64,000 nucleotides of DNA from assembly GCA_937927515.1 (NCBI GenBank), contig CALBDO010000002.1:77001-141000 (forward strand), read 5' to 3'. This stretch comes from Candidatus Kapaibacterium sp. (GTDB lineage: Bacteria > Bacteroidota > Ignavibacteria > Kapaibacteriales > UBA2268). The position numbers and the translations under genes are program-made. The stretch's first letter is position 1. The number at the start of each line of letters is the position of its first letter. The notes beneath the pieces were generated by a model. It was not told the DNA's origin. It did not search any database and saw nothing but the letters and a program-made list of their open reading frames with translations. Of this stretch, positions 1 to 64,000 are shown piece by piece.

Positions 1-1
1 G

Positions 2-1201
2 GATGGAAATTTTTCAACCTATTTAGACCATTTAACCGCCGAGGGTAATAAAGAAAGATATAAAGTTTTCTTCCAAAATTTAGATTTCACCAAGCAAAAC
101 TATAGCCTCTTGTTATTCAGCAATGTTTCAGAATTTGAGGGAATTAAAAGAGAACTTGAAATTAACAAGGCTAAATTAGAAAAAATTGAAAAAAATATTA
201 GGTTTGCATCATTTGTGATTGACAATAATTACGCTATTGTCGACTCATTTGGTAAATTTGAGCTAATCAAATATCTGTACGAAAAAAATCAAGCAACCGA
301 ATTTCCAAAGTTTCAAGACATAGTTTACGAAGAGGATAAATTCAAAATATCAGAGGTGATATACAATGCATTCCATTTTCCAAATTTCGTCAAAGAAATC
401 GATTTTCGTATCGATAACAAAAACGAAATAGTTTGGGTAAAAGGGATTTTTGAAAATTTTGTGGACGAGAGAGGAAAAATTCGTTCTGTTGAGTGCTTTG
501 TTATAGATATAAATGAACAGAAGAAGATACTCGAACAACTGAGAGCATCACAAGAGGAGATGAGAAATTTAGCATTATACTTCGAGTCCTTGCGCGAAGT
601 AGAGAAAAAGAAATTAGCTTTTGAAATACACGATGAATTGGGACATCTACTAACTGCTATGAAGCTCGAAATGTCGTGGATATTGAAGAAGAAGTTTCTA
701 CGAGAAGATATACTACAAGAGAAACTCACAAAACTCATAGAGATGATAGAAACAACGATAAGGAAGGTCCGCTCTATATCCTCCCAATTGCGACCAAGTA
801 TACTCGACCACTTTGGAATCGTGGCGGCAATCGAATGGCAAGCAAAAGAATTTCAGAAGCAAACTGCAATAAGATGTCGACTGAACTTGCCGAAACAAGA
901 AATTCAGCTGGATGAAGCCAAGTCCATTGTTGTGTTTCGTATCTTTCAAGAAATTCTGACAAATATTGCTCGTCATGCAAATGCAACAAGAGTGGATATA
1001 AATTTAGAGGTGAACGAAAATAATTTGCTGCTTACTGTCTCTGATAATGGAAAGGGGATAAGGTCCGAAGACCTATCCTCTAAACGTTCCTTAGGGATAA
1101 CTGGTATGAAAGAAAGAGCAAGCTCTGTAAACGGAAAGTTGAATATTTCTGGTGTGTCTAATATCGGAACAACTGTAACATTAACAATTCCAATAAATTA
1201 G
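2..1201 (+). CDS. PAS-domain sensor histidine kinase (HisKA_3 type), 5'-truncated by the window edge
   Basis: The reading frame is open from base 2, so the true start lies upstream; 399 residues are visible. The first ~60 residues look like the end of one PAS domain, and a second PAS domain covers about residues 65-175. A short coiled coil leads into a dimerisation/phosphoacceptor region of the HisKA_3 class (EIHDELGHLL, His about residue 210 of the visible part). A HATPase_c domain follows, with an N-box (EILTNIARHA), a G1 box (SDNGKGI) and a G2 region (SLGITGMKERA). No membrane segment is visible. Such kinases autophosphorylate on histidine and pass phosphate to NarL/LuxR-type regulators; that partner starts 3 bases downstream. 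The signal sensed cannot be read from the sequence. Confidence 0.9.
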   Translation, partial: DGNFSTYLDHLTAEGNKERYKVFFQNLDFTKQNYSLLLFSNVSEFEGIKRELEINKAKLEKIEKNIRFASFVIDNNYAIVDSFGKFELIKYLYEKNQATEFPKFQDIVYEEDKFKISEVIYNAFHFPNFVKEIDFRIDNKNEIVWVKGIFENFVDERGKIRSVECFVIDINEQKKILEQLRASQEEMRNLALYFESLREVEKKKLAFEIHDELGHLLTAMKLEMSWILKKKFLREDILQEKLTKLIEMIETTIRKVRSISSQLRPSILDHFGIVAAIEWQAKEFQKQTAIRCRLNLPKQEIQLDEAKSIVVFRIFQEILTNIARHANATRVDINLEVNENNLLLTVSDNGKGIRSEDLSSKRSLGITGMKERASSVNGKLNISGVSNIGTTVTLTIPIN

Positions 1202-1203
1202 AC

Positions 1204-1833
1204 ATGATAAGGATAATTATTGCAGATGACCATGCCGTGGTCCGAACTGGTTTAAAACAAATTATTGAATCCGACCCGAACCTACGAGTGACTGGAGAGG
1301 CAAGTAGTGGTTTCGAGTTGATTGAAAAAATTCAAGAGGGGAACTACGACGTAGTGCTTTTGGATATATCTATGCCCGGCAAAGATGGGCTCGAAACTTT
1401 AAAAGATATTAAGCGAATTAAACCCAAGCTTCCAGTGCTAATATTTACGGTTTATCCCGAAGACCAGTACGCAGTTCGCTTGCTAAAAGCTGGCGCCGCT
1501 GGATATTTAAACAAAGAATGCGAGCCCGAGGAACTAATCGAAGCAATTCACAGAGTTGCAATGGGCAGAAAATATGTATCAGAAAATTTAGCCGAGATTC
1601 TTGCTCAGAAAATAGAGGAAACAAGCTCGGTCCCTCTTCATGAATCACTCTCCGATAGGGAATTTCAAGTACTATGCATGATTGCTTCTGGAAAAACAAT
1701 AAAACAAATTGCCGAGGAATTGCAATTGAGTTCGAATACAATCAGTACATACAGAATACGCATTTTGGAAAAAATGAAAATGAAAAATAATGCAGAACTC
1801 ACCCACTATGCAATAAAGAATGGTCTTGTTTGA
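1204..1833 (+). CDS. NarL/FixJ-family response regulator
   Basis: This 209-residue protein has an N-terminal receiver domain (about residues 1-120) and a C-terminal LuxR-type helix-turn-helix (about 145-209). The receiver keeps the acidic pocket (Asp8, Asp9), the phosphoacceptor Asp54 in LLDISMPG, the switch Thr82 and Lys104. The output domain reads LSDREFQVLCMIASG, then KQIAEELQLSSNTISTY, typical of GerE/LuxR DNA-binding domains. It lies 2 bases after the kinase stop codon, so the two form a cognate pair in one transcript. Its targets are unknown; the arylsulfotransferase-like pair immediately downstream is the obvious candidate, but only by position. Confidence 0.93.
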   Translation: MIRIIIADDHAVVRTGLKQIIESDPNLRVTGEASSGFELIEKIQEGNYDVVLLDISMPGKDGLETLKDIKRIKPKLPVLIFTVYPEDQYAVRLLKAGAAGYLNKECEPEELIEAIHRVAMGRKYVSENLAEILAQKIEETSSVPLHESLSDREFQVLCMIASGKTIKQIAEELQLSSNTISTYRIRILEKMKMKNNAELTHYAIKNGLV

Positions 1834-2040
1834 GTTAAATTCTTGTCCAAAGTCTTATATTTACCTACTTAAAAGCACTCTTTGTAGTTATTTCAATTAC
1901 ATTTTCATTCCATAATTTCTTACAAAAAATTCATTAATACTGTTACTCAACTTTCAAGCTTAGAATTACATTTTCTTTTCTATCATTTACTAACTTGTAA
2001 TCGGTTAAGTTTAAAACACTATGAATACATTAAGCAATCA

Positions 2041-2070
2041 AACAGTAACTATTCAACTAAATTTACTGTT
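2041..2070. promoter_or_regulatory. 8-bp inverted repeat upstream of the arylsulfotransferase-like genes
   Basis: The 270-base space after the response regulator carries no gene. It contains a perfect inverted repeat, AACAGTAA at 2041-2048 and TTACTGTT at 2063-2070, separated by 14 bases and ending 33 bases before the start codon at 2104. A further TACTGTTA lies near 1939. The arrangement could be an operator, for instance for the regulator encoded just upstream, or a weak 5'-leader hairpin. This is inference from symmetry and position only; in AT-rich DNA such a repeat can arise by chance. Confidence 0.3.
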
Positions 2071-2103
2071 AATAAATTATTTAATAACAAATCAGGGGAT
2101 GTT

Positions 2104-4929
2104 ATGGTGCTTTTGGTTGTAATTTTCATTTTCACTACTTATCTGTGTTCTGCACAAAATTTAATTTATCTATACCCCATGCCAAACACTGATTTACACT
2201 CCATCGAAACGCCTATTATTTTAAAATTTGACAAAAGAGTAAATCCTAACGAAATTATACCTCTTATCTCTATTAAAGGTGAGTCCAGTGGGTCACATAC
2301 ATTTAAATATAACATTTCCAGCGACCAAAGAACCCTTACGATTTATACAGATAAACAATTTGCCTTGAATGAGACTGTTTTTATTACCTATGCTGGACAG
2401 GAGAGTAAGTTTACAACAACAAAATTAAGCCCAATCCAACAGAAGCTCCTTTTTCGAGAATACTTTTCAGATTATCTTCCTGCAAGAATAAATCTTTCAA
2501 CCCAAACAAAAAGTAATGATAAATCTTTATCGGACACAATTCCACCGGATTTTCCCAAGATTATAATCAACTCCGTTCGCAATCCTTCACCTGGATATTA
2601 CTATGTAGCAAACTTCGGAATGGGCGTTGAACGAAGTTATTTGATGATAATCGACAAAGATGGAAAGCCGATTAAGTATAAAAAAGTTCCACTACCGGGT
2701 TTCGATTTCAAAATGCAACCAAACGGACTAATTACGAACGCACGGATAATTACATCACATTTGCCTCAAGGGTGGGGATGGGCGGAAGCTTATATGGAAG
2801 TAATGAATGAGAAACTTGAAGTGATAGACACAGTACAATGCAAAGGTGGATACATTGCCGATTTTCACGATTTCAAAATATTGCCAAACGGTCATTACTT
2901 ACTTATTTCATACGACCCACAGCCAATTGATATGAGTCTTGTAATCGAAAATGGGAATCCCAATGCAATCGTATTGGGAAGTATAATACAAGAGTTAGAT
3001 GCCGATAAAAATGTTGTTTTTCAGTGGCGCAGCTGGGACCATATACCAATAACTGACTCTTACGCTCCACTAACAGGAATAGCCGTAGACCCAGTCCACA
3101 TCAATTCTGTAGAATTGGATTACGATGGTAATCTTCTCATTTCGTCTCGTCATTTGTCTGAAATCACTAAAATCAGCAGAGAAACTGGCAAAATTATTTG
3201 GAGACTTTGTGGAAAAAAGAACATGTTTACCTTCGTCAACGAGCATCCGGAAAATGCACCAACTTACTTTTCATACCAACATGATGCACGCCGTCAACCA
3301 AATGGAAATTTAACTCTTTATGACAATGGCAATCAACATCCAACGCCATATTCAAGAGCTGTAGAATATCGGCTTGACGAAGAAAATTTAACTGCAGAGC
3401 TTGTGTGGGAATACCGCAACAACCCCGACATTTATGGCGAAACAATGGGCTCTACTCAACGACTTCCAAATGGCAATACGGTGATTGGTTGGGGCGGGGT
3501 TACCACAGGCCACATACGAATTGTTTCAGAGGTCAATCCACAGGGTGAAGTTGAATTTGAAATGTCTTTTCCAAAAGGCGTGACTTTTCAGACCACTTCA
3601 TACAGAGCTTACAAATTCCCATATCCTCCAAACTTGCCAGATGCAATTGTAACCAAGAACGAGATTTCCTCCATAGTTAATCCCAACATACCACCCTATG
3701 ATACTCTTGAATTCAGTGAGGACGAAATTGAGACAGGAGTCAAAATTGTGTTCGACAAGTTAATTGATGAAAGTCACTCTAAAATTACTGTTGAAAAATA
3801 TTCCTATGCACCATTGTATCCAAGATTTGAAGGAGAAACTCCACTTGTAAATTCGTATAAGATTTTTATAAAGTCTGAAAACATCAATGAATTCGAAGGG
3901 ACTATTGCGATTGATTTATCCAAATACCCTCTGCTTTTACATAGAACAAAACTTTCGCTTTGGCGACGAATTGCAAAGGATTCATTGTTCGTTCAGCTCC
4001 CAAGTTTATACGATGAAGCGAATATGGTTCTGTATGCAAAAATCAAACTTCTCGACGGGGAATACATTATTGCAACTACTGATTTCAGAAATCCACCAGA
4101 GCCACCAATTTTAACTCAACCAAAAGATTCATCTGTACTAAACTCCACAACACCTATATCTTTTTATTGGACACCACAGAACCTTGCAACTAGTTCTGAA
4201 ATTCTAATAGCAAGGGATGAAAATTTTGTAAATGTCGTATACAACACAAATGGATTAAAAAACAATATGTTTGTTGCACCACCATTAAGCGTCGGGAAAT
4301 ATTTCTGGAAAGTGCGTTGCTCCAATGCTTATGGACAAAGTAATTGGTCCGAAGTCTCTACTTTTGAAATTAAGGAACCTTTTTTAGCCATTAAATCCCC
4401 CAAGCAAAACGATATTTTTCAAAAAGAGAAAAGCTGTTTAATTGAATGGGAACACAACCTTTCTCCGGAATTTATGTTAACTTTGTATAGAGAAAACACA
4501 CCATATTTCAACATAATTGATTCAATATATAGTTTTTACGGAAAATACGAATGGATTATCCCAAATCCAATCCCTTCTGGTGGCAACTATAGAATCCGAG
4601 TAACCTCTTTAAAAGACAATAAACTATACGCAGAAAGTGGAATCTTCTCGATTCAAGAGCCAAGCGGAGTACAATCAGCGGGAAATTTAATAAAAGTATA
4701 CCCCAATCCCGCAAATGCAACTATAGAAATCGACATAAACTGTGGCACAATCCATTCTTTAACTATAATGGACTTATTTGGAAATGAAGTAAAGAGCACG
4801 TCTATAATTTTCAATGAAAAAGATAAAATTACCATCGATTTAAAAGATTTTTCAAGTGGAATGTACATCTTAAAAATTCAAAATGGGAATAAATTATTTA
4901 TTGAAAAATTTTATGTAATCAAGGATTAA
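2104..4929 (+). CDS. Exported arylsulfotransferase-like propeller protein with T9SS sorting domain (copy A)
   Basis: The 941-residue protein starts at an ATG preceded by AGGGG and has a signal peptide (residues 1 to about 18, ending CSAQ). A Big_5-like Ig domain lies at about 25-100. An arylsulfotransferase-like (ASST, Arylsulfotran_2 type) six-bladed propeller covers about 150-520, with repeated LPNG(N/H) turns. His255 (DFHDF), His332 (DPVHINS) and His393/Arg396 (YQHDAR) sit in the most conserved stretches and could correspond to the ASST active-site His/Arg set. FN3-like domains follow (about 660-860), then a C-terminal type A T9SS domain (VYPNPAN, SSGMYILKI). It is followed after 6 bases by a paralogue. 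True ASSTs move sulfate between phenols in the periplasm; activity here is unproven, and a purely structural propeller is possible. Confidence 0.8.
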   Translation: MVLLVVIFIFTTYLCSAQNLIYLYPMPNTDLHSIETPIILKFDKRVNPNEIIPLISIKGESSGSHTFKYNISSDQRTLTIYTDKQFALNETVFITYAGQESKFTTTKLSPIQQKLLFREYFSDYLPARINLSTQTKSNDKSLSDTIPPDFPKIIINSVRNPSPGYYYVANFGMGVERSYLMIIDKDGKPIKYKKVPLPGFDFKMQPNGLITNARIITSHLPQGWGWAEAYMEVMNEKLEVIDTVQCKGGYIADFHDFKILPNGHYLLISYDPQPIDMSLVIENGNPNAIVLGSIIQELDADKNVVFQWRSWDHIPITDSYAPLTGIAVDPVHINSVELDYDGNLLISSRHLSEITKISRETGKIIWRLCGKKNMFTFVNEHPENAPTYFSYQHDARRQPNGNLTLYDNGNQHPTPYSRAVEYRLDEENLTAELVWEYRNNPDIYGETMGSTQRLPNGNTVIGWGGVTTGHIRIVSEVNPQGEVEFEMSFPKGVTFQTTSYRAYKFPYPPNLPDAIVTKNEISSIVNPNIPPYDTLEFSEDEIETGVKIVFDKLIDESHSKITVEKYSYAPLYPRFEGETPLVNSYKIFIKSENINEFEGTIAIDLSKYPLLLHRTKLSLWRRIAKDSLFVQLPSLYDEANMVLYAKIKLLDGEYIIATTDFRNPPEPPILTQPKDSSVLNSTTPISFYWTPQNLATSSEILIARDENFVNVVYNTNGLKNNMFVAPPLSVGKYFWKVRCSNAYGQSNWSEVSTFEIKEPFLAIKSPKQNDIFQKEKSCLIEWEHNLSPEFMLTLYRENTPYFNIIDSIYSFYGKYEWIIPNPIPSGGNYRIRVTSLKDNKLYAESGIFSIQEPSGVQSAGNLIKVYPNPANATIEIDINCGTIHSLTIMDLFGNEVKSTSIIFNEKDKITIDLKDFSSGMYILKIQNGNKLFIEKFYVIKD

Positions 4930-4935
4930 TTTAAA

Positions 4936-7900
4936 ATGTGTAAGAAAATTTTACAATACTTTGTTTTATTCATCTTCGTAAAAAACAGTATTTATGCCAA
5001 CGATAATTCGATTATAACGAGGACTGTTTGGAACAATCCTTCTCCTGGTTATTTGTTCCTTGCTCCAATGGACTCTCGGGACATATCGGTTTACGATAAT
5101 TCTGGTTTCAAGGTTTACAGTCGAAACTTTGGTTTTTTTTCCCAAGGTTTTGTAGATTTTAAATTGCATCCAAACGGTAAACTTTCTGCCTTTGATTTCA
5201 TTTCAAATAGATTTGTTATCCTGGACTCAAACTTCAATGTTGTCGATACTGTTTCTGCTGTTGGCTACAATACCGATTTTCACGAATTTTTAATTTTACC
5301 CAACGGAAACTACATGTTAATTGCAGAAGCAGATACAATAATAGATATGAGCCGATTAATTCCAAATGGCCATCCAAATTGCCGAGTAAACAATTTTAAA
5401 ATTCAAGAGATTAACTATAGGACAAAACAAGTAGTTTGGGAATGGAATGCTCTCGAGCACTTTTCAATTCTCGATGCAACCGAAGACATAACACTCGAAT
5501 CGAATTACATTCGACCATTCCACATAAACTCCATAGAATTACTTAGCGATGGGAACCTTTTAATTTCATGCCGTCATTTAGATGAAATAACAAAAATCAA
5601 CCGGTCTACCGGAGAAATAATTTGGAGAATGGGAGGCAGTAAATGCCGAAACAATCAATTCGTATTTGTTAATGATACAATTAATAACTTCTTTGGTTTT
5701 TCCCACCAGCATGACCCAAGAGAACTTTCTAACGGGAATATATTACTATTCGATAATGGAAACTTACGTCCATCTCCTTTTTCGAGGGCTGTTGAATATA
5801 GACTCGACGAAGCAAATCGAAGAGTAACCAAGGTCTGGGAATATCGTGCTCCAAACAATATTGTTTCAAACGCAATGGGAAGCTGCCAGAGACTCCCCAA
5901 TGGCAATACTTTAATATCCTGGGGAGGTACAACAGCCGAGGGTGGACACAATTATTTACTTTCCGAAGTAACCCCCGAAGGTAATTTAGCATTAGAATTT
6001 TATTCAAATGTTGGAACATACCGTGGCTATCGCCACATCTTTAAAATGGATGCTGTCTCGCACACTATATCCACAACTGGTCTTGTTTCATTCAACAATG
6101 CTGAGTACCACACAAACGTTAGCATCTTGGTTAGCAATTTGAACGGTGCTGCAAAAATCACTGTTGAAAAACATCGCTATCCACCACACAACTTGAATCA
6201 GGGTGGTCCCTGCTCGGTTATTCCCTACCGCTGGGTAGTTACCAAACAGAGTAGCAATTCCGTTGCAGGTTATCTTTACTTCGATTTGAGTAACTTATTA
6301 AGCTCTACCTATGCCGATAGCTTAAAAATATATTACAGAGAAAGCGAAGGGTTTGGTGCATTTAATGAACTCAATACATACTATAATTCTCAAAATAATC
6401 GTTTGGAAGCACCATTTGCTGGGGTCGGAGAATATTGCATCGGTACTTTCTCAATAAGAGTTCCCACACAAATTCACCCAGAGAACAACGCTATAAATGT
6501 TCTAATTCCAACTCGCTTTGTATGGAAAAAATTCGTTGCGGGAGAAAAGTATCATTTACAAATCTCTACAAAAGAGGATTTTACAAACATTTTGTACGAC
6601 ATAAACAATATTTCGGACACGAGTTACACAATTAACAATCTGAATTATGGAAAGACTTATTATTGGCGTGTAAGGGCAGTACGAGACAACTGCCAAAGCG
6701 AGTGGAGTAGCACGATGAAATTCACGACCGTTTACGAGGGAATTACAACCTATCTACCAGCAGATAGTTCACTGGATTTGCCTTTAAAAGTAAGATTTAC
6801 CTGGAACCCAAGTTCTGAGGCTTGGGCATATCAAATTCAAATAGCGATGGACAGAACTTTTAGCTTTATTGTTTTGGATACTATTACAAACTCTCCTGCA
6901 ATTGAAATTGAGAGTTTCGATTACTATTCCACTTACTACTGGCGTGTTCGACTACTGCGTGGCGAGCAGTATGGAATTTGGTCGGATATAAAGATGTTCA
7001 GAACAACAATCTCGCCTCCAAAATTGCTTTATCCAGCAAATTATGCAAAAAATTTACCAGTCGATGGTGAATTGAAATGGAATTCTGTTCCAGGAGCAAT
7101 TCACTATTACCTTGTCGTATCAAAAAATCCTCAATTTCACAATAATGAAATTGAAATTGTCGACCTAAAAGAAACTTTCTTTAATTACACAAATTTTGAG
7201 AATGCTACCGTTTATTACTGGCGTGTCCGAGCTACGAGTGAAAATGGTAAGAGCCAATGGTCAGAAACATACAATTTTACAACTCAACTTGTTACGCCAG
7301 AATTGGTTCGTCCACCATTTGCAGATACCCTTGCACCAACAAGTGGAATTCTTCGTTGGAAAGAAGTGCCCCTAGCATCAAACTACGAAATTCAAATTTC
7401 AGAAGATGAAAATTTTGCTTTTGGTGTTATAAAACTTCATACAACAGCGCATACCTGGGTTGGTTATTCTTTCCTTGCCCATTCAACCAAGTATTTCTGG
7501 CGTGTTCGAGCTTACAGCGATGAGCTGGAAAGCCAATGGTCTAAAACAAGTTGGTTCCGAACTTTACCAGAAAATTACTTGCCAGCACCAATATTGATTT
7601 ATCCACAGAACAATGCAACTAACGTAAAAATTAAAGAAAAGCTGATTTGGAATGCTATTGAAAAATCGGACTCCTACCAAATCCAAATAGCCTTCGACAT
7701 TTATTTTAATAATATAATTTTGGATAAAATTACTTCAGATACAAGTCTTTCTATTGGTTCACTTGCTTATGGGACCAAATATTTTTGGCGAGTAAAAGCA
7801 AATAGCAGCAATTTCATTAGTTTCTGGTCGGAAGTCTACCAGTTCACAACAGCTTTGCGGGAGCCTATACTACTGGCACCTTTGAATTTAGCCACCATTA

Positions 7901-8391
7901 GTAACTTTCCTATTGAATTTGAATGGGAAAAAACTTCCAAAAATGCTTTCTATCAATTTCAAATTGCCTACGACTCTTTGTTCGAATTTATCTTTAAATC
8001 TCAGTTGCTTTACGAGCAAAATAACTATACATTATCAACTGCACCCAGTGAAACTTGGCTTTACTGGAGAGTTAAAGCAATCAGTGGAATACTCGAAAGC
8101 GATTGGTCCGAGGTGCGAAAACTTAGAACTCTGAACTTTAATTCAGTTCAAGAAAATACAAAACCGAACTTCAAAATAGTTCAAATTAATGATGGTCTTT
8201 ACTTTTTCCACTCCGAGGACAAAATAGATGTTATTTCAATTTACAACAATTTGGGAATTTTAATCAACCAATCGCAGATTCTTGGTAATTCTTACCTATT
8301 GGATTTAAATACTTTTCCCGTTGGCATATATTTCATAAAAATTCAGATAAATAATAATTTTTACTTTGTAAAAATATTAAACAACTTTTAG
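4936..8391 (+). CDS. Exported arylsulfotransferase-like propeller protein with six FN3-like repeats (copy B)
   Basis: This 1151-residue protein has a signal peptide (about 1-21) and an ASST-like propeller at about residues 30-375 that aligns throughout with the preceding gene: His116 (DFHEF), His196 (RPFHINS) and His259/Arg262 (HQHDPR) occupy the same motifs. It lacks the N-terminal Ig domain of copy A. From about residue 500 to 1069 come six FN3-like repeats of roughly 95 residues, each carrying a (Y/F)WRV(R/K) strand and a W-S pair near its end. The last ~80 residues resemble a T9SS sorting domain (FPVGIYFIKI) without a clear PNP motif. It is cotranscribed with copy A. The pair arose by duplication with later gain or loss of modules. 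Function is inferred only at the level of fold and export. Confidence 0.78.
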   Translation: MCKKILQYFVLFIFVKNSIYANDNSIITRTVWNNPSPGYLFLAPMDSRDISVYDNSGFKVYSRNFGFFSQGFVDFKLHPNGKLSAFDFISNRFVILDSNFNVVDTVSAVGYNTDFHEFLILPNGNYMLIAEADTIIDMSRLIPNGHPNCRVNNFKIQEINYRTKQVVWEWNALEHFSILDATEDITLESNYIRPFHINSIELLSDGNLLISCRHLDEITKINRSTGEIIWRMGGSKCRNNQFVFVNDTINNFFGFSHQHDPRELSNGNILLFDNGNLRPSPFSRAVEYRLDEANRRVTKVWEYRAPNNIVSNAMGSCQRLPNGNTLISWGGTTAEGGHNYLLSEVTPEGNLALEFYSNVGTYRGYRHIFKMDAVSHTISTTGLVSFNNAEYHTNVSILVSNLNGAAKITVEKHRYPPHNLNQGGPCSVIPYRWVVTKQSSNSVAGYLYFDLSNLLSSTYADSLKIYYRESEGFGAFNELNTYYNSQNNRLEAPFAGVGEYCIGTFSIRVPTQIHPENNAINVLIPTRFVWKKFVAGEKYHLQISTKEDFTNILYDINNISDTSYTINNLNYGKTYYWRVRAVRDNCQSEWSSTMKFTTVYEGITTYLPADSSLDLPLKVRFTWNPSSEAWAYQIQIAMDRTFSFIVLDTITNSPAIEIESFDYYSTYYWRVRLLRGEQYGIWSDIKMFRTTISPPKLLYPANYAKNLPVDGELKWNSVPGAIHYYLVVSKNPQFHNNEIEIVDLKETFFNYTNFENATVYYWRVRATSENGKSQWSETYNFTTQLVTPELVRPPFADTLAPTSGILRWKEVPLASNYEIQISEDENFAFGVIKLHTTAHTWVGYSFLAHSTKYFWRVRAYSDELESQWSKTSWFRTLPENYLPAPILIYPQNNATNVKIKEKLIWNAIEKSDSYQIQIAFDIYFNNIILDKITSDTSLSIGSLAYGTKYFWRVKANSSNFISFWSEVYQFTTALREPILLAPLNLATISNFPIEFEWEKTSKNAFYQFQIAYDSLFEFIFKSQLLYEQNNYTLSTAPSETWLYWRVKAISGILESDWSEVRKLRTLNFNSVQENTKPNFKIVQINDGLYFFHSEDKIDVISIYNNLGILINQSQILGNSYLLDLNTFPVGIYFIKIQINNNFYFVKILNNF

Positions 8392-8409
8392 TGCAACCCC
8401 CAAACACAA

Positions 8410-8450
8410 CCCCTGAACAATAAGCATAGCTTATCGAAAATGTTCAGGGG
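8410..8450 (+). terminator. Long hairpin, possible transcription terminator after the arylsulfotransferase-like pair
   Basis: CCCCTGAACA (8410-8419) pairs perfectly with TGTTCAGGGG (8441-8450), and an inner stem ATAAGC/GCTTAT (8420-8425 and 8429-8434) lies inside it. The downstream sequence is TAAATTATTT rather than a pure T run, so it is a weak intrinsic terminator or an mRNA-stabilising hairpin. Its place 19 bases after a stop codon and before an independent gene supports a 3'-end role. Confidence 0.5.
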
Positions 8451-8525
8451 TAAATTATTTCTACGCAATGCATAATATCATAAACTCTATTAACAAAAAT
8501 TAAAGTAATTTTGCTTTTTTTTATT

Positions 8526-9503
8526 ATGGGTAAAATCGAAGTCATAGAATTCCACGAAGGTCTAAAAGGGACGTGGGACAACTTCGTCGAGAGGTCTAAC
8601 AACGGAACAATCTTCCATTTACAGTCTTTTTTAAATTACCATCCGAGAGGGAAATTCAACTTTCATCATTTAATGTTCTACGAAAACAGTAAAATAGTAG
8701 CACTGCTACCGGGCGGTATCGTAGATGACAACATATTTTGGTCGCCTGTTGGTGCAAGTTACGGTTCCCTTGTCACAGAAGATATACCCTTCGAGAAAGC
8801 TTTGCAACTTGTGGACACAATGATGAATTATTTCGACCGAAATGGGTTCAAAGAAATTTTTTTAATTCCGCCACCAATTATCTACAATAAGAAAATCACT
8901 CAGCATATAGAATATGCAATGTTGTACCGTCGTTTTGATTTCGAACTTCATTACATAAGTCACGCTATACATCTCCGTTTCGAGAAGGATTTTCTGTCTT
9001 ACTTCGACAAGACAGCAAGAAAAACAATTAGAAAAATTTTGCGCGAAGAAAAACTCGAAATCCGTGAAAGCAACGACTACACCACATTCAACGAAATATT
9101 AATAAAAAACAAAGCTAAACACAACGCAAAACCAACTCATTCCCTCGAAGATATGCTACGCCTATCGCAATTAGTGCCCAACAAAGTTCGTTTGAACATG
9201 GTTTATTACGAGGAAAAACCCATTGCTGGTTCTTGGCTTTTTATTTGCAATCCAAAAGTGGTGCTATGCTTCTACAATATGCTCCTTTACGAGTATGAAC
9301 ATCTAAAACCAGTGTATTTGATTATGTACGAGACTGTCCGATGGGCATTGGAAAATGGTTTTGAATGGGTGGACATTGGAGTTTCGCAAGATACAAAATC
9401 TCCAGACCCAATGACCCCAGCTCTAAGTTTGATACAGTTCAAAGAAAGATTTAATTCTCGTGGAATATTGCGAAGCACATACCATTACAAGTTTCGAGAT
9501 TAA
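8526..9503 (+). CDS. FemAB/GNAT-like acyltransferase, probable cell-envelope modification
   Basis: I place the start at the ATG at 8526 (325 residues) rather than the TTG 15 bases upstream; neither has a clear ribosome site. The protein resembles the FemAB-related GNAT family: a poorly conserved N-terminal half and a C-terminal half (about 145-300) with RKTIRKILREEKL, a central strand pattern (KPIAGSWLF) and an ending common to the family (WALENGFEWVDIGVSQD, then QFKERF). Such enzymes transfer amino-acyl or acyl groups to peptidoglycan precursors, sugars or lipids. It sits 2 bases before a glycosyltransferase, which supports a role in building a glycan or glycolipid. The substrate is unknown. 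Confidence 0.65.
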   Translation: MGKIEVIEFHEGLKGTWDNFVERSNNGTIFHLQSFLNYHPRGKFNFHHLMFYENSKIVALLPGGIVDDNIFWSPVGASYGSLVTEDIPFEKALQLVDTMMNYFDRNGFKEIFLIPPPIIYNKKITQHIEYAMLYRRFDFELHYISHAIHLRFEKDFLSYFDKTARKTIRKILREEKLEIRESNDYTTFNEILIKNKAKHNAKPTHSLEDMLRLSQLVPNKVRLNMVYYEEKPIAGSWLFICNPKVVLCFYNMLLYEYEHLKPVYLIMYETVRWALENGFEWVDIGVSQDTKSPDPMTPALSLIQFKERFNSRGILRSTYHYKFRD

Positions 9504-9505
9504 AT

Positions 9506-10615
9506 ATGGCTAAAACAAATCTCGATATTTTGTTCATCGCTTTGAATAAAATACAATTCGATGCTCGACTACATAACTTTATCAACACTTATCTTAGCTC
9601 GAACAAAATACTCGGGGCATTGACACTAGACCATCCAACTTTCAACATAAACAATCTAAAACACTACAAGATACAAATCAATGAAAACTTAAGAACTTTC
9701 GTAAAAGTGCTGAAATTTCATAAACAATGCCTCGACCACATCGAGAAATTCGAACCAAAATTCATAGTTTGCTCTGATGTATATTCTCTTCCGATAGGAG
9801 TTAAATTTAAAAAAAGACATAAATCTACTTTAATTTACGACTCTCGAGAGATTTACTCCGAGCTCGCATCGTTGAGAAAACATCCTTTGAAGCAACACCT
9901 ACTGAAACTTTTCGAAGCACACTACATAAGGTATGTTGATAAAATAATCGTTACTGGGGAACTGGATAGAGATTTTCTTCTAACAAAATTTCCCAACAAG
10001 GAAATCACGGTCATTAAAAATTTTCCAAGAAGAATCTCGAATGTAAAAACCATTGATATTAGGAAAACACTTGGTATCGAAAATGATGCAATTATTGCAA
10101 TTTACCAAGGTGTCCTACTCGGCGGAAGAGGGATTGAGATTTCTCTCCGCTCATTAATGTACGATAGCAAAATCCATTTGGTAATTGCAGGCCATGGTCC
10201 GCTCGAGGATAAATTCAAATCATTGGCAAAAGAAATTGGAGTAGAGACGAGAGCGCATTTCATTGGAAGCGTGCCATATTCAGACTTGATTACCTACACA
10301 ATGGCATGCAACATAGGATTATGTCTTATCGAACCCATTTCATTTTCCTACGAACTCGCCTTGCCAAACAAGTTATTTGAATATATACAAGCTAAAATAC
10401 CCATTGTTGCATCGAAATTAATAGCAATTGAAAAAATATTCGACCAGTATGCTGTGGGTGAACTTGTGCAACCAAATATTTCTCCTCCTGAACTTGCAAA
10501 AGTAATAAGATTTGTCGTAAAAAATTCTGAACAATACAGAGAAAATCTCGAGAAAGCTTCGGAAATATTTGTTTGGGAAAACCAAGAAACAAAAATTAGA
10601 GATTTGCTCCAATGA
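9506..10615 (+). CDS. GT4-family glycosyltransferase
   Basis: This 369-residue protein has the GT-B layout: an N-terminal acceptor domain with short Rossmann strands (DILFIALN, IVCSDVYSLP, LIYDSRE) and a C-terminal donor-binding domain from about residue 190 (AIYQGVL, LVIAGHGPLED, FIGSVPYSDL). The E-x8-E segment ELALPNKLFE and the following IPIVASK are typical of GT4 enzymes that bind nucleotide-sugar phosphates. There is no signal peptide, so it acts at the cytoplasmic membrane face. It starts 2 bases after the acyltransferase stop and overlaps the next gene by 4 bases, so the three are one operon. Donor and acceptor are not predictable. Confidence 0.85.
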   Translation: MAKTNLDILFIALNKIQFDARLHNFINTYLSSNKILGALTLDHPTFNINNLKHYKIQINENLRTFVKVLKFHKQCLDHIEKFEPKFIVCSDVYSLPIGVKFKKRHKSTLIYDSREIYSELASLRKHPLKQHLLKLFEAHYIRYVDKIIVTGELDRDFLLTKFPNKEITVIKNFPRRISNVKTIDIRKTLGIENDAIIAIYQGVLLGGRGIEISLRSLMYDSKIHLVIAGHGPLEDKFKSLAKEIGVETRAHFIGSVPYSDLITYTMACNIGLCLIEPISFSYELALPNKLFEYIQAKIPIVASKLIAIEKIFDQYAVGELVQPNISPPELAKVIRFVVKNSEQYRENLEKASEIFVWENQETKIRDLLQ

Positions 10616-11499
10616 TATACCTTTTGTTAATACTCCAACAGTTCCTTGCATCTACAACACATATATTCGCAAAGACGCTCACATCGGATTTGCACCCATC
10701 GCTTGTTTTATTCTACAGAAGTTTTTTTGCAATGATATTCTACCTCGTCCTACTTTGGCTCAAAAAACAAAAAATTTTTGTAATCGAAAAAGGTGACCTC
10801 CATAAATTCATTTTGCTTGCGATACTAAACATTCCGCTAAACCAATTTCTATTCTTTATTAGCATAAAGTTTACCACTGCACCAAATGTTGCCCTTGCAT
10901 ATGCTCTAAGCCCAATCTTTATACTTATAATAGCAAATTTTTTCCTAAAAGAAAAAACAACGATTCTGAAAATCGTTGGAATCCTGTTAGCTATCACTGG
11001 AATTGTCTTGATTTTGATTGAAAAAGGAATTTCTTTAAAGTCGGATTACTTTCTTGGCAATCTTTTAGCCCTTTTTGCAAGTATATGCTGGGCTATATAT
11101 TCAACATACGGAAAACCCTTGATTCGCATCTATGGTAGTATCTATACAACAGCTATGGCAATGATTTTAGGCTTTTTTCTATACTTACCAATATTTCTAA
11201 TAGTCGGAAATGTAAATACAATGCTCAATTTAGAGCCAAGACATTGGTTTGAAATCCTTTATCTTGCAGTAATGACATCGGGGTTTTCATACCTACTGTG
11301 GTATTATGCATTAAAACGATTGCCTGCATCGAATGTGGGAGTTTTCAACAACTTGCAGCCAGTTTTCACAACAATTCTTGCTGTGATGTTTCTCGGACAG
11401 CATTTGACAAACACTTATCTCATCGGTGGAATGCTTGTTATTGTTGGGGTAACGTTCGCACAGATAAATCACGTTGACGCCGAACCTCGTAAAGAATAA
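10612..11499 (+). CDS. EamA/DMT-superfamily membrane transporter
   Basis: This 295-residue protein is almost entirely hydrophobic, with about ten transmembrane helices arranged as two EamA repeats (about residues 1-140 and 150-285). The repeats end in the usual way (LAYALSPIFILIIANFFLKEK in the first, NNLQPVFTTILAVMFLGQ in the second). The family moves small metabolites across the inner membrane, often as exporters. The start codon overlaps the preceding stop (ATGA), so translation is coupled to the glycosyltransferase. The 3' end overlaps the convergent RNA methyltransferase gene by 62 bases. No substrate can be assigned. Confidence 0.88.
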   Translation: MIYLLLILQQFLASTTHIFAKTLTSDLHPSLVLFYRSFFAMIFYLVLLWLKKQKIFVIEKGDLHKFILLAILNIPLNQFLFFISIKFTTAPNVALAYALSPIFILIIANFFLKEKTTILKIVGILLAITGIVLILIEKGISLKSDYFLGNLLALFASICWAIYSTYGKPLIRIYGSIYTTAMAMILGFFLYLPIFLIVGNVNTMLNLEPRHWFEILYLAVMTSGFSYLLWYYALKRLPASNVGVFNNLQPVFTTILAVMFLGQHLTNTYLIGGMLVIVGVTFAQINHVDAEPRKE

Positions 11500-12214
11500 T
11501 TCCAGCCGAAACAGAAGCATTCAAAGAGGTTATCTTTCCGTACATAGGAACTTTCACAAGCGCATCGCAAGATTTCAAAATAGCAGGGCTTATTCCTTTC
11601 CCCTCGTTCCCAATTACAATTGTAATTGGAATGTTAAAATTCATATTCCATAAATTCATTTCAGCTCTCGGGGAAGTACCTACAAGCCAAAATCCCGACT
11701 GCTTTAACTTCTCAACTGCATCGAGAGGTTTGGAGACTTTAGTTATCGGCAGATGCAAAATCGCTCCACTACTAGATTTTACAACAGTGGAGTTTATTGG
11801 AGCGGTATCCTTTGTGGTAATTATCAAACCATTAACTCCAGCACATTCAGCACTACGAGCAATAGCACCAAGGTTTTGTGGGTCTTGTATCTTATCCAAG
11901 AGCAATAATACCGGCAAGTCAGCTTGTTCAAACGCCCTTGCAATTAGGTTATCAAGTTCGAAATACTCAATAATGCTTAAAAAAGAAACTATACCTTGTG
12001 TATTATCAGTGTCAATTTTCTTTACCAAATTTTTGAACTTTCCCTTATCGAGAAACGACAAAGGTATACAAAGCTTTCTGGAAATCCTAATAATCTCGTC
12101 GATGTGTCTACCGGTTGTGCCGTATCGAATATAAATTTTTTCAACTTTCCAGGGATAACTGCGTAAAGCTTCGAGCACTGGATTTTTACCAAAAATTATC
12201 CTTTCGAACTCCAT
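11438..12214 (-). CDS. rlmB: TrmH/SpoU-family RNA 2'-O-ribose methyltransferase (RlmB-like)
   Basis: This 258-residue protein has the two-domain layout of RlmB: an N-terminal substrate-binding domain (about 1-90, starting IIFGKNPVLEALRS) and a SPOUT catalytic domain with the three family motifs, NLGAIARSAECAG, IVIGNEGKGIS and SLNASVSAGIILYE. RlmB methylates a guanosine in domain V of 23S rRNA using S-adenosylmethionine; other TrmH paralogues modify tRNA, so the exact target is inference. The start codon overlaps the stop of the upstream methyltransferase by one base (TAATG). The last ~20 codons overlap the convergent DMT transporter gene. Confidence 0.85.
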   Translation of the reverse strand: MEFERIIFGKNPVLEALRSYPWKVEKIYIRYGTTGRHIDEIIRISRKLCIPLSFLDKGKFKNLVKKIDTDNTQGIVSFLSIIEYFELDNLIARAFEQADLPVLLLLDKIQDPQNLGAIARSAECAGVNGLIITTKDTAPINSTVVKSSSGAILHLPITKVSKPLDAVEKLKQSGFWLVGTSPRAEMNLWNMNFNIPITIVIGNEGKGISPAILKSCDALVKVPMYGKITSLNASVSAGIILYEVRRQRDLSVRTLPQQ

Positions 12215-13020
12215 TATGAACCTTCTTTGACTAAAATGAAAGAAGCTTCTGTGGCGAAAATTTCTTTCAAAGATGTCGATGCGAAAGGCTTTGGCAAGCG
12301 AATTGTTTTTAGACCAAACTTAAATTTATACACTGGTCGTATAATGAAAAATTCAGAATGTAGAACAGCAAAACCAGTATTATGAGCTAATTGAAAAAAT
12401 TTCTTTACGGTTAACCTTATACCGCGTAATCTTTTAACTTCGTGTAAATCGACTGGACGACCATTCTTTATTAAAACATTCAAAATCGAATCTGGCAACC
12501 AATGTATGAATGGTATTTTGCCAAAGAAAGTTTGCAAAAGATGTTGATGTCCACCAAATGGAGAATAATAAGGAGGAAATGTGATGTAAAGCCAACCATC
12601 AGGTTTCAAAATTTTTTTTATGTTATTAAGTGCCATTCGAGCATCATCTAAGTGTTCGATTACATCCCGAAGTATGACTAAGTCGAAAGAATTTAGCCAG
12701 TTAGAAGGAATTTGGTCGCTGATAATGTTGTGATTCACAAAATTTATTGAGTAACCAAAATTTCTTGCAATTATTTCGCCTGCATCGAGTCTGGACTGGG
12801 CAATATCAGTTGCCAGACAATTCGAAGCTCCAGCCTCTTTTACTGCAAAAAGTACCCCGCCCTCTGCACTACCAATCTCACATACAGACTTTGCCTTGGG
12901 ACTAAAGCCCAAGCGTTGCAGGTGTGGTACAATGTATTCTTTACCTAATTTGTACTGATATTCCCAGTAATAAGTATTAAAACGACTCAAACCAAGTTTA
13001 TTCAATTGCTTTTCAATCAA
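12214..13020 (-). CDS. Class I SAM-dependent methyltransferase
   Basis: The gene encodes 268 residues from a TTG codon at 13020; no ATG is available before the conserved region, so the start is uncertain. Motif I is CEIGSAEGG (about residues 46-54), followed by LATDIAQSRLDAG. A central FDLVILRDVIEHLDD is typical of the UbiE/Methyltransf_23 group, as is a post-motif segment ending DGWLYITFPP. The C-terminal ~100 residues, which likely bind the substrate, are not recognised. It is coupled to rlmB, yet the genes around it concern glycan assembly, so a lipid, sugar or small-molecule substrate is as likely as RNA. Confidence 0.8.
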   Translation of the reverse strand: MIEKQLNKLGLSRFNTYYWEYQYKLGKEYIVPHLQRLGFSPKAKSVCEIGSAEGGVLFAVKEAGASNCLATDIAQSRLDAGEIIARNFGYSINFVNHNIISDQIPSNWLNSFDLVILRDVIEHLDDARMALNNIKKILKPDGWLYITFPPYYSPFGGHQHLLQTFFGKIPFIHWLPDSILNVLIKNGRPVDLHEVKRLRGIRLTVKKFFQLAHNTGFAVLHSEFFIIRPVYKFKFGLKTIRLPKPFASTSLKEIFATEASFILVKEGS

Positions 13021-13087
13021 GGTAAAACCGATTAAGTAAACAAATTTAGTAACAAAACGTCTAACAATTTGATTAATTTTACATGCT

Positions 13088-14224
13088 ATGAAAATTGCAT
13101 ATTTATCGACTTTTTATCCATTTCGAGGCGGTATAGCCCAATTCAATGCTAGATTGGTAAAACATCTTTACAAGTTTGGCGAAGTTCGAGCTTATACATT
13201 CAAACGACAATATCCAAACTTGCTTTTCCCTGGCAAAAGCCAGTATGTTCTTCCAGAGGACAAACCCGAGGTGATTGAGTCGATTCAAATACTTGATAGC
13301 ATAAATCCTTTATCTTACTATAAAACAGCCAAAATGATAAAATCCTATGCTCCAGACATATTAATTACAAAGTATTGGATGCCTTTTTTCGCACCTGCTC
13401 TTGCTACTGTGCTGAAATCTTTAAAGAAACAAACTTTCAATGTTGCAATTATAGATAACATCAGTCCTCACGAGAGATTTCCTTTTGCTCGAACATTAAA
13501 CAAATATTATTTAAAACAAAACCACTTATTCATCGTAATGAGCAACGAGGTTTTGAAAGAATTAATAAAAATCCATCCCCAAGCTAATTATGTTTTAGTC
13601 CCTCATCCACTGTACGAAAACTTTGGCGAGAAAATTGAAAAATCACAAGCAAGAAAATCACTACAAATTGATGAAAATCGAAAAGTCTTGCTTTTCTTTG
13701 GGTTCATCAGGGAATATAAAGGGCTGGACATACTGTTACAAGCTCTTGGGATTTTGCCAGAGGAGTATCATTTAGTTATTGCCGGGGAACCATACGTTTC
13801 TTTCGAAAAATACCAAAAATTTATTGAAAACTTGAATTTAAAGGAAAAAGTAAGTTTATTTGTTCGGTACATTTCAGATACAGAAGTGCCGTTATTTTTT
13901 TCTGCCGCTGATGTATGCATACTCCCTTACAAATCTGCAACGCAAAGTGGCATAGTTGGTATAGCTTATAATTTTGATTTACCCGTAATTGCAACTAACG
14001 TAGGCGGTTTAGCAGAAATGATAGAACCATATGGTACTGGAATTATTGTAAAAGAAACAGAGCCCAAAAAGCTTGCAAATGCAATTATACGCTTTTTCGA
14101 AAATCCAAGGGAAGAGTACATAAAAGGAATTGAAAAATACAAATCAAAAGCCAATTGGGAATATTTTGCTTCGAAAATTATCCAAGAGTACAATTATTTC
14201 AAAACAGCCAAAAAATCAAATTGA
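13088..14224 (+). CDS. GT4-family glycosyltransferase
   Basis: This 378-residue enzyme begins with the canonical GT4 N-terminus (MKIAYLSTFYPFRGGIAQFN), whose Gly-Gly loop contacts the donor phosphate. Its C-terminal domain (about 200-360) has VLLFFGFIREYKGLDILL, LVIAGEPY, the donor-binding S-G stretch ATQSGIVGIAY and PVIATNVGGLAEMI. There is no signal peptide or membrane segment. It is divergent from the SAM methyltransferase across 67 bases, and its last 9 bases overlap the convergent isomerase gene. With the earlier glycosyltransferase and acyltransferase it suggests a surface-polysaccharide or glycolipid locus. The sugar is unknown. Confidence 0.88.
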   Translation: MKIAYLSTFYPFRGGIAQFNARLVKHLYKFGEVRAYTFKRQYPNLLFPGKSQYVLPEDKPEVIESIQILDSINPLSYYKTAKMIKSYAPDILITKYWMPFFAPALATVLKSLKKQTFNVAIIDNISPHERFPFARTLNKYYLKQNHLFIVMSNEVLKELIKIHPQANYVLVPHPLYENFGEKIEKSQARKSLQIDENRKVLLFFGFIREYKGLDILLQALGILPEEYHLVIAGEPYVSFEKYQKFIENLNLKEKVSLFVRYISDTEVPLFFSAADVCILPYKSATQSGIVGIAYNFDLPVIATNVGGLAEMIEPYGTGIIVKETEPKKLANAIIRFFENPREEYIKGIEKYKSKANWEYFASKIIQEYNYFKTAKKSN

Positions 14225-15187
14225 ACTTCTTACAATATCGTGCAGTCGGACGACACCTATGCACTTGTTGCTCTCGTCGACAACTGGAAGGACATTGATT
14301 TGACTTTCTCTCTGCTCCATTAATGAAAGTGCCTCTCCAAGAAGAGCAGAGTATAGTACCTTTACTGGATTCTTTGTCATTACATCTGCTACTTTCAATG
14401 AATTTATGTTATCATGCCTTTGTAAAGTTCTTCTAACATCCCCATCGGTAATTAATCCAACCAATTCAGTATTTTTCTCGACTACACAAACACATCCTAA
14501 TTTTTTATTTGTTATTTCAATTACTGCATCTTTAAACGTACTATCTGGGTAAATTAGAGGTAGATTTTGCCCCTTGTGCATAACGTCTTCGACTTTGAGA
14601 ATAAGGTTTCTTCCCAATTGTCCAAGTGGATGTTGACGTGCAAAATCTTCGGGAGTGAAGTTTTTAACCTTCATAATACAAGCAGCAAGAGCATCGCCAA
14701 TTGCCAATGCAACCATTGCACTCGAGGTAGGTACAATGTTGAGTGGACAAGCTTCTTGGTCTACTTTTGCAAGAATGGTAACATCAGAAGTTTTTGCAAG
14801 GTATGAATTCTCCGTTCCCACAATAGAGATAACCTTTGCACCACGATTTTTTAAATAAGGAACCAGTTGAACAATTTCCTCTGTCGTGCCACTTTTGGAG
14901 AGAAGTATTGCAAGGTCGCCCTCGGAGACAATTCCAATATCTCCGTGAAGAGCATCTACGGAATGCATAAAAACGCAAGGTAGACCAATACTAAGAAAAG
15001 TTCCAGCTATTTTTCGGCCAATTATTCCACTTTTTCCCAGACCGGAGACGATAATCTTCTTTGCCGAGAGTATGAGCTCCAAAGCTTCGACAAAGTTATA
15101 GTCGAGTGTTTCTTTTATTTTTTCAAGTGCATTTATTTCTTTCTGCAAAGTTTCTTTTGCGAAAGAGAGAATATTATCTCTATCCAT
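14216..15187 (-). CDS. kdsD: Arabinose-5-phosphate isomerase (KdsD/KpsF/GutQ family)
   Basis: This 323-residue protein has an N-terminal SIS domain (about 30-170) with GLGKSGIIGRKIAGT, LLSKSGTTEEI and the HGDIGI segment of sugar-phosphate isomerases, and two C-terminal CBS domains (about 205-320). The family converts ribulose 5-phosphate to arabinose 5-phosphate, the first step of Kdo synthesis for lipopolysaccharide. Its length and domain order match KdsD/KpsF. It is read toward the convergent glycosyltransferase and overlaps it by 9 bases. The upstream HIT gene is 12 bases away and probably cotranscribed. It agrees with a diderm, LPS-bearing cell. Confidence 0.9.
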   Translation of the reverse strand: MDRDNILSFAKETLQKEINALEKIKETLDYNFVEALELILSAKKIIVSGLGKSGIIGRKIAGTFLSIGLPCVFMHSVDALHGDIGIVSEGDLAILLSKSGTTEEIVQLVPYLKNRGAKVISIVGTENSYLAKTSDVTILAKVDQEACPLNIVPTSSAMVALAIGDALAACIMKVKNFTPEDFARQHPLGQLGRNLILKVEDVMHKGQNLPLIYPDSTFKDAVIEITNKKLGCVCVVEKNTELVGLITDGDVRRTLQRHDNINSLKVADVMTKNPVKVLYSALLGEALSLMEQRESQINVLPVVDESNKCIGVVRLHDIVRSSI

Positions 15188-15199
15188 AAAGCCCCGAAA

Positions 15200-15568
<369 letters not shown>

Positions 15569-15591
15569 TTATAAAAAATCGGGAAAAATAA

Positions 15592-16383
15592 TTACCAAAT
15601 ATTACCAATCCTGGATTCAAGGTATTTTTCTTGTTCGCTCAAAGGAAGAGCTGTAAGTAATTTGGAGCGAACAACAGAAGGAATCTCTCCAATTTGGATA
15701 GCTAAAGTACCATCGAGAATCATTTGCATCAGTTCAATTTCCTCTTGGTGTAGAACTCGGAGTTTGTCTCCAATTGGTAACCAGAGCAAGTTGGCAAGAA
15801 TTATTCCCCACATTGTTGCAATAAAGGCGGTTGCAATGTGTCGGATTAATACAATGGGGTCGCTACCAGCGGCAGATAGTGTAGCAATTAACCCCATCAC
15901 CGTACCAATAATACCCATAGTTGGAGAGTAGCCACCAAGTTTTTGAAACAAAGAAATATTTAGATTGTGGCGTTCTGTTAAGAAAAGCATCTCATTTTCA
16001 GCCATTTTCTGCAAAGTCTGCGGGTCTGTTCCATCGATTAGCCATATGAAAAGGCGTCGCATAAAGGGATGTTCAATTTCGTCGAGCCTTCGTTCAATTG
16101 CCAGAATTCCCTCTTTTCGGGAGAAAGTGGATAAATCAACAAATTTGTCAATTATTTCCCACCTGTCGTATTTTTTAGGAAACAAAGCAATCCAAATCAA
16201 CTTGGGCATACGAGCCATTACTTCTACGGATGTACCTGCAAGACCAGCTGCAAGCGTTCCACCAACAACTATTAACAAAGCAGGACCGAGGAAAACCGAC
16301 TCGAGGGAGCCGCTTTCCCAAATAAATGCACCAAAAATTGCAATAAAGCCAAAAAGCAAAGCTAATCCGCTCGAAAACCTCAT
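15592..16383 (-). CDS. motA: Flagellar motor stator protein MotA
   Basis: This 263-residue membrane protein has four hydrophobic segments (about 5-25, 28-50, 150-172, 182-205) and a large cytoplasmic loop between the second and third. It keeps family landmarks: an acidic and basic loop (FSRKEGILAIERRLDE), the proline-bearing segment SPTMGIIGTVMGLI before TM3 and the GIILANLLWLPI stretch. With MotB it forms the ion-driven torque generator. It is the last gene of the flagellar operon, 6 bases after flgL. No motB follows; the next gene is an unrelated HIT protein, so the partner must be encoded elsewhere. Whether it is proton- or sodium-driven cannot be told. Confidence 0.92.
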   Translation of the reverse strand: MRFSSGLALLFGFIAIFGAFIWESGSLESVFLGPALLIVVGGTLAAGLAGTSVEVMARMPKLIWIALFPKKYDRWEIIDKFVDLSTFSRKEGILAIERRLDEIEHPFMRRLFIWLIDGTDPQTLQKMAENEMLFLTERHNLNISLFQKLGGYSPTMGIIGTVMGLIATLSAAGSDPIVLIRHIATAFIATMWGIILANLLWLPIGDKLRVLHQEEIELMQMILDGTLAIQIGEIPSVVRSKLLTALPLSEQEKYLESRIGNIW

Positions 16384-16389
16384 TCAAAG

Positions 16390-17382
16390 CTACCTTAGAA
16401 AATCGAAAAGCGAAACTTGAGACAACCTTGCTGCAACTTGTAACGTAAATTGCAAAGTGGTTTGGTCTTTGTTCAGTTGTATTGTTGTAGAAGCATAATC
16501 TGTATCAGATACCTTCGACCTATAGCCCTCGAGTGCTGTTATCATATTTGCACTGTGCTCCTTCAAAGATTCGAATCTATTTAAAAGGGCACCATTTCGA
16601 GAGTTGACAGCGATAACTTTGTCGTACATCTTCGCAATTTCCTTTTGTAAATTCTCTAAAATAGTCAAGTCTTCTTTATTAAACAAATCTTTTTCGCTAC
16701 GTAAAGTTCCATCTCTGTTAAATGTTAAGAGATTATACAGTTCAATGATTTTATTCAATCCAGTGAGTGAAGAATCGCCGAAAATTTCCTCGGCAGTGGT
16801 ATTTATGACTTCCGAAGAAACCTTGCTTGTATTTACAACAAGTTTTTTGGTATTACCCTTAAAGACCACTTTAAATCCAGATGGATTTTCTGTTGTCGGC
16901 GCTTCTTGAATAATTTCATACGGAATTTTTTTTGTGCCTGGGGGTATCTGAATATGTTCAGAACTTAAAATATTTCCGGAGAAAATAAATTGCCCGTCGA
17001 AATCTGAATTTAAGTTTCTAACAATGTCTTCTAATAAGCCTTTGATTTGTTTTCCAAATATAGAAACATCATGTGCTACGCTAATCTGTGTTGCAGAAAT
17101 AGCAATCTCTTTAATTTTATTGATGTCGTTGGCAATAGTGTCCAATGTTTCAGTGGTATGTTGAATGAAATTAATTGAATACTCAATATTTTTTTTGTAC
17201 TGTTGTTGCATTTGAATCTGGTGCTCGAAACGTTTTTTCTCCACGAGAAGATTTGGAGTATCTGCAATATCGACAACTTGTTTACCAGTTGCAAGTCGCA
17301 ATTCATTAAGATACTTCCTGCCTTGTAACTCTTGGATGGATTGTTCAATGGGTCTATATTTTGAAAACTGTGTAATTCGCAT
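16390..17382 (-). CDS. flgL: Flagellar hook-associated protein 3 (FlgL)
   Basis: This 330-residue protein has flagellin-like N- and C-terminal helical regions (about 1-140 and 245-330) that form the D0/D1 coiled coils, with a variable central domain. The start MRITQFSKYRP and an end with DYASTTIQLNKDQTTLQFTLQ resemble FlgL. It forms the second junction ring between hook and filament and is exported by the flagellar type III system without a cleaved signal. It lies directly after flgK with a 4-base gap, the usual pairing. Length is close to the family norm. Confidence 0.88.
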   Translation of the reverse strand: MRITQFSKYRPIEQSIQELQGRKYLNELRLATGKQVVDIADTPNLLVEKKRFEHQIQMQQQYKKNIEYSINFIQHTTETLDTIANDINKIKEIAISATQISVAHDVSIFGKQIKGLLEDIVRNLNSDFDGQFIFSGNILSSEHIQIPPGTKKIPYEIIQEAPTTENPSGFKVVFKGNTKKLVVNTSKVSSEVINTTAEEIFGDSSLTGLNKIIELYNLLTFNRDGTLRSEKDLFNKEDLTILENLQKEIAKMYDKVIAVNSRNGALLNRFESLKEHSANMITALEGYRSKVSDTDYASTTIQLNKDQTTLQFTLQVAARLSQVSLFDFLR

Positions 17383-17386
17383 TGTA

Positions 17387-18826
17387 CTACCTGCCTAAAT
17401 TCACCAATGTGGCAAGGATATCATTAGTTGTAGAGACTACTCTACTCGCTGCTTCGAAAGCCTTTTGAAATTTTATTAAATTTATTGCTTCTTCATCAAG
17501 ATTAACACCAATAATGGAGTCTCTTTGATTTAAAAGTTGTTGGTTTGCTGTTTTTGATACAGAATACATGGAGGATATCTGGTCGGCCAAGCTTCCTATT
17601 TGTCCTATGAGATTTGTTAAATAGTTATCCGGAGTTTGTGAATCGAGAAAAGAAGAGTCATTTGCTAATGCAGAAATTTGCCTTGCAATTTCGGAATTGC
17701 CGGCTTCCCCGGGCATCGAGGAAATTGGTAAGTTCCTGGGGTCTGAAATTACTTCGTTGTTCACATTCGTTGTTGCAATTGATATTGCAGCGGTCGAAAG
17801 AAACAATTTCCTCCCGGGTGGCAATGGACCACTATCATTGAGACCAAACCCAATTTCAGTTAGTGAATTAACTCTTGATACAAGTGTAGCAAAATAATTT
17901 TCTAATGCAGTTGCAACAGACAATTTGCCTGAACTATCTTTGTCGTCGAGTGTTGAATTATAATGTTCAATAAGACTAAAGATTTTACCATTTTGCATGT
18001 TAACGGTAGCCAATTCTTTACCCGAGGTATCAGTTTTTAGAATTGAAAGTGTTCTTTCTTGTGTTGCAGGGTTGATTGATTCCTTTAATTTAAGTTGGTA
18101 GTAATTTGAACCAGTAACGAGATTAATACCATTTGCAAAGACATTAATGGTGTCGAAATCGCCTTTTGTAACATTCACATCGAGCAATTTACTCAATTCC
18201 TCCACCTTTGCAGCCCTTTGGTCAATCAATGTTTGATTTTCTCCTTCGGTACGCCCTTTTGTAGATGCAATTCTAAAATTCAATTCAGCAATTTCTTTGA
18301 TTAATTTATTTGTTTCTTTTACGCTCTGCTCGGCATCGAGTAGCACTTGTTGTCTTGATTGTTGGATTTGTCCAGCGACTTCTTTGAACCGAGACACCAA
18401 TGTTTGCGCAAGATGTATTGTTCTTTGTCGCAATGAAACATCGGTTGGTTTGTAAGACAGGTCCTCGAAAGAATTTAGAAAATCCGTTACTACCGAGTTT
18501 AAAGTATTTTCTCCTGGCTCGCCCAAAATTACAGCCAACCTTTGAATAATAGTATCATCTGTCTCGAGGGTACTTAAATGTGAAAAGCTTCTGCGTATCT
18601 GACGGTCGAAAAACTCCTCTCGAAAAGTTCTTAATTTGGAAACTAATACGCCATTGCCAATGAAACCATTTCTGAATGGTAAAGGCTCGCCCTCGGTAAA
18701 TGTCGTTACTCTGCGCGCATATCCCGGAGTATTAGCATTAGCAATGTTCGTGCTGGTAACGTCCAAACCTAATCTTTGTGCAATCAAAGCTCGCTTAGCT
18801 ATTTCGAGCGAGGGGGAGATTGGCAT
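17387..18826 (-). CDS. flgK: Flagellar hook-associated protein 1 (FlgK)
   Basis: This 479-residue protein carries the rod/hook-family N-terminus with the ANANTPGYARR motif (about residues 29-39). Its C-terminus is characteristic of FlgK (EEAINLIKFQKAFEAASRVV, then TTNDILATLVNLGR). Between them is a long helical and variable middle region. It forms the first hook-filament junction ring. It starts one base after the stop of the small upstream gene and precedes flgL. The two preceding small helical proteins are likely its chaperone (FlgN-like) and an unknown helper. Confidence 0.93.
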   Translation of the reverse strand: MPISPSLEIAKRALIAQRLGLDVTSTNIANANTPGYARRVTTFTEGEPLPFRNGFIGNGVLVSKLRTFREEFFDRQIRRSFSHLSTLETDDTIIQRLAVILGEPGENTLNSVVTDFLNSFEDLSYKPTDVSLRQRTIHLAQTLVSRFKEVAGQIQQSRQQVLLDAEQSVKETNKLIKEIAELNFRIASTKGRTEGENQTLIDQRAAKVEELSKLLDVNVTKGDFDTINVFANGINLVTGSNYYQLKLKESINPATQERTLSILKTDTSGKELATVNMQNGKIFSLIEHYNSTLDDKDSSGKLSVATALENYFATLVSRVNSLTEIGFGLNDSGPLPPGRKLFLSTAAISIATTNVNNEVISDPRNLPISSMPGEAGNSEIARQISALANDSSFLDSQTPDNYLTNLIGQIGSLADQISSMYSVSKTANQQLLNQRDSIIGVNLDEEAINLIKFQKAFEAASRVVSTTNDILATLVNLGR

Positions 18827-18827
18827 T

Positions 18828-19172
18828 CTAAACTTCCCTATTTAATTGATTTTCCATGAGATTGTTGATTTCGTCTATCTGATTGAGAAGCTCTTTTACA
18901 GAGACAATCCTTAAACTATTCAAAATCGAAAGATAAGTTCTACATTGATTAAGAGTTTCCTTTGCAATGGCGAAATTTTTTCGGCGCATCAAACTCCTTG
19001 AGGAACTCAAACCAGCGTCCAACCGAACGGGAATATCTTTCGCAAATTGAGAAAAAATACTCCGTATGTTGTAGATATCTCCGTTCAATTTACTGGAAAG
19101 TTCACCCAATGAGTTCAAGAAGTTATCGACTTTAGTTTTTAGGACTTTTTCATTATAATTTTCAATGTTCAT
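18828..19172 (-). CDS. Small helical protein of the flagellar operon, function unknown
   Basis: The gene encodes 114 residues and has an excellent ribosome site (AAGGAGG six bases before the ATG). The sequence is almost wholly alpha-helical by composition, with heptad-like leucines and isoleucines and no cysteine, signal peptide or membrane segment. I do not recognise a family. It sits between the FlgN-like chaperone (13-base gap) and flgK (1-base gap), so it is translated with them. A second export chaperone or a junction-assembly factor is the most natural guess, but this rests on position alone. Confidence 0.6.
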   Translation of the reverse strand: MNIENYNEKVLKTKVDNFLNSLGELSSKLNGDIYNIRSIFSQFAKDIPVRLDAGLSSSRSLMRRKNFAIAKETLNQCRTYLSILNSLRIVSVKELLNQIDEINNLMENQLNREV

Positions 19173-19185
19173 TACTTTCCTCCTT

Positions 19186-19614
19186 TTAAACTTTCACATT
19201 GCATACATTGTTCAATCCATTAGACAAAGCACTGAAAATCTCATTAAGGTTACTTAATGCACGATTGGTAAGTAAGCGATTCAAAGAATTCAAACTCGAG
19301 ATTTTCTCTATCATTTCTCTCATTTTATCTTTTTTCTCTATGATAGTCTCTGGTAAAGGTTTAATTTGTACCAGCTCGGATAACTTTGCTGTATAGGCTT
19401 GTTTGCGACTAAATTTTAGTTCATTCATTATGATATTGATTCTTTCGTTTTCCAAGATTTTCAATTGCTTCGAAATATCGTTCAAAACGAGGGATGTCTT
19501 TTCGACAAGTACCAAATCGTAGCGGACTAGTGCGTCTTTTTGCTCCTCGAGAGTTTTTAGCATTTTGCCTAATAGTTCAAATTCTTGGTCTATTATTTCC
19601 TCTAACCTTCTCAT
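19186..19614 (-). CDS. flgN: FlgN-like flagellar export chaperone
   Basis: This 142-residue, wholly helical protein matches the FlgN pattern: an N-terminal helix (MRRLEEIIDQEFELLGKMLK), a second helix rich in Leu and Glu around residues 27-65, and a C-terminal helix with NRLLTNRALSNLNEIFSAL. FlgN binds FlgK and FlgL in the cytosol and delivers them to the export gate. Its place upstream of flgK and flgL fits exactly. FlgN proteins diverge strongly, so the call depends on both pattern and context. It starts one base after the stop boundary of the FlgJ-like gene. Confidence 0.7.
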   Translation of the reverse strand: MRRLEEIIDQEFELLGKMLKTLEEQKDALVRYDLVLVEKTSLVLNDISKQLKILENERINIIMNELKFSRKQAYTAKLSELVQIKPLPETIIEKKDKMREMIEKISSLNSLNRLLTNRALSNLNEIFSALSNGLNNVCNVKV

Positions 19615-19615
19615 T

Positions 19616-20491
19616 TTACTCCCCCATTAGATTAAATTTAGACAGATGGTATTTAACCTTTGAAACATAGTAGCGGGTCTCTTTGAATGGTGGTATACCT
19701 TTGTATTTTAAAACATTACCTGGACCAGCATTGTACGCTGCAAGAGCCAAGTCTAAATTACCATCGAAAGTATCAAGCATTTCTCGCAAGTATTTTGCTC
19801 CCCCGTTGATGTTATCCTCTGGGTCGAAAACATTCTTTACTCCCACGTAATTTGCAGTGGTATCTATTAGTTGCATTAATCCTTTTGCACCAGCTGGTGA
19901 TATCGCATTTGGATTACCTCCAGACTCGACAGCGATGATAGACTTCAGCAGCAAGGGAGAAAGTTTGTGGCGCTCGGCAACTTCATTTATGATGTGCTCA
20001 TATTTAGAAATTCGCCGAGCAACTGAATCTACTTTTTCGTTAAACGATACATATGGTTTTTCTACTTGTGGTTTGCTCTCCTTGTGTTTAATTAACTCAA
20101 ATTTTTTGGAACTTGGAGCTGATGCGGAGATTTTTTCCTTGTTAATTAATTTTTCACCGGTTAGTTCTTGATATATCTTATCGGCAATGCCAATTGTGGC
20201 ACCATTTTTGGAAATGTATTCTGTTAGTTCCATCAAACCCAGGTCATTTAGAATATCCCCACCAAATGAATTTGTTTTTTCCGCTTCATCCAAAGCATTA
20301 AGCATCGATTTTTGCATACCTTTGAAAACCATATAAGTGAACAATGCTTCGAATTGCCTTGCGACTTGTTCAATTTGCTTTTTCTCTTCGGGTGTGAGTT
20401 TCCCTCGAACAGAATTCGAGGTACGCCCCTCCTTAAAATTTTCTATAATTTTATTTTGTGTTACAAGGTCGATTCTTTCTAATTCTAACAT
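19616..20491 (-). CDS. flgJ: FlgJ-like rod-binding protein fused to an SLT lytic transglycosylase
   Basis: This 291-residue protein joins two domains. Residues about 28-115 form the FlgJ rod-binding (rod cap) domain (RQFEALFTYMVFKGMQKSM, then GIADKIYQELTGE). Residues about 165-285 form a soluble lytic transglycosylase (SLT, GH23) domain with the catalytic-Glu motif AVESGGNPNAISPAGAKGLMQ and the closing LALAAYNAGPGNV. The enzyme opens peptidoglycan so that the growing rod can pass. The fusion partner differs from the GH73 N-acetylglucosaminidase of Salmonella FlgJ. It is exported without a classical signal peptide, and the gene lies 23 bases after flgI. Confidence 0.9.
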   Translation of the reverse strand: MLELERIDLVTQNKIIENFKEGRTSNSVRGKLTPEEKKQIEQVARQFEALFTYMVFKGMQKSMLNALDEAEKTNSFGGDILNDLGLMELTEYISKNGATIGIADKIYQELTGEKLINKEKISASAPSSKKFELIKHKESKPQVEKPYVSFNEKVDSVARRISKYEHIINEVAERHKLSPLLLKSIIAVESGGNPNAISPAGAKGLMQLIDTTANYVGVKNVFDPEDNINGGAKYLREMLDTFDGNLDLALAAYNAGPGNVLKYKGIPPFKETRYYVSKVKYHLSKFNLMGE

Positions 20492-20514
20492 ATCACTTTG
20501 CTTTTTGTAAAAAG

Positions 20515-21621
20515 TTATTGAATAATCAATTCTGCTGAAATAGCGCCACTTTCTTTTAAAGCTTGGAAAATGGAGATTAAGTCTCTCGGGGTCACATTTA
20601 ATAGATTTAATGCATTAGCGATGTCTTGAACCGTTGGAGCTCTCAAATCAATTGCAACTGCAGGGTTCATTTGCTCTCTTACAATAATTTTGACAATAGA
20701 ATCCAGAGTGTAGCCACGATTCAAATATAGCGCAATAAAGGGTTGAGGAGGAAAGACAATTTCTTTTTGTATGGCAATTTCCAAGCCACCGTGAGCTATT
20801 ACAACTGGATTAATTTGTACATCCCCTCCAACTACTATTGTGCCGGTTCTTTCGTTTATCACCACGCGTGCGGGAGCATCTTTGGTCACTTGGGCTAGTT
20901 CAATTTGTGAAATCAAGCTCAATGCCTCGGATTGTGAGATTCCATCTGGTAATTTTACTTGAACTGTACCAGCATCAATAGGAACAGCAGAATTTGCAAG
21001 TCTTGGCAATCTATTTATTGTTTCAGCTATACGAACAGAAGTTGTAAAATCTGGCTCGTGCAAGGAAATTTTTATTTGTTGATTCTCTATAAACTTTCCA
21101 GCAATGTCTTGCTCGAGAACCAATCCATTTGGCACTCGCCCGCTTGTTACGAAATTCTTTGCAACCCTTGAACCAAGAGCCGAAAATTCATAGCCACCCA
21201 AGGTTAGAGGACCTTGCGCAAAACCAATGATTGTACCGTCGGCCAGTGATAAAGGAGTAAGAAGTAATACTCCGCCTTGCAATGATGTAGCGTCTCCAAT
21301 GGAAGAAACCGTAACATCGATTTTATTCCCCTTTTTGCTAAAAGTTGGAATTGTAGCTGTTACCATCACAGCAGCGACGTTTCTTATTCTTGGGTTCACT
21401 TGTGGCACAGTCAACCCAAACCGCTTGAGCATATTGATAACAGATTGTACAGTGTGAGTCGATAGTTGATTATCACCAGTATTGTTCAAACCAGAGACAA
21501 GCCCATAGCCAATTGCTTGGACAACAGTTTGTCCCTCTACTTTTGCAATATCTTTAATTCTTGCTGAAAGCAGTAGAAATGAAACACAAGTGATACACAG
21601 AATCTGAAATAGTCTTTTCAT
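20515..21621 (-). CDS. flgI: Flagellar P-ring protein (FlgI)
   Basis: I choose the ATG at 21621 (368 residues) over a TTG two codons upstream that overlaps the flgH stop. A signal peptide (about 1-20, MKRLFQILCITCVSFLLLSA) is followed at once by the family signature RIKDIAKVEGQTVVQAIGYG and GLVSGLNNTGD. The C-terminal part keeps PAVAIDLRAPTVQDIANALN. FlgI forms the periplasmic ring that surrounds the rod at the peptidoglycan layer, so its presence supports a diderm envelope. It is two bases downstream of flgH and is assisted by FlgA, encoded just before flgH. Confidence 0.95.
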   Translation of the reverse strand: MKRLFQILCITCVSFLLLSARIKDIAKVEGQTVVQAIGYGLVSGLNNTGDNQLSTHTVQSVINMLKRFGLTVPQVNPRIRNVAAVMVTATIPTFSKKGNKIDVTVSSIGDATSLQGGVLLLTPLSLADGTIIGFAQGPLTLGGYEFSALGSRVAKNFVTSGRVPNGLVLEQDIAGKFIENQQIKISLHEPDFTTSVRIAETINRLPRLANSAVPIDAGTVQVKLPDGISQSEALSLISQIELAQVTKDAPARVVINERTGTIVVGGDVQINPVVIAHGGLEIAIQKEIVFPPQPFIALYLNRGYTLDSIVKIIVREQMNPAVAIDLRAPTVQDIANALNLLNVTPRDLISIFQALKESGAISAELIIQ

Positions 21622-21623
21622 TT

Positions 21624-22199
21624 TCAAAACAAAATTCTTAGAAACTTTGTTAGTAAACCAGGCTCTTGTATTTTGCTTACAGAGCCATCTCCTTCAATAG
21701 TTAGTGTCAAATCCAGAATGTTGTATGAAAAAACGCTATTATTAGGCAAGATATCTACGGGTCGGACTGTTCCACTGATAATTATTGTTTGTTCCTCTCC
21801 ATTGATTTTAGTTGTTCGCTTTCCTTCGATATACAGATTGCCCACTTCGTCGATTTTCATAACACGAGCACTAATTTTCGAACGGATATTTTCCCTTCGT
21901 GTTGTTTGTCCGCTTCCTGTAAAACCAGTTGAAGTAGACAAATCTGCATTTGCTTTGAATGAATTATTGTCTACACCGGCATTGACTTCTCCTCCCATAG
22001 AACTCGAGCGGGAATCTCTCGTAATTGCAGTATTGTCTGCCTGGGTTTCTTCAAGAATCAAAATTGTTACTGCGTCTCCAATTTTATAAGCTTTCACATC
22101 GGAGAAAAGCGAACGAGAGGTATTCTGATTGAATTGTCCAAAAAGATATGATGAAGATACGAAACTAAGAAGTATCAAAAAAACAAGAAATTTTATCAT
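21624..22199 (-). CDS. flgH: Flagellar L-ring protein (FlgH) without a lipobox cysteine
   Basis: The start is the ATG at 22199 (191 residues), preceded by AAGGT; longer versions would overlap flgA without a ribosome site. A signal peptide (about 1-24) ends FGQ rather than in a lipobox, and the mature protein has no cysteine at its N-terminus. The FlgH core is clear: SLFSDVKAYKIGDAVTILI near the start, RRENIRSKISARVMKI, GNLYIEGKRT and ISGTVRPVDILPNNSV. FlgH forms the outer-membrane ring and is normally a lipoprotein, so this version must be anchored another way. It lies between flgA and flgI. Confidence 0.92.
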   Translation of the reverse strand: MIKFLVFLILLSFVSSSYLFGQFNQNTSRSLFSDVKAYKIGDAVTILILEETQADNTAITRDSRSSSMGGEVNAGVDNNSFKANADLSTSTGFTGSGQTTRRENIRSKISARVMKIDEVGNLYIEGKRTTKINGEEQTIIISGTVRPVDILPNNSVFSYNILDLTLTIEGDGSVSKIQEPGLLTKFLRILF

Positions 22200-22210
22200 A
22201 TGTTTACCTT

Positions 22211-22900
22211 TTATTTCGAAACAACAACACAACCATCAACCGAAGCTAAACCAACAACTACATTTCCGTTCCTCTCTTGCCGGACCCGCACTTGTTCACC
22301 AGAATTTGCATCGTTCAAAGCAGTACCATAAGTATCTACTCGTACACTTCCACTCAATACAACAATACGCACCTTCTCTCCGCGTCGAATTGCAAAAGGT
22401 TCTTGTACAAGTGCCTTCGACACAATTGCCCCACGAACGATGTTATGCTTTGCTACCCTTCCAATTACATAGTCTATCGAAACATCATTTGGGTCTAATG
22501 AAGAAGGGACTTCCTTTTTTTCAATGGAGCAATTCTCCAAAGAGATTACATCGCCTCTATTAATAGGGACCTTTGCAATTAAAACTTCTTTGAATAATTT
22601 AATTCGAACGGGTATCTCAATCCTCCTAACTTTATTTCCGTTGTGCCAAAACTCGAGACCGACGAAAATGTTGCCAGAAAGAAATTGCCTCCCAAAGTCG
22701 AACTCGTAGGAAACATCTTTCTGTGGGAAGTAATAATCGGAAATTACGTTCGGCAAAGCAATTTCTGCCTCATTACCAACTTTTTCCCTTATAGCATGCA
22801 AGAGTTGTTCTTTTATCTCCGCCCCTTTAAAAAAACTCTGCGAGGACAAGTCCAAAGTTGAAATCGTTAAAAGCACAATGCACAACCAAATAGTTTTCAT
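22211..22900 (-). CDS. flgA: Flagellar P-ring assembly chaperone (FlgA)
   Basis: This 229-residue protein has a signal peptide (about 1-20) and the FlgA C-terminal SAF-type region: VPINRGDVISLENC, VIGRVAKHNIVRGAIVSK, IRRGEKVRIVVLSGSVRVDT and the closing GEQVRVRQERNGNVVVGLAS. FlgA is a periplasmic chaperone that helps FlgI polymerise around the rod. Its position between flgG and flgH, 4 bases after flgG, is the common order in FCB and deltaproteobacterial flagellar operons. Length and end match the family. Confidence 0.92.
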   Translation of the reverse strand: MKTIWLCIVLLTISTLDLSSQSFFKGAEIKEQLLHAIREKVGNEAEIALPNVISDYYFPQKDVSYEFDFGRQFLSGNIFVGLEFWHNGNKVRRIEIPVRIKLFKEVLIAKVPINRGDVISLENCSIEKKEVPSSLDPNDVSIDYVIGRVAKHNIVRGAIVSKALVQEPFAIRRGEKVRIVVLSGSVRVDTYGTALNDANSGEQVRVRQERNGNVVVGLASVDGCVVVSK

Positions 22901-22904
22901 GGTG

Positions 22905-23690
22905 TTACCGTTTTAGATTTACTGCAGATGCCAGTATACTATCGGCGGTTTGTACAGCTTTGGTATTCAATTCATATGCACGCTGGGCTAATATCATATT
23001 CACCATTTCTTCGACAATATCCACATTGGATGATTCCAAATGTCTTTGAATAATTTCGCCAGTATTGTTGAAGCCAGGTTGCTCTAAAATCATTGGCCCA
23101 GAGGCAGGAGTTTCGACAAAGGCATTTTCTCCAATTGAACGCAAACCAGCAGGATTGATAAATCTGGCAAGGAGGATTTGACCGAGTATTTGCTCTTCCC
23201 CATTTTGAAATATAGCCTTGAAGAAACCATCACGCGTTACCTCGATATTTACAGCATCTTGTGGAATAACAATGGCTGGCTCGAGTTTGTAGCCTTGTGA
23301 TGTTACGACTTGTCCATTTCGGTCGATGTGAAAAGAACCATCTCTGGTAAACGCATAGGTGTTGTCGGGACGTACAACTACAAAAAAGCCGTCTCCATTA
23401 ATTGCCATATCAAGTGGATTATTCGTTTCAACAATATCACCCTGACTAAATACTTTTGTCGTTGCAACCAATTCTGTACCAGAGCCTATTTGAACTTCGT
23501 TTGGTGGCTCTGTTCCAGTTCTTTGGACATTACCCATTGGTCGGAGCACTTCATACAATAGGTCTTGAAATTCTGGTCTGACTTTTTTATAAGCATAGGT
23601 ATTAACATTAGCAATATTATTTGCGATTATTTCTACAAATCTCTGTTGAGCTGATAATCCGGTTGCTGCAGTTCTTAAAGTTTTATCCAT
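22905..23690 (-). CDS. flgG: Flagellar distal rod protein (FlgG)
   Basis: This 261-residue protein has the rod/hook-family N-terminus (LSAQQRFVEIIANNIANVNT, then FQDLLYE). In the middle are the D1-domain features NNPLDMAINGDGFF and FTRDGSFHIDRNGQVV. The C-terminus EEMVNMILAQRAYELNTKAV is nearly invariant in FlgG. The length equals that of E. coli FlgG. It forms the distal rod that runs through the P and L rings encoded by the next genes. It lies 18 bases after the flgF-type paralogue. Confidence 0.95.
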   Translation of the reverse strand: MDKTLRTAATGLSAQQRFVEIIANNIANVNTYAYKKVRPEFQDLLYEVLRPMGNVQRTGTEPPNEVQIGSGTELVATTKVFSQGDIVETNNPLDMAINGDGFFVVVRPDNTYAFTRDGSFHIDRNGQVVTSQGYKLEPAIVIPQDAVNIEVTRDGFFKAIFQNGEEQILGQILLARFINPAGLRSIGENAFVETPASGPMILEQPGFNNTGEIIQRHLESSNVDIVEEMVNMILAQRAYELNTKAVQTADSILASAVNLKR

Positions 23691-23708
23691 ATTCTTAACA
23701 AAAATTAG

Positions 23709-24491
23709 TTAAACAACTCTTCCAATTCGAATACTTTGTTCAATTGTCTGTTCGTTTGTTTGAATTGCCTTCATTCCCAAGTCGAAGAGCCTTTGAAGTT
23801 CAATCAAAGCAACCATTTCTTCAATTGGATTGACATTAGAATTTTCCACCCACCCTTGGCGAATTGAAACATCTTCGAAAGCTAGATATTTTTGGCGAGT
23901 TTCCTCCGTTGGCTTGAAATAAACGCCGGAAACTTTACGAAGCGTTTCGGGATTCTCGACTTCGATTGGGGTAATTCTACCTATGAGCGCATAGTTCAAA
24001 TAAACCTCTCCGCGCTCTGTTATCCTAATGTTAGAGGAAATGGTATTCTCAATTGAAGAAGTATCCACAGTAAACTCACGAAGTAGATTTAATTTCCCAG
24101 TGTCTGCTACCAGAAACTTGCCATCCTTGGCGACGATGAAACCATCCCTGTTTAAAGTGAAGTTTCCGGCTCTTGTGAGAAATCTTTCTCCATTCTCGTC
24201 CTCGACCTCGAAAAAAGCCTTGGGATTTTCAATAACCAAATCCAGTGGATTATCTGTCTTTTCAAAACTTCCAACAGTGAAATCGATATATGCTCCAATT
24301 GGTAAATCTACCGTATCTGAATAACCAAAATTTTTTATTACATTCATTTTTGCTTCGATTAAGGCCTTTTCAAACAACCTCTCTTTTTTGAAACCTATTG
24401 TATTGGCATTAGATAAGTTATTCGAAACAAGCTCTAACCTCACTTGCTGGGGGAGCATACCCAATGCCGAAGTATATAGTTCTTTTATCAT
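23709..24491 (-). CDS. flgF: Flagellar rod protein FlgF-type (FlgG paralogue)
   Basis: This 260-residue rod-family protein has the N-terminal ELVSNNLSNANTIGFKKERL motif, a central KTDNPLDLVIENPKAFF and FLTRAGNFTLNRDGF, and a C-terminus (NPIEEMVALIELQRLFDLGM) that is more divergent than that of FlgG. The ribosome site AAGGAGG lies four bases before the ATG. Being the less conserved copy placed before flgG, it is best called FlgF, a proximal or transitional rod subunit. Its start overlaps the small upstream gene by 4 bases. Confidence 0.88.
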   Translation of the reverse strand: MIKELYTSALGMLPQQVRLELVSNNLSNANTIGFKKERLFEKALIEAKMNVIKNFGYSDTVDLPIGAYIDFTVGSFEKTDNPLDLVIENPKAFFEVEDENGERFLTRAGNFTLNRDGFIVAKDGKFLVADTGKLNLLREFTVDTSSIENTISSNIRITERGEVYLNYALIGRITPIEVENPETLRKVSGVYFKPTEETRQKYLAFEDVSIRQGWVENSNVNPIEEMVALIELQRLFDLGMKAIQTNEQTIEQSIRIGRVV

Positions 24492-24679
24492 CCTTCCTCC
24501 TTGGATGTAATTGTTAAATCACCCTTTGAGGCTCTTTCGGTTTCACTCTCTTTCTTTAAAAAGTTTAGATAGCACTCGTAAATCGGCTTGCGCTCCAATA
24601 CCAACTGTTTCAACGCTTCCAACAACATCTCTCTTTCGTCCAATGTTAAAATCCTTTCTGGTTCCATACTAGTGTACAT
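24488..24679 (-). CDS. Small acidic helical protein at the head of the flagellar operon
   Basis: This 63-residue reading frame overlaps flgF by an ATGA junction, which argues that it is translated. It has two ATG candidates (24679 and 24667), neither with a clear ribosome site. The sequence is helical (LTLDEREMLLEALKQLVLER) and ends with a charged tail rich in Glu, Lys and Ser. No family is recognised. It is the first gene of the minus-strand operon and could be a regulator or assembly factor; a leader peptide for flgF coupling is an alternative. Confidence 0.5.
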   Translation of the reverse strand: MYTSMEPERILTLDEREMLLEALKQLVLERKPIYECYLNFLKKESETERASKGDLTITSKEEG

Positions 24680-24815
24680 TGAATAAATAGATTTGTCAAG
24701 TAATATGCCAAAGGAAAGAGAAATTAATTGTCATCATATATTGTTTATTTACAAGGAGTTGTGAAATTCTTTTCGGTTTAAAATTTTACAAAGCCGAGAT
24801 TTTTAACTAATTTTG

Positions 24816-26039
24816 GTGATTAATAATAAACAATGGTTAGAATTGTCCACTAAATTACTTAGAAAACTAATTTTACCAACCCCAGAAGAGTGGTTTTCTC
24901 GTTCGAGATATGTTTTGGGGATAATGAGCGGAACCTCTGTAGATGGAGTAGATTTAACTCTAGCAAAATTTATTGGTTCGAAGTCGAAAAATTTTATGTT
25001 TACAATAATTTCTCACAATTCGTATCCGTTTCCCAAAGGGATTAAAGAGCAAATTCAAAAAGCAATAGCAAACGAAGCAAGGACCCGAGATATTGCTTTT
25101 TTGAATTTCGAACTGGCGTACTTTTACACCAAATTGGTAAAAGATTTTCTTAGGTCTATCAACTTCCCCTTGGAAAAAATCGATGCAATCGGCGTACACG
25201 GACAAACTATCTGGCACGAACCACACCCAGACAGTCAATTTCAAAATGGCACTACATTTCAATGTGTATCGCTGTCTGCAATGGCACAAATGCTTAAAAT
25301 ACCTGTTGTTGGCGACTTTCGTTCGAAAGACATTGCTTCTGGGGGCGAGGGAGCACCTCTTGTTCCAATTTTTGATTACGAATTTCTTGGTTCGAAGACC
25401 GAGAACATAATTGCTTTGAATATAGGTGGAATTGCAAACATCACATACATCCCCAAAGATGAAAACCTCAGTAAAGTTATTGCATTCGACACTGGTCCGG
25501 GTAATGTCTGGATTGATGGGGCTATGCAAGTTCTTTTTCAACAAGATTATGACAAGAATGGGGATTTTGCCCGCAACGGTCGACTGAATAATCAGTTATT
25601 CAAGAAATTAAAAGCAATTCCATATATTCGAAAAAAACCACCAAAATCCACTGGACGAGAATTGTTTAGCCAAGAGAAATTGCAAGAAATAATAGTGCAT
25701 TCAGACACAAAAAAGATTCAACCAAATGACATGATTACAACATTGACTCATTTCACCGCTTGGTCGATAGCAGAGAACATAAAAAAATTTGCAAATATCA
25801 ATTCAAAATTGATTGTTTCTGGTGGTGGAGCAAAAAACTCCTTCCTATTGGAATTGATTCAGTTTTATCTTCCAAGTACAACTGTTCATACAAGCGATAC
25901 TTATGGAATACCCATCGAAGCAAAGGAATCGCTTGCATTTGCGTTCCTGGCATACCTTCGTATGGGAGGATTACCTTCGAATATTCCAAATGTGACAGGC
26001 TCGAGAGAAAGAATTTCCCTCGGTATTGTAGCTGTCTAA
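24816..26039 (+). CDS. anmK: Anhydro-N-acetylmuramic acid kinase (AnmK)
   Basis: The protein shows every AnmK landmark: GIMSGTSVDGVDL for ATP binding, HGQTIWHEP, GDFRSKDIASGGEGAPL, NIGGIANIT and FDTGPGN, then STGRELF. It opens and phosphorylates 1,6-anhydro-MurNAc, returning recycled cell-wall sugar to MurNAc-6-phosphate. No ATG precedes the first motif; I place the start at a GTG at 24816 (407 residues), with a TTG one codon earlier as alternative. That leaves about 33 residues before the usual N-terminus, so the real start may lie further in. It is divergent from the flagellar operon and followed by the mraZ-rsmH pair. Confidence 0.92.
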   Translation: MINNKQWLELSTKLLRKLILPTPEEWFSRSRYVLGIMSGTSVDGVDLTLAKFIGSKSKNFMFTIISHNSYPFPKGIKEQIQKAIANEARTRDIAFLNFELAYFYTKLVKDFLRSINFPLEKIDAIGVHGQTIWHEPHPDSQFQNGTTFQCVSLSAMAQMLKIPVVGDFRSKDIASGGEGAPLVPIFDYEFLGSKTENIIALNIGGIANITYIPKDENLSKVIAFDTGPGNVWIDGAMQVLFQQDYDKNGDFARNGRLNNQLFKKLKAIPYIRKKPPKSTGRELFSQEKLQEIIVHSDTKKIQPNDMITTLTHFTAWSIAENIKKFANINSKLIVSGGGAKNSFLLELIQFYLPSTTVHTSDTYGIPIEAKESLAFAFLAYLRMGGLPSNIPNVTGSRERISLGIVAV

Positions 26040-26224
26040 AATTTCACTTACTTGCCTTACTTTTGATAAACTTTCCATAGAGCATATCGAGAAATTAACC
26101 CTGCAATTTAAACTTTATCGAAGAACAAATTTTTGAAAAAAATCAAAAAAAATTTGGAAAAAAAAATTTTATGTTTAATTTTGCAGTGGGGATAAACATA
26201 AATTCTATCCCAAAATTTTTTATA

Positions 26225-26244
26225 AAAGTGGGGCAAAGTGGAAT
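26225..26244 (+). promoter_or_regulatory. MraZ-box-like direct repeats at the mraZ start
   Basis: Two exact copies of AAAGTGG, each followed by three variable bases, occupy 26225-26234 and 26235-26244, a strict 10-base period. They touch the ATG at 26243. MraZ is known to bind tandem ~10-base repeats of the AAAGTG(G/T)NNN or TGGG type upstream of its own gene. Another GTGGG lies at 26186-26190. The position suggests autoregulation, with the repeat also serving as a ribosome-binding region. The match to the known pattern is visible; the binding is inference. Confidence 0.6.
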
Positions 26245-26740
26245 GACTTTTTTTCAAGGTAGCGAAGAGTATGTAATCGACAACAAGGGAAGGGTGACCA
26301 TCCCACCATATATGCGTCGTTCTCTTAGCCCCGAGGCACGCGAAACATTTACAATTACTCGAGGAATTCGAAAGTGCATAATTGCTTATCCAATAGACCA
26401 ATGGGAGAAGATACAGCAGAAATTGAAAGAACTTAATCCGTTTAACCCAGAGAATGACAAGATAATTACATTTTTCACAATGTTTTGCAAAGAAGTCGCT
26501 CTTGATACCCAAAACAGAATACTTATCCCAAAGGATTTACTTACATATGCCAATATCGACTCCAGAGCATTGATTGTAGGAAAAATCGACCATATCGAAA
26601 TTTGGAATCCAGAGGAATTTGCAAAGATTTACTCATTCGACGAAGAGGAATATGCCAAAATATTCGAAAAAGTCTTGGGAACAAATCATTACAACACAAG
26701 CGAAAGTTTAGGCGATAGCAATGAAAATCCATACGATTGA
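26243..26740 (+). CDS. mraZ: Transcriptional regulator MraZ
   Basis: I place the start at the ATG at 26243 (165 residues) because the family N-terminus begins here (MTFFQGSEEYVIDNKGRVTI). An in-frame ATG at 26171 would add 24 unlike residues across the probable operator. Two AbrB-like swapped-hairpin repeats are visible, the second with EVALDTQNRILIPKDLLTYA. MraZ is a ring-shaped DNA-binding protein that controls the division and cell-wall cluster. It overlaps rsmH at a TGATG junction. The C-terminal ~25 residues form an unstructured acidic tail. Confidence 0.9.
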   Translation: MTFFQGSEEYVIDNKGRVTIPPYMRRSLSPEARETFTITRGIRKCIIAYPIDQWEKIQQKLKELNPFNPENDKIITFFTMFCKEVALDTQNRILIPKDLLTYANIDSRALIVGKIDHIEIWNPEEFAKIYSFDEEEYAKIFEKVLGTNHYNTSESLGDSNENPYD

Positions 26741-27669
26741 TGGCAAGTGAATTAGAATATTACCATACACCTGTTCTTTTAAAAGAAGTTATTGAACTAT
26801 TAATTACTGATAAGAATGGAATATATGTAGATGGAACAATTGGGGGCGGTGGTCATAGCGAGAAGATACTTGAAGCACTTGGCGAAAAAGGGAAACTGTA
26901 CGGGTTCGACAAAGATATCGAAGCAATTGAATATTGCAAGGAAAAGTTCAAGATAGAACTCGAAAAGGGGGGAAACTCGAGACTTGAACTTTTCAATGAA
27001 TGCTTTAGCAAGGCATGCAGTATAACGAGACATCGGGGGGAGTGGACAGGTTTTCTGCTAGACTTAGGGGTATCGTCACGGCAGCTCGATGAGAGCCGCC
27101 GTGGATTTTCATACCGTAGGGTTGGACCATTGGATTTACGCTTTTCACCCCACGGTACAAAAGCAGAAGACCTAATCAATGCAGCAAGCGAGGAAGATTT
27201 GGCGGCTCTTCTCCGAAAATATGGGGAAGAGCCTTTTGCCAAAAAAATTGCTAACGCAATAGTTCGGCAAAGGAAGCTTACTCCTATTAAAACTACTGTC
27301 GATTTGGCTAAAATCGTTGAAGGTGTCGTCCCAAGAAGAATTCTTACAAAATCCTTATCGAGAGTGTTCCAGGCAATTCGAATTGCAATTAATGACGAGC
27401 TAAACGTACTTGAAAAAGCACTGCAAAGCACGCTTGCTTGCCTTGCAAAAGGCGGTAGAATCGTTGTTATTTCATACCATTCACTCGAAGACCGCATAGT
27501 TAAAAACTTTTTACGAAATAACTCAATGCAACGAAACAGAAAAGAAGCAACAATTGTACCAAAGTTGAAAATTTTAACCCCAAAGCCTATAATGCCCTGC
27601 GAAGAAGAGATTAAATCCAATCCAAGAAGTAGAAGTGCAAAATTGAGGGCGGCAGAAAGAATAGCCTAA
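26740..27669 (+). CDS. rsmH: 16S rRNA m4C1402 methyltransferase RsmH (MraW)
   Basis: This 309-residue protein starts at the ATG of the TGATG overlap with mraZ. It shows YHTPVLLKEV at the N-terminus, the SAM-binding VDGTIGGGGHSEKIL, the active-site region FLLDLGVSSRQLDESRRGFS, VISYHSLEDRIVK and the terminal NPRSRSAKLRAAERI. It methylates N4 of C1402 in the decoding centre of 16S rRNA. In most bacteria ftsL, ftsI and mur genes follow; here the next gene is convergent and overlaps by 4 bases, so the cluster stops after two genes. Confidence 0.96.
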   Translation: MASELEYYHTPVLLKEVIELLITDKNGIYVDGTIGGGGHSEKILEALGEKGKLYGFDKDIEAIEYCKEKFKIELEKGGNSRLELFNECFSKACSITRHRGEWTGFLLDLGVSSRQLDESRRGFSYRRVGPLDLRFSPHGTKAEDLINAASEEDLAALLRKYGEEPFAKKIANAIVRQRKLTPIKTTVDLAKIVEGVVPRRILTKSLSRVFQAIRIAINDELNVLEKALQSTLACLAKGGRIVVISYHSLEDRIVKNFLRNNSMQRNRKEATIVPKLKILTPKPIMPCEEEIKSNPRSRSAKLRAAERIA

Positions 27670-28808
27670 ACTAACATCAATAAAATCAAAAGCGAGACAA
27701 CGCCATAGCGAAAAATGGGTTTCAAAAATCTTTTCTTGGAAACAGAGTCCTCGAAGATAAAAACAATAGAAAAGGATATAAAAACAATTGTAAGTGAAAT
27801 CGCAAACGACGGTATCACATCTAAAGTTCGGTTGTAAATGGTAGCGAAACCAGGATACCAAGGGAGACCATACAAAATGATTAGATGTAGAACATAGACA
27901 AATAAAGCATTTTTACCTAAAGTAGTAGAGACCTTTTGAATAGAATTGAAATTGTGAAGATATTTTTGGTAAAGCAAAACGAAGAAAGAAAGTAAAGCCA
28001 AAACACAAGCCAATCGAATGATAGACATTCCAGAATTGGCTTTATATACATCATAAAAAGGCAAAGAGAAAGAATTAATCAAAAAATAAACTGCTATTCC
28101 TAATGGTAAAAAAATCATGAGAAGTTTAAACCCAAGTTTTACTATGACATTTGCACGTTGGTGTAATTCAAACCTCTCGAGATATGTTCCAAAAGCTACA
28201 CCGAAAAAAGTAAAGCCCGAGAAGGGGAAGATTGTAAAATAGGAGCCCTTTTCCAAGGAAAAATACGGTGCAATAGGCAATGGTAAGATATTGTACCAGT
28301 CAATTAAATGTACCAGTGGTGTAAGAGCAAAGATAAAAATTCCAGTCCAAAGCGAAATTTTTCCAAGTTGTTGATTATTCTTTGTAAATGAAAAATACAA
28401 TAAAATCCATAGCAGTGTAAGACCAATGATTTGGAGTATATTTACTTGAAAAAAAGGAATTAAGTTTTGTTTACTTTGAAATATTAAATGAAATGCTTTT
28501 TGAACTGGAAAATTTAGAAAGTATGCAAGAAATATCAATAAAAGGGCAATTCTGATTCTTTTATAAATTGTTTCTTTGGGCAGTTTATGGTCTATTCGTT
28601 TATTAGCAAAAACCTGAACGATGCCAGAGATAAAAAGAAACAACGGAGCAGTCAACCCACGAAGAAATTCCCATACAAACCAAGGAAATTCACTTAAATT
28701 AACTAAACTGGGGCGTACGAGGTCGAAGAAAGAATGGCCCATAATCATCATCACCATTGCGACGACACGCATCAAATCGAGATACACCAATCTTTGACTT
28801 TGCTTCAT
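27666..28808 (-). CDS. Multi-pass membrane acyltransferase (Acyltransferase_3/DUF1624-like)
   Basis: This 380-residue protein has about ten hydrophobic segments. Its N-terminus (RLVYLDLMRVVAMVMMIMGH) matches the D-x-x-R-x-x-A-x-x-x-M-x-x-x-H pattern of membrane acyltransferases of the Acyltransferase_3/DUF1624/HGSNAT superfamily. There, Arg and His line the acetyl-CoA-linked active site. A later IIRLACVLALLSFF and the LFVYVLHLIILYGLPW segment also fit. These proteins transfer acetyl or other acyl groups onto sugars or glycans across the inner membrane. The 3' end overlaps rsmH by 4 bases. The acceptor is unknown. Confidence 0.72.
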   Translation of the reverse strand: MKQSQRLVYLDLMRVVAMVMMIMGHSFFDLVRPSLVNLSEFPWFVWEFLRGLTAPLFLFISGIVQVFANKRIDHKLPKETIYKRIRIALLLIFLAYFLNFPVQKAFHLIFQSKQNLIPFFQVNILQIIGLTLLWILLYFSFTKNNQQLGKISLWTGIFIFALTPLVHLIDWYNILPLPIAPYFSLEKGSYFTIFPFSGFTFFGVAFGTYLERFELHQRANVIVKLGFKLLMIFLPLGIAVYFLINSFSLPFYDVYKANSGMSIIRLACVLALLSFFVLLYQKYLHNFNSIQKVSTTLGKNALFVYVLHLIILYGLPWYPGFATIYNRTLDVIPSFAISLTIVFISFSIVFIFEDSVSKKRFLKPIFRYGVVSLLILLMLV

Positions 28809-28925
28809 AAATTAGATTTATAAAAAACTATTGTCGAATGTTTAACTTGTTTATTTTGAAAAAAATAATAAATGGACCTCTGGTTAGAAAACCACACAAT
28901 TTAACATTAATCAATTGTTTGAAAC

Positions 28926-30083
28926 TTAATACTTCAACTCGCGGCGAACAGAAAGAGCAATTTTATACAAAACAGTAATAATTAAAAAACCTAATGCATA
29001 GACACCGAGTGAAATCATAATTTCCGGAAATGTAGGGATGTATTTTACAACTTTACCCAAAGGATTAGGAATAAAACCAGCAACGATGAGGCCCAGCCCT
29101 TTGTCAATCCAAATTGAGAAGAAAGTTGTAAAGCAAGCTACAGCAAGGAAGGTAGTATTTTTTCTAAAATTTGGGGTTATCAACAATATGAGAGAAATTA
29201 TAGCAAGAACAACGGAGGTCCACATCCACGGGACAAGGAAATTATTGTCTTCCAAGCCAAAGTAGAGAAGTTCAAAATGCAATTTATGTTCGTGTATTCC
29301 ACTATATAAAGCAGTAAAAAGCTCCAAAAGGAAAAAGAAGACATTTAAAATCATCGCATAAGTAACAATCACAGCAATGCTTTGGATGGCTTTGTCTCCT
29401 GGGTCGAATTTAGTAATTTTTCTAAGAAGAAGGCAAAACAGAATTAAAAGAGCTGGGCCAGCAGCAAAAGCAGTTGCAAGGAAGCGAGGTGCCATAATCG
29501 CAGTCAACCAAAATGGTCGTGCAGCCAAGCCAGAATATAAAAATGCAGTAACGGTGTGGATGCTTACAGCCCAAGGAATAGAAAAAATTATGATTGGCTT
29601 TATCCATTTGGGTGGAGCAATGCCTTTCTTTTCGGAAGCAAGTGTGACCATACTTATTATCACATTCAAAATCAAATAGCCTAGAAGAGAAACAGAATCC
29701 CAAAACATCATCGAGTTCAAAGTGGGATGGAGAAAAACATTCAAAATTCTTAGTGGCTGTCCCATATCGACAAAGATAAAAGTCATACACATAACAACAG
29801 CACCAATCGCAAGAAATTCACCTAAAATTGTTATTTTACCAAAGTCTTTATAATTATGCAAGTAATATGGAAGAACAACCATTACAGCAGATGCTGCCAC
29901 ACCAACAAGGAAAGTAAATTGTGCAATATAAAATCCCCAAGTTACATCACGACTTAAACCAGTTATGGTCAAGCCCTGGGTAAATTGTTGTAAATAAAAT
30001 ATAAAGCCCAAGATAAGAAGAACAAGCAATGTAATCAACCAAAGCCAATAATTTCGACTACCAGTAAACGCATTCTCCAACAT
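28926..30083 (-). CDS. dsrP: DsrP-like NrfD-family quinone-interacting membrane protein, encoded alone
   Basis: The ATG at 30083 follows a GGAG site, giving 385 residues. About ten transmembrane helices cover the protein. The stretches MLENAFTGSRNYW, LSRDVTWGFYIAQFTFLVG, VVLPYYLHNYKDFG and FWLTAIMAPRFLATAFAAGP are those I associate with DsrP, the NrfD-type quinol-oxidising subunit of the DsrMKJOP electron-transfer complex. Its usual partners (cytochrome and iron-sulfur subunits) are not beside it: the downstream gene is an acyltransferase and the upstream neighbour is a divergent ABC exporter. It may serve another NrfD-type module encoded elsewhere; assignment to the NrfD family is firmer than to DsrP itself. 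Confidence 0.78.
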   Translation of the reverse strand: MLENAFTGSRNYWLWLITLLVLLILGFIFYLQQFTQGLTITGLSRDVTWGFYIAQFTFLVGVAASAVMVVLPYYLHNYKDFGKITILGEFLAIGAVVMCMTFIFVDMGQPLRILNVFLHPTLNSMMFWDSVSLLGYLILNVIISMVTLASEKKGIAPPKWIKPIIIFSIPWAVSIHTVTAFLYSGLAARPFWLTAIMAPRFLATAFAAGPALLILFCLLLRKITKFDPGDKAIQSIAVIVTYAMILNVFFFLLELFTALYSGIHEHKLHFELLYFGLEDNNFLVPWMWTSVVLAIISLILLITPNFRKNTTFLAVACFTTFFSIWIDKGLGLIVAGFIPNPLGKVVKYIPTFPEIMISLGVYALGFLIITVLYKIALSVRRELKY

Positions 30084-30214
30084 ATCGTTCTCCAAGATTA
30101 TTTAGTTTCGTAATTTCGATTTTATTCAAAAAATTAGTATTTTAATATTTCTAAATTAATTTTGTAACATTTGTGTTATTTTATCGTAGTTCTTTTTTGT
30201 AATTAAATGATTTG

Positions 30215-31120
30215 ATGGAAACAGTTAAATTATCAAACGTAACGAAATCGTTTAAGGATGTCGTAGCTGTCGACAATGTGAGCTTTTCAATGCAAAGCGG
30301 AAAAATTTTCGGTATATTGGGTCCAAACGGTGCGGGCAAAACAACAACCATTCGAATGATTGCTGGCGTTTTTTTGCCAGATAGTGGCGAAATTCGGGTC
30401 TTTGGCGAACCCGATATTGAAAAAGTTCAATCCAAAATTGGTTATCTGCCCGAGGAACGTGGCCTATACAAGAGGATGAAGGTAATCGACCAATTGATTT
30501 TCTTTGCTGAATTGAAAGGACTTCCCAATACGACAGCCAGAGCAAATGCTTTAAAATGGCTCTCTTTACTCGATGCTAAAGATTGGGAAAACAAAAAAGT
30601 TCACGAACTTTCAAAAGGTATGCAACAAAAGATACAATTCATTTCTGTCCTCTTGCACGACCCAGATTTACTTATTTTAGACGAGCCTTTTTCTGGCTTC
30701 GACCCAATCAATGTTGAAGTTTTTAAAAACGTATTATTAGATTTAAAATCTGCCGGCAAGACAATTTTGCTTTCAACACACATTATGGAGCAAGCCGAAC
30801 AACTATGCGACGATGTATGCTTGATTAACAAAGGAAAAGTTGTATTATATGGTTCACTATCAGATATCAAGGCATCACGAGAAAAGGACACAGTGATTTG
30901 CGAGTATAATTCTGATGGAGCCAACTCCATAGAACTTCGAAATGTGAAAATTTTAAACCAAACACAAAATAGGATAGAATTTCGGTTTGATAGGAATAAT
31001 TTCAATTTAAAAGAATTTATCAAAGAAATTGCCGACAAAGTAGAAATCAAGAAAATTGAAATCTCCACTCCTGGACTACGGGAAATTTTCATCGATGAAG
31101 TGACAAAGGTGAAACTATGA
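30215..31120 (+). CDS. ABC transporter ATP-binding protein (NatA/ABC-2 type)
   Basis: I choose the ATG at 30215 (301 residues). The ATPase domain spans about residues 1-215, with Walker A GPNGAGKTTT, a Q-loop region (GYLPEERGLY), the signature ELSKGMQQKIQ, Walker B LLILDEPFSGFDP and the H-loop STHIME. A C-terminal extension of about 85 residues is typical of NatA/YhaQ-type exporters. Its stop overlaps the permease start (ATGA), so the two subunits are made together. The exported compound is not predictable; sodium or drug export is known in the family. Confidence 0.93.
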   Translation: METVKLSNVTKSFKDVVAVDNVSFSMQSGKIFGILGPNGAGKTTTIRMIAGVFLPDSGEIRVFGEPDIEKVQSKIGYLPEERGLYKRMKVIDQLIFFAELKGLPNTTARANALKWLSLLDAKDWENKKVHELSKGMQQKIQFISVLLHDPDLLILDEPFSGFDPINVEVFKNVLLDLKSAGKTILLSTHIMEQAEQLCDDVCLINKGKVVLYGSLSDIKASREKDTVICEYNSDGANSIELRNVKILNQTQNRIEFRFDRNNFNLKEFIKEIADKVEIKKIEISTPGLREIFIDEVTKVKL

Positions 31121-32415
31121 AGTTCGACTCGAAATTTTGGATTATTGCCAAAAGAGATTATTTAAGTGTAGTAAAATCAAAAGGCTTTTGGATTGGAACA
31201 TTTCTAATACCTGTGATTTGGCTACTTGTGGTTACTTTGCCAGGCTTCTTAATGGTTTACTTTTGGGAGAGAACTGAAATGAAAGTGGCAGTGCTGGACA
31301 AAACCAACAGCAGCATAGGAAAGGAAATCGTAAAAGCTGATTCAAATGTCTTTTACCTTGACAATTCAAATGAAAGAGAATTGAATGCCAAGATACTTAA
31401 TGATGAATTGGACGCCTATCTTTTAATCGACTCGCAAAGTATTAAGAACAACTCTGTTACTGTACATACAAAGGGTGGTGGAGGAATAGCCCTTATTGAA
31501 AAAGTGGAAAATGTCGTTGGGAAAGTATTCCGAAAGCATCTTCTTGCAGAAAGTGGTCTGGACACATCATTGATTCGCCAAATTGAAACGGAAACTAAAG
31601 TTAACACAAAAAAGGTCACACGAGAAGGAATTAAAACCGATTATTCGAGTTTTTATAGTTTCTTTAGTTACTTTGCAGGGGTAGCTCTTTTTATGTTAAT
31701 CTTTATCTATGGTGGATTAGTTATGCGGGGAGTCGTCGAAGAGAAAGCTAATCGTATAGTAGAAATTTTATTATCCTCTACAAAACCTTTTGACATAATG
31801 TTGGGAAAAGTTATCGGACTTGGTAGTGTAGGGCTCACACAAATATTTGCCTGGATTGTACTTCTTTTGGCAATAAGTCTGATTTCAACGCAAATTATTT
31901 CTCTTCTGACTCAACCAGAACCTATTGCGCAAAGCTTTGTCAATGAATTCAATATTAATAGTCAAGTACCTAAACAATTCGAAATACCACCCATCCCAGC
32001 AGAATTTGTTTTGATGTTCATAATTTATTTCTTGCTTGGCTACTTTCTTGTGGCTTCGATTTATGCCGGCCTGGGCTCTACCGTAGACCACGAACAAGAT
32101 GCACAAATCATTATCACACCCATAAATATTATTTTTATATTGCCCGTATTCTTAATAAATATTATCAGTGCAAATCCAAATAGTCTCCTTTCAACTTTGC
32201 TTTCTCTTTTCCCTCCTTTTACTCCAGTTTTAATGATAGCAAGGTTAGGTAGCTCGACAATTCCACTTTGGCAACCACTACTTTCCATTCTTTTAATGCT
32301 ACTCTTCATTTTTATAATTTTGAAGTTTTCAGCTAAAATTTACCGAGTGGCAATCTTGATATACGGCAAGAAACCATCATTTAAGGAAATTTATCATTGG
32401 TTACGTAAAGCATAA
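31117..32415 (+). CDS. ABC-2 type permease (NatB-like)
   Basis: This 432-residue partner of the preceding ATPase has one N-terminal transmembrane helix (about residues 22-50), a large extracytoplasmic domain (about 50-180), and five or more helices from residue 185 to the end. The ABC-2 signature region GGLVMRGVVEEKANRIVEILLSS sits just after the second helix, where it meets the ATPase. The protein is translationally coupled to the ATPase. This architecture is that of NatB and YhaP. No substrate can be inferred. Confidence 0.92.
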   Translation: MKFDSKFWIIAKRDYLSVVKSKGFWIGTFLIPVIWLLVVTLPGFLMVYFWERTEMKVAVLDKTNSSIGKEIVKADSNVFYLDNSNERELNAKILNDELDAYLLIDSQSIKNNSVTVHTKGGGGIALIEKVENVVGKVFRKHLLAESGLDTSLIRQIETETKVNTKKVTREGIKTDYSSFYSFFSYFAGVALFMLIFIYGGLVMRGVVEEKANRIVEILLSSTKPFDIMLGKVIGLGSVGLTQIFAWIVLLLAISLISTQIISLLTQPEPIAQSFVNEFNINSQVPKQFEIPPIPAEFVLMFIIYFLLGYFLVASIYAGLGSTVDHEQDAQIIITPINIIFILPVFLINIISANPNSLLSTLLSLFPPFTPVLMIARLGSSTIPLWQPLLSILLMLLFIFIILKFSAKIYRVAILIYGKKPSFKEIYHWLRKA

Positions 32416-32416
32416 A

Positions 32417-32722
32417 ATGGGTAAAAGTAGGAAGAGATACAATCAAGTTCACTCAATCGATAAAATCCTTGGAGATGTTGTCGGTGGCATAATTGATAAG
32501 AAAAAGTCCCCTTTACTAAGAATTGAACTCGTATGGAATAAAGTAATTGAATCCTCGATTAAAAAGAATTGCCAGCCGGAAAAGTTCCGCAGAGGCATCT
32601 TGACAGTAAAATGCTCCAACTCCATATGGAAATCCGAAATGTTTTTTTATAAAGATGAAATTAAGTTTAAAATAAACAAAGAATTAGGCGAAGAATTGAT
32701 AAAAGATATTTTTTTTGTTTAG
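32417..32722 (+). CDS. DUF721 (DciA-like) protein
   Basis: This 101-residue protein matches the DUF721 pattern: a helical N-terminus with SIDKILGDVVGGI, then WNKVIESSIKKNCQPEKFRRGILTVKCSNSIWKSEM. DUF721 includes DciA, the ancestral loader of the replicative helicase DnaB. Here it is only the short core domain, so a role in replication is possible but not certain. It lies one base after the ABC permease stop, probably cotranscribed by chance packing rather than shared function. No signal peptide or membrane segment is present. Confidence 0.75.
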   Translation: MGKSRKRYNQVHSIDKILGDVVGGIIDKKKSPLLRIELVWNKVIESSIKKNCQPEKFRRGILTVKCSNSIWKSEMFFYKDEIKFKINKELGEELIKDIFFV

Positions 32723-32764
32723 TTTTTGTTAATTTCATTTTTTCAAACCACATAAAGGTGTAAA

Positions 32765-34789
32765 ATGAAAAAATTTACCTCTTTACTTGTTCTTTTATTA
32801 ATCCTTGGAGCTTATTCATTAAACTCACAATTTGTTAGAAAAGTGCTTGTCGAAGAGGGTACAAATGCTTCGTGTGGTCCTTGTGCTTCGCAGAATCCAA
32901 CATTCCAAAAATGGATTAACAATCATTTAGATAGGGTAATTCCAGTCATTTATCACGCTTGGTGGCCCGGGCCCAACGACCCAATGTATAAATACGATAC
33001 AATTATGAATCAAACCAGAATAAAATATTATAATATAAGTGGGGTACCGAGCGGAAGGGTGAATGGGAAAATTGCTCCACCAAGCGGTGGTTATTATGCC
33101 GGCGCTGTTGCAGATACTGTTGCGTTAAACAAGCAACTTTCGGACGAACCTTTTTATTCAATGCTGTCCATTGAAATCCCAGATTTTACAGTCAATCAAA
33201 ACGACGGCTCTGGAACCGTTAGAATCAACGTAACATCCTTAAAGCCGATATCTAATGTCTATCTCAGAGTTGCCATCTGCGAAAAACATCATTATTATGC
33301 AAATGCTGGTTCAAACGGAGAGAAAGATTTTTATTGGATTGCACGAGGTATGCTACCAAATGCTGTGGGAACCATGATTTCACTGAATGAGAACCAGACC
33401 AAATCCTATGAGTTCAACTTTAAAGTAGACCCTTCTTTCACCGACGACCTATATGCTGTAGCCTTTATCCAAAACGACGTTACAAAAGAAATTCTTCAAG
33501 CTAATTGGACATTTGACTATCCAGTAAAACATCCCGACTACTCACTTTTTATCGTTACGCCAAATCTTGCCTCTGTAGGTAACACAAATGATAAGTTTGA
33601 TTTGGAGGCAGTTATAATCAATAATACAGCCAATCCTACAAACTTTAGCATAACAATTTTAACCGAAGAGAATTTGCCAAATGATTGGGAATTAAAATAT
33701 CCAGAGAAAACCGCTGATATAACAGTAGAACCAAATTCAAAATTTAATTTCGGTATTTCATTAACGATTGGCACAACACCCTTCGCAGCTATGATTAAAA
33801 TAAACATTCAGACAACCAATGGCAATTTCTCCCAGACAAGTTCAAGTTGGAAAGTGTTTCATTCTGGATTATCTAGATTAAATATACTTGCTGGAGAAAC
33901 ACAACACTCTATCCAACCCTTGATAAAGAGCAAACTTCCCTCTGGTTTCATGTATGAAATCTCTGAAAACGACTTTGCGGTAAATTCTAATAAATTTACT
34001 TCATTGAAAACCATTGTATGGAATGGAAGCACAACTGGTGATTTTACAGCAACATCGGCAAACATAATTTATGATGCTATGAGTAAAAATCAAAACATTT
34101 TGATTTGTGGAGGTAAAATTACACAAGGTATGCTCTCAAACGGGGTTTTACCGTATTTTGGGATAACATTTATCGCTTATTGCCGAGAGGGATATGGACA
34201 AGCTCCGTATCCAGTAACCCTTGCTGGTGTACCGGGGGACCCAATAACTGGTGATTTTGGCAACAGAGTTCAGGGATACTTAATCAATTATTTATTGCCT
34301 TTATTTAAAATCGTAAATCCCAATACAACTACTCCGATAATGACATTTGCTAAGTCCGCAGATTCAATTTGCGCTGTTAAGGTACAATGGAACAAAAGTA
34401 GAGCTATCATTTTAGGTATGAATCCATATGTAATCTATGATGAAGTACTACGCAAAAACTTAATTTCTCGCTCCCTTCAATGGTTGGAAGGAGAAATTTC
34501 GGAAGTAATATTTAATTCTGACAATGATAGCGAAATCAAATTCTTTCCAAATCCCACAAGTTCTATATCCTACTTGATGTTCTACTTGAAAAAGCCAATA
34601 GAACATGCAAAAATTGATTTAATAGATATCGATGGGAGGCTTATACATAATATTTTTGAAGGGACGATTGTGAGTATTGGCGAAATTTCGATTCCTGTTC
34701 CCATTGTTGGTCTTCCTTCGCAAACATATTTTGTTCGTGTTAAATTGGACGAGGTAGAAAAGTTCATTCCATTTGTTAAAGTTGACTAG
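32765..34789 (+). CDS. Exported Omp28-like protein with CGPC thioredoxin-fold motif and T9SS domain
   Basis: A good ribosome site (AAAGGTG) precedes the ATG. The 674-residue protein has a signal peptide (about 1-21), an Omp28-related/thioredoxin-like region (about 22-260) with Cys37-Gly-Pro-Cys40, the WCxxC-like active-site pattern, and SGVPSGRVNG at the cis-proline position. A beta-rich middle part follows (about 265-580). The C-terminal ~80 residues form a T9SS sorting domain (FFPNPTSS, TYFVRVKLDEVE). It is probably delivered to the surface by T9SS. A role in thiol redox chemistry or adhesion is inference. An intrinsic terminator follows. Confidence 0.8.
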   Translation: MKKFTSLLVLLLILGAYSLNSQFVRKVLVEEGTNASCGPCASQNPTFQKWINNHLDRVIPVIYHAWWPGPNDPMYKYDTIMNQTRIKYYNISGVPSGRVNGKIAPPSGGYYAGAVADTVALNKQLSDEPFYSMLSIEIPDFTVNQNDGSGTVRINVTSLKPISNVYLRVAICEKHHYYANAGSNGEKDFYWIARGMLPNAVGTMISLNENQTKSYEFNFKVDPSFTDDLYAVAFIQNDVTKEILQANWTFDYPVKHPDYSLFIVTPNLASVGNTNDKFDLEAVIINNTANPTNFSITILTEENLPNDWELKYPEKTADITVEPNSKFNFGISLTIGTTPFAAMIKINIQTTNGNFSQTSSSWKVFHSGLSRLNILAGETQHSIQPLIKSKLPSGFMYEISENDFAVNSNKFTSLKTIVWNGSTTGDFTATSANIIYDAMSKNQNILICGGKITQGMLSNGVLPYFGITFIAYCREGYGQAPYPVTLAGVPGDPITGDFGNRVQGYLINYLLPLFKIVNPNTTTPIMTFAKSADSICAVKVQWNKSRAIILGMNPYVIYDEVLRKNLISRSLQWLEGEISEVIFNSDNDSEIKFFPNPTSSISYLMFYLKKPIEHAKIDLIDIDGRLIHNIFEGTIVSIGEISIPVPIVGLPSQTYFVRVKLDEVEKFIPFVKVD

Positions 34790-34811
34790 TCTAATAATTC
34801 ACCGAACTCAA

Positions 34812-34846
34812 AAGGGCAATTGAACTTTCAATTGCCCTTCTTTTTT
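34812..34846 (+). terminator. Intrinsic terminator after the Omp28-like gene
   Basis: A near-perfect stem pairs AAGGGCAATTGA with TCAATTGCCCTT around a short loop (34812-34839), and a T-rich tract (C then six T) follows to 34846. It stands 23 bases after the stop codon at 34789 on the plus strand. The minus-strand neighbour has its own terminator nearby, so this one serves the plus-strand gene. Confidence 0.85.
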
Positions 34847-34960
34847 GAGATTTCCTTAGCTACATTTATCCTGTTTTGAAACTTAGACGATGCTGTATTA
34901 TTTAAAAATAAACAGATATCAACAAAAACACCGAATAAATGTGAAAGCAATAGAAAGTTT

Positions 34961-34990
34961 AATAAAAAAAGGCGGGTTAAACACCCGCCC
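34961..34990 (-). terminator. Intrinsic terminator after the GEVED/beta-helix protein
   Basis: Read on the minus strand, ACCCGCC-type pairing GGCGGGT (34971-34977) with ACCCGCC (34983-34989) gives a 7-bp GC stem with a 5-base loop, followed by a run of seven T (34964-34970 complement) then ATT. It begins about 22 bases after the stop at 35012. The 222-base space between the two convergent genes holds this, the plus-strand terminator and no gene. Confidence 0.9.
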
Positions 34991-35011
34991 TCTGCTGTAA
35001 AAGTCGAACAT

Positions 35012-38000
35012 TTACTTTACAAAAATCATTTTCCTCGACAAGCGCTTGCCATCAACTTCGAGAGTATAGAAGTAAACACCTGGAACAAGGTTTAATTCCT
35101 TTGAATTGACTTCGATGGAGTTGATACCAGAGGAGAATTGACCATTAAATACAGCCACTTGCTCGCCATAGGGGTTTGAAATAACTATTCGAGCAAATTT
35201 AGATTCGGGTAACACGAATTCAATCTTTGTGGAATTAGTAAATGGATTGGGGATGTTTTGGAAAAGCTCTAAGTTATAACTATGGTCTTCGCCTTTCAAA
35301 ATCACCTTGAATGTAACGGAGACTTGGCACTCACTGCTCCAAACAACTCCACATTGATTAAAAACTTTAACCTTGTAGAATCCTGCGTCCTCTGTAGTTG
35401 CAGAGGAAATTACAAGTTCGTTTGAGGTGTAGGGAATTTCATCTCCGTTTTTATACCATTGGTAGTTTAAATTATCACCGCTGGCATCCACTTGCAAGCG
35501 TAGTTCTCTGCCTTGTTGCACTTCAAGTGTTGCTGGTAAATCTTGTTTGATTTGTGGTGGAATATAAATTATGAGATTTGCCTCATTGGAGATTTGCTCA
35601 TCGAAGCCGGGAATTCGAACAATCACATCATATACACCAGCATCCGAGGGCTCGAGATTAGTAATAGTAAGAGTTTCTGTGTTTGTACCGCTGTATTTTC
35701 CATTATCGTGAATCTCAATACCGTTATGTCGCCATTGATATTCAAGAGTGTAACCAGAGACGGTAGAGATAGCATTAACAGATAGCTCTGCGCTCAGACC
35801 CATACAAGCCTCTACATCAGTCAAGGGCTGAATAATAACTTTGGGTTTTTCTGCAATTGTTATAAACTTTGATGTATCGACACCACAAACACCGCGAACT
35901 ACAACATAATAATCACTTGCAAAGTCAATAGGTTTAACATCGCGAATAGTCAAAAGAGATGAATTGGAACCAGCAATTCTATCGTTATCTCGCAATGGAG
36001 TAGCGCCTCGATACCATTGTATAACATGCTCTCCAAATTGTTCTTGGTCTGGATTCATATGCATTTCAATTTGGAAGGAGCAAACATCTCCCTGACTTAC
36101 ATAGACAACATCTGGTTGCCGTGTTATTTTTGTTGGGCGAAGGACATACAACAAGGCTTTTTGGGTTTCGACTGATTCAGCTTCGCCATTTCCAGAGACA
36201 ACGCAATGATAAACGCCACCCATCTCGTGTGTCAATGTCGGAAGCATTAAGACTGGTTCGGTTGCACCATCAATACGCTGTCCATTGAAATACCATTGGA
36301 AATAAAGCTCGCCACCAAAATCAATTTCTGCTACGACTGAAATATAATATCCGCTTTGTCCATAACATCCGACAACTTCTTTCGGCTGTTCAATAATTCG
36401 AATTTCGGGATTTAATGTGTTTACACCAACATAGAATGCCTTGTATCTTCTATTGCCGTCTATGTCTGTGTTTTCAACTTCATCTTGCCAGTTGGGAGAA
36501 CTTAATAGTTCCATCAGAGGATATTTGTAATAGAGTTTGGGGTCGATTTTAGCTATTTTTGGATAATCATCAGAGAGAAATTGAGGAGCAACAGAGGAGG
36601 AATTCAAATCTTTTCCTGTTGTATTTTGCCAAGCTGATAAATTTGCAGCAATATTGGTCAGATTTGTTCCATTTGTATAAATATCATTTTCATCCATTAT
36701 TAAATCTACAGGTAATGCTCCGGTCACTTGGATAGCATTGCCAAGTCCTTTGTTGAAGAATATGTTTCTTTTGAAAATGTCTTGATTTCTAAGTTGCGAA
36801 AACAAAGCAGTTGGACCGGAAGTATTCGAATAATAAGTGTTGTAGAACATCATTGTTTTGGAAATGTTATTAAGTTGCAAAGCGCTCGCATTATTAGTGG
36901 TTATCAAATTGTTTGCGATGAGAGATGGAGTATTAATCAAATACAAGCCATATTTATTATTGCCGTTTAGCTTGACATAATTGCGGTAGAATTTCACACT
37001 TTGGCTACCATTGCCATAAATACCATGAGTATTTGTACCAATAATAAAATTCCTCGAAACAAAAGAACCAGCCTGATAATTGTTGAATTCAAAACCAGAG
37101 TTGAGTACAACAATTCCAGCCTTGTCATAGGTACCAGAAGCATTAACAGTCAATTGATTATTAACGATGTTGAAAGCATTAACCCCACTGATATAAATCC
37201 CATTGGAATTTGTAGTCATAATGGTGTTATCTTCGATGTTCGACCCTTCAAATCCAGTAGTTGTATGAATCACAACTATCCCGCCCGTATTGTCTGTAAT
37301 AGAAGTAATCGAAGAAGGACCGACGCCACTTATACGGTTACCCTTCACCAATGAACCATTTTGGACAAAAATTCCATTAAGCAAGTTTGTGCCAGAGATA
37401 ACATTGTTTGTAATAAGACAACCACGGACGTTTTCGATATGAATAGCTTGCCAGTTTTGACCAATGAAATAATTATCATTGATATTGAAAGTTTGAGATA
37501 ATTGTCCCGTAGGCGAGGTATGCCAAATACCAACAGAACCATTACGGAAAGTAGTGTTTGAAATATTTAAATTGGTCAACTGATTATTCTCGGAATAAAT
37601 CAAAGCGAAATCTGCGGTCTTTGGTGGATTTTGACAACCTATTAACTCGCAATTGTCGATTGTGATATTAAAATTGTTGCCACGAAGTGATAACACACGA
37701 CCAAAGACACAGCTATTATTACGCAAAGTTAAGTTCTTGAGAATCAAATTGCTATATCTGTTTAAATCGATTACAAAATTACCGTCGGCAGAAGTAGGAG
37801 TTGCTTGAATAATAACATCATCTTTTCTACCCGATTGGGATTGAATTGTAATGGGGTATTGTCTGCCTCCAACCGGATTTAAGGAGAAGTTTGCATCATA
37901 AATTCCTGGTCTTACAATTAAAGTCACGGGTCCAGCAATGCCCCAATAACTAACAAAGCTTGTAAATTCTATCAAATTACTGAAATCCGGGTCCCTCCCA

Positions 38001-39250
38001 CCGACTGTATAAGTTCCGCCGGCAAGTGCTTTATAAACCTGTGTCGACAATGTATCATTGTTTGGAACTTCATCTGGAAAACCATTTGGATAAGAGGTCC
38101 ACGCAGTAATAGGAACAGGTATATTTGCTGAACCAAAATCGAATGAACCCACCTCTACATCGATTGAATCTTTCGAAGGAAGGTTACCAGTCCAATAGTA
38201 AGGTGGCTGCGCCTGTCCATAAACACTCCAATTAATGTAGACAGAACTAAGCGGTTTCGGGGCAAAGTTGTAAATTCTAAACCGGACGGGATTAATGCCG
38301 GGGCTCAAAGGAAGCATCGGCTCGGCACTAATAACACCGGCATCATTTAGAATACATGGTATTTTCTTTGTGTAGCTATCATTAGTGGGGTCTCCATCGG
38401 GCTGTTGATTTGCATTTGGGTCGGTTCCTCTTGGGTTTGACGTCCAAGCTCGAATTTCAAAAGGATTCCAAGGTGCACGGGGGGTAAATAAGAAATTTGA
38501 ATGAATTTCAACAGTAGTTGTAGCACCAGTATCAAGATAACCAGTCCAATAATAAGGTGTCTGGGTAACTCCATCGACAGACCAATTTATAGTCACTGAT
38601 GTTAATGGGAAGTATTTCCCAAAGTTTTTCAAAACTACACGCACTGGTTGAGGCTCGTACGAATTAAACTTACTTACTGGACTAGTTATATCGGTTATAC
38701 CAGCATCATTACGCTTCATCCCAATTACAATTGTATAATCCTCCCATTCCATGTAGTAATACGAATAACAAGCACCATAGTACATCAAAGTTTGTGCATA
38801 ATAGTGATGTCCAGTATAAGCGACACGCATTCTTGTCTCGCCAAGTCTCGCATTAGTAGGTATGGTAAAACTACTTGTATATGTTTTGGTCCACCTACGC
38901 CTGCAAGATTCCCATTTGTATGCAACAAGTTCGTCGGAATTGTTAAAGGAACCATCTTGGTTCCAGTCGACCCAGATGACATATCCAGTGCAATTCCAAA
39001 TTGAGTAGCCATCAACCGTAAAAGAATAAGTTTGACCGGGCAAGCAAGGATTGGACTTAATCGAAGTGTAATCGCTATATCCAGTTGAATTATAGGTGGA
39101 ACGATTATCAATTCCATTGAAAACGAAGCGTGTCATATATCCATATTGTGGATAATAACCTGTGACGCTACAGTACTGTGCAAACGATTCATTAAATACT
39201 AATACAAAAAACATAGCGAAAAGAAAAAGTGGTATAATACTTCTGTTCAT
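35012..39250 (-). CDS. Giant exported GEVED/beta-helix/Ig protein with T9SS domain
   Basis: The ATG follows GGAGGACTTAAG. This 1412-residue protein has a signal peptide (about 1-24) and a GEVED domain (about 25-178; VIWVDWNQDGSFNNSDE, MRVAYTG). Two CARDB-like repeats (about 180-410) follow, each with a conserved (I/V)NWSV and PPYYWTG or TPYYWTG. A right-handed parallel beta-helix covers about 415-930, rich in short Asn turns. Four Ig-like domains (about 965-1330) show YQWY(K/R/F)NG and DAGFY/DAGVY strands. A type A T9SS domain ends the protein (NIPNPFTNSTKIEF, VPGVYFYTLEVDGK). It is a probable surface adhesin or glycan-binding protein, though the beta-helix may be a polysaccharide-active fold. 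It has its own terminator. Confidence 0.85.
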   Translation of the reverse strand: MNRSIIPLFLFAMFFVLVFNESFAQYCSVTGYYPQYGYMTRFVFNGIDNRSTYNSTGYSDYTSIKSNPCLPGQTYSFTVDGYSIWNCTGYVIWVDWNQDGSFNNSDELVAYKWESCRRRWTKTYTSSFTIPTNARLGETRMRVAYTGHHYYAQTLMYYGACYSYYYMEWEDYTIVIGMKRNDAGITDITSPVSKFNSYEPQPVRVVLKNFGKYFPLTSVTINWSVDGVTQTPYYWTGYLDTGATTTVEIHSNFLFTPRAPWNPFEIRAWTSNPRGTDPNANQQPDGDPTNDSYTKKIPCILNDAGVISAEPMLPLSPGINPVRFRIYNFAPKPLSSVYINWSVYGQAQPPYYWTGNLPSKDSIDVEVGSFDFGSANIPVPITAWTSYPNGFPDEVPNNDTLSTQVYKALAGGTYTVGGRDPDFSNLIEFTSFVSYWGIAGPVTLIVRPGIYDANFSLNPVGGRQYPITIQSQSGRKDDVIIQATPTSADGNFVIDLNRYSNLILKNLTLRNNSCVFGRVLSLRGNNFNITIDNCELIGCQNPPKTADFALIYSENNQLTNLNISNTTFRNGSVGIWHTSPTGQLSQTFNINDNYFIGQNWQAIHIENVRGCLITNNVISGTNLLNGIFVQNGSLVKGNRISGVGPSSITSITDNTGGIVVIHTTTGFEGSNIEDNTIMTTNSNGIYISGVNAFNIVNNQLTVNASGTYDKAGIVVLNSGFEFNNYQAGSFVSRNFIIGTNTHGIYGNGSQSVKFYRNYVKLNGNNKYGLYLINTPSLIANNLITTNNASALQLNNISKTMMFYNTYYSNTSGPTALFSQLRNQDIFKRNIFFNKGLGNAIQVTGALPVDLIMDENDIYTNGTNLTNIAANLSAWQNTTGKDLNSSSVAPQFLSDDYPKIAKIDPKLYYKYPLMELLSSPNWQDEVENTDIDGNRRYKAFYVGVNTLNPEIRIIEQPKEVVGCYGQSGYYISVVAEIDFGGELYFQWYFNGQRIDGATEPVLMLPTLTHEMGGVYHCVVSGNGEAESVETQKALLYVLRPTKITRQPDVVYVSQGDVCSFQIEMHMNPDQEQFGEHVIQWYRGATPLRDNDRIAGSNSSLLTIRDVKPIDFASDYYVVVRGVCGVDTSKFITIAEKPKVIIQPLTDVEACMGLSAELSVNAISTVSGYTLEYQWRHNGIEIHDNGKYSGTNTETLTITNLEPSDAGVYDVIVRIPGFDEQISNEANLIIYIPPQIKQDLPATLEVQQGRELRLQVDASGDNLNYQWYKNGDEIPYTSNELVISSATTEDAGFYKVKVFNQCGVVWSSECQVSVTFKVILKGEDHSYNLELFQNIPNPFTNSTKIEFVLPESKFARIVISNPYGEQVAVFNGQFSSGINSIEVNSKELNLVPGVYFYTLEVDGKRLSRKMIFVK

Positions 39251-39426
39251 CTTAAGTCCTCCAAATTATTAAAATATACGTATAATTCTTATAACACTCA
39301 TTTCAAAATATTGTTACAATCATAAATCTTCGATTTAAAAATAGCATAAATGACCTAAAAATAATGTAAAGAAATTAACTAATTTTTTGTAACGAAATTT
39401 ACTACATAAAAATTCTAAAAAATGAA

Positions 39427-41208
39427 TCACTTAAGTAACACAAACCATGAACCAAATGAAACTTCTTTACTCAACAAGGAGAAGTAATACACTCCCGAAG
39501 ATAAATTATCTAAGTTAATTTCTGCTAAATTTTTATTTGTGGCTGTTTCGAACCAACCAAAAAGGGTACTTTTTCCAGTAACATCAAAAATTTCGACAAG
39601 ACAAACCTGCCCAGGTATAGTATTTTCGAGTTCTATTATCAGCTTTGTACCAGACAACTTCCACTTGAATGAATTTCGCTCTCCTTGCTCAACACCAAGT
39701 ACAGTCGTTCTAAATGAAAATGTGTCGGAAACAGCAATAGTAGTATCGTTGTATCGTGCGATTACCCTCCAAAAATAGGTTTTATTGTTCTCTATGCCCT
39801 GAGATACTTTGAATGAGGTGTCCTGGGTGGTAATATCTGCTACCAAATTTTGAAAATCATTGGAGCTATCAATCTGAAGTTGATAATTTTCCACAAACCC
39901 TACGTCACTCCATAGAAATTGTATTGGAAGCAAATTAGTTTCAAAATTGTTGAAAGGAAAGTATAATGTAGGTTTAACAGGCTCGAAAATTGTCTCGAAA
40001 GTAAACACTTCCGACCATTTCTCTTGAGATAGATAATCAATAGCAGAAACCTTCCAATAATACTTTCTGTTTGGTTGCAAAGAGACAGAAGGCAAATATG
40101 TATTGATAATATCATTTTTATCAACTACGATGGAATTTGCTGAGAAGCTCTCATCTTTGGCAACCATTATATGATAAAATGAAGCTCCTTTGGAAGCCTC
40201 CCAAGCAAAACTGACTACCTTTTCAACATTTTTGGCACCATTTGGAGGATAAGTCAATACTGGTGCTTGTACCTCGGGTATTTTTAACTCATTTATTCGT
40301 CTGCGGGCAACAGAACCATACTCGGTACCAATGTAAATATAATATTGGTCGAAGCTCAATGATAAAACAGATAAGTCTGGTATACCCTCGTTGAACTCGA
40401 ACCAAGTGCGACCCTGGTCCTTGGTAAAGTATACTCCCCCAGTGCGTGTCCCCAGAACAAAAGCATCTTGAACTTTTTTCAACAATGTGATATCTTTTGT
40501 CTTCAAACCAACATTTCGCTGAAACCAATTTTGACCAAAATTGCTTGAAAAGTACAACCCAACCTGCGTACCACAATAAATATCATCGCCATCCCATAGT
40601 AAAGAAGTGATAGCAGAGTAGAATTGTTTATCTTTAATGTTTGTCCAGGTGTTTCCTTCATTTGTAGTAAGGAATAAATCTCCAGTACTTGTACCCACAA
40701 GCACACGACCATCGCTTACAGCAATGGAGGTAATTATGTAATTCTCTAAATCTTTTGTCTCAAAGCGCCACCAAGTAGCTCCTAAATCTGTAGACTTGTA
40801 AATAACACTCCCCTCGGTCAGGAGATATACTACGGATTTGTCAACCACAAAAGTGACAATTTGTCTATCCAATAAGCTATCATTTGATGGGGTCCAAGTG
40901 AAACCCTTGTTGGAGGAGCGAAATATCCCGCTTGTATCAGTTGTTCCAATTAACAAAATTGTATCGACCTTTGCAATGCATTTCACAAAAGTCGTGGTCA
41001 GACCCTCGTTCTGCTGGACCCAATTGTCCCCATAATCGGAGGAGACATAAAGACCATTAGTCCAAGCAACAACATACACTCGTTGGTTAGAAGATAATAT
41101 ATCTGTTATCGGACCCGAGGGCAAACCAGAAAGTTGCTCCCATTGAGCCAACAAGCTCGTAGAACCACAAATAATAAATACTAAAATAGAGTAGTAAAGG
41201 CTCTTCAT
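39427..41208 (-). CDS. Exported BNR/sortilin-like propeller with FN3-like domains and probable T9SS domain
   Basis: A signal peptide (about 1-21) precedes six BNR/Asp-box repeats of the S-x-D/N-x-G-x-T/N-W type at about residues 50-300 (SSDYGDNW, SSNKGFTW, STDLGATW, TTNEGNTW, SSNFGQNW, TKDQGRTW), which form a beta-propeller of the YCF48/Vps10 kind. Two FN3-like modules follow (about 315-505) with KYYWKVSA and TYFWRVIA strands like those in the arylsulfotransferase-like gene. The last ~85 residues resemble a T9SS sorting domain (LSSGVYYFSLLSKEV) without an obvious PNP. The ATG is preceded by GGGGTG. The ligand is unknown. Confidence 0.8.
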   Translation of the reverse strand: MKSLYYSILVFIICGSTSLLAQWEQLSGLPSGPITDILSSNQRVYVVAWTNGLYVSSDYGDNWVQQNEGLTTTFVKCIAKVDTILLIGTTDTSGIFRSSNKGFTWTPSNDSLLDRQIVTFVVDKSVVYLLTEGSVIYKSTDLGATWWRFETKDLENYIITSIAVSDGRVLVGTSTGDLFLTTNEGNTWTNIKDKQFYSAITSLLWDGDDIYCGTQVGLYFSSNFGQNWFQRNVGLKTKDITLLKKVQDAFVLGTRTGGVYFTKDQGRTWFEFNEGIPDLSVLSLSFDQYYIYIGTEYGSVARRRINELKIPEVQAPVLTYPPNGAKNVEKVVSFAWEASKGASFYHIMVAKDESFSANSIVVDKNDIINTYLPSVSLQPNRKYYWKVSAIDYLSQEKWSEVFTFETIFEPVKPTLYFPFNNFETNLLPIQFLWSDVGFVENYQLQIDSSNDFQNLVADITTQDTSFKVSQGIENNKTYFWRVIARYNDTTIAVSDTFSFRTTVLGVEQGERNSFKWKLSGTKLIIELENTIPGQVCLVEIFDVTGKSTLFGWFETATNKNLAEINLDNLSSGVYYFSLLSKEVSFGSWFVLLK

Positions 41209-41239
41209 AATAACACCCCAAAAATATTAATAACAAATA

Positions 41240-42598
41240 TTAGCTTCCAGGTAATTTAAAATAATCAATTTCTGGCAATTGATTTCCTACCAAAGCCTCG
41301 ATTTCTCCATAAATTCTTGCAGTATTTTTTAAAACTTTGTTCAACTCTTCCTCTCGTTTTTTCCAATGTTTTTCCATCGCAACTTTTTCTTTTTCCAAGT
41401 CGTTTTTCATCGATACAAAAGCATCGACGATTGCACGCACTTTCTGACCAAATTGTTCACTGCAAATGTAGTTATATATTTGCTCCATCTTGGTTTCACG
41501 GCCAACAAGAGAGTTTTTTACGTTTTGAACTTGAATTAGGTTCTCTCTCAAAGCCATTGCCAAGCCGATGAAAGAATCGAAACTACAAACCCATACACCA
41601 TCAAACAAACCGACAGAATTAATTTCCTTTGGCAAAGCACGAGAGACAATAACGGCAAACTCCGCACCAAGTTCTCTTTGGTCTTCCTTGAGTTTCGGTA
41701 TCCAGTCGTTGCTCCAATTTGTTGTGCGTTTGGATTCCCAAAGTATCACGCCACAGGCTTCGCCAAACTTGTTGCGAACCTTTTGAATAATGTCCGCTCC
41801 ACGAACACCTTTCGGTACGGGCTCTATGCTATCGAAAGGAAATTTCAATTTAAGTTGCTCTTCGATTGCTATCTCTTGAACCTCGCCTTGGAGTTGCTGC
41901 GAGCCTATCTGCAACTTTAGGTTTAGTTCTTCAATTTTTTTCTGCATCGAAGCTATGACTTCATCTTTTTCACGAAATTTTAATTCATACTCAGCAAATG
42001 CGTGTTGTTTTGCAAGTTCCAAAATTTGCTTGCGTTCCTCGCTAAGCCGCCTTTGTACTTCCAACTCTAGACTTTGCTCTTTTTGAAATAGCTCTGTTTC
42101 GCGACGACGTAGTTCGAGTTCCAATTTCCGAGCCTCTTCCAATTCTTTAGTTTTTTTATCTAATTCAGACTTGATATTTTCCAACTCTTTACTTAATCGA
42201 TTCTGAAACTCTTGCTCGAATTTACTCTTCAACTCCAATTCCTTTTTACGTAATTCCATTTCAGCTTTACGGGATTCCTCCAATTCTTGCTCTCTTTTTT
42301 TTAATGTTTCTCTATAATTTTCAATCTGAGCAAGAAGTTCCGACATAGCTTTTGCGGAGTTTTTTATATCTGTTTGATATCGCTCTTGAAGCTCTTTCTT
42401 CAAATTTTCAAGCTCGAGCTGGTGCTCCAACTTTAATTTTTCGATTTCACTCTCTTTTTTCCTTTGGATTTCATCTGTCGCTTGTTTTCTTATGCGTTCT
42501 TCTATGTCTTTTTGGACTTTGTCGGAGAGTACATCTGCAATTGAAAATCGAGAGCGACATGAAGGGCATTCAACTTCGATTTGGAAAAAGTCTATCAT
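41240..42598 (-). CDS. DUF2130 coiled-coil protein with C-terminal nuclease-like domain
   Basis: This 452-residue protein starts with a short cysteine knuckle (CPSC, residues 11-14), continues into a very long charged coiled coil (about 30-250, almost all Glu, Lys, Leu and Arg), and ends in the DUF2130 domain (about 255-440). Within the latter, KGVRGADIIQKV, then CGVILWESKRTTNWSNDWI, resembles the core D-x(n)-E-x-K of restriction-endonuclease-like folds. Neighbours give no clue. A role in DNA handling or phage defence has been proposed for such architecture; no activity can be assigned. No signal peptide is present, so it is cytosolic. Confidence 0.8.
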   Translation of the reverse strand: MIDFFQIEVECPSCRSRFSIADVLSDKVQKDIEERIRKQATDEIQRKKESEIEKLKLEHQLELENLKKELQERYQTDIKNSAKAMSELLAQIENYRETLKKREQELEESRKAEMELRKKELELKSKFEQEFQNRLSKELENIKSELDKKTKELEEARKLELELRRRETELFQKEQSLELEVQRRLSEERKQILELAKQHAFAEYELKFREKDEVIASMQKKIEELNLKLQIGSQQLQGEVQEIAIEEQLKLKFPFDSIEPVPKGVRGADIIQKVRNKFGEACGVILWESKRTTNWSNDWIPKLKEDQRELGAEFAVIVSRALPKEINSVGLFDGVWVCSFDSFIGLAMALRENLIQVQNVKNSLVGRETKMEQIYNYICSEQFGQKVRAIVDAFVSMKNDLEKEKVAMEKHWKKREEELNKVLKNTARIYGEIEALVGNQLPEIDYFKLPGS

Positions 42599-42631
42599 AA
42601 TAAGTAATGAGTTTTAAATACTAAAATTAAG

Positions 42632-42684
42632 AAAAAAATTGCAAATTCTCTTGAAATTTTAAAGTTCGAGAGAGTATTTGCAAT
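42632..42684 (-). terminator. Hairpin with T tract after the lipoprotein gene
   Basis: ATTGCAAAT (42638-42646) and ATTTGCAAT (42676-42684) form a 9-bp inverted repeat, with short inner pairing TCTC/GAGA, around an AT-rich loop. Read on the minus strand the stem is followed by seven T (42632-42638 complement). It lies about 68 bases after the stop at 42752 of the lipoprotein gene. The low GC and wide loop make it a moderate candidate. Confidence 0.5.
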
Positions 42685-42751
42685 TTTAAAACTATTCGTA
42701 ATTGTCAAAACGAAAATCTATGCACGAAAATTTATATAAGAAATACAATTG

Positions 42752-43633
42752 CTAACCACCGAGTGAAATCTTCAAATTGTATTTAAATTGATAAAGATAC
42801 GTCCTCTCTCTCCAAAGCGTTTTGTGCTTAACCCATACCCAAAGAATTCCCAAAGGCTCTGCACAATACACTTTCATTACCACTTTATCAAGATATGAAC
42901 TTCTGTTGTTGTCGAAGTAGAATTCTTCGTAAGGTAGATTTTTCATATTAGGGTCAATCTCATCAAGTCTAATAAATTTGTAATTTTCATCACCAGTTAG
43001 TTTCACTATGGAATTGAATGTGATTTTCGTGCCCAGGGCACGAACTGGCGTGGTCAAATATGGAAAATTAAAAAATGCTTCTCCGAGATTCTCATACTTG
43101 TACTCAAAATGATATTTACACCGAACGAAAACATTTCCTATTAATGAGAGAGTGTCTTTTGTTATAAAGGTAAGTAGGGGGTACACTCCGGTTGTTACAG
43201 TATCAAAGCGACTTTTGGAATAATCCGTGGTCCAAATAGTTTGCCAGAAATGAGGCGCAAACTCCTCTGATACAAATGATGGTACGAATGGAACTAAAGT
43301 ATGAGAAAATATTTTAACCCATTTGTTTGTGCGAGCAATAAAGAAAGGAATTTTATCTCCATTAACGGGGTTTTCAAGATATGCCAAGTTGCATGATATT
43401 CCATTAACATTCATTTTTTCCTTGTAAGCGAGAACAACATAGAATGTTGAATCTGTAAAATTTCCATCATCATCACAATTCCCATATAAGAAATAAGCAT
43501 AATCTCCGTAAGTACCGAATTTTGCATTTGGGTCGTTCGCATCTTTTGTTTGAGTTTCGACGATACATTCCTTTTCTTTGCAAGCAAATAGAAACAGAAG
43601 AGTTGCAAATAAAAAAACAAATGAATTTTTCAT
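42752..43633 (-). CDS. Putative lipoprotein, function unknown
   Basis: An excellent ribosome site (AAAGGAGGTG) precedes the ATG. The 293-residue protein has a hydrophobic N-terminus (MKNSFVFLFATLLFLFAC) with a near-lipobox LFAC, so Cys18 is the likely lipidated residue, although Phe at position -2 is unusual. Two more cysteines are close by (CKEKEC). The mature part is beta-rich and aromatic (DYAYFLYGNCDDDGNFTDS) and is not recognised. It is divergent from a BNR T9SS cargo gene across 100 bases. An envelope location is the only safe inference. Confidence 0.6.
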   Translation of the reverse strand: MKNSFVFLFATLLFLFACKEKECIVETQTKDANDPNAKFGTYGDYAYFLYGNCDDDGNFTDSTFYVVLAYKEKMNVNGISCNLAYLENPVNGDKIPFFIARTNKWVKIFSHTLVPFVPSFVSEEFAPHFWQTIWTTDYSKSRFDTVTTGVYPLLTFITKDTLSLIGNVFVRCKYHFEYKYENLGEAFFNFPYLTTPVRALGTKITFNSIVKLTGDENYKFIRLDEIDPNMKNLPYEEFYFDNNRSSYLDKVVMKVYCAEPLGILWVWVKHKTLWRERTYLYQFKYNLKISLGG

Positions 43634-43733
43634 ATTGCACCTCCTTTTGACAATTTAATTTAAGAAAAATATTCAAAAAATGGCAACATTTAAAATTTTT
43701 TTTTAATTTCTTTTTTTATTTGTTACTTAATTT

Positions 43734-46328
43734 ATGAAAGTGATTTTTCAAATATTCATTTACTTTTTTATCTTTTATTTCCCATTGCTTTCCCAAACTA
43801 TAGTAAATGAGCTTATGGAGAGGGAAAGTCAAGAAGAATTTAAAGTGCAAAGACAAGAATGGCTAAACAGCATGCATCGATGCGAAGAAGGGCTACCCTA
43901 CTGGATAATCGACCAAAAAACGAAGCATTTCTGGCAAAATAATGTACAACAAGGCAAATCAGAAGTTATTAATTCGAAAGAATATGCAAATGGAAGGATT
44001 CTGGGACAATGGATTGAAAAAGGAAGCAACAACCTTGCCGGAAGAGTCCACATCCTGGACTACGATACAAGCAGCAAAACAATCTATTTAGCTTCTGCTG
44101 GTGGAAATATTTGGAAGGGTACTATAAATGGCAATGATTGGATTTGCTTGAATAATGGCAAGAAATTTGCCAACCCAAGAATGGTAAAAATCCTTTGGAA
44201 AGGGGATAAATCAAGATTAATCGTTGTTGCAAATTCCCCAGCATCTGTGTATTTTACAGACGATGAAGGAGCAAATTGGAACAAAGCAAATGGATTTGAA
44301 AATGCTGAACGTTGGGGCTGGACTATCCGAGGAGCAGTCACAATCAACCAAGATGTTTATGTTCTTTTAAACGAATGGAACTTTTCTACCTGGAAAAGTA
44401 TGATAAGTTTATACAAATCTTCTAACCTTTGCAAGGATTTTACAAGGTTATACTCTGTTTACATAGACCATTCTTTAACTGATATTTGGGCTTCATCTAA
44501 TTCCACGAATATTCTTTATTTTGCAATTAAAGACACTTTATACAAAGTCGACAATCAAGGTAAATTTCAACTTGTGGGAACATATTCATTCATCAACAAC
44601 TATGTTTCTGGAATTCAATTAAGAGGTTTTGCGTCGCATAATCAAATTTATCTTTATTACGCGCTGAAAACTACAAACACTCAAACTTTGTTTTACTACT
44701 CAAGCAACGAAGGGAAGAACTTTACTAAAACTGGAAAATTTGATTTTTTCCCGTTTGAAAAAAACAGTTTCGAGGTATCATCAATTAATCCTGCAAATCT
44801 TTATTTCGGACAAGTGGAATTCTATCGTAGTACGGATTTTGGAAATTCTTGGAAGAAAGCAAATTCTTGGGGTGAGTACTATAAAAATATGGAAACAAAA
44901 TTACACGCAGATATACCCGGAGTAATTTCGTACCGAGTATGGAATAGCTCGAAGGGCAATTTCGATGAAGTTTTGTTTGTTTGTACCGACGGTGGTTTAT
45001 ATCTTTCGACCGATAATGGCATAAGTTTTCGAAACTTATCGCTCAATAATTTAAATATAAGCCAATATTACTCTGTTTATACTTTCGACAAGGCTGGGAA
45101 AATACTTATTGCAGGTAGCCAAGACCAGGGACTACAAATAAACTATTCTGATAACGGCGGAACCCTTCCTTTCAAACAAGTTATCAGTGGGGATTATGGA
45201 TATCTCACCTCCAGTGATGGCGGACGCCATCTATGGACAACATATCCCGGATTTGCAATGTTGGTTTTCAATCCTCAAGAAGGGCAATTCAGTGCCAGGA
45301 CTTGGAAATTCATCGGAAGTGGTTTTCTTTGGCTTCCTCCAGTCTTGGCAGACCCGGAATTTCCACACAAAGCCTACCTTCTGAGCGGAAATAATCAACA
45401 ACCTGCTGGTACACCTGCATCATATATTTACGAACTAACTTACGAAGAAACCACCGACAGCATCAATTACAATGTACTTCCTTTCAATTTTGCTCGTAAT
45501 GATGCAAACCGAAAAATTTCTTCACTATCAATATCCCCTATTAATAAAAACTTTTGGTTCGCCCTGTCCAACGATGGAAAGTTCTTTCGTAGTCTGGACA
45601 GAGGTGCAACCTGGGAAGAAATCGAAAATGTTGCTGCTCCAAAGGGGCACTATTTTTATGGGAACAAAATTGTTGCTTCGAGTTACAACTTGGGTAAAAT
45701 TATAATCGCTGGCTCGGGTTATTCAACCCCTGGGGTCTTGATTTCGAACGATACTGGCAAAACATTCCAACCATTAGGCACAAACATACCTTCAACTCTC
45801 TTTTACGATATTGAGTTCAACGCAGATGAATCTTTGCTCTTTGCCGCAACCGAGATTGGTCCTTTCATTTATCATTTTTACGAAAAAAAATGGCATTTTC
45901 TTGGTGGTGGCAATTGCCCCGATAATATCTTTTGGGATGTTGAATATCTTCCAAGTTTAAATACTGTCCGTTACGCTACTTACGGCAGAGGAATTTGGGA
46001 TTTCAAAATCGAAAATGTCCTAGACATTTCAAAAGACATTGCTGGTCCCACAGAAAAAATACATCTTGAAATAAAGCAAAACCCATCCCCCGAGAGTATA
46101 GTTATAGAGGTAACATGCAACCCTGGCTCGTTTTTGAACATAAGTATTTATGATATTGAAGGGCGCCAAGTAAAAACATTATGGAATGGCTACACCACCT
46201 CCGATTACCTTCTATTCCATTGGGACGGCACTACAGATAATAACAAAACCTTGCCAAGTGGAAAATACTTCTGTATTGCTTTTGGAAAAGGTATAGCTAA
46301 ATATTCAAGCATATTTCTGGAAAGATAA
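43734..46328 (+). CDS. Exported BNR-repeat protein with FlgD/T9SS-like C-terminal domain
   Basis: This 864-residue protein has a signal peptide (about 1-22) and several BNR/Asp-box motifs (TDDEGANW, STDFGNSW, STDNGISF, SLDRGATW, SNDTGKTF) over about residues 100-720, giving one or two beta-propellers of the sortilin kind. Its C-terminus (about 780-864) resembles the FlgD-Ig/T9SS type domain (SIYDIEGRQVKTLW, then FHWDGTT, then LPSGKYFCIAFGKG). It is probably secreted to the surface. The following Dabb gene starts one base after the stop and may be cotranscribed. No ligand or enzyme activity can be read. Confidence 0.75.
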   Translation: MKVIFQIFIYFFIFYFPLLSQTIVNELMERESQEEFKVQRQEWLNSMHRCEEGLPYWIIDQKTKHFWQNNVQQGKSEVINSKEYANGRILGQWIEKGSNNLAGRVHILDYDTSSKTIYLASAGGNIWKGTINGNDWICLNNGKKFANPRMVKILWKGDKSRLIVVANSPASVYFTDDEGANWNKANGFENAERWGWTIRGAVTINQDVYVLLNEWNFSTWKSMISLYKSSNLCKDFTRLYSVYIDHSLTDIWASSNSTNILYFAIKDTLYKVDNQGKFQLVGTYSFINNYVSGIQLRGFASHNQIYLYYALKTTNTQTLFYYSSNEGKNFTKTGKFDFFPFEKNSFEVSSINPANLYFGQVEFYRSTDFGNSWKKANSWGEYYKNMETKLHADIPGVISYRVWNSSKGNFDEVLFVCTDGGLYLSTDNGISFRNLSLNNLNISQYYSVYTFDKAGKILIAGSQDQGLQINYSDNGGTLPFKQVISGDYGYLTSSDGGRHLWTTYPGFAMLVFNPQEGQFSARTWKFIGSGFLWLPPVLADPEFPHKAYLLSGNNQQPAGTPASYIYELTYEETTDSINYNVLPFNFARNDANRKISSLSISPINKNFWFALSNDGKFFRSLDRGATWEEIENVAAPKGHYFYGNKIVASSYNLGKIIIAGSGYSTPGVLISNDTGKTFQPLGTNIPSTLFYDIEFNADESLLFAATEIGPFIYHFYEKKWHFLGGGNCPDNIFWDVEYLPSLNTVRYATYGRGIWDFKIENVLDISKDIAGPTEKIHLEIKQNPSPESIVIEVTCNPGSFLNISIYDIEGRQVKTLWNGYTTSDYLLFHWDGTTDNNKTLPSGKYFCIAFGKGIAKYSSIFLER

Positions 46329-46329
46329 T

Positions 46330-46632
46330 ATGTTGAAACACATTGTAATGTTCAAGCTTAGGAATTCATATCAAGGAAAATCAAAAGAAGAAATTTCAAA
46401 AGAGATTAAAGAAGCACTTGAAAAATTACCTTCTATTATACCACAAATCATATATTACGAGGTTGGAATTAATGAATTAAAAGACCCTCGTGCCTGTGAT
46501 TTAGTAATAATTTCAGAATTCAAAGACCAAGAGGATTTACAGACGTACAAGAACCACCCAGCGCATAAAGAAACCTTAAGTTTGATTCTCGAAAGGGCTG
46601 AAGACGCAAAAGTCGTCGATTACTTTGTGTAA
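46330..46632 (+). CDS. Dabb (stress-response A/B barrel) domain protein
   Basis: This 100-residue protein matches the Dabb family in length and pattern: a start of MLKHIVMFKL, a central YYEVGINEL, DLVIISEFKD and the terminal TYKNHPAHKETL. The fold is a dimeric ferredoxin-like barrel found in plant stress proteins and bacterial small proteins of unclear function. It follows the BNR protein by one base and ends six bases before the convergent metallophosphoesterase. It has no signal peptide. A role in aromatic or stress metabolism is not supported by context. Confidence 0.88.
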   Translation: MLKHIVMFKLRNSYQGKSKEEISKEIKEALEKLPSIIPQIIYYEVGINELKDPRACDLVIISEFKDQEDLQTYKNHPAHKETLSLILERAEDAKVVDYFV

Positions 46633-46638
46633 TACCCA

Positions 46639-47739
46639 TTACTTCGACAATAAAATTTCGTCTATAATCTTATCCCTCAAATCATATACAGTTAATTTTA
46701 TCTTGTTTCCGTTGACATCCATTATCGCATAATGATAATCTTTTACAGATTTTTCCACAAACGGAGCCTCTTTTGGTTCATACAAAGGAGAGCCACCACC
46801 GCCGAGGACCAAATGATAAATACCATTAACTTTGCTTCGTTGATAGAAATGGTTATGCCCGTTTAGGACCAAATCTACACGATATTTTTCGAGGACCTTG
46901 GAAGTAAATTCCTGCATCTTCTTGTTATCCCCGTGGCCACCAGCCGAGTACGCTGGGATGTGAAAGACAACAACTTTCCAAGTTTTATTTGTGCTTGACA
47001 AATCTTCTTCTGCAAATTTCCACTGCGCAGATGTTGGAGAAACATCCGCTTCAGTGTTTAAAACCAAGAAATGCACATTGCCATAATCAAATGAATAAAA
47101 ATATTCATCATTGGATATTGAGGATGGAGCTTGAAGGAAAACTTTTGTTAACTCGGTCTTACCTTCGTGATTTCCAAGAGAATTATAAAATGGAGCTGTG
47201 GCGATTAATTTTTGTTCGTCGTCGGTAAAAAATTCATTTTTCCATTCAAAATATTTACCAGAGTAACACAGGTCGCCAGTGTAGACCAAGATATGTGGCT
47301 TATGTTCAGCAAGCTTACGAGATTTCCTTGAATGTATCTCGGGTCCAGAGCGATTGTCTCCCATCAAACCTATGCGAAAAGGAAATCCTTCGGGGATGTA
47401 ACTATGGAAAGAGAAAACTTCCGATGTGTCATTTAAATGAATTGCACGATACTTATAAATAGTGTTCGTTTCCAGGTTTTCCAAAATGATGCGGTGAACA
47501 TAAGTTTCGTTTCTTCTATCTTCGGCAATACGGTAAAAAGAAGTCTGAGCAAAGTTGCTTAAATTTTCTTTTCCGTAGAAAACAGTCACGGGGTCTTTTG
47601 TGTCTGTTTCAACCATAACTGTAATTGTAGTTGGTGTGATATTTTGCAAGTAAGGGCGCATCAAAAGCTTAGATAATGCAAAATTTGTGGAAAAGAAGAC
47701 AAGGAAAAAGAAAATGTAATATTTTCGATTAATATTCAT
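46639..47739 (-). CDS. Exported purple acid phosphatase-like metallophosphoesterase
   Basis: This 366-residue protein has a signal peptide (about 1-23), an N-terminal FN3-like domain (about 25-115) and a calcineurin-like phosphoesterase domain with all five metal motifs: GDNRSG, YTGDLCYSG, LGNHEG, VVFHIPAYS and LNGHNHFYQRS. The layout is that of bacterial purple acid phosphatases, which hydrolyse phosphate esters with two metals. It acts in the periplasm or outside the cell. The substrate is unknown. It is divergent from the M49-like peptidase and convergent with the Dabb gene. Confidence 0.88.
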   Translation of the reverse strand: MNINRKYYIFFFLVFFSTNFALSKLLMRPYLQNITPTTITVMVETDTKDPVTVFYGKENLSNFAQTSFYRIAEDRRNETYVHRIILENLETNTIYKYRAIHLNDTSEVFSFHSYIPEGFPFRIGLMGDNRSGPEIHSRKSRKLAEHKPHILVYTGDLCYSGKYFEWKNEFFTDDEQKLIATAPFYNSLGNHEGKTELTKVFLQAPSSISNDEYFYSFDYGNVHFLVLNTEADVSPTSAQWKFAEEDLSSTNKTWKVVVFHIPAYSAGGHGDNKKMQEFTSKVLEKYRVDLVLNGHNHFYQRSKVNGIYHLVLGGGGSPLYEPKEAPFVEKSVKDYHYAIMDVNGNKIKLTVYDLRDKIIDEILLSK

Positions 47740-47800
47740 AATTTTACCGTTTTAACAAAACAAAATTATCGATTGATTGTAAATTTTATTTGAGGGAAAG

Positions 47801-49465
47801 ATGAAGAATCTGTTACTAATGATACTTGCAGTTATATCATTAAGTTGTACAAACAAGAAGGAGAAGGAGCCCGTGATGGAAACGGCGTCCAACTTACCAA
47901 CGATTGAGGAAAGAATATCTGCTTTTGCTCCAGTAACAATAACTGCGGATTTAAGCCATTTAAGTGAAAGAGAAAGAAAGGTGGTCGAGTTACTTGTAGA
48001 GGCTGGGCAACTTGCAGATGCAATTTTCTGGAAACAGACTTCTCCCGATGCTATATCAACTCGTGATTCATTATCTAAAATAAACACAGAGGAAGCTAAA
48101 AAACTACTCAAATTAGTTAATATTTTCTATGGTCCTTACGATTTAATACACGATGGTCGCAGATTTGTCGGATATGGTCCGGAATTTAAACCAAAGGGCG
48201 CAAATTTCTACCCACTTGATTTGACAAAAGAAGAGTTTGAGAAATACATTCAAACACATCCTGAGCAAAGAGAAGAACTCGAGAGCCAGTACACAATTGT
48301 CGTAAGAGAAGGTGACAAACTCAAAGCAATTCCCTATCACAAGGCATATCCAGAAGTTGAGCAAATCGCAAGGAAATTGGAAGAAGCAGCTGATTATTGC
48401 GACAATACGACATTAAAGAATTACTTAGTGCTTCGTGCAAAAGCATTGCGCACTGATGAATACTTTGAGAGCGATTTGGCTTGGATGGATATTAAAAATA
48501 GTAACATCGACATCGTGATTGGTCCAATTGAAAATTACGAAGACGCTCTATTCAACTACAAAACTGCTTACGAAGCAATTGTAATGGTAAAAGATGAGGA
48601 AGGAACAAAGGAGCTCAAAATGTTTGAAGAAAATCTCGACTTTTTCGAACATAACTTACCCTACGATAAAAAGTATATACGTAAAACAGCTGGCAAAGCC
48701 AATGTACTTCAAATTATGAATGTTGTCTATTTTGGCGGAGATTGCCAGGCTGGAACCAAAACAATTGCAAATTCTCTTCCGAACGACCCAAAGGTCCACG
48801 AACTCAAAGGTGGGAAAAAATCTATGTTCAAAAATATGATGGAAGCAAAATTCGACAAAATCTTGAAACCAATTGGCGAAAAAATATTTAATTCAGAACT
48901 ATCTAAACTTGTCGATAAAAAATCTTTTACATCTTTTGTCACCCTACACGAAGTTTCCCATACACTGGGTCGTGGTTTTGTTTATGGCAAAGACACTTTG
49001 CCCGTTCGAAAAGCACTTAAAGAAAGATACTCCGCAATTGAAGAATGCAAAGCCGACATCCTCGGTATATATAATCACAAACACCTCCTCGACAAAAAGT
49101 TAATAACTCGAGAACAATTCGAAAAAGCAAAGGTAACATATATTGCTGGTCTCTTTCGTTCGATTCGTTTCGGTGCAGAAGAAGCTCATGGAAAAGCCAA
49201 TCTTGTACAACTGAACTTTCTCGAAGAAAAGGGCATTATCAAATACCGAGACGGCCAAGTAATCTTGAACTTAGAAAATTTCTTAAACGGTATCCAAGAA
49301 CTAGCAAGAATTATACTTACAATTCAAGCCGAAGGAGATTACAACAAAGCTGGGGAAGTACTTGAAAGGTATGGTAAAATGAAACCAGAAACTAAAAAGA
49401 TTATTGAAAATTTGAAAGAGATACCAAGAGATATCGACACAGAATATGCAATTCTGAAAAAATAG
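47801..49465 (+). CDS. Lipoprotein of the dipeptidyl-peptidase III (M49)-like family
   Basis: A site GAGGGAAAG precedes the ATG. This 554-residue protein begins with a lipoprotein signal (MKNLLLMILAVISLSC), so Cys16 is the lipidation site. Its core resembles DPP III peptidases: the zinc motif His383-Glu-Val-Ser-His387 and, 27 residues on, EECKAD (Glu415 as third ligand), with Tyr and His features between. Classical M49 has HExxxH, whereas here there is HExxH. It would remove dipeptides from peptides in the envelope if active. The neighbours are unrelated. Alternatives in the family, such as NUDIX-linked relatives of DPP III, lack the lipid anchor. Confidence 0.78.
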   Translation: MKNLLLMILAVISLSCTNKKEKEPVMETASNLPTIEERISAFAPVTITADLSHLSERERKVVELLVEAGQLADAIFWKQTSPDAISTRDSLSKINTEEAKKLLKLVNIFYGPYDLIHDGRRFVGYGPEFKPKGANFYPLDLTKEEFEKYIQTHPEQREELESQYTIVVREGDKLKAIPYHKAYPEVEQIARKLEEAADYCDNTTLKNYLVLRAKALRTDEYFESDLAWMDIKNSNIDIVIGPIENYEDALFNYKTAYEAIVMVKDEEGTKELKMFEENLDFFEHNLPYDKKYIRKTAGKANVLQIMNVVYFGGDCQAGTKTIANSLPNDPKVHELKGGKKSMFKNMMEAKFDKILKPIGEKIFNSELSKLVDKKSFTSFVTLHEVSHTLGRGFVYGKDTLPVRKALKERYSAIEECKADILGIYNHKHLLDKKLITREQFEKAKVTYIAGLFRSIRFGAEEAHGKANLVQLNFLEEKGIIKYRDGQVILNLENFLNGIQELARIILTIQAEGDYNKAGEVLERYGKMKPETKKIIENLKEIPRDIDTEYAILKK

Positions 49466-49575
49466 TCTTTAAATGCAACACATTTGAAACAAATTTAACT
49501 AGCTTAGAAAAAAACAACAAAATAATAATCATTCAATAGCGACACTGGTAATTTTGATTTCAAACTGGAGGTGCT

Positions 49576-50043
49576 GTGAGTCCTTCGATTCGAGAGTTGA
49601 TTCAGACAATGCTTGCACCAGGCGTTATGGTTAACGTATGCGCACTTATGTTGCTTGTTACAAACAATAAATACTCCGCAGTAGTAGACAGAGTGCGCAG
49701 TCTAAATGAAGAGAAACGTGAGATAGAAGAGCGAAATGGAAAATTGCAAGAAGATGAACACTTAAAGGAGCGCTTAATTTCCGTGAACAAACAGTTAGAA
49801 TTCTTTCAGAGGAGAATACCGTTTATCGTCCGTGCGGTCCTTGCATACACTATCTCTGTAGCATTGTATGTGCTAACATCTTTGCTCATAGGTTTTGGTT
49901 ATGCATTTTCAATAGACTTGCGGGTCATAACTTTTGTTACTTTCCTTCTCGGAATGATTTCTGTACTTGTGGGAAGTATCTACTTGGCACGAGAGATAAT
50001 CTATGGGTATAAAATAGTTTTAATCGAAATTAATAAACAATAA
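49576..50043 (+). CDS. DUF2721 membrane protein
   Basis: The start is a GTG at 49576 with a strong ribosome site (GGAGGTGCT). The 155-residue protein has a first hydrophobic helix (about residues 9-28, APGVMVNVCALMLLVTN), a charged cytosolic stretch (about 30-75) and two more helices (about 82-105 and 112-135). The IRELIQTMLAPGVM start and NKYSAVVDRVRSLNEE are typical of DUF2721. Function is unknown. It ends just before the convergent ribosomal operon terminator. Confidence 0.85.
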   Translation: MSPSIRELIQTMLAPGVMVNVCALMLLVTNNKYSAVVDRVRSLNEEKREIEERNGKLQEDEHLKERLISVNKQLEFFQRRIPFIVRAVLAYTISVALYVLTSLLIGFGYAFSIDLRVITFVTFLLGMISVLVGSIYLAREIIYGYKIVLIEINKQ

Positions 50044-50077
50044 GAAAACAAAAAGGGCACCAATATCTTTTGGTGCC
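50043..50077 (-). terminator. Intrinsic terminator of the ribosomal protein operon
   Basis: GGCACCAA (50056-50063) pairs with TTGGTGCC (50070-50077) around a six-base loop; on the minus strand the stem is followed by CTTTTTGTTTTC. It lies about 26 bases after the rplQ stop at 50104 and ends the long minus-strand transcript. On the plus strand there is no T run, so it does not serve the DUF2721 gene in the same way. Confidence 0.9.
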
Positions 50078-50103
50078 AATGCATAAAGTTGTAAATAAAA
50101 AAT

Positions 50104-50844
50104 TTATTCTTCTTTCTTTTCTTGGGGCTTCGATTCTTCGGTATTTTCTAATTCAGTTTTCTCATCAGTAATAGTTTCAGAGGAAATTTCGGGAGAAGCT
50201 TCATGCGTTTCATGCTCTTGTTTTGTTTCAGCAAAAGATGGGACCTCCTCTTCGACGACTGAAGTTTGCGTTGTTGGTTCAATAGAATCTTTATGCTCAA
50301 CAATTGGTACGGCTTCTTCGGGTTTAGAGGAAACGGGCTCTTCCTTTGTCTTTTTGGATAGTTTTTTCGATTGGGACGTAGTTTTTTTCTTGGTAGCTGC
50401 TTTCTTTTTTGATTTTAGGCTAACTGCACCATCTTGTGGGGCACCCCAATCTACTAATTCGATTGCTGCAAGTTCAGCCGCATCGCCACGGCGAAAGCCC
50501 AACTTTACAATACGAGTGTAGCCACCGGGTCGGTCTATTACAGTTGGGGCAATAGTATCGAATAATTCTTGGACTATTGCCTTGTTGTGAATTAGCCTAC
50601 CAACTACTCTGCGCGAGTGTATATCCAAACTTTGTCCTTCGGGTAACTGTCCATTGCGTTCGCGCAAGACAGCTCTTTTAGCTCGTGTTATAATTTTTTC
50701 AACAAATGGGCGCAAAGCTTTTGCTTTTGCTACAGTTGTGACAATCTTTTTGTGCTCGAGCAATGAAATTGCCAAATTCCTGAGCAAGGCTTTTCTATGG
50801 CTTCTGGTCCTCTTTAATTTCCATCCTTTCTTTAAATGTCTCAT
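50104..50844 (-). CDS. rplQ: 50S ribosomal protein L17 with long acidic C-terminal extension
   Basis: This protein has 246 residues, about twice the usual length. Residues 1-138 are the L17 core (MRHLKKGWKLKRTRSHRKAL, then AKALRPFVEKIITRAK and GGYTRIVKLGFRRGDAAE). Residues 139-246 form a low-complexity Lys-then-Glu-rich tail with no stop or frameshift. L17 sits at the exit-tunnel end of the large subunit. The ATG has AAAGGTG five bases upstream. It is the last gene of the operon. Extended L17 tails are known in Bacteroidetes relatives. Confidence 0.96.
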   Translation of the reverse strand: MRHLKKGWKLKRTRSHRKALLRNLAISLLEHKKIVTTVAKAKALRPFVEKIITRAKRAVLRERNGQLPEGQSLDIHSRRVVGRLIHNKAIVQELFDTIAPTVIDRPGGYTRIVKLGFRRGDAAELAAIELVDWGAPQDGAVSLKSKKKAATKKKTTSQSKKLSKKTKEEPVSSKPEEAVPIVEHKDSIEPTTQTSVVEEEVPSFAETKQEHETHEASPEISSETITDEKTELENTEESKPQEKKEE

Positions 50845-50859
50845 TGTTTCACCTTTCTC

Positions 50860-51906
50860 TTAGTAATCAAAATCCTCGTAATTCCTAAGGGTTGATGCTT
50901 TCTCTGGTTTTAAATATCTTTGTACATTTAAACCAAATTCTAAACCATATTGGTGCACTATATCTTCGAGTTCTTTCAATGATTTCTTTCCTAGGTTCTT
51001 CAATTTCAAGAGCTCTTGTTCAGTTCTCGAAACAATATCTCCAAGGGTCTTTATATTGTTCGACTTCAAACTATTGTATGCGCGGACACTTATTTCAAGG
51101 TCGTCGATAGAAATAGATAAAATTCTTCTCAGCCGTGCGTGCTCGCTTTCAGGAGGTTCGACACTTTGTGGTTGTACGGAAATTTCTCGTCTTTGGGCAA
51201 TATCGAAAGTAAAGAAGTATTGAATGTGCTCGATTAAAATTTTTGCTGCCAAGTGCAACGCGTCTATTGGTGCGATGGTCCCATCGGTCAGAACCTCAAG
51301 AATTAAGCGTTCGTAATCTGTTTTCTGACCTACCCTATGGGGCTCAATGTTGTAGACAACATTCTTTATCGGAGTGTAAATTGCATCAATTGGCAACATT
51401 CCGATAGGATAATCGGACAATGGTTGCTCATCGGCAGGGACATATCCTTTGCCGTAAGCTATTCTCAATTCAACATCAAATTCAGCATCCTCGGCTAATG
51501 TTGCAATATGTAAATCTGGGTTTACTATTTCAATGGAAGGACTACTTCTCTGAATATCGCGAGCAGTCCAAACCATTGGACCTTTTAAATGCAAATTTAC
51601 TTTGAAGGGTTTAGTTTCTTTGGATTTAATACGGACCTGTTTTAGGTTCAAGATGATATCTGTAACATCCTCTAAAACACCGGGAATATTTTGAAACTCG
51701 TGAAGGACGTCGGTAAATTTAACCCCGACAATCGCATAACCGGGAATAGAAGAAATCAATACTCTTCGAAAAGAATTTCCAATCGTCACACCATAACCTT
51801 TTTCTAAGGGTTGCATAATAAAGCGCATAAGATTGGGGTTTTCAGTTTCCTCGATACTTACCTTTTCGGGCATTTGAAGGAAGGTAACAAAATCAATCTG
51901 CGACAT
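50860..51906 (-). CDS. rpoA: DNA-directed RNA polymerase subunit alpha
   Basis: This 348-residue protein has the full alpha layout: an N-terminal dimerisation domain (about 1-240; EKGYGVTIGNSFRRVLISS, PGVLEDVTDIILNLK) and a C-terminal HhH DNA- and activator-binding domain (about 265-330; ISVRAYNSLKSNNIKTLGD, LGKKSLKELEDI). It follows rpsK directly, without rpsD in between, and is followed by rplQ after 15 bases. Length is typical. The ribosome site before the ATG is weak. Confidence 0.97.
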   Translation of the reverse strand: MSQIDFVTFLQMPEKVSIEETENPNLMRFIMQPLEKGYGVTIGNSFRRVLISSIPGYAIVGVKFTDVLHEFQNIPGVLEDVTDIILNLKQVRIKSKETKPFKVNLHLKGPMVWTARDIQRSSPSIEIVNPDLHIATLAEDAEFDVELRIAYGKGYVPADEQPLSDYPIGMLPIDAIYTPIKNVVYNIEPHRVGQKTDYERLILEVLTDGTIAPIDALHLAAKILIEHIQYFFTFDIAQRREISVQPQSVEPPESEHARLRRILSISIDDLEISVRAYNSLKSNNIKTLGDIVSRTEQELLKLKNLGKKSLKELEDIVHQYGLEFGLNVQRYLKPEKASTLRNYEDFDY

Positions 51907-51943
51907 TTTTTACCAATATTTATTTAACTTACTGTTTTACAAA

Positions 51944-52330
51944 TTAAACTCGGCGCCTTTTCGGGGGCCTACATCCGTTGTGCGGAATAGGTGTTTTATC
52001 CAAAATGCTGTGAATTTCCAAGCCAGCCGTGGCAAGTGCGCGAATCGCTGCCTCGCGACCGCTGCCGGGTCCTTTCACAACAACATCGACGCGTCGCAAC
52101 CCCATATCGTAAGCTTCCTTTCCAGCTCGCTCTGCTGCTAATTGTGCTGCATAAGGGGTACTCTTCTTTGAACCACGAAAGCCACTCTTGCCAGCGGAAG
52201 ACCAGCAAAGAGTATTTCCGTACATATCTGTGATTGTCACAATTGTATTATTGAAAGTAGCAAGTATATAAGCTCTTCCGTGTGTCTCTGTTACTTGCTT
52301 TTTCTTTGTTCTTCTTTTTGGTGCAGCCAT
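51944..52330 (-). CDS. rpsK: 30S ribosomal protein S11
   Basis: This 128-residue protein matches S11 over its length: [62 protein letters not shown] and the terminal [16 protein letters not shown]. It lies in the small-subunit platform. The next gene downstream is rpoA at 37 bases, where rpsD would normally stand. Its N-terminus is short and basic, as usual. Confidence 0.98.
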
Positions 52331-52355
52331 TTTACTAATCCCTAATTATATATAA

Positions 52356-52736
52356 TTACTTCTTACCTACAGCTTTCTTCTTTCCAGCAATAGTTTTACG
52401 TCGACCTTTGCGAGTGCGTGCGTTGGTCCTTGTTCGTTGTCCACGAACGGGTAATCCCTTTCGGTGGCGAAGCCCTCGATAACAGCCAATATCGATAAGT
52501 CTTTTAATATTCATTTGAACTTCACTACGAAGCTGACCTTCGACCTTATAATCTTGGATAACTTGTCGAATTCGGGCAATTTCTTCGTCTGTCCACTCAT
52601 TTACCTTTTTGAATTCGTCCACTCCTGCTTTATCTAATATTTCCTTTGCAGTAGTACGCCCAACACCATAAATATAGGTTAGAGCAACAAACCCGCGTTT
52701 ATTCTTTGGTAAATCAACTCCAACAATACGAGCCAT
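52356..52736 (-). CDS. rpsM: 30S ribosomal protein S13
   Basis: This 126-residue protein has the S13 pattern: [39 protein letters not shown], then [20 protein letters not shown] with a basic C-terminal tail. S13 is at the head of the small subunit and contacts the P-site tRNA and L5. It starts 9 bases after rpmJ ends. Its length is slightly above the family mean because of the Lys-rich tail. Confidence 0.98.
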
Positions 52737-52745
52737 TTATACCTC

Positions 52746-52862
52746 CTATCCTTGTCTTTGCTTATATCTCGGATTTTTTTTATTAATGATGTATACTCTA
52801 CCTTTTCGTCGGACAATTTTGTCTTCCGGCGACCGTTTCTTTACAGAAGCTCTTACCTTCAT
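52746..52862 (-). CDS. rpmJ: 50S ribosomal protein L36, zinc-free form
   Basis: This 38-codon gene reads [20 protein letters not shown], then the continuation ends [10 protein letters not shown]. The four zinc ligands of standard L36 are absent (no cysteine at all), so it is the C-minus paralogue. The ATG has AAGGAGAATT upstream. It lies between infA (16-base gap) and rpsM, its standard place. Confidence 0.95.
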
Positions 52863-52878
52863 AATAATTCTCCTTGGA

Positions 52879-53097
52879 TTATTTATACCTATAAATTATT
52901 CTTCCTTTTGTCAAATCGTAGGGAGAAATCTCAACACGTACCTTATCGCCTTGCAATATTTTTATATAATTCATTCTCATCTTGCCAGCAATATGAGCAA
53001 GGACTTTATGTCCGTTTTCGAAACGAACGATAAATTGAGTATTTGGTAGAGCTTCCTCAATTATACCGTCCATTTGTATCATTCCTTGCTTTCCCAT
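52879..53097 (-). CDS. infA: Translation initiation factor IF-1
   Basis: This 72-residue protein is a single OB-fold: [40 protein letters not shown], then [18 protein letters not shown] keep the ATG at 53097 because the family starts about eight residues before the first motif. No good ribosome site precedes it; two later ATGs at 53082 and 53073 have AAGGA nearby, so a shorter form is possible. It is between map and rpmJ, as in Bacteroidetes. Confidence 0.95.
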
Positions 53098-53101
53098 TAT
53101 T

Positions 53102-53917
53102 TTATCTATATGTTAGTACAACAGCTTTATCTTTCGTCACAACAATTGTATGTTCAAAGTGGGCAGATGGTTTTCCATCTGCTGTTACGACTGTCCAACC
53201 ATCAGATTTTGTCAAAACTTTGTAATTCCCCATGTTTACCATTGGTTCTATGGCTAATGTCATATTGCTAAGTAATTTCATATTTGGGTATTGTTTACGA
53301 GCAAGAAGTGGAGGTACAAAATTAGGAATTGGCGGCTCCTCGTGCAACTTCTTACCTATACCATGACCGACCAACTCGCGATTTACACTAAAACCATTCT
53401 CTTCAACCAATGTCTGAATAGCTCTTGAAATATCGTAAACCTTGTTCCCCTCCACTGCTACTTCAATAGCACATTCTAATGCTTCTTGTGTAACTTGCAA
53501 TAGACGTTTTTTCTCCTCGGATATTTCTCCGACTGGATAAGTGACAGCACTATCGCCAAAATAACCATCTTTGTTTACACCGCAATCGAGGGAGACAATT
53601 TCCCCCTCTTTCAGAATTCGCTCTCCGGGAATGCCATGAACAACTTCTTCGTCTATTGAAATACAAAGTGTATGTTTATAAATTTTATTCTCTACCTTAT
53701 AACCTTTAAAAGCCGGTAATGCATTGTGAGAAAGTATATAATCCTCGGCAATTTTGTCCAGTTCAATTGTTTCAACGCCGGGTTTTACATACTTTTCAAG
53801 CAAAGCTAAAACATCGGCGACGATACGGCAGGCTTGTTCAATATATTTAAGTTCCTCGGTGCTTTTAACCAAGGAATTTGGATTTGTCAAGCCTTGTGCG
53901 TATCTCGTCTTGCGCAT
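53102..53917 (-). CDS. map: Methionine aminopeptidase type I
   Basis: The ATG at 53917 has a perfect GGAGGA site and gives 271 residues; a GTG six codons earlier overlaps secY and is unlikely. The pita-bread fold motifs are visible: [20 protein letters not shown] with two metal-binding Asp, [15 protein letters not shown] with the catalytic His, and [10 protein letters not shown] and AHFEHTIVV for the Glu ligands. It removes N-terminal methionine from new proteins. It follows secY by one base and precedes infA. Confidence 0.96.
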
Positions 53918-53918
53918 A

Positions 53919-55268
53919 TTATATTCCTCCAACACCAGCAGTTCGGCCGCGGATTCGTCCGCTTTTCATAAAGCCGTCGTAATGACGCATCAACAAGAAG
54001 GATTCAATTTGTTGTAAAGTGTCGAGAATTACACCTACAACAATCAAAATTGATGTTCCGCCGAAGAAAGATGCAAAAGAAGAAGTTACCCCTAATACAT
54101 TTATCGCAAAAGTTGGTATTACAGCAATAATAGCCAAGAAAATAGAGCCGGGAAGTGTAATTTTTGTTAAAACAGAATCGATGTATTCAGAGGTTTGTTG
54201 TCCGGGTCGAATACCGGGTATAAATCCACCCTGTTTTTTCATATTATCGGCGATATCCCGAGGATTGAAAATCACAGCAGTATAGAAGTAAGTGAATAAA
54301 ATGACAAGCCCAGCATAAAGTATGGCATAGATGAACGAACGCTCACTAAAAGCAACAACTATGTTATGTAGCCACTGGCTTGTTGGGAAGAAGTTAAAGA
54401 TTGTTTGAGGAATAAATATTATAGATTGAGCAAAAATAATCGGCATAACGCCTGCAGTTATAACACGAAGAGGGATATATTGCGTTGTACCTCCGTAAAT
54501 TTTACGTCCTACTTGCCTTTTTGCATATTGTACTGGTATTCTACGAGCACCTTGAGAAATAAAAATAATTGAGGCTACGATTGCAACCCAGAAAGTAAGA
54601 ATGATAACTTCGACGGGCCAGGGTCTCTCGCCCAAGGTGAAAACTTGCGAAAATTCCTGGTAAAGTGCAGTGGGGAATCTTGCAACAATACCGATGAATA
54701 TCAAAAGGGAAATCCCATTGCCGACGCCACGCTCGGTGATTTTCTCGCCCAACCACATCAAAAACATTGTTCCAGCGGTCAGCAAAATAATTGTGGACAA
54801 TACAAAAAAGAAGCCCGAATTCGGAACAACGGGCATCCCATTAGCTTCCATATTGACCAATCTTATTGTCATCCCCCAGGATTGGAACATACAAATCGGT
54901 ACGGTAAGCAATCGTGTATACTGGTTAATTTTCCTACGACCTTCTTCACCTTCTTTTTGCATTTTTTGAATTTCGGGAATGACTATTCCAGCAAGTTGCA
55001 TAATAATAGAAGCGGTTATGTAGGGCATGACCCCAAGAGCAAATATCGCGGCATTGGAGAAAGCACCTCCTACGAAGAAATCAAATAGACCGAACAAATC
55101 TTGTGCAGCTCCTTTGTTGAATGCGGTAAGCACTTCGAAATCCACCCCAGGAAGAGTAATGTGTGCTCCTATTCTTGCAACTATAATAGCAAAAAGGGTA
55201 AAAAGGAGCCTTTGTTTTAATTCTTCAATTTTCCAAATATTTTTAAAAGTTTCAACAAGTTTACTCAT
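53919..55268 (-). CDS. secY: Protein translocase subunit SecY
   Basis: I place the start at the ATG at 55268 (449 residues), preceded by AAGGTGG; the longer frame would reach into rplO. Ten transmembrane helices and the standard motifs are clear: LPGVDFEVL at the plug side, GGAFSNAAIFALGVMPYITASI, then TERGVGNGISLLIF, and RGRTAGVG at the C-terminus. SecY forms the protein-conducting channel with SecE and SecG. It overlaps the end of rplO by 8 bases and is followed by map. Confidence 0.97.
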   Translation of the reverse strand: MSKLVETFKNIWKIEELKQRLLFTLFAIIVARIGAHITLPGVDFEVLTAFNKGAAQDLFGLFDFFVGGAFSNAAIFALGVMPYITASIIMQLAGIVIPEIQKMQKEGEEGRRKINQYTRLLTVPICMFQSWGMTIRLVNMEANGMPVVPNSGFFFVLSTIILLTAGTMFLMWLGEKITERGVGNGISLLIFIGIVARFPTALYQEFSQVFTLGERPWPVEVIILTFWVAIVASIIFISQGARRIPVQYAKRQVGRKIYGGTTQYIPLRVITAGVMPIIFAQSIIFIPQTIFNFFPTSQWLHNIVVAFSERSFIYAILYAGLVILFTYFYTAVIFNPRDIADNMKKQGGFIPGIRPGQQTSEYIDSVLTKITLPGSIFLAIIAVIPTFAINVLGVTSSFASFFGGTSILIVVGVILDTLQQIESFLLMRHYDGFMKSGRIRGRTAGVGGI

Positions 55269-55722
55269 AAATTGCCACCTTACCTCCAACAGATTCGATT
55301 TTCTCTTTTGCAGATTTAGAAAACTTATGGGCAACAATTGTCAATGGCTTGGATATCCTCCCATCTCCAAGAATCTTGATGGGTTGGTCTTTTTTGCTCA
55401 CCAAGCCAATAGTAAACATAAGTTCTGGGTTTAATTCATCAATTGTTATTTTACCTTTATCGATAAAGTATTGAATTTTTTCCAAATTAACCACCTGATA
55501 TTCAAGACGAAATCTGTTGTTAAACCCAAATTTTGGTACTCGGCGGACCAAAGGCATTTGTCCACCTTCAAAAGCAAGTTTCCGTCGGTACCCACTTCTG
55601 GATTGGTGTCCTTTGGTACCACGAGTAGCGCTTCCTCCGTGACCGGAGCCAGCTCCACGACCAATTCTCTTATCTTTGTGTGTAGAGCCAACTGCTGGTT
55701 TTAAATTCCCTATGTGTTTCAT
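55261..55722 (-). CDS. rplO: 50S ribosomal protein L15
   Basis: I choose the ATG at 55722 with AGGTG six bases upstream (153 residues); a GTG three codons earlier is possible. The sequence shows the L15 start (MKHIGNLKPAVGS), the glycine-rich arm (GRGAGSGHGGSATRGTKGHQ) and a C-terminal domain (SKSAKEKIESVGGKVAIYE). It lies between rpmD and secY. L15 helps late assembly of the large subunit. Confidence 0.96.
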   Translation of the reverse strand: MKHIGNLKPAVGSTHKDKRIGRGAGSGHGGSATRGTKGHQSRSGYRRKLAFEGGQMPLVRRVPKFGFNNRFRLEYQVVNLEKIQYFIDKGKITIDELNPELMFTIGLVSKKDQPIKILGDGRISKPLTIVAHKFSKSAKEKIESVGGKVAIYE

Positions 55723-55737
55723 AGTGCTCACCTAATG

Positions 55738-55923
55738 TTATCCTTCAACTTCTTCCACTTTAACCAAATGTTTTACCACTTCTATCATGCCTCGAATTTG
55801 CGGATTATCGGGCAGAATATTAAAATAATTTGGTCGACCCAAGCCCAAGGCTTCGATTGTTCTTTTTTGTTTTTTATTTGTCTTGATGATGCTTCGAACC
55901 TGTGTAACTTTAATTTTTTTCAT
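55738..55923 (-). CDS. rpmD: 50S ribosomal protein L30
   Basis: The ATG at 55923 gives 61 residues, the usual length of L30, beginning MKKIKVTQVRSIIKTNKKQK. A longer in-frame start would overlap rpsE. The motif RTIEALGLGRPN and a C-terminal VVKHLVKVEEVEG complete the family pattern. It sits between rpsE (13-base gap) and rplO (15-base gap). Confidence 0.95.
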   Translation of the reverse strand: MKKIKVTQVRSIIKTNKKQKRTIEALGLGRPNYFNILPDNPQIRGMIEVVKHLVKVEEVEG

Positions 55924-55936
55924 AACAATCCCAGAA

Positions 55937-56440
55937 TTATCCATAAAGAACTTTTTGTGGGGAAATGCCTCTTCGAGAAGCAACCTGACTGATATCTTCC
56001 ATCATCATCAATGCTTTGAGAGTTGCTTTTGTGGTATTGTGTGGATTGGAAGAACCCAAACTTTTGGTCAACACATCCTTTACTCCTGCTAATTCCAATA
56101 CTGCACGGATACCACCAGCAGCGATAACTCCAGTTCCCGGAGATGCTGGTCTAATGAGCACTTTTGCAGCGCCAAATTTGCTAATGACCTCGTGTGGTAC
56201 GGTATTATCGTGTAAACTTACCTTTACAATATTTTTCTTCGCAGCCTCGGTTGCTTTGTTCACTGCATCAATTACCTCGGCAGCTTTTCCCATACCGACT
56301 CCGACGTGCCCATTGTAATCCCCAACAACTACGATGGCAGTAAAACCAAATCGACGACCGCCTTTTACAACTTTTGCAGTTCTTCCGACATATACGAGCT
56401 TTTCTTTCAACTCCAATTCAGATGCTTTAATCTTCGCCAT
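55937..56440 (-). CDS. rpsE: 30S ribosomal protein S5
   Basis: This 167-residue protein has the S5 double-stranded RNA-binding N-domain ([37 protein letters not shown]) and a C-domain with [20 protein letters not shown] and [16 protein letters not shown]. It acts at the decoding side of the small subunit. The position between rplR and rpmD is canonical. Confidence 0.98.
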
Positions 56441-56461
56441 AAGTCATTTCCATAAAAATTC

Positions 56462-56833
56462 TTAAAATTTTAAACCACCTTCTCTTGCTCCCTCGGCAAG
56501 AGCCTTCACTCGACCGTGAAAAAGGTAACCATTTCTATCGAAAGCGACGTTTACCAAACCTTGCGATAGTGCCTTTCGTGCTAAGACCTGGCCAACTATC
56601 TTTGCTTGTTCTATTTTTTTCATCCCATCTTTGATTTGCGAGCGAACATCTTTATCGAGTGTAGAGCAAGATACGAGTGTATGCCCAATCTCATCATTAA
56701 TAATCTGACAATAAATATGCTTGAGACTACGATAGACTGATAGCCTTGGTCGTTCGGCTGTACCGAATATCTTCTTCCGCACGCGCAATTTCCTTCGGCG
56801 TCTTCTGATTTTCTTCAATTCCAGTCTATTCAT
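56462..56833 (-). CDS. rplR: 50S ribosomal protein L18
   Basis: This 123-residue protein fits L18: a basic N-terminus ([20 protein letters not shown]), [18 protein letters not shown] and the end [20 protein letters not shown]. It binds 5S rRNA with L5 and L25. It starts 33 bases after rplF and precedes rpsE. Confidence 0.97.
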
Positions 56834-56866
56834 TTGGTATCCATTTCTATTTGTTAAACTTAATCA

Positions 56867-57406
56867 TTATTTTGTTCCAGCTTTACCAGCTTTGCGACGG
56901 ATGTATTCACCTTGGTAGAAAATACCTTTTCCTTTGTAAGGTTCTACTGGTCGGAGCTTTTTGATTTTTGCAGCTACTTCTCCAACTGCTTGCCGGTCTA
57001 TACCTTTGACAATGATAGTGTTCGGATTTGGGGATTCGATTGTTACTCCATCCGGGGGAATAAATAGTATCGGATGCGAATAACCAAGGGAAAGCAGTAA
57101 GTTTTTTTCCTTCATCTCTGCCTTGTATCCAATTCCATTAATAAGCAATGTCCGCTCGAAACCTTGTGTTACACCAACAATCATATTATTAACATAAGCC
57201 CGAGTCAAACCATGTAATGCACGGGTCTTTTTATCATCACTGCTTCTTTCAAAAGTTAATACATTTCCATCTAACTTAAAAGTTATATTTTCTGGAATTC
57301 CAAAAGATAACTCACCTTTTGGTCCCCTTACGATAATTTTGCCATTGTCGAATTCAACTTTAACTTTGTCGGGGATTTGTATCGGTTTCCTTCCTATTCT
57401 CGACAC
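56867..57406 (-). CDS. rplF: 50S ribosomal protein L6
   Basis: This gene uses a GTG start at 57406, with AGGAG eight bases upstream, and gives 179 residues. It shows MSRIGRKPIQIPDKVKVEF, two L6 repeats (VRGPKGELSFGIP, then IVKGIDRQAVGEVAAKI) and the end GKGIFYQGEYIRRKAGKAG. L6 lies near the factor-binding site of the large subunit. It is between rpsH and rplR. Confidence 0.97.
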   Translation of the reverse strand: MSRIGRKPIQIPDKVKVEFDNGKIIVRGPKGELSFGIPENITFKLDGNVLTFERSSDDKKTRALHGLTRAYVNNMIVGVTQGFERTLLINGIGYKAEMKEKNLLLSLGYSHPILFIPPDGVTIESPNPNTIIVKGIDRQAVGEVAAKIKKLRPVEPYKGKGIFYQGEYIRRKAGKAGTK

Positions 57407-57425
57407 TTTTATTTCTCCTAATTAT

Positions 57426-57821
57426 TTACCAAACTGTGAATAGCAACTCTCCGCCAATATTCAGTTTCCGAGCCATTTTATCTGTCATAATTCCACGAGA
57501 AGTAGAGAGCACAGCTATTCCAAGTCCATTTTTAACTCGTGGTATTTCTTTTGCGCCGAGATAAATTCTTCGTCCAGGCTTGCTAATTCTTTTAAGTTCT
57601 CTGATAACGGGTTGCCTATTATAATATTTCAATTTGATTTTAATTGTACCTTGTACGTTGGTATCCAACTTTTCGAAATCATCGATGTATCCCTGGTCCT
57701 TGAGTATTTGGCAAATTGCCCATTTCATCTTTGAATATGGAACTTCTACCTCTTTGTGCCGGGCAGCACCAGCATTTCTGATTCTTGTTAACAAATCTGC
57801 TATTACATCATTTACTGGCAT
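57426..57821 (-). CDS. rpsH: 30S ribosomal protein S8
   Basis: This 131-residue protein matches S8: [20 protein letters not shown], then [20 protein letters not shown], and the C-terminal [20 protein letters not shown] motif that binds helix 21 of 16S rRNA. It lies between rpsN and rplF. Length is typical. Confidence 0.98.
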
Positions 57822-57841
57822 AACTCTTTATTCCTTTATTT

Positions 57842-58111
57842 CTACCAACTTGCTTTTCTTAATCCGGGGATTTTTCCTTCTAATGCCATTTGGCGAAGAA
57901 CATTCCTACAAAGCATAAACTTTCGATACACACCACGACCTCTGCCGGTTACTCCGCATCGATTTCTTAGGCGAACAGGTGAACTATTCTTTGGCAATTT
58001 TTGCAAGCCAAAGTAATCCCCCGCTTCCTTTAATGCTTCTCGTCTTTGCTTATATTTCTCTACAAGCTTGATTCTTTTGAGATTCCTTGCAATAACTGCT
58101 TTTGTTGCCAT
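57842..58111 (-). CDS. rpsN: 30S ribosomal protein S14, zinc-free form
   Basis: This 89-residue protein is the longer, zinc-independent S14: [20 protein letters not shown] then [20 protein letters not shown] and PGLRKASW. Only two isolated cysteines remain; the paired CxxC motifs of the 61-residue zinc form are missing. Like rpmJ it belongs to the C-minus class. It follows rplE by 2 bases. Confidence 0.96.
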
Positions 58112-58113
58112 AA

Positions 58114-58773
58114 TTATTCCTTCCTCTGGAATGGGAAACCAAATTCTGATAATAAAGCATATGATTCTTCATCGGAATTGGAGCGTATTACAAAAGTAAT
58201 GTCCAATCCGGAAATCCGAGAAACTTTATCAACATCAATTTCTGGGAAGATAATCTGCTCTTTAATTCCCACGGAATAATTGCCGTGACCATCAAAACTC
58301 TTGTCGGAAAAACCGCGAAAGTCTCTTATTCGCGGGGCTGCAATGTTGATAAACCTATCCAAAAACTCATACATTCGCTGCCTTCGTAGAGTTACAAAGC
58401 AACCGATGGGTACCCCAGCACGCAATTTGAAATTCGATATCGACTTCTTCGCTTTTGCTATTACAGGTCTTTGCCCAGCAATTAGCTCAAGCTCGTTGAT
58501 AGCATTTAACAAAAGCCTTTGGTCTTGGGTTGCTCCGCCTACTCCCATATTCAAAACAATCTTTTCGAGGCGTGGCACCTGCATTGTAGATTTATATCCA
58601 AACTTTTTCATTAAATTGGGCACAATCGTGTTTTTATAATATTCATACAACCTTGGGACTGGTATTTCCTTGTCCTTAACATCTTCGAGTCGCTTGCCTT
58701 CGGGTTTAAACTCAACCTTCTTTGATAAAGCCGATTGTACTTGGGGTTTCTTTTTTGTTACAGCCTTTGCCAT
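58114..58773 (-). CDS. rplE: 50S ribosomal protein L5 with N-terminal extension
   Basis: This protein has 219 residues, about 35 more than usual. The L5 core starts near residue 38 ([20 protein letters not shown], then [20 protein letters not shown]) and ends with [20 protein letters not shown]. The first 37 residues are Lys-rich and low complexity. The ATG has AAGGT upstream. L5 binds 5S rRNA and contacts S13. Confidence 0.96.
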
Positions 58774-58792
58774 TTTAAACTAACCTTATTTA

Positions 58793-59113
58793 TTATAAAT
58801 CTTTACCATTTTTCTTAGAATATCGAATTTTTACTATTTTCCCATCCTTTTCCTCGAAACGAATCCCAATTCGAGTAGGGTTTTTATCAGAATCCAAAAT
58901 CATTACATTAGAATAGTGAATAGGCATTTCTTTGCTAATGATACCACCTTTGGGATTTTGCTGAGAGGGGCGGGTGTGTTTCTTTCGTACATTTACTCCT
59001 TCGACCAACACTCGCATTTTTTCGGGATATATTTCCAGTATTCTACCCACGGCTCCTTTATCGTTGCCTGCAATCACCTGCACTAAATCGCCTTTCTTGA
59101 GTTTTAGTTTCAT
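58793..59113 (-). CDS. rplX: 50S ribosomal protein L24
   Basis: This 106-residue protein has the KOW motif ([20 protein letters not shown]), then [20 protein letters not shown] and a C-terminal [21 protein letters not shown]24 starts assembly of the large subunit and lies near the exit. AAAGGTG precedes the ATG. It follows rplN by 10 bases. Confidence 0.97.
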
Positions 59114-59123
59114 GGTTTCACCT

Positions 59124-59492
59124 TTACAAAACTTCTGGTGCTAATGATACAATTTTCATAAAATTCTTTTCGCGCAACTCCCTTGCAACTGGTCCAAAGA
59201 CTCGCGTTCCTCTTGGCTCTCCCTGATTGTTAAGTAAAACAGCAGCATTGTCGTCGAACCTTACATATGAACCGTCTTTGCGCTTGATTTCTTTCTTCGT
59301 CCTTACGACGACAGCTCGGCAAACTTCGCCCTTCTTAACTCCTGAATTCGGTAATGCGGATTTAACAGAAACCACTATAACATCTCCAACAGTAGCATAC
59401 CTCTTTTCGTGTCCGCCAAGGACACGAATACACCTTATTCTTTTTGCCCCTGAATTATCCGCAACAACCAAATTTGTTTCTTCCTGTATCAT
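59124..59492 (-). CDS. rplN: 50S ribosomal protein L14
   Basis: This 122-residue protein has exactly the usual length and shows [40 protein letters not shown] and the terminal [21 protein letters not shown]14 forms part of the intersubunit bridge. It lies between rpsQ and rplX. Confidence 0.98.
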
Positions 59493-59504
59493 ATTCCACC
59501 TCTT

Positions 59505-59882
59505 CTACTTTGCTCTTTCAACAATTTCTTTCAACATCCACCTTTTTCGTCGGCTAAGTGGTCGCCATTCGACTATTCTAACTAAATCCCCAATATTACA
59601 TTCGTTGTGTTCATCGTGTGCCATAAACTTTTTTGAACGCCTAAAATACTTTTTGTAAAGAGGATGTTGTACGTATCTCTCTACCAAAACAACAATTGTT
59701 TTATCCGCCTTGTTCGATACAACTCTCCCTTCAAGAATTCTCCTTCTGCCAGTTTTGGACTGCTTCGTTGTCACAATCTCGCTCGCTGTCGATTCAAGAT
59801 TAGTCTCTCTAGTTGTTAAATCAGTAGCATCATATGTTTCCCGATTCACTTCGTTTACTAAATTTTCATTATTGGTTTCCAT
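59505..59882 (-). CDS. rpsQ: 30S ribosomal protein S17 with acidic N-terminal extension
   Basis: I place the start at the ATG at 59882 (125 residues), which overlaps the rpmC end by 14 bases and has AAAGGAAT directly before it. A start 9 codons earlier is less likely. The S17 core begins about residue 44 ([20 protein letters not shown], then [20 protein letters not shown]). The first 43 residues are rich in Thr, Glu and Asn and have no counterpart in the ~85-residue standard protein. Confidence 0.93.
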
Positions 59883-60087
59883 ATTCCTTTGCCCTCTGCC
59901 GTTCAGCAATAATAGTTTTAATTCTTGCTATATCTTTTCTCAAAATTTTCAGCGAGGCTGTATCCTGCAACTGACTCAAGGAGTGTTGCACTCTCAGCCG
60001 AGCAAGCGTTTCGGTAGATTCCTGAAGAATCCGATGCAACTCTTCGTCTGTCAGCTCTCGCAAATATCTTGCTAACCTTGGTTTCAT
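59869..60087 (-). CDS. rpmC: 50S ribosomal protein L29
   Basis: This 72-residue helical protein fits L29: a [20 protein letters not shown] helix, then [20 protein letters not shown] and [17 protein letters not shown]. It lies at the exit tunnel and helps recruit trigger factor and SRP. It overlaps rplP by 4 bases upstream and rpsQ downstream. Confidence 0.95.
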
Positions 60088-60503
60088 TCTTCTATATCCA
60101 CTCGTTGAACAAATTTAGTCTTTATGGGTAATTTCTGAGCAGCCAGACGCAAAGCTTCAGCCGCTCTTTCTTTTGATACACCGCCTACTTCGAACATAAC
60201 CTTACCCCGTTTCACGACAGCAACCCAAAACTCTGGTGAACCTTTTCCACTTCCCATACGTGTCTCCAAGGGTTTCTTTGTAACAGGTTTGTCTGGAAAA
60301 ATTCTAATCCAGAGTTTACCTTCACGTTTTAGGTACCGATTTATTGCAATACGAGCAGCTTCTATTTGACGATTGGTTATCCAAGCACCTTCCAGAGCTT
60401 TCAAGCCAAAACTCCCAAAAGCAACAGTTGTACCACGATTTGCTACTCCTCGAACTCTTCCTCTCTGTGTTTTTCGGTATTTAACTCTCTTTGGCAATAG
60501 CAT
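60084..60503 (-). CDS. rplP: 50S ribosomal protein L16
   Basis: This 139-residue protein shows [40 protein letters not shown] and the C-terminal [21 protein letters not shown]16 is near the A-site tRNA and the peptidyl transferase centre. It ends inside the rpmC start (4-base overlap) and follows rpsC by 18 bases. Confidence 0.98.
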
Positions 60504-60521
60504 AATTTCACCTTTAAATAA

Positions 60522-61163
60522 TTAACCCAATTGTGTCTTGCCGAGAATCTCGCCGCGGCAAATCCAAACCTTTACACCTATACTTCCGTAAATTGTTTGA
60601 GCAACTGCAAAACCATAGTCAATATCTGCTCGCAATGTGTGAAGCGGAATTCGTCCATCTTTGTACTGTTCTGAACGGGCCATTTCGGCACCAGCAAGTC
60701 GACCAGAGCATTGAACTTTTATCCCTACTGCACCCATTTTCATAGCATTACTAACAGCCATTTTCATTGCTCTACGGAATGATACTCGTCCCTCAATCTG
60801 TGCCGCGATATTTTCGGCAACAAGAATTGCTTCCAATTCTGGCTTCTTTACCTCGGATATCAAAATTTTCACATCTTTGTTGGTTAATCTGCGGACCTCT
60901 TCTTCCAACTTTGTAATCTCTTGTCCAGAACGACCAATAATCAAACCTGGTCGTGAGGAATGTATTGTAATACGAAGCAACTTAGTGGTCCGTTCTATTA
61001 CTATTCGCGAAACTCCAGCTCGTCGCAGTCGATTTTTAATGTAATTTCGCACGTTAATATCTTCGTGCAATTTTTCCGCAAAATTCTGTTCATCAAACCA
61101 ATTAGCATCCCAGCTTCTTATTATTCCTAACCTCAAACCAATTGGATTAGTTTTCTGTCCCAA
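60522..61163 (-). CDS. rpsC: 30S ribosomal protein S3, UUG start
   Basis: The family N-terminus GQKTNPIGLRLGIIRSWDAN begins right after a TTG codon at 61163, which has a strong ribosome site (GAAGGAGGAGAAAG). No ATG fits, so UUG is the start. The 213-residue protein has the KH domain (SSRPGLIIGRSGQEITKLEE) and the GIKVQCSGRLAGAEMARSEQ region near the mRNA entry. It overlaps the rplV end by 17 bases. Confidence 0.96.
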   Translation of the reverse strand: MGQKTNPIGLRLGIIRSWDANWFDEQNFAEKLHEDINVRNYIKNRLRRAGVSRIVIERTTKLLRITIHSSRPGLIIGRSGQEITKLEEEVRRLTNKDVKILISEVKKPELEAILVAENIAAQIEGRVSFRRAMKMAVSNAMKMGAVGIKVQCSGRLAGAEMARSEQYKDGRIPLHTLRADIDYGFAVAQTIYGSIGVKVWICRGEILGKTQLG

Positions 61164-61557
61164 CTTTCTCCTCCTTCTTTTCTTTAGATTTAACCTGTTT
61201 CTTAGGCTGTGTTGTCGTCAGCTCCTCAACAACAATAGTGATGTGAGCAGAACGCTTCCTTAATCTATAAGCTCTACCCATTGGTGCTGGTAAAATTCGT
61301 TTCAAAGTAACACTTTGGTCGACATATGCTCTTTTAATCAAAACATTACCCGGGTCTACACTTCTTCCATCCTTCAAATTCTCTAAGTTGGAGATAGCAG
61401 AGCGTAATACACGTTCGACCTCGATTGCGCCAGCTTTGGGTGTATATTTTAAAATCGACAAAGCCTCGCTTGCTTTTTTCCCACGAATCAAATCAACTAC
61501 AAGTCTAATTTTTCTCGGGGACATTCTTAAAAACCTTTTTATTGCTTTTGCTTCCAT
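61147..61557 (-). CDS. rplV: 50S ribosomal protein L22
   Basis: This 136-residue protein shows RFLRMSPRKIRLVVDLIRGK, then a beta-hairpin region (LKRILPAPMGRAYRLRKRSA) that lines the exit tunnel. A C-terminal Lys/Glu-rich tail of about 20 residues follows and overlaps rpsC. L22 lies between rpsS and rpsC. Confidence 0.97.
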   Translation of the reverse strand: MEAKAIKRFLRMSPRKIRLVVDLIRGKKASEALSILKYTPKAGAIEVERVLRSAISNLENLKDGRSVDPGNVLIKRAYVDQSVTLKRILPAPMGRAYRLRKRSAHITIVVEELTTTQPKKQVKSKEKKEEKVGTEN

Positions 61558-61566
61558 CTACCCTCC

Positions 61567-61863
61567 TTATTTCTTTTTAGCAGCCGCTGCTTTTTGTTCC
61601 TTGCGATGTCCAGCGTGACCACGATAAGTGCGCGTCGGAGCAAATTCACCCAATCGGTGTCCCACCATATTTTCTGTAATGTAAACAGGGATAAATTTGT
61701 TGCCATTATGCACAGCAAAAGTGTGACCAACGAATTCAGGCACAATAGTAGAGGCTCGAGACCAAGTTTTAATTACTTGTTTTTTACGAGCATGGTTCAA
61801 AGCCTCGACTTTCTTCAACAGTTTCCAATATACGTAAACACCTTTTTTAAGAGACCTTGCCAT
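61567..61863 (-). CDS. rpsS: 30S ribosomal protein S19
   Basis: This 98-residue protein fits S19: [40 protein letters not shown], and [20 protein letters not shown] with a short Lys/Ala tail. S19 lies in the head of the small subunit and pairs with S13. AGGTG precedes the ATG. It is between rplB and rplV. Confidence 0.98.
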
Positions 61864-61878
61864 AATTTACACCTAAAA

Positions 61879-62715
61879 TTATCCTTTCCTTCGACGAATG
61901 ATATACTTATCCGATGGTTTATTTTTCTTTCTAGTCTTCAAACCCTTCGCTAATTGCCCCCAAGGGGAACGCGGATGCTGACGACCACCACCAGATTTCG
62001 ACCTACCTTCGCCACCGCCATTTGGATGGTCGATGGGATTCATTGCCATACCACGAGTTTGTGGGCGAATTCCAAGCCAACGCGAACGACCTGCTTTCCC
62101 AAGCATAATATTCTCGTGGTCCGGGTTACTTACTCGTCCGATTGTTGCATAACAAGTATTTAAAATGTTTCGAATCTCGCCAGATGGCATTTTTACCTGA
62201 GCATATTTCTCGTCCAATCCCACAAGTTGCGCAAACACACCAGCAGAGCGGGCAATTTGCCCACCTTTCCCAGGCTTCAATTCGATGTTGTGTATGAACA
62301 TACCGATTGGTATATTCTTTAGAGGCAAAGCGTTACCATCTTTGTAATCAGCATCAGGCCCAGCTTTTAATTTATCTCCCACTTTTAAGCCATCGGGAGC
62401 TAGAATGTATCTATACTCACCATCTTCATATTTCAAGAGCGCAATACGAGCACTCCTATTTGGGTCGTATTCTATAGTCTCTACCGTGGCAAATATACCT
62501 CGTTTGTCTCGCTTAAAATCAATAATGCGATAACGTCTTTTATGTCGGCCTCCTCTATGACGCGAGGTGATTCGCCCAGTATTATTTCGTCCTCCGGTTC
62601 TTTTCAAGGAAACAACCAGGGGTTCGAATGGTCTTTCCGTTGTAATCTCTTCAAATGTAGAGACTGAATAAAATCTTGTTCCTGGAGTTATTGGCTTTAA
62701 AACTCTAATACCCAT
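61879..62715 (-). CDS. rplB: 50S ribosomal protein L2
   Basis: This 278-residue protein shows all L2 features: [20 protein letters not shown], an OB-fold ([20 protein letters not shown]), the SH3-like domain and the [20 protein letters not shown] loop with the functionally important His. It is required for peptidyl transfer and subunit joining. AAGGTG precedes the ATG. It follows rplW. Confidence 0.98.
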
Positions 62716-62728
62716 CTTTACACCTTAA

Positions 62729-63025
62729 TTAAGTTTCTGCCCCAGATACCAATTCTATTGAATATCCTTCTTGCAATGTCACATAAGCTTTTTTGCGCTG
62801 AGGAGTTTTCCCATAGTTAAAACCACGTCTAGTAAATCTCCTCTTTACTTTTCCCTTTAATCTAACTGTTCGAACAGATTCAACCTTAACATCAAACATT
62901 TTCTCCACAGCTTGTTTAATTTGAATTTTATTCGCTTCGACGTCGACTTCGAAAACATACTGCCTTTGTTCCCCCAACTTCATCGCTTTCTCTGTAATAA
63001 TCGGTTTCTTAATTATTTCTATCAT
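62729..63025 (-). CDS. rplW: 50S ribosomal protein L23
   Basis: I place the start at the ATG at 63025 (98 residues) with GAGGAG six bases upstream; an in-frame TTG six codons earlier overlaps rplD and lacks a site. The protein reads MIEIIKKPIITEKAMKLGEQ, then FEVDVEANKIQIKQAVEKMF and the extended loop (RRFTRRGFNYGKTPQRKKAY). L23 is the exit-site docking platform for SRP and trigger factor. Confidence 0.96.
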   Translation of the reverse strand: MIEIIKKPIITEKAMKLGEQRQYVFEVDVEANKIQIKQAVEKMFDVKVESVRTVRLKGKVKRRFTRRGFNYGKTPQRKKAYVTLQEGYSIELVSGAET

Positions 63026-63039
63026 TTTCAACTCCTCAA

Positions 63040-63666
63040 TCAATTACTAAAAGTGGACTGAATCTGCTCGAGAGCGCTCTTGAAAATCAACAACTTTTTG
63101 TTTGCCAAAATATGGTATGTAGATACTTTTGTAGCTTCGAGAACAGAGACACCATCGATATTTCTTGCGGAGAGATACAGCGTATTAGTATTATTTGGCA
63201 ACAGGACAAGTGTTTTCTCGCCCTCAATTTTCAAATTTTTAAGTACCTGGTAAAATTCTTTGGTCTTGGGTTTTTCGATTTGAAAGTCTTCGACAACGAG
63301 AATATTACCTTCGTGCAATCGCAGGGAAAGGGCACTTTTGCGAGCGAGAGCCTTCAATTTTTTATTTATTTTCATAAAATAGTCACGAGGCTTTGGTCCA
63401 TGAATAGTACCGCCATGAACCCAAAGTGGCGAGCGAATGGAGCCAGCACGAGCTGTACCACGTCCTTTTTGTCTCCAGGGTTTCTTCCCACCGCCACGCA
63501 CTTCGGAGCGAACTTTGGTTTTATGCGTACCTTGTCTTTGGTTAGCGAGGTACGCCACGACAGCCATGTGCATTGCGTGTTCGTGCGGTTCAATAGCAAA
63601 GATATCGTCACGAACTTCAATTTGACCTATAACTTGACCTTCTTTGGAATAAACGTCTACCAACAT
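63040..63666 (-). CDS. rplD: 50S ribosomal protein L4
   Basis: This 208-residue protein has the long tunnel-lining loop (VRGGGKKPWRQKGRGTARAG, then SPLWVHGGTIHGPKPRDY) and the C-terminal globular part (LSARNIDGVSVLEATKVSTY). L4 can also repress the S10 operon in E. coli; no such site can be checked because the operon start is outside the window. It lies between rplC and rplW. Confidence 0.97.
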   Translation of the reverse strand: MLVDVYSKEGQVIGQIEVRDDIFAIEPHEHAMHMAVVAYLANQRQGTHKTKVRSEVRGGGKKPWRQKGRGTARAGSIRSPLWVHGGTIHGPKPRDYFMKINKKLKALARKSALSLRLHEGNILVVEDFQIEKPKTKEFYQVLKNLKIEGEKTLVLLPNNTNTLYLSARNIDGVSVLEATKVSTYHILANKKLLIFKSALEQIQSTFSN

Positions 63667-63673
63667 TTTTTGC

Positions 63674-64000
63674 CTACAACTTAACTATTTCCAACAATCC
63701 ATTAATATGTCCAGGCACACTACCTTTGACGAGCAATAAATTTTCCTCTGGAATAACATCGACAACTTCCAAATTTCGAATGGTAGTTCTTTTACCGCCC
63801 ATTCTACCAGCCATACGCATTCCTTTGAAAACACGAGAAGGGAACGAAGAAGAACCTATCGAACCAGGAGCTCTCACACGGTCCGATTGCCCATGTGTTG
63901 TCATACCTACGCCTCCAAAATGGTGCCTTTTTACTACTCCTTGAAATCCACGGCCTTTGCTCTTTCCAGATATCTTTATTTTATCGCCTTTTTTAAACAA
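63674..64000 (-). CDS. rplC: 50S ribosomal protein L3, cut by the window end
   Basis: Only the C-terminal 108 residues are visible; the start lies beyond 64000. They include [60 protein letters not shown] and the end [15 protein letters not shown], all typical of L3. The Gln in the GRGFQG loop region is the residue methylated by PrmB in E. coli. rpsJ would be expected just upstream. Confidence 0.97.

Follow-up and report, generated by a model that had tools for sequence, protein, structure and literature searches.

The window, the whole 64,000-nucleotide stretch of DNA that was analyzed, contains two adjacent genes, referred to here as A and B, that are separated by 6 bp (Table 1). The first-pass annotation had described them as a tandem pair of exported, arylsulfotransferase-like propellers with a kinase/regulator pair directly upstream, and both the tandem pair and the upstream genes are real. 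The kinase ORF is open at the window edge; the whole protein has 728 aa and starts upstream of the window (locus L034, 8016-10202). The source bacterium is of the hot-spring type.

The six FN3-like repeats proposed for B are borne out by a strand motif, [YFL][YF]W[RK]V[RK], which occurs six times (at 575, 667, 760, 853, 949, and 1042). For the N-terminal Ig domain proposed for A, the Big_5 match of the protein taken alone is below the cut-off (E 0.045 / 0.0048) and it is the aligned A-lineage N-termini that argue for the domain (Table 1); its profile found no convincing match among solved structures (best E, 0.0077). A also carries two C-terminal Ig/FN3-like domains (residues 693 to 850) that were absent from the first description. 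Scans around the genes returned 30 promoters compared to 25.2 ± 5.2 in shuffles and 2 terminators compared to 5.1 ± 2.7, neither above the shuffled background, and neither Rfam nor a tRNA scan matched anything in the window.

Table 1. Coordinates of the features in the window, with equivalent residues of E. coli ASST
Feature	Coordinates	Strand	Details
Sensor histidine kinase, C-terminal part	2-1201	+	HisKA_3 and HATPase_c
NarL/LuxR-type response regulator	1204-1833	+	209 aa; Response_reg 110.6 bits, GerE 67.5 bits
ORF A	2104-4929	+	941 aa; Big_5-type Ig, ASST propeller, Ig/FN3-like domains, T9SS type A tail; predicted exported
A, N-terminal Ig-like (Big_5) domain	2167-2388	+	residues 22-95; Big_5 E ≤ 0.01 in 16/19 aligned A-lineage relatives
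A, ASST propeller	2551-3633	+	about residues 150-510; phmmer versus 9kf6, query 145-510, E 2.7e-39
A, His255	2866-2868	+	His252; profile alignment
A, His332 and Asn334	3097-3105	+	His356 and Asn358; profile alignment
A, Arg349	3148-3150	+	Arg374, true active-site Arg; profile alignment
A, His393	3280-3282	+	His436, sulfuryl-carrying residue; phmmer match and profile alignment
A, Arg396 (first-pass choice)	3289-3291	+	at the position of Trp439; the active-site Arg is Arg349
A, T9SS type A sorting tail	4696-4917	+	residues 865-938; PF18962 48.5 bits, TIGR04183 38.4 bits
ORF B	4936-8391	+	1151 aa; propeller, extra beta domain, six FN3-like repeats, T9SS tail; predicted exported
B, modeled stretch (propeller, then beta domain)	4996-6450	+	residues 21-505; AlphaFold2 pLDDT 94.1, pTM 0.92
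B, His116	5281-5283	+	His252; profile alignment, conservation
B, His196 and Asn198	5521-5529	+	His356 and Asn358; profile alignment, conservation
B, Arg213	5572-5574	+	Arg374; profile alignment, conservation
B, His259	5710-5712	+	His436, catalytic equivalent; profile alignment, conservation
B, Arg262 (first-pass choice)	5719-5721	+	Arg in 6/57 B-lineage sequences
B, six FN3-like repeats	6457-8121	+	about residues 508-1062; Pfam fn3 and Ig_Rha78A_N stretches, strand motifs
B, T9SS type A sorting tail, weak	8203-8376	+	residues 1090-1147; TIGR04183 23.8 versus 23, PF18962 23.5 versus 27

Family, fold, and active-site residues

Judged from their profile matches, both proteins belong to the family of PAPS-independent arylsulfate sulfotransferases (ASST, PF05935). 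The scores lie far over the cut-offs in both proteins (PF05935, 103.5 bits for A and 106.7 for B versus 24.2; PF14269, 102.6 and 97.1 bits versus 27), and the modeled fold of B is that of an ASST. All of the top 11 Foldseek matches of the B model are ASST chains, and its matches by Foldseek / VIA-align include a reaction intermediate of Cpz4, the caprazamycin ASST of Streptomyces (PDB 9kf4 and 9kf6). In VIA-align, the B model superposes on Cpz4 9kf6 with a Z of 41.7 (rmsd of 2.1 over 330 residues, 27% identity) and reaches a Z of 20.7 at most with non-ASST propellers; the structural comparison with E. coli ASST that had been suggested for it gave a Z of 32.3 with 3elq (rmsd of 3.2 over 338 residues). 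A full-length model of A from a single sequence has a pLDDT of 33.

Excerpts of a review (PMC13426309) list His252, His356, Asn358, Arg374, His436, and Thr501 as the active site of E. coli ASST. The first five all fall on conserved columns of the profile alignment, and this five-residue set is complete in both proteins (A, 255/332/334/349/393; B, 116/196/198/213/259). To 3elq, His252 and His356/Arg374 are carried over by separate profile matches that score low on their own (9.2 and 7.3 bits), although they are collinear and exact in number. The first-pass annotation had given the residue letters correctly and had matched three His of A (255/332/393) with three of B (116/196/259), which are the equivalents of His252, His356, and His436, respectively. 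It had overlooked the asparagine that corresponds to Asn358, and its choice of Arg396 and Arg262 as the catalytic arginines is rejected because of register and conservation: this position is occupied by Trp439 in E. coli ASST and by a Ser in Cpz4 and varies among relatives, and the true pair is Arg349 of A and Arg213 of B. The sixth residue, Thr501, corresponds to Met448 in A and mostly to Met or Gln across the A and B lineages; 6 of the 159 relatives have Thr there (1 in B, 2 in A, and 3 among the others). The catalytic His is present in 158 of these 159 (57/57 B, 50/51 A, and 51/51 other).

B shares its fold with both Cpz4, with His, His, Asn, Arg, and His in register, and the ASST of E. coli CFT073 (3elq, 3ets, 3ett, and 4p04-4p07), in which all six listed residues but Thr501 are in register, the catalytic His436 among them. 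According to the same excerpts (PMC13426309), E. coli ASST is periplasmic, has an essential disulfide and DsbL/DsbI as partners, and carries its own N-terminal beta-sandwich; A has the Big_5 match instead, and B has none. A and B also lack the Thr501 of E. coli ASST and the Cys that lies 12 residues before His436, since no Cys occurs at this spacing before His393 or His259 in the Cys lists of the two proteins, and these two differences set them apart from the periplasmic E. coli-type subfamily. Unlike A and B, Cpz4 works in antibiotic biosynthesis, and its chain of 472 residues leaves no room for their FN3 arms and T9SS tail.

Predicted export by the T9SS

Both C termini score over the TIGR04183 (type A sorting) cut-off of 23 bits, and the tail of B is under the Pfam cut-off (Table 1). 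Hydrophobic N-termini were recognized by eye on both proteins. Among relatives, 117 of 141 with a complete end have a T9SS tail at an E of ≤0.001 (47/48 A, 43/49 B, and 27/44 other); this count took 141 of the 159 relatives, the others being without a complete end or shorter than 560 aa. SprA and PorU were each found in 10 of the 10 genomes searched, and the genome of the window itself has 78 T9SS tails, SprA, and PorU. Export of A and B via the T9SS, as had been proposed for them, is probable given the tails in both ORFs and the machinery in the genomes, and the two proteins would be located at the cell surface. In their C-terminal TIGR04183 domain and the accompanying SprA and PorU, they resemble T9SS type A cargo, but unlike such cargo generally, the cargo here is an ASST. 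A literature search joining ASST or sulfotransferase with T9SS gave no match, and one on tandem Bacteroidetes ASSTs returned an unrelated review alone. The chemistry would be of a known type, and a variation that looks new lies in the route of export and in the conserved pairing of two dissimilar copies.

Proposed activity and its alternatives

We consider it likely that A and B are PAPS-independent ASSTs of the Cpz4/E. coli fold that are exported by the T9SS and transfer sulfuryl groups by a ping-pong mechanism. Predicted signal peptides would take both through the inner membrane, and the T9SS would carry them across the outer membrane, with the sorting tail cut off and the enzyme then remaining on the surface or being released. 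A sulfuryl group would pass from a sulfate ester to the catalytic His (A His393, B His259), be held by His255/116, His332/196, Asn334/198, and Arg349/213 (A/B), and be handed to an acceptor hydroxyl, and the FN3/Ig arms would probably serve as a spacer or anchor of the enzyme. We infer sulfotransfer activity for both proteins. The acceptors are perhaps hydroxyls on the sugars of surface or mat glycans, proposed by analogy with Cpz4, the closest relative with a solved structure; the excerpts of PMC13426309 describe Cpz4 as PAPS-independent with a preference for sugar hydroxyls and the natural substrates of ASSTs as mostly unknown. The T9SS-tailed tandem ASSTs of Kapabacteria, Ignavibacteria, and some neighbors suggest an extracellular, cofactor-free sulfation trait, which could change surface or mat glycans.

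Beta-propellers are frequent as surface binding modules, which, together with the poor conservation of Thr501, would suit structural or ligand-binding propellers without catalysis. Such a role is quite improbable for A and B, however, as the five-residue set fails in just one of the 57 B-lineage sequences and three of the 51 unclassified ones and the top fold matches are ASSTs, including the Cpz4 intermediate. Members of the ASST family transfer sulfate and do not release it, and this counts against another role, in which surface ASSTs would strip sulfate off organic sulfates and feed dissimilatory sulfate reduction. We regard this supply of sulfate as very unlikely. The genome of the window does contain dsrA, and the genus includes a MAG of 'Ca. 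Thermonerobacter thiotrophicus', described in an excerpt of PMC6338057 as a predicted sulfate reducer. The link is nevertheless inconsistent, with A-B pairs in genomes without dsrA (G004, G012, G021, and G035), and sulfatases are few, with matches in 5 of 10 genomes.

Two lineages and their gene neighborhoods

To place the pair among its relatives, we used 202 ORFs (loci L034-L147) that matched the ASST profile, of which 198 covered >280 positions and 159 remained after duplicate removal. Loci L074-L147 are a biased sample because they represent the best 80 (74 distinct loci) of at least 583 confirmed stretches found with a single peptide pattern. Alignment A1 held the two window propellers and 46 hand-chosen stretches of 64 in the family, with two further short ones set aside. 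One tree was built with FastTree from 159 rows, and a second under a mixture model from 90 rows (the 51 A sequences in full, plus a random 22 of the 57 B and 17 of the 51 other). On this comparison, A and B represent two ancient lineages, and their description as paralogues is supported. The arrangement of A followed by B is found in 13 genomes from 9 genera.

The lineages differ in how well the five-residue set (HHNRH) is kept, being intact in 56 of 57 B but 31 of 51 A sequences. At least four separate changes occurred within the A lineage, as found with two trees, one of them made without the five columns, compared to one change within the B lineage. In nine loci (L043, L046, L047, L048, L049, L061, L093, L095, and L105, among which L048/L093 and L043/L105 are close relatives), an altered A lies beside intact B copies. 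The A proteins of L049 and L046 are without an equivalent of Arg374 or His356. The altered A proteins are still long ORFs, the A lineage retains the catalytic His almost throughout, and an Asp three residues past Arg213 is invariant in B (57/57) and mostly Ser in A (30/51). It is thus conceivable, although on balance doubtful, that B does the sulfotransfer and A is a companion able to lose part of the sulfuryl-binding site, acting as its partner in binding, presentation, or relay or having changed its chemistry. In the genus of the window, however, A looks complete, with all five residues in 5 of 5 genomes; an enzyme without Arg374 or His356 could still be active, and for 21 of the 51 A-lineage sequences no ASST lies within 300 bp, in some cases because flanking sequence is missing. 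A bolder and rather unlikely proposal is a two-protein surface sulfation machine widespread in Kapabacteria/Ignavibacteria, made of an A-type ASST joined by one or several of the B type (or other ASSTs), in which A is being released from full catalysis in several lineages, retains its sulfo-accepting His, and could work outside the cell as a sulfo-His relay for B or as a partner that presents substrate to it. The difference in decay between A and B offers a testable case of an enzyme lineage becoming the partner of its sister.

The adjacent kinase and regulator are a local neighbor and no conserved part of the system. They had been taken as the control of a regulated module, in which they would sense a sulfate ester or the surface state and turn A-B on, and four of five genomes of the genus do have them directly upstream of the pair (G000, G001, G002, and G004). 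One exception that favors the module is G018, where a regulator 72% identical to that of the window is located 0.9 kb upstream of a lone B-type ASST; the kinase does not accompany it. Such regulation is unlikely, and the module is unsupported because the linkage is confined to this genus: the kinase and regulator are elsewhere in G003 (C7 versus C18), are unlinked in G009 and G022 as well, and do not occur upstream of the A-B pair in any of the 8 genomes from other genera where this could be tested. The kinase is 44 to 52% identical within the genus compared to 80 to 90% for the A propeller, and the stretches between regulator and A (132 to 397 bp) have no common element detectable by eye. A neighborhood common to the family beyond this genus is likewise rejected: clustering of the neighbors of 40 family loci found no partner other than ASSTs in more than seven loci. 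Pfam names among the neighbors in the genus are MurB, FemAB-like, and glycosyltransferase.

Identity and active site of the paired enzymes

Open reading frames (ORFs) A and B encode arylsulfate sulfotransferases (ASSTs) with C-terminal tails of the type IX secretion system (T9SS), in agreement with the first-pass annotation. Both are assigned to this family by two Pfam models and match the Streptomyces caprazamycin ASST, Cpz4 (PDB 9kf4/9kf6), directly in sequence (E values of 2.7e-39 for A and 2.2e-25 for B). A 48-sequence alignment yielded a model for residues 21-505 of B (pLDDT 94.1, pTM 0.92), and the eleven top-ranked Foldseek chains were all ASSTs. The superposition on E. coli ASST proposed in that annotation, run for the B model with VIA-align 2, gave Z 32.3 (rmsd 3.2 over 338), compared to Z 41.7 for Cpz4 (rmsd 2.1 over 330) and only Z 20.7 for the nearest non-ASST family.

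PMC13426309 gives His436 as the residue that becomes sulfated in E. coli ASST, with His252, His356, Asn358, Arg374, and Thr501 making up the rest of the site. Profile alignment to the E. coli structure (3elq), whose solved-chain numbering fits exactly (the segment from 353 gives His 356, Asn 358, and Arg 374), places the equivalents of His252/His356/Asn358/Arg374/His436 at His255, His332, Asn334, Arg349, and His393 in A and at His116, His196, Asn198, Arg213, and His259 in B. The aligned Cpz4 propeller has identical residues at all five positions (His, His, Asn, Arg, His). In A, Met448 stands in place of Thr501. Arg396 (A) and Arg262 (B), previously named alongside the three His, are the wrong residues for the active-site Arg; they fall opposite Trp439 of E. 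coli ASST, which is Ser in Cpz4. The chemistry is of an already known kind. The predicted export route, domain build, and unequal pairing make A and B a variant of known ASSTs, for which we found no published account in the open-licence literature.

Signal peptides were assessed by eye. TIGR04183 (T9SS type A sorting) tails occur among complete ends in 47/48 A-lineage, 43/49 B-lineage, and 27/44 other proteins, and the window's genome encodes 78 tail matches plus SprA and PorU. The tail of B itself is weak; the tail of the orthologue from congeneric G002 reaches 35.9 bits.

Coordinates of the features discussed (L numbers are fetched loci; G000 is the window's genome)
Feature	Sequence	Positions	Strand	Content
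ORF A	window	2104-4929	+	ASST, 941 aa
ORF B	window	4936-8391	+	ASST, 1151 aa
Ribosomal protein operon	window	50104-64000	-	with rpoA, secY, methionine aminopeptidase
Third PF05935 match	G000:C18	23833-24165		
murB-like gene	L034	6964-7995		
Split A/B frames	L037 (G003:C18:8000-26000)	5054-11369	-	ORFs of 567, 378, 527, 190, 346 aa
Propeller protein	L042	11449-14277		
Propeller protein	L047	13270-16530		
Propeller protein	L056	8918-11704		

Unequal conservation and pairing

A tree of 159 different propellers from relatives resolved a B lineage (n = 57, support 99) and an A lineage (n = 51, support 100), with 51 others; both were again single groups (99 and 100, respectively) in a second, mixture-model tree of 90 rows with the five site columns removed. 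The five-residue set is whole in 56/57 B, 31/51 A, and 48/51 other sequences, and the catalytic His is present in 57/57, 50/51, and 51/51. Substitutions in the A lineage (Arg374 to Pro/Ala/Val/Ser, His356 to Asn/Leu/Arg, His252 to Ala, and Asn358 to Ser/Asp) require at least four independent changes; on visual inspection, the alignment in these segments looks sound. At nine loci, an altered A lies alongside intact B copies. An Asp three residues past the Arg is invariant in B (57/57), a position where A carries Ser in 30/51.

Searching 60 relatives with the A propeller gave matches in 29, the weakest of them marginal. Intact A followed by B on the same strand, with a gap within ~230 bp, was found in 13 genomes from 9 genera (G000, G001, G002, G004, G009, G012, G013, G018, G019, G020, G021, G028, and G035). 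The pair in G003 has broken frames, split into successive ORFs, which may be assembly errors or decay. A further ASST lies within 300 bp downstream in 22 of the 46 A-lineage genes with at least 1.5 kb of downstream sequence, and within 300 bp on one side or the other in 30/51. Elsewhere in the Ignavibacteria and their neighbours, including a Zixibacteria MAG, three to six ASST genes stand in tandem (L085, L110, L112, L115, L124, and L145), with the five-residue set complete in all members except one (L145).

The A-B-B arrays of L093 and L048 are closely related, one MAG being labelled Desulfobulbaceae and the other Ignavibacteriae; recent transfer or a mis-binned contig may explain this likeness. 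Related propeller proteins are encoded beside ASST genes, in divergent orientation, at L042, L047, and L056, and the two scanned are of the Sortilin/BNR type. The third PF05935 match in the window's genome is borderline (24.9 bits with neighbours in frame).

Regulation, physiology, and genomic setting

Histidine kinase and NarL-type regulator genes precede A and B, all four on one strand, and the earlier reading of a kinase/regulator-controlled module was overstated. The arrangement is present in G000 (the window's own genome), G001, G002, and G004, and co-regulation within the window's genus is possible. The kinase and regulator are not a feature of the A-B system as a whole, since they are unlinked in congeneric G003 (on C7, with the ASSTs well within C18), lie away from the ASST genes in G009 and G022, and are absent from the upstream flank of the pair in 8/8 testable genomes of other genera (G009, G012, G018, G019, G020, G021, G028, and G035; G013, without upstream sequence, was left out). 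The G018 kinase is on C72, and its regulator is on C94, 0.9 kb ahead of a lone B-type gene.

A tie to sulfate reduction was also rejected. The dsrA gene was found in G000-G003, G009, and G018 and not found in G004, G012, G021, G035, G006, and G007; A-B pairs exist on both sides of this split, and the pair is therefore not tied to this metabolism. Sulfatases are scarce (a match in 5/10 genomes), and PF05935 scores above the cut-off in 55 of 198 genomes sampled across the phylum. As Cpz4 prefers sugar hydroxyls (PMC13426309), a surface glycan would be a reasonable guess for the acceptor.

The window (C2:77001-141000) belongs to a genome of 2.39 Mb in 41 contigs. Among the deposited genomes of its genus are Candidatus Kapaibacterium Ch6, Ignavibacteria bacterium SKW242, and MS-B_bin-24, the last described in PMC6338057 as the Mushroom Spring MAG representing 'Candidatus Thermonerobacter thiotrophicus'. 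A murB-like gene lies upstream of the kinase in 4/5 genus loci fetched and also near the A-B pair of G009. The ribosomal protein operon at the far end of the window, with gene names read off translations, is ordinary.
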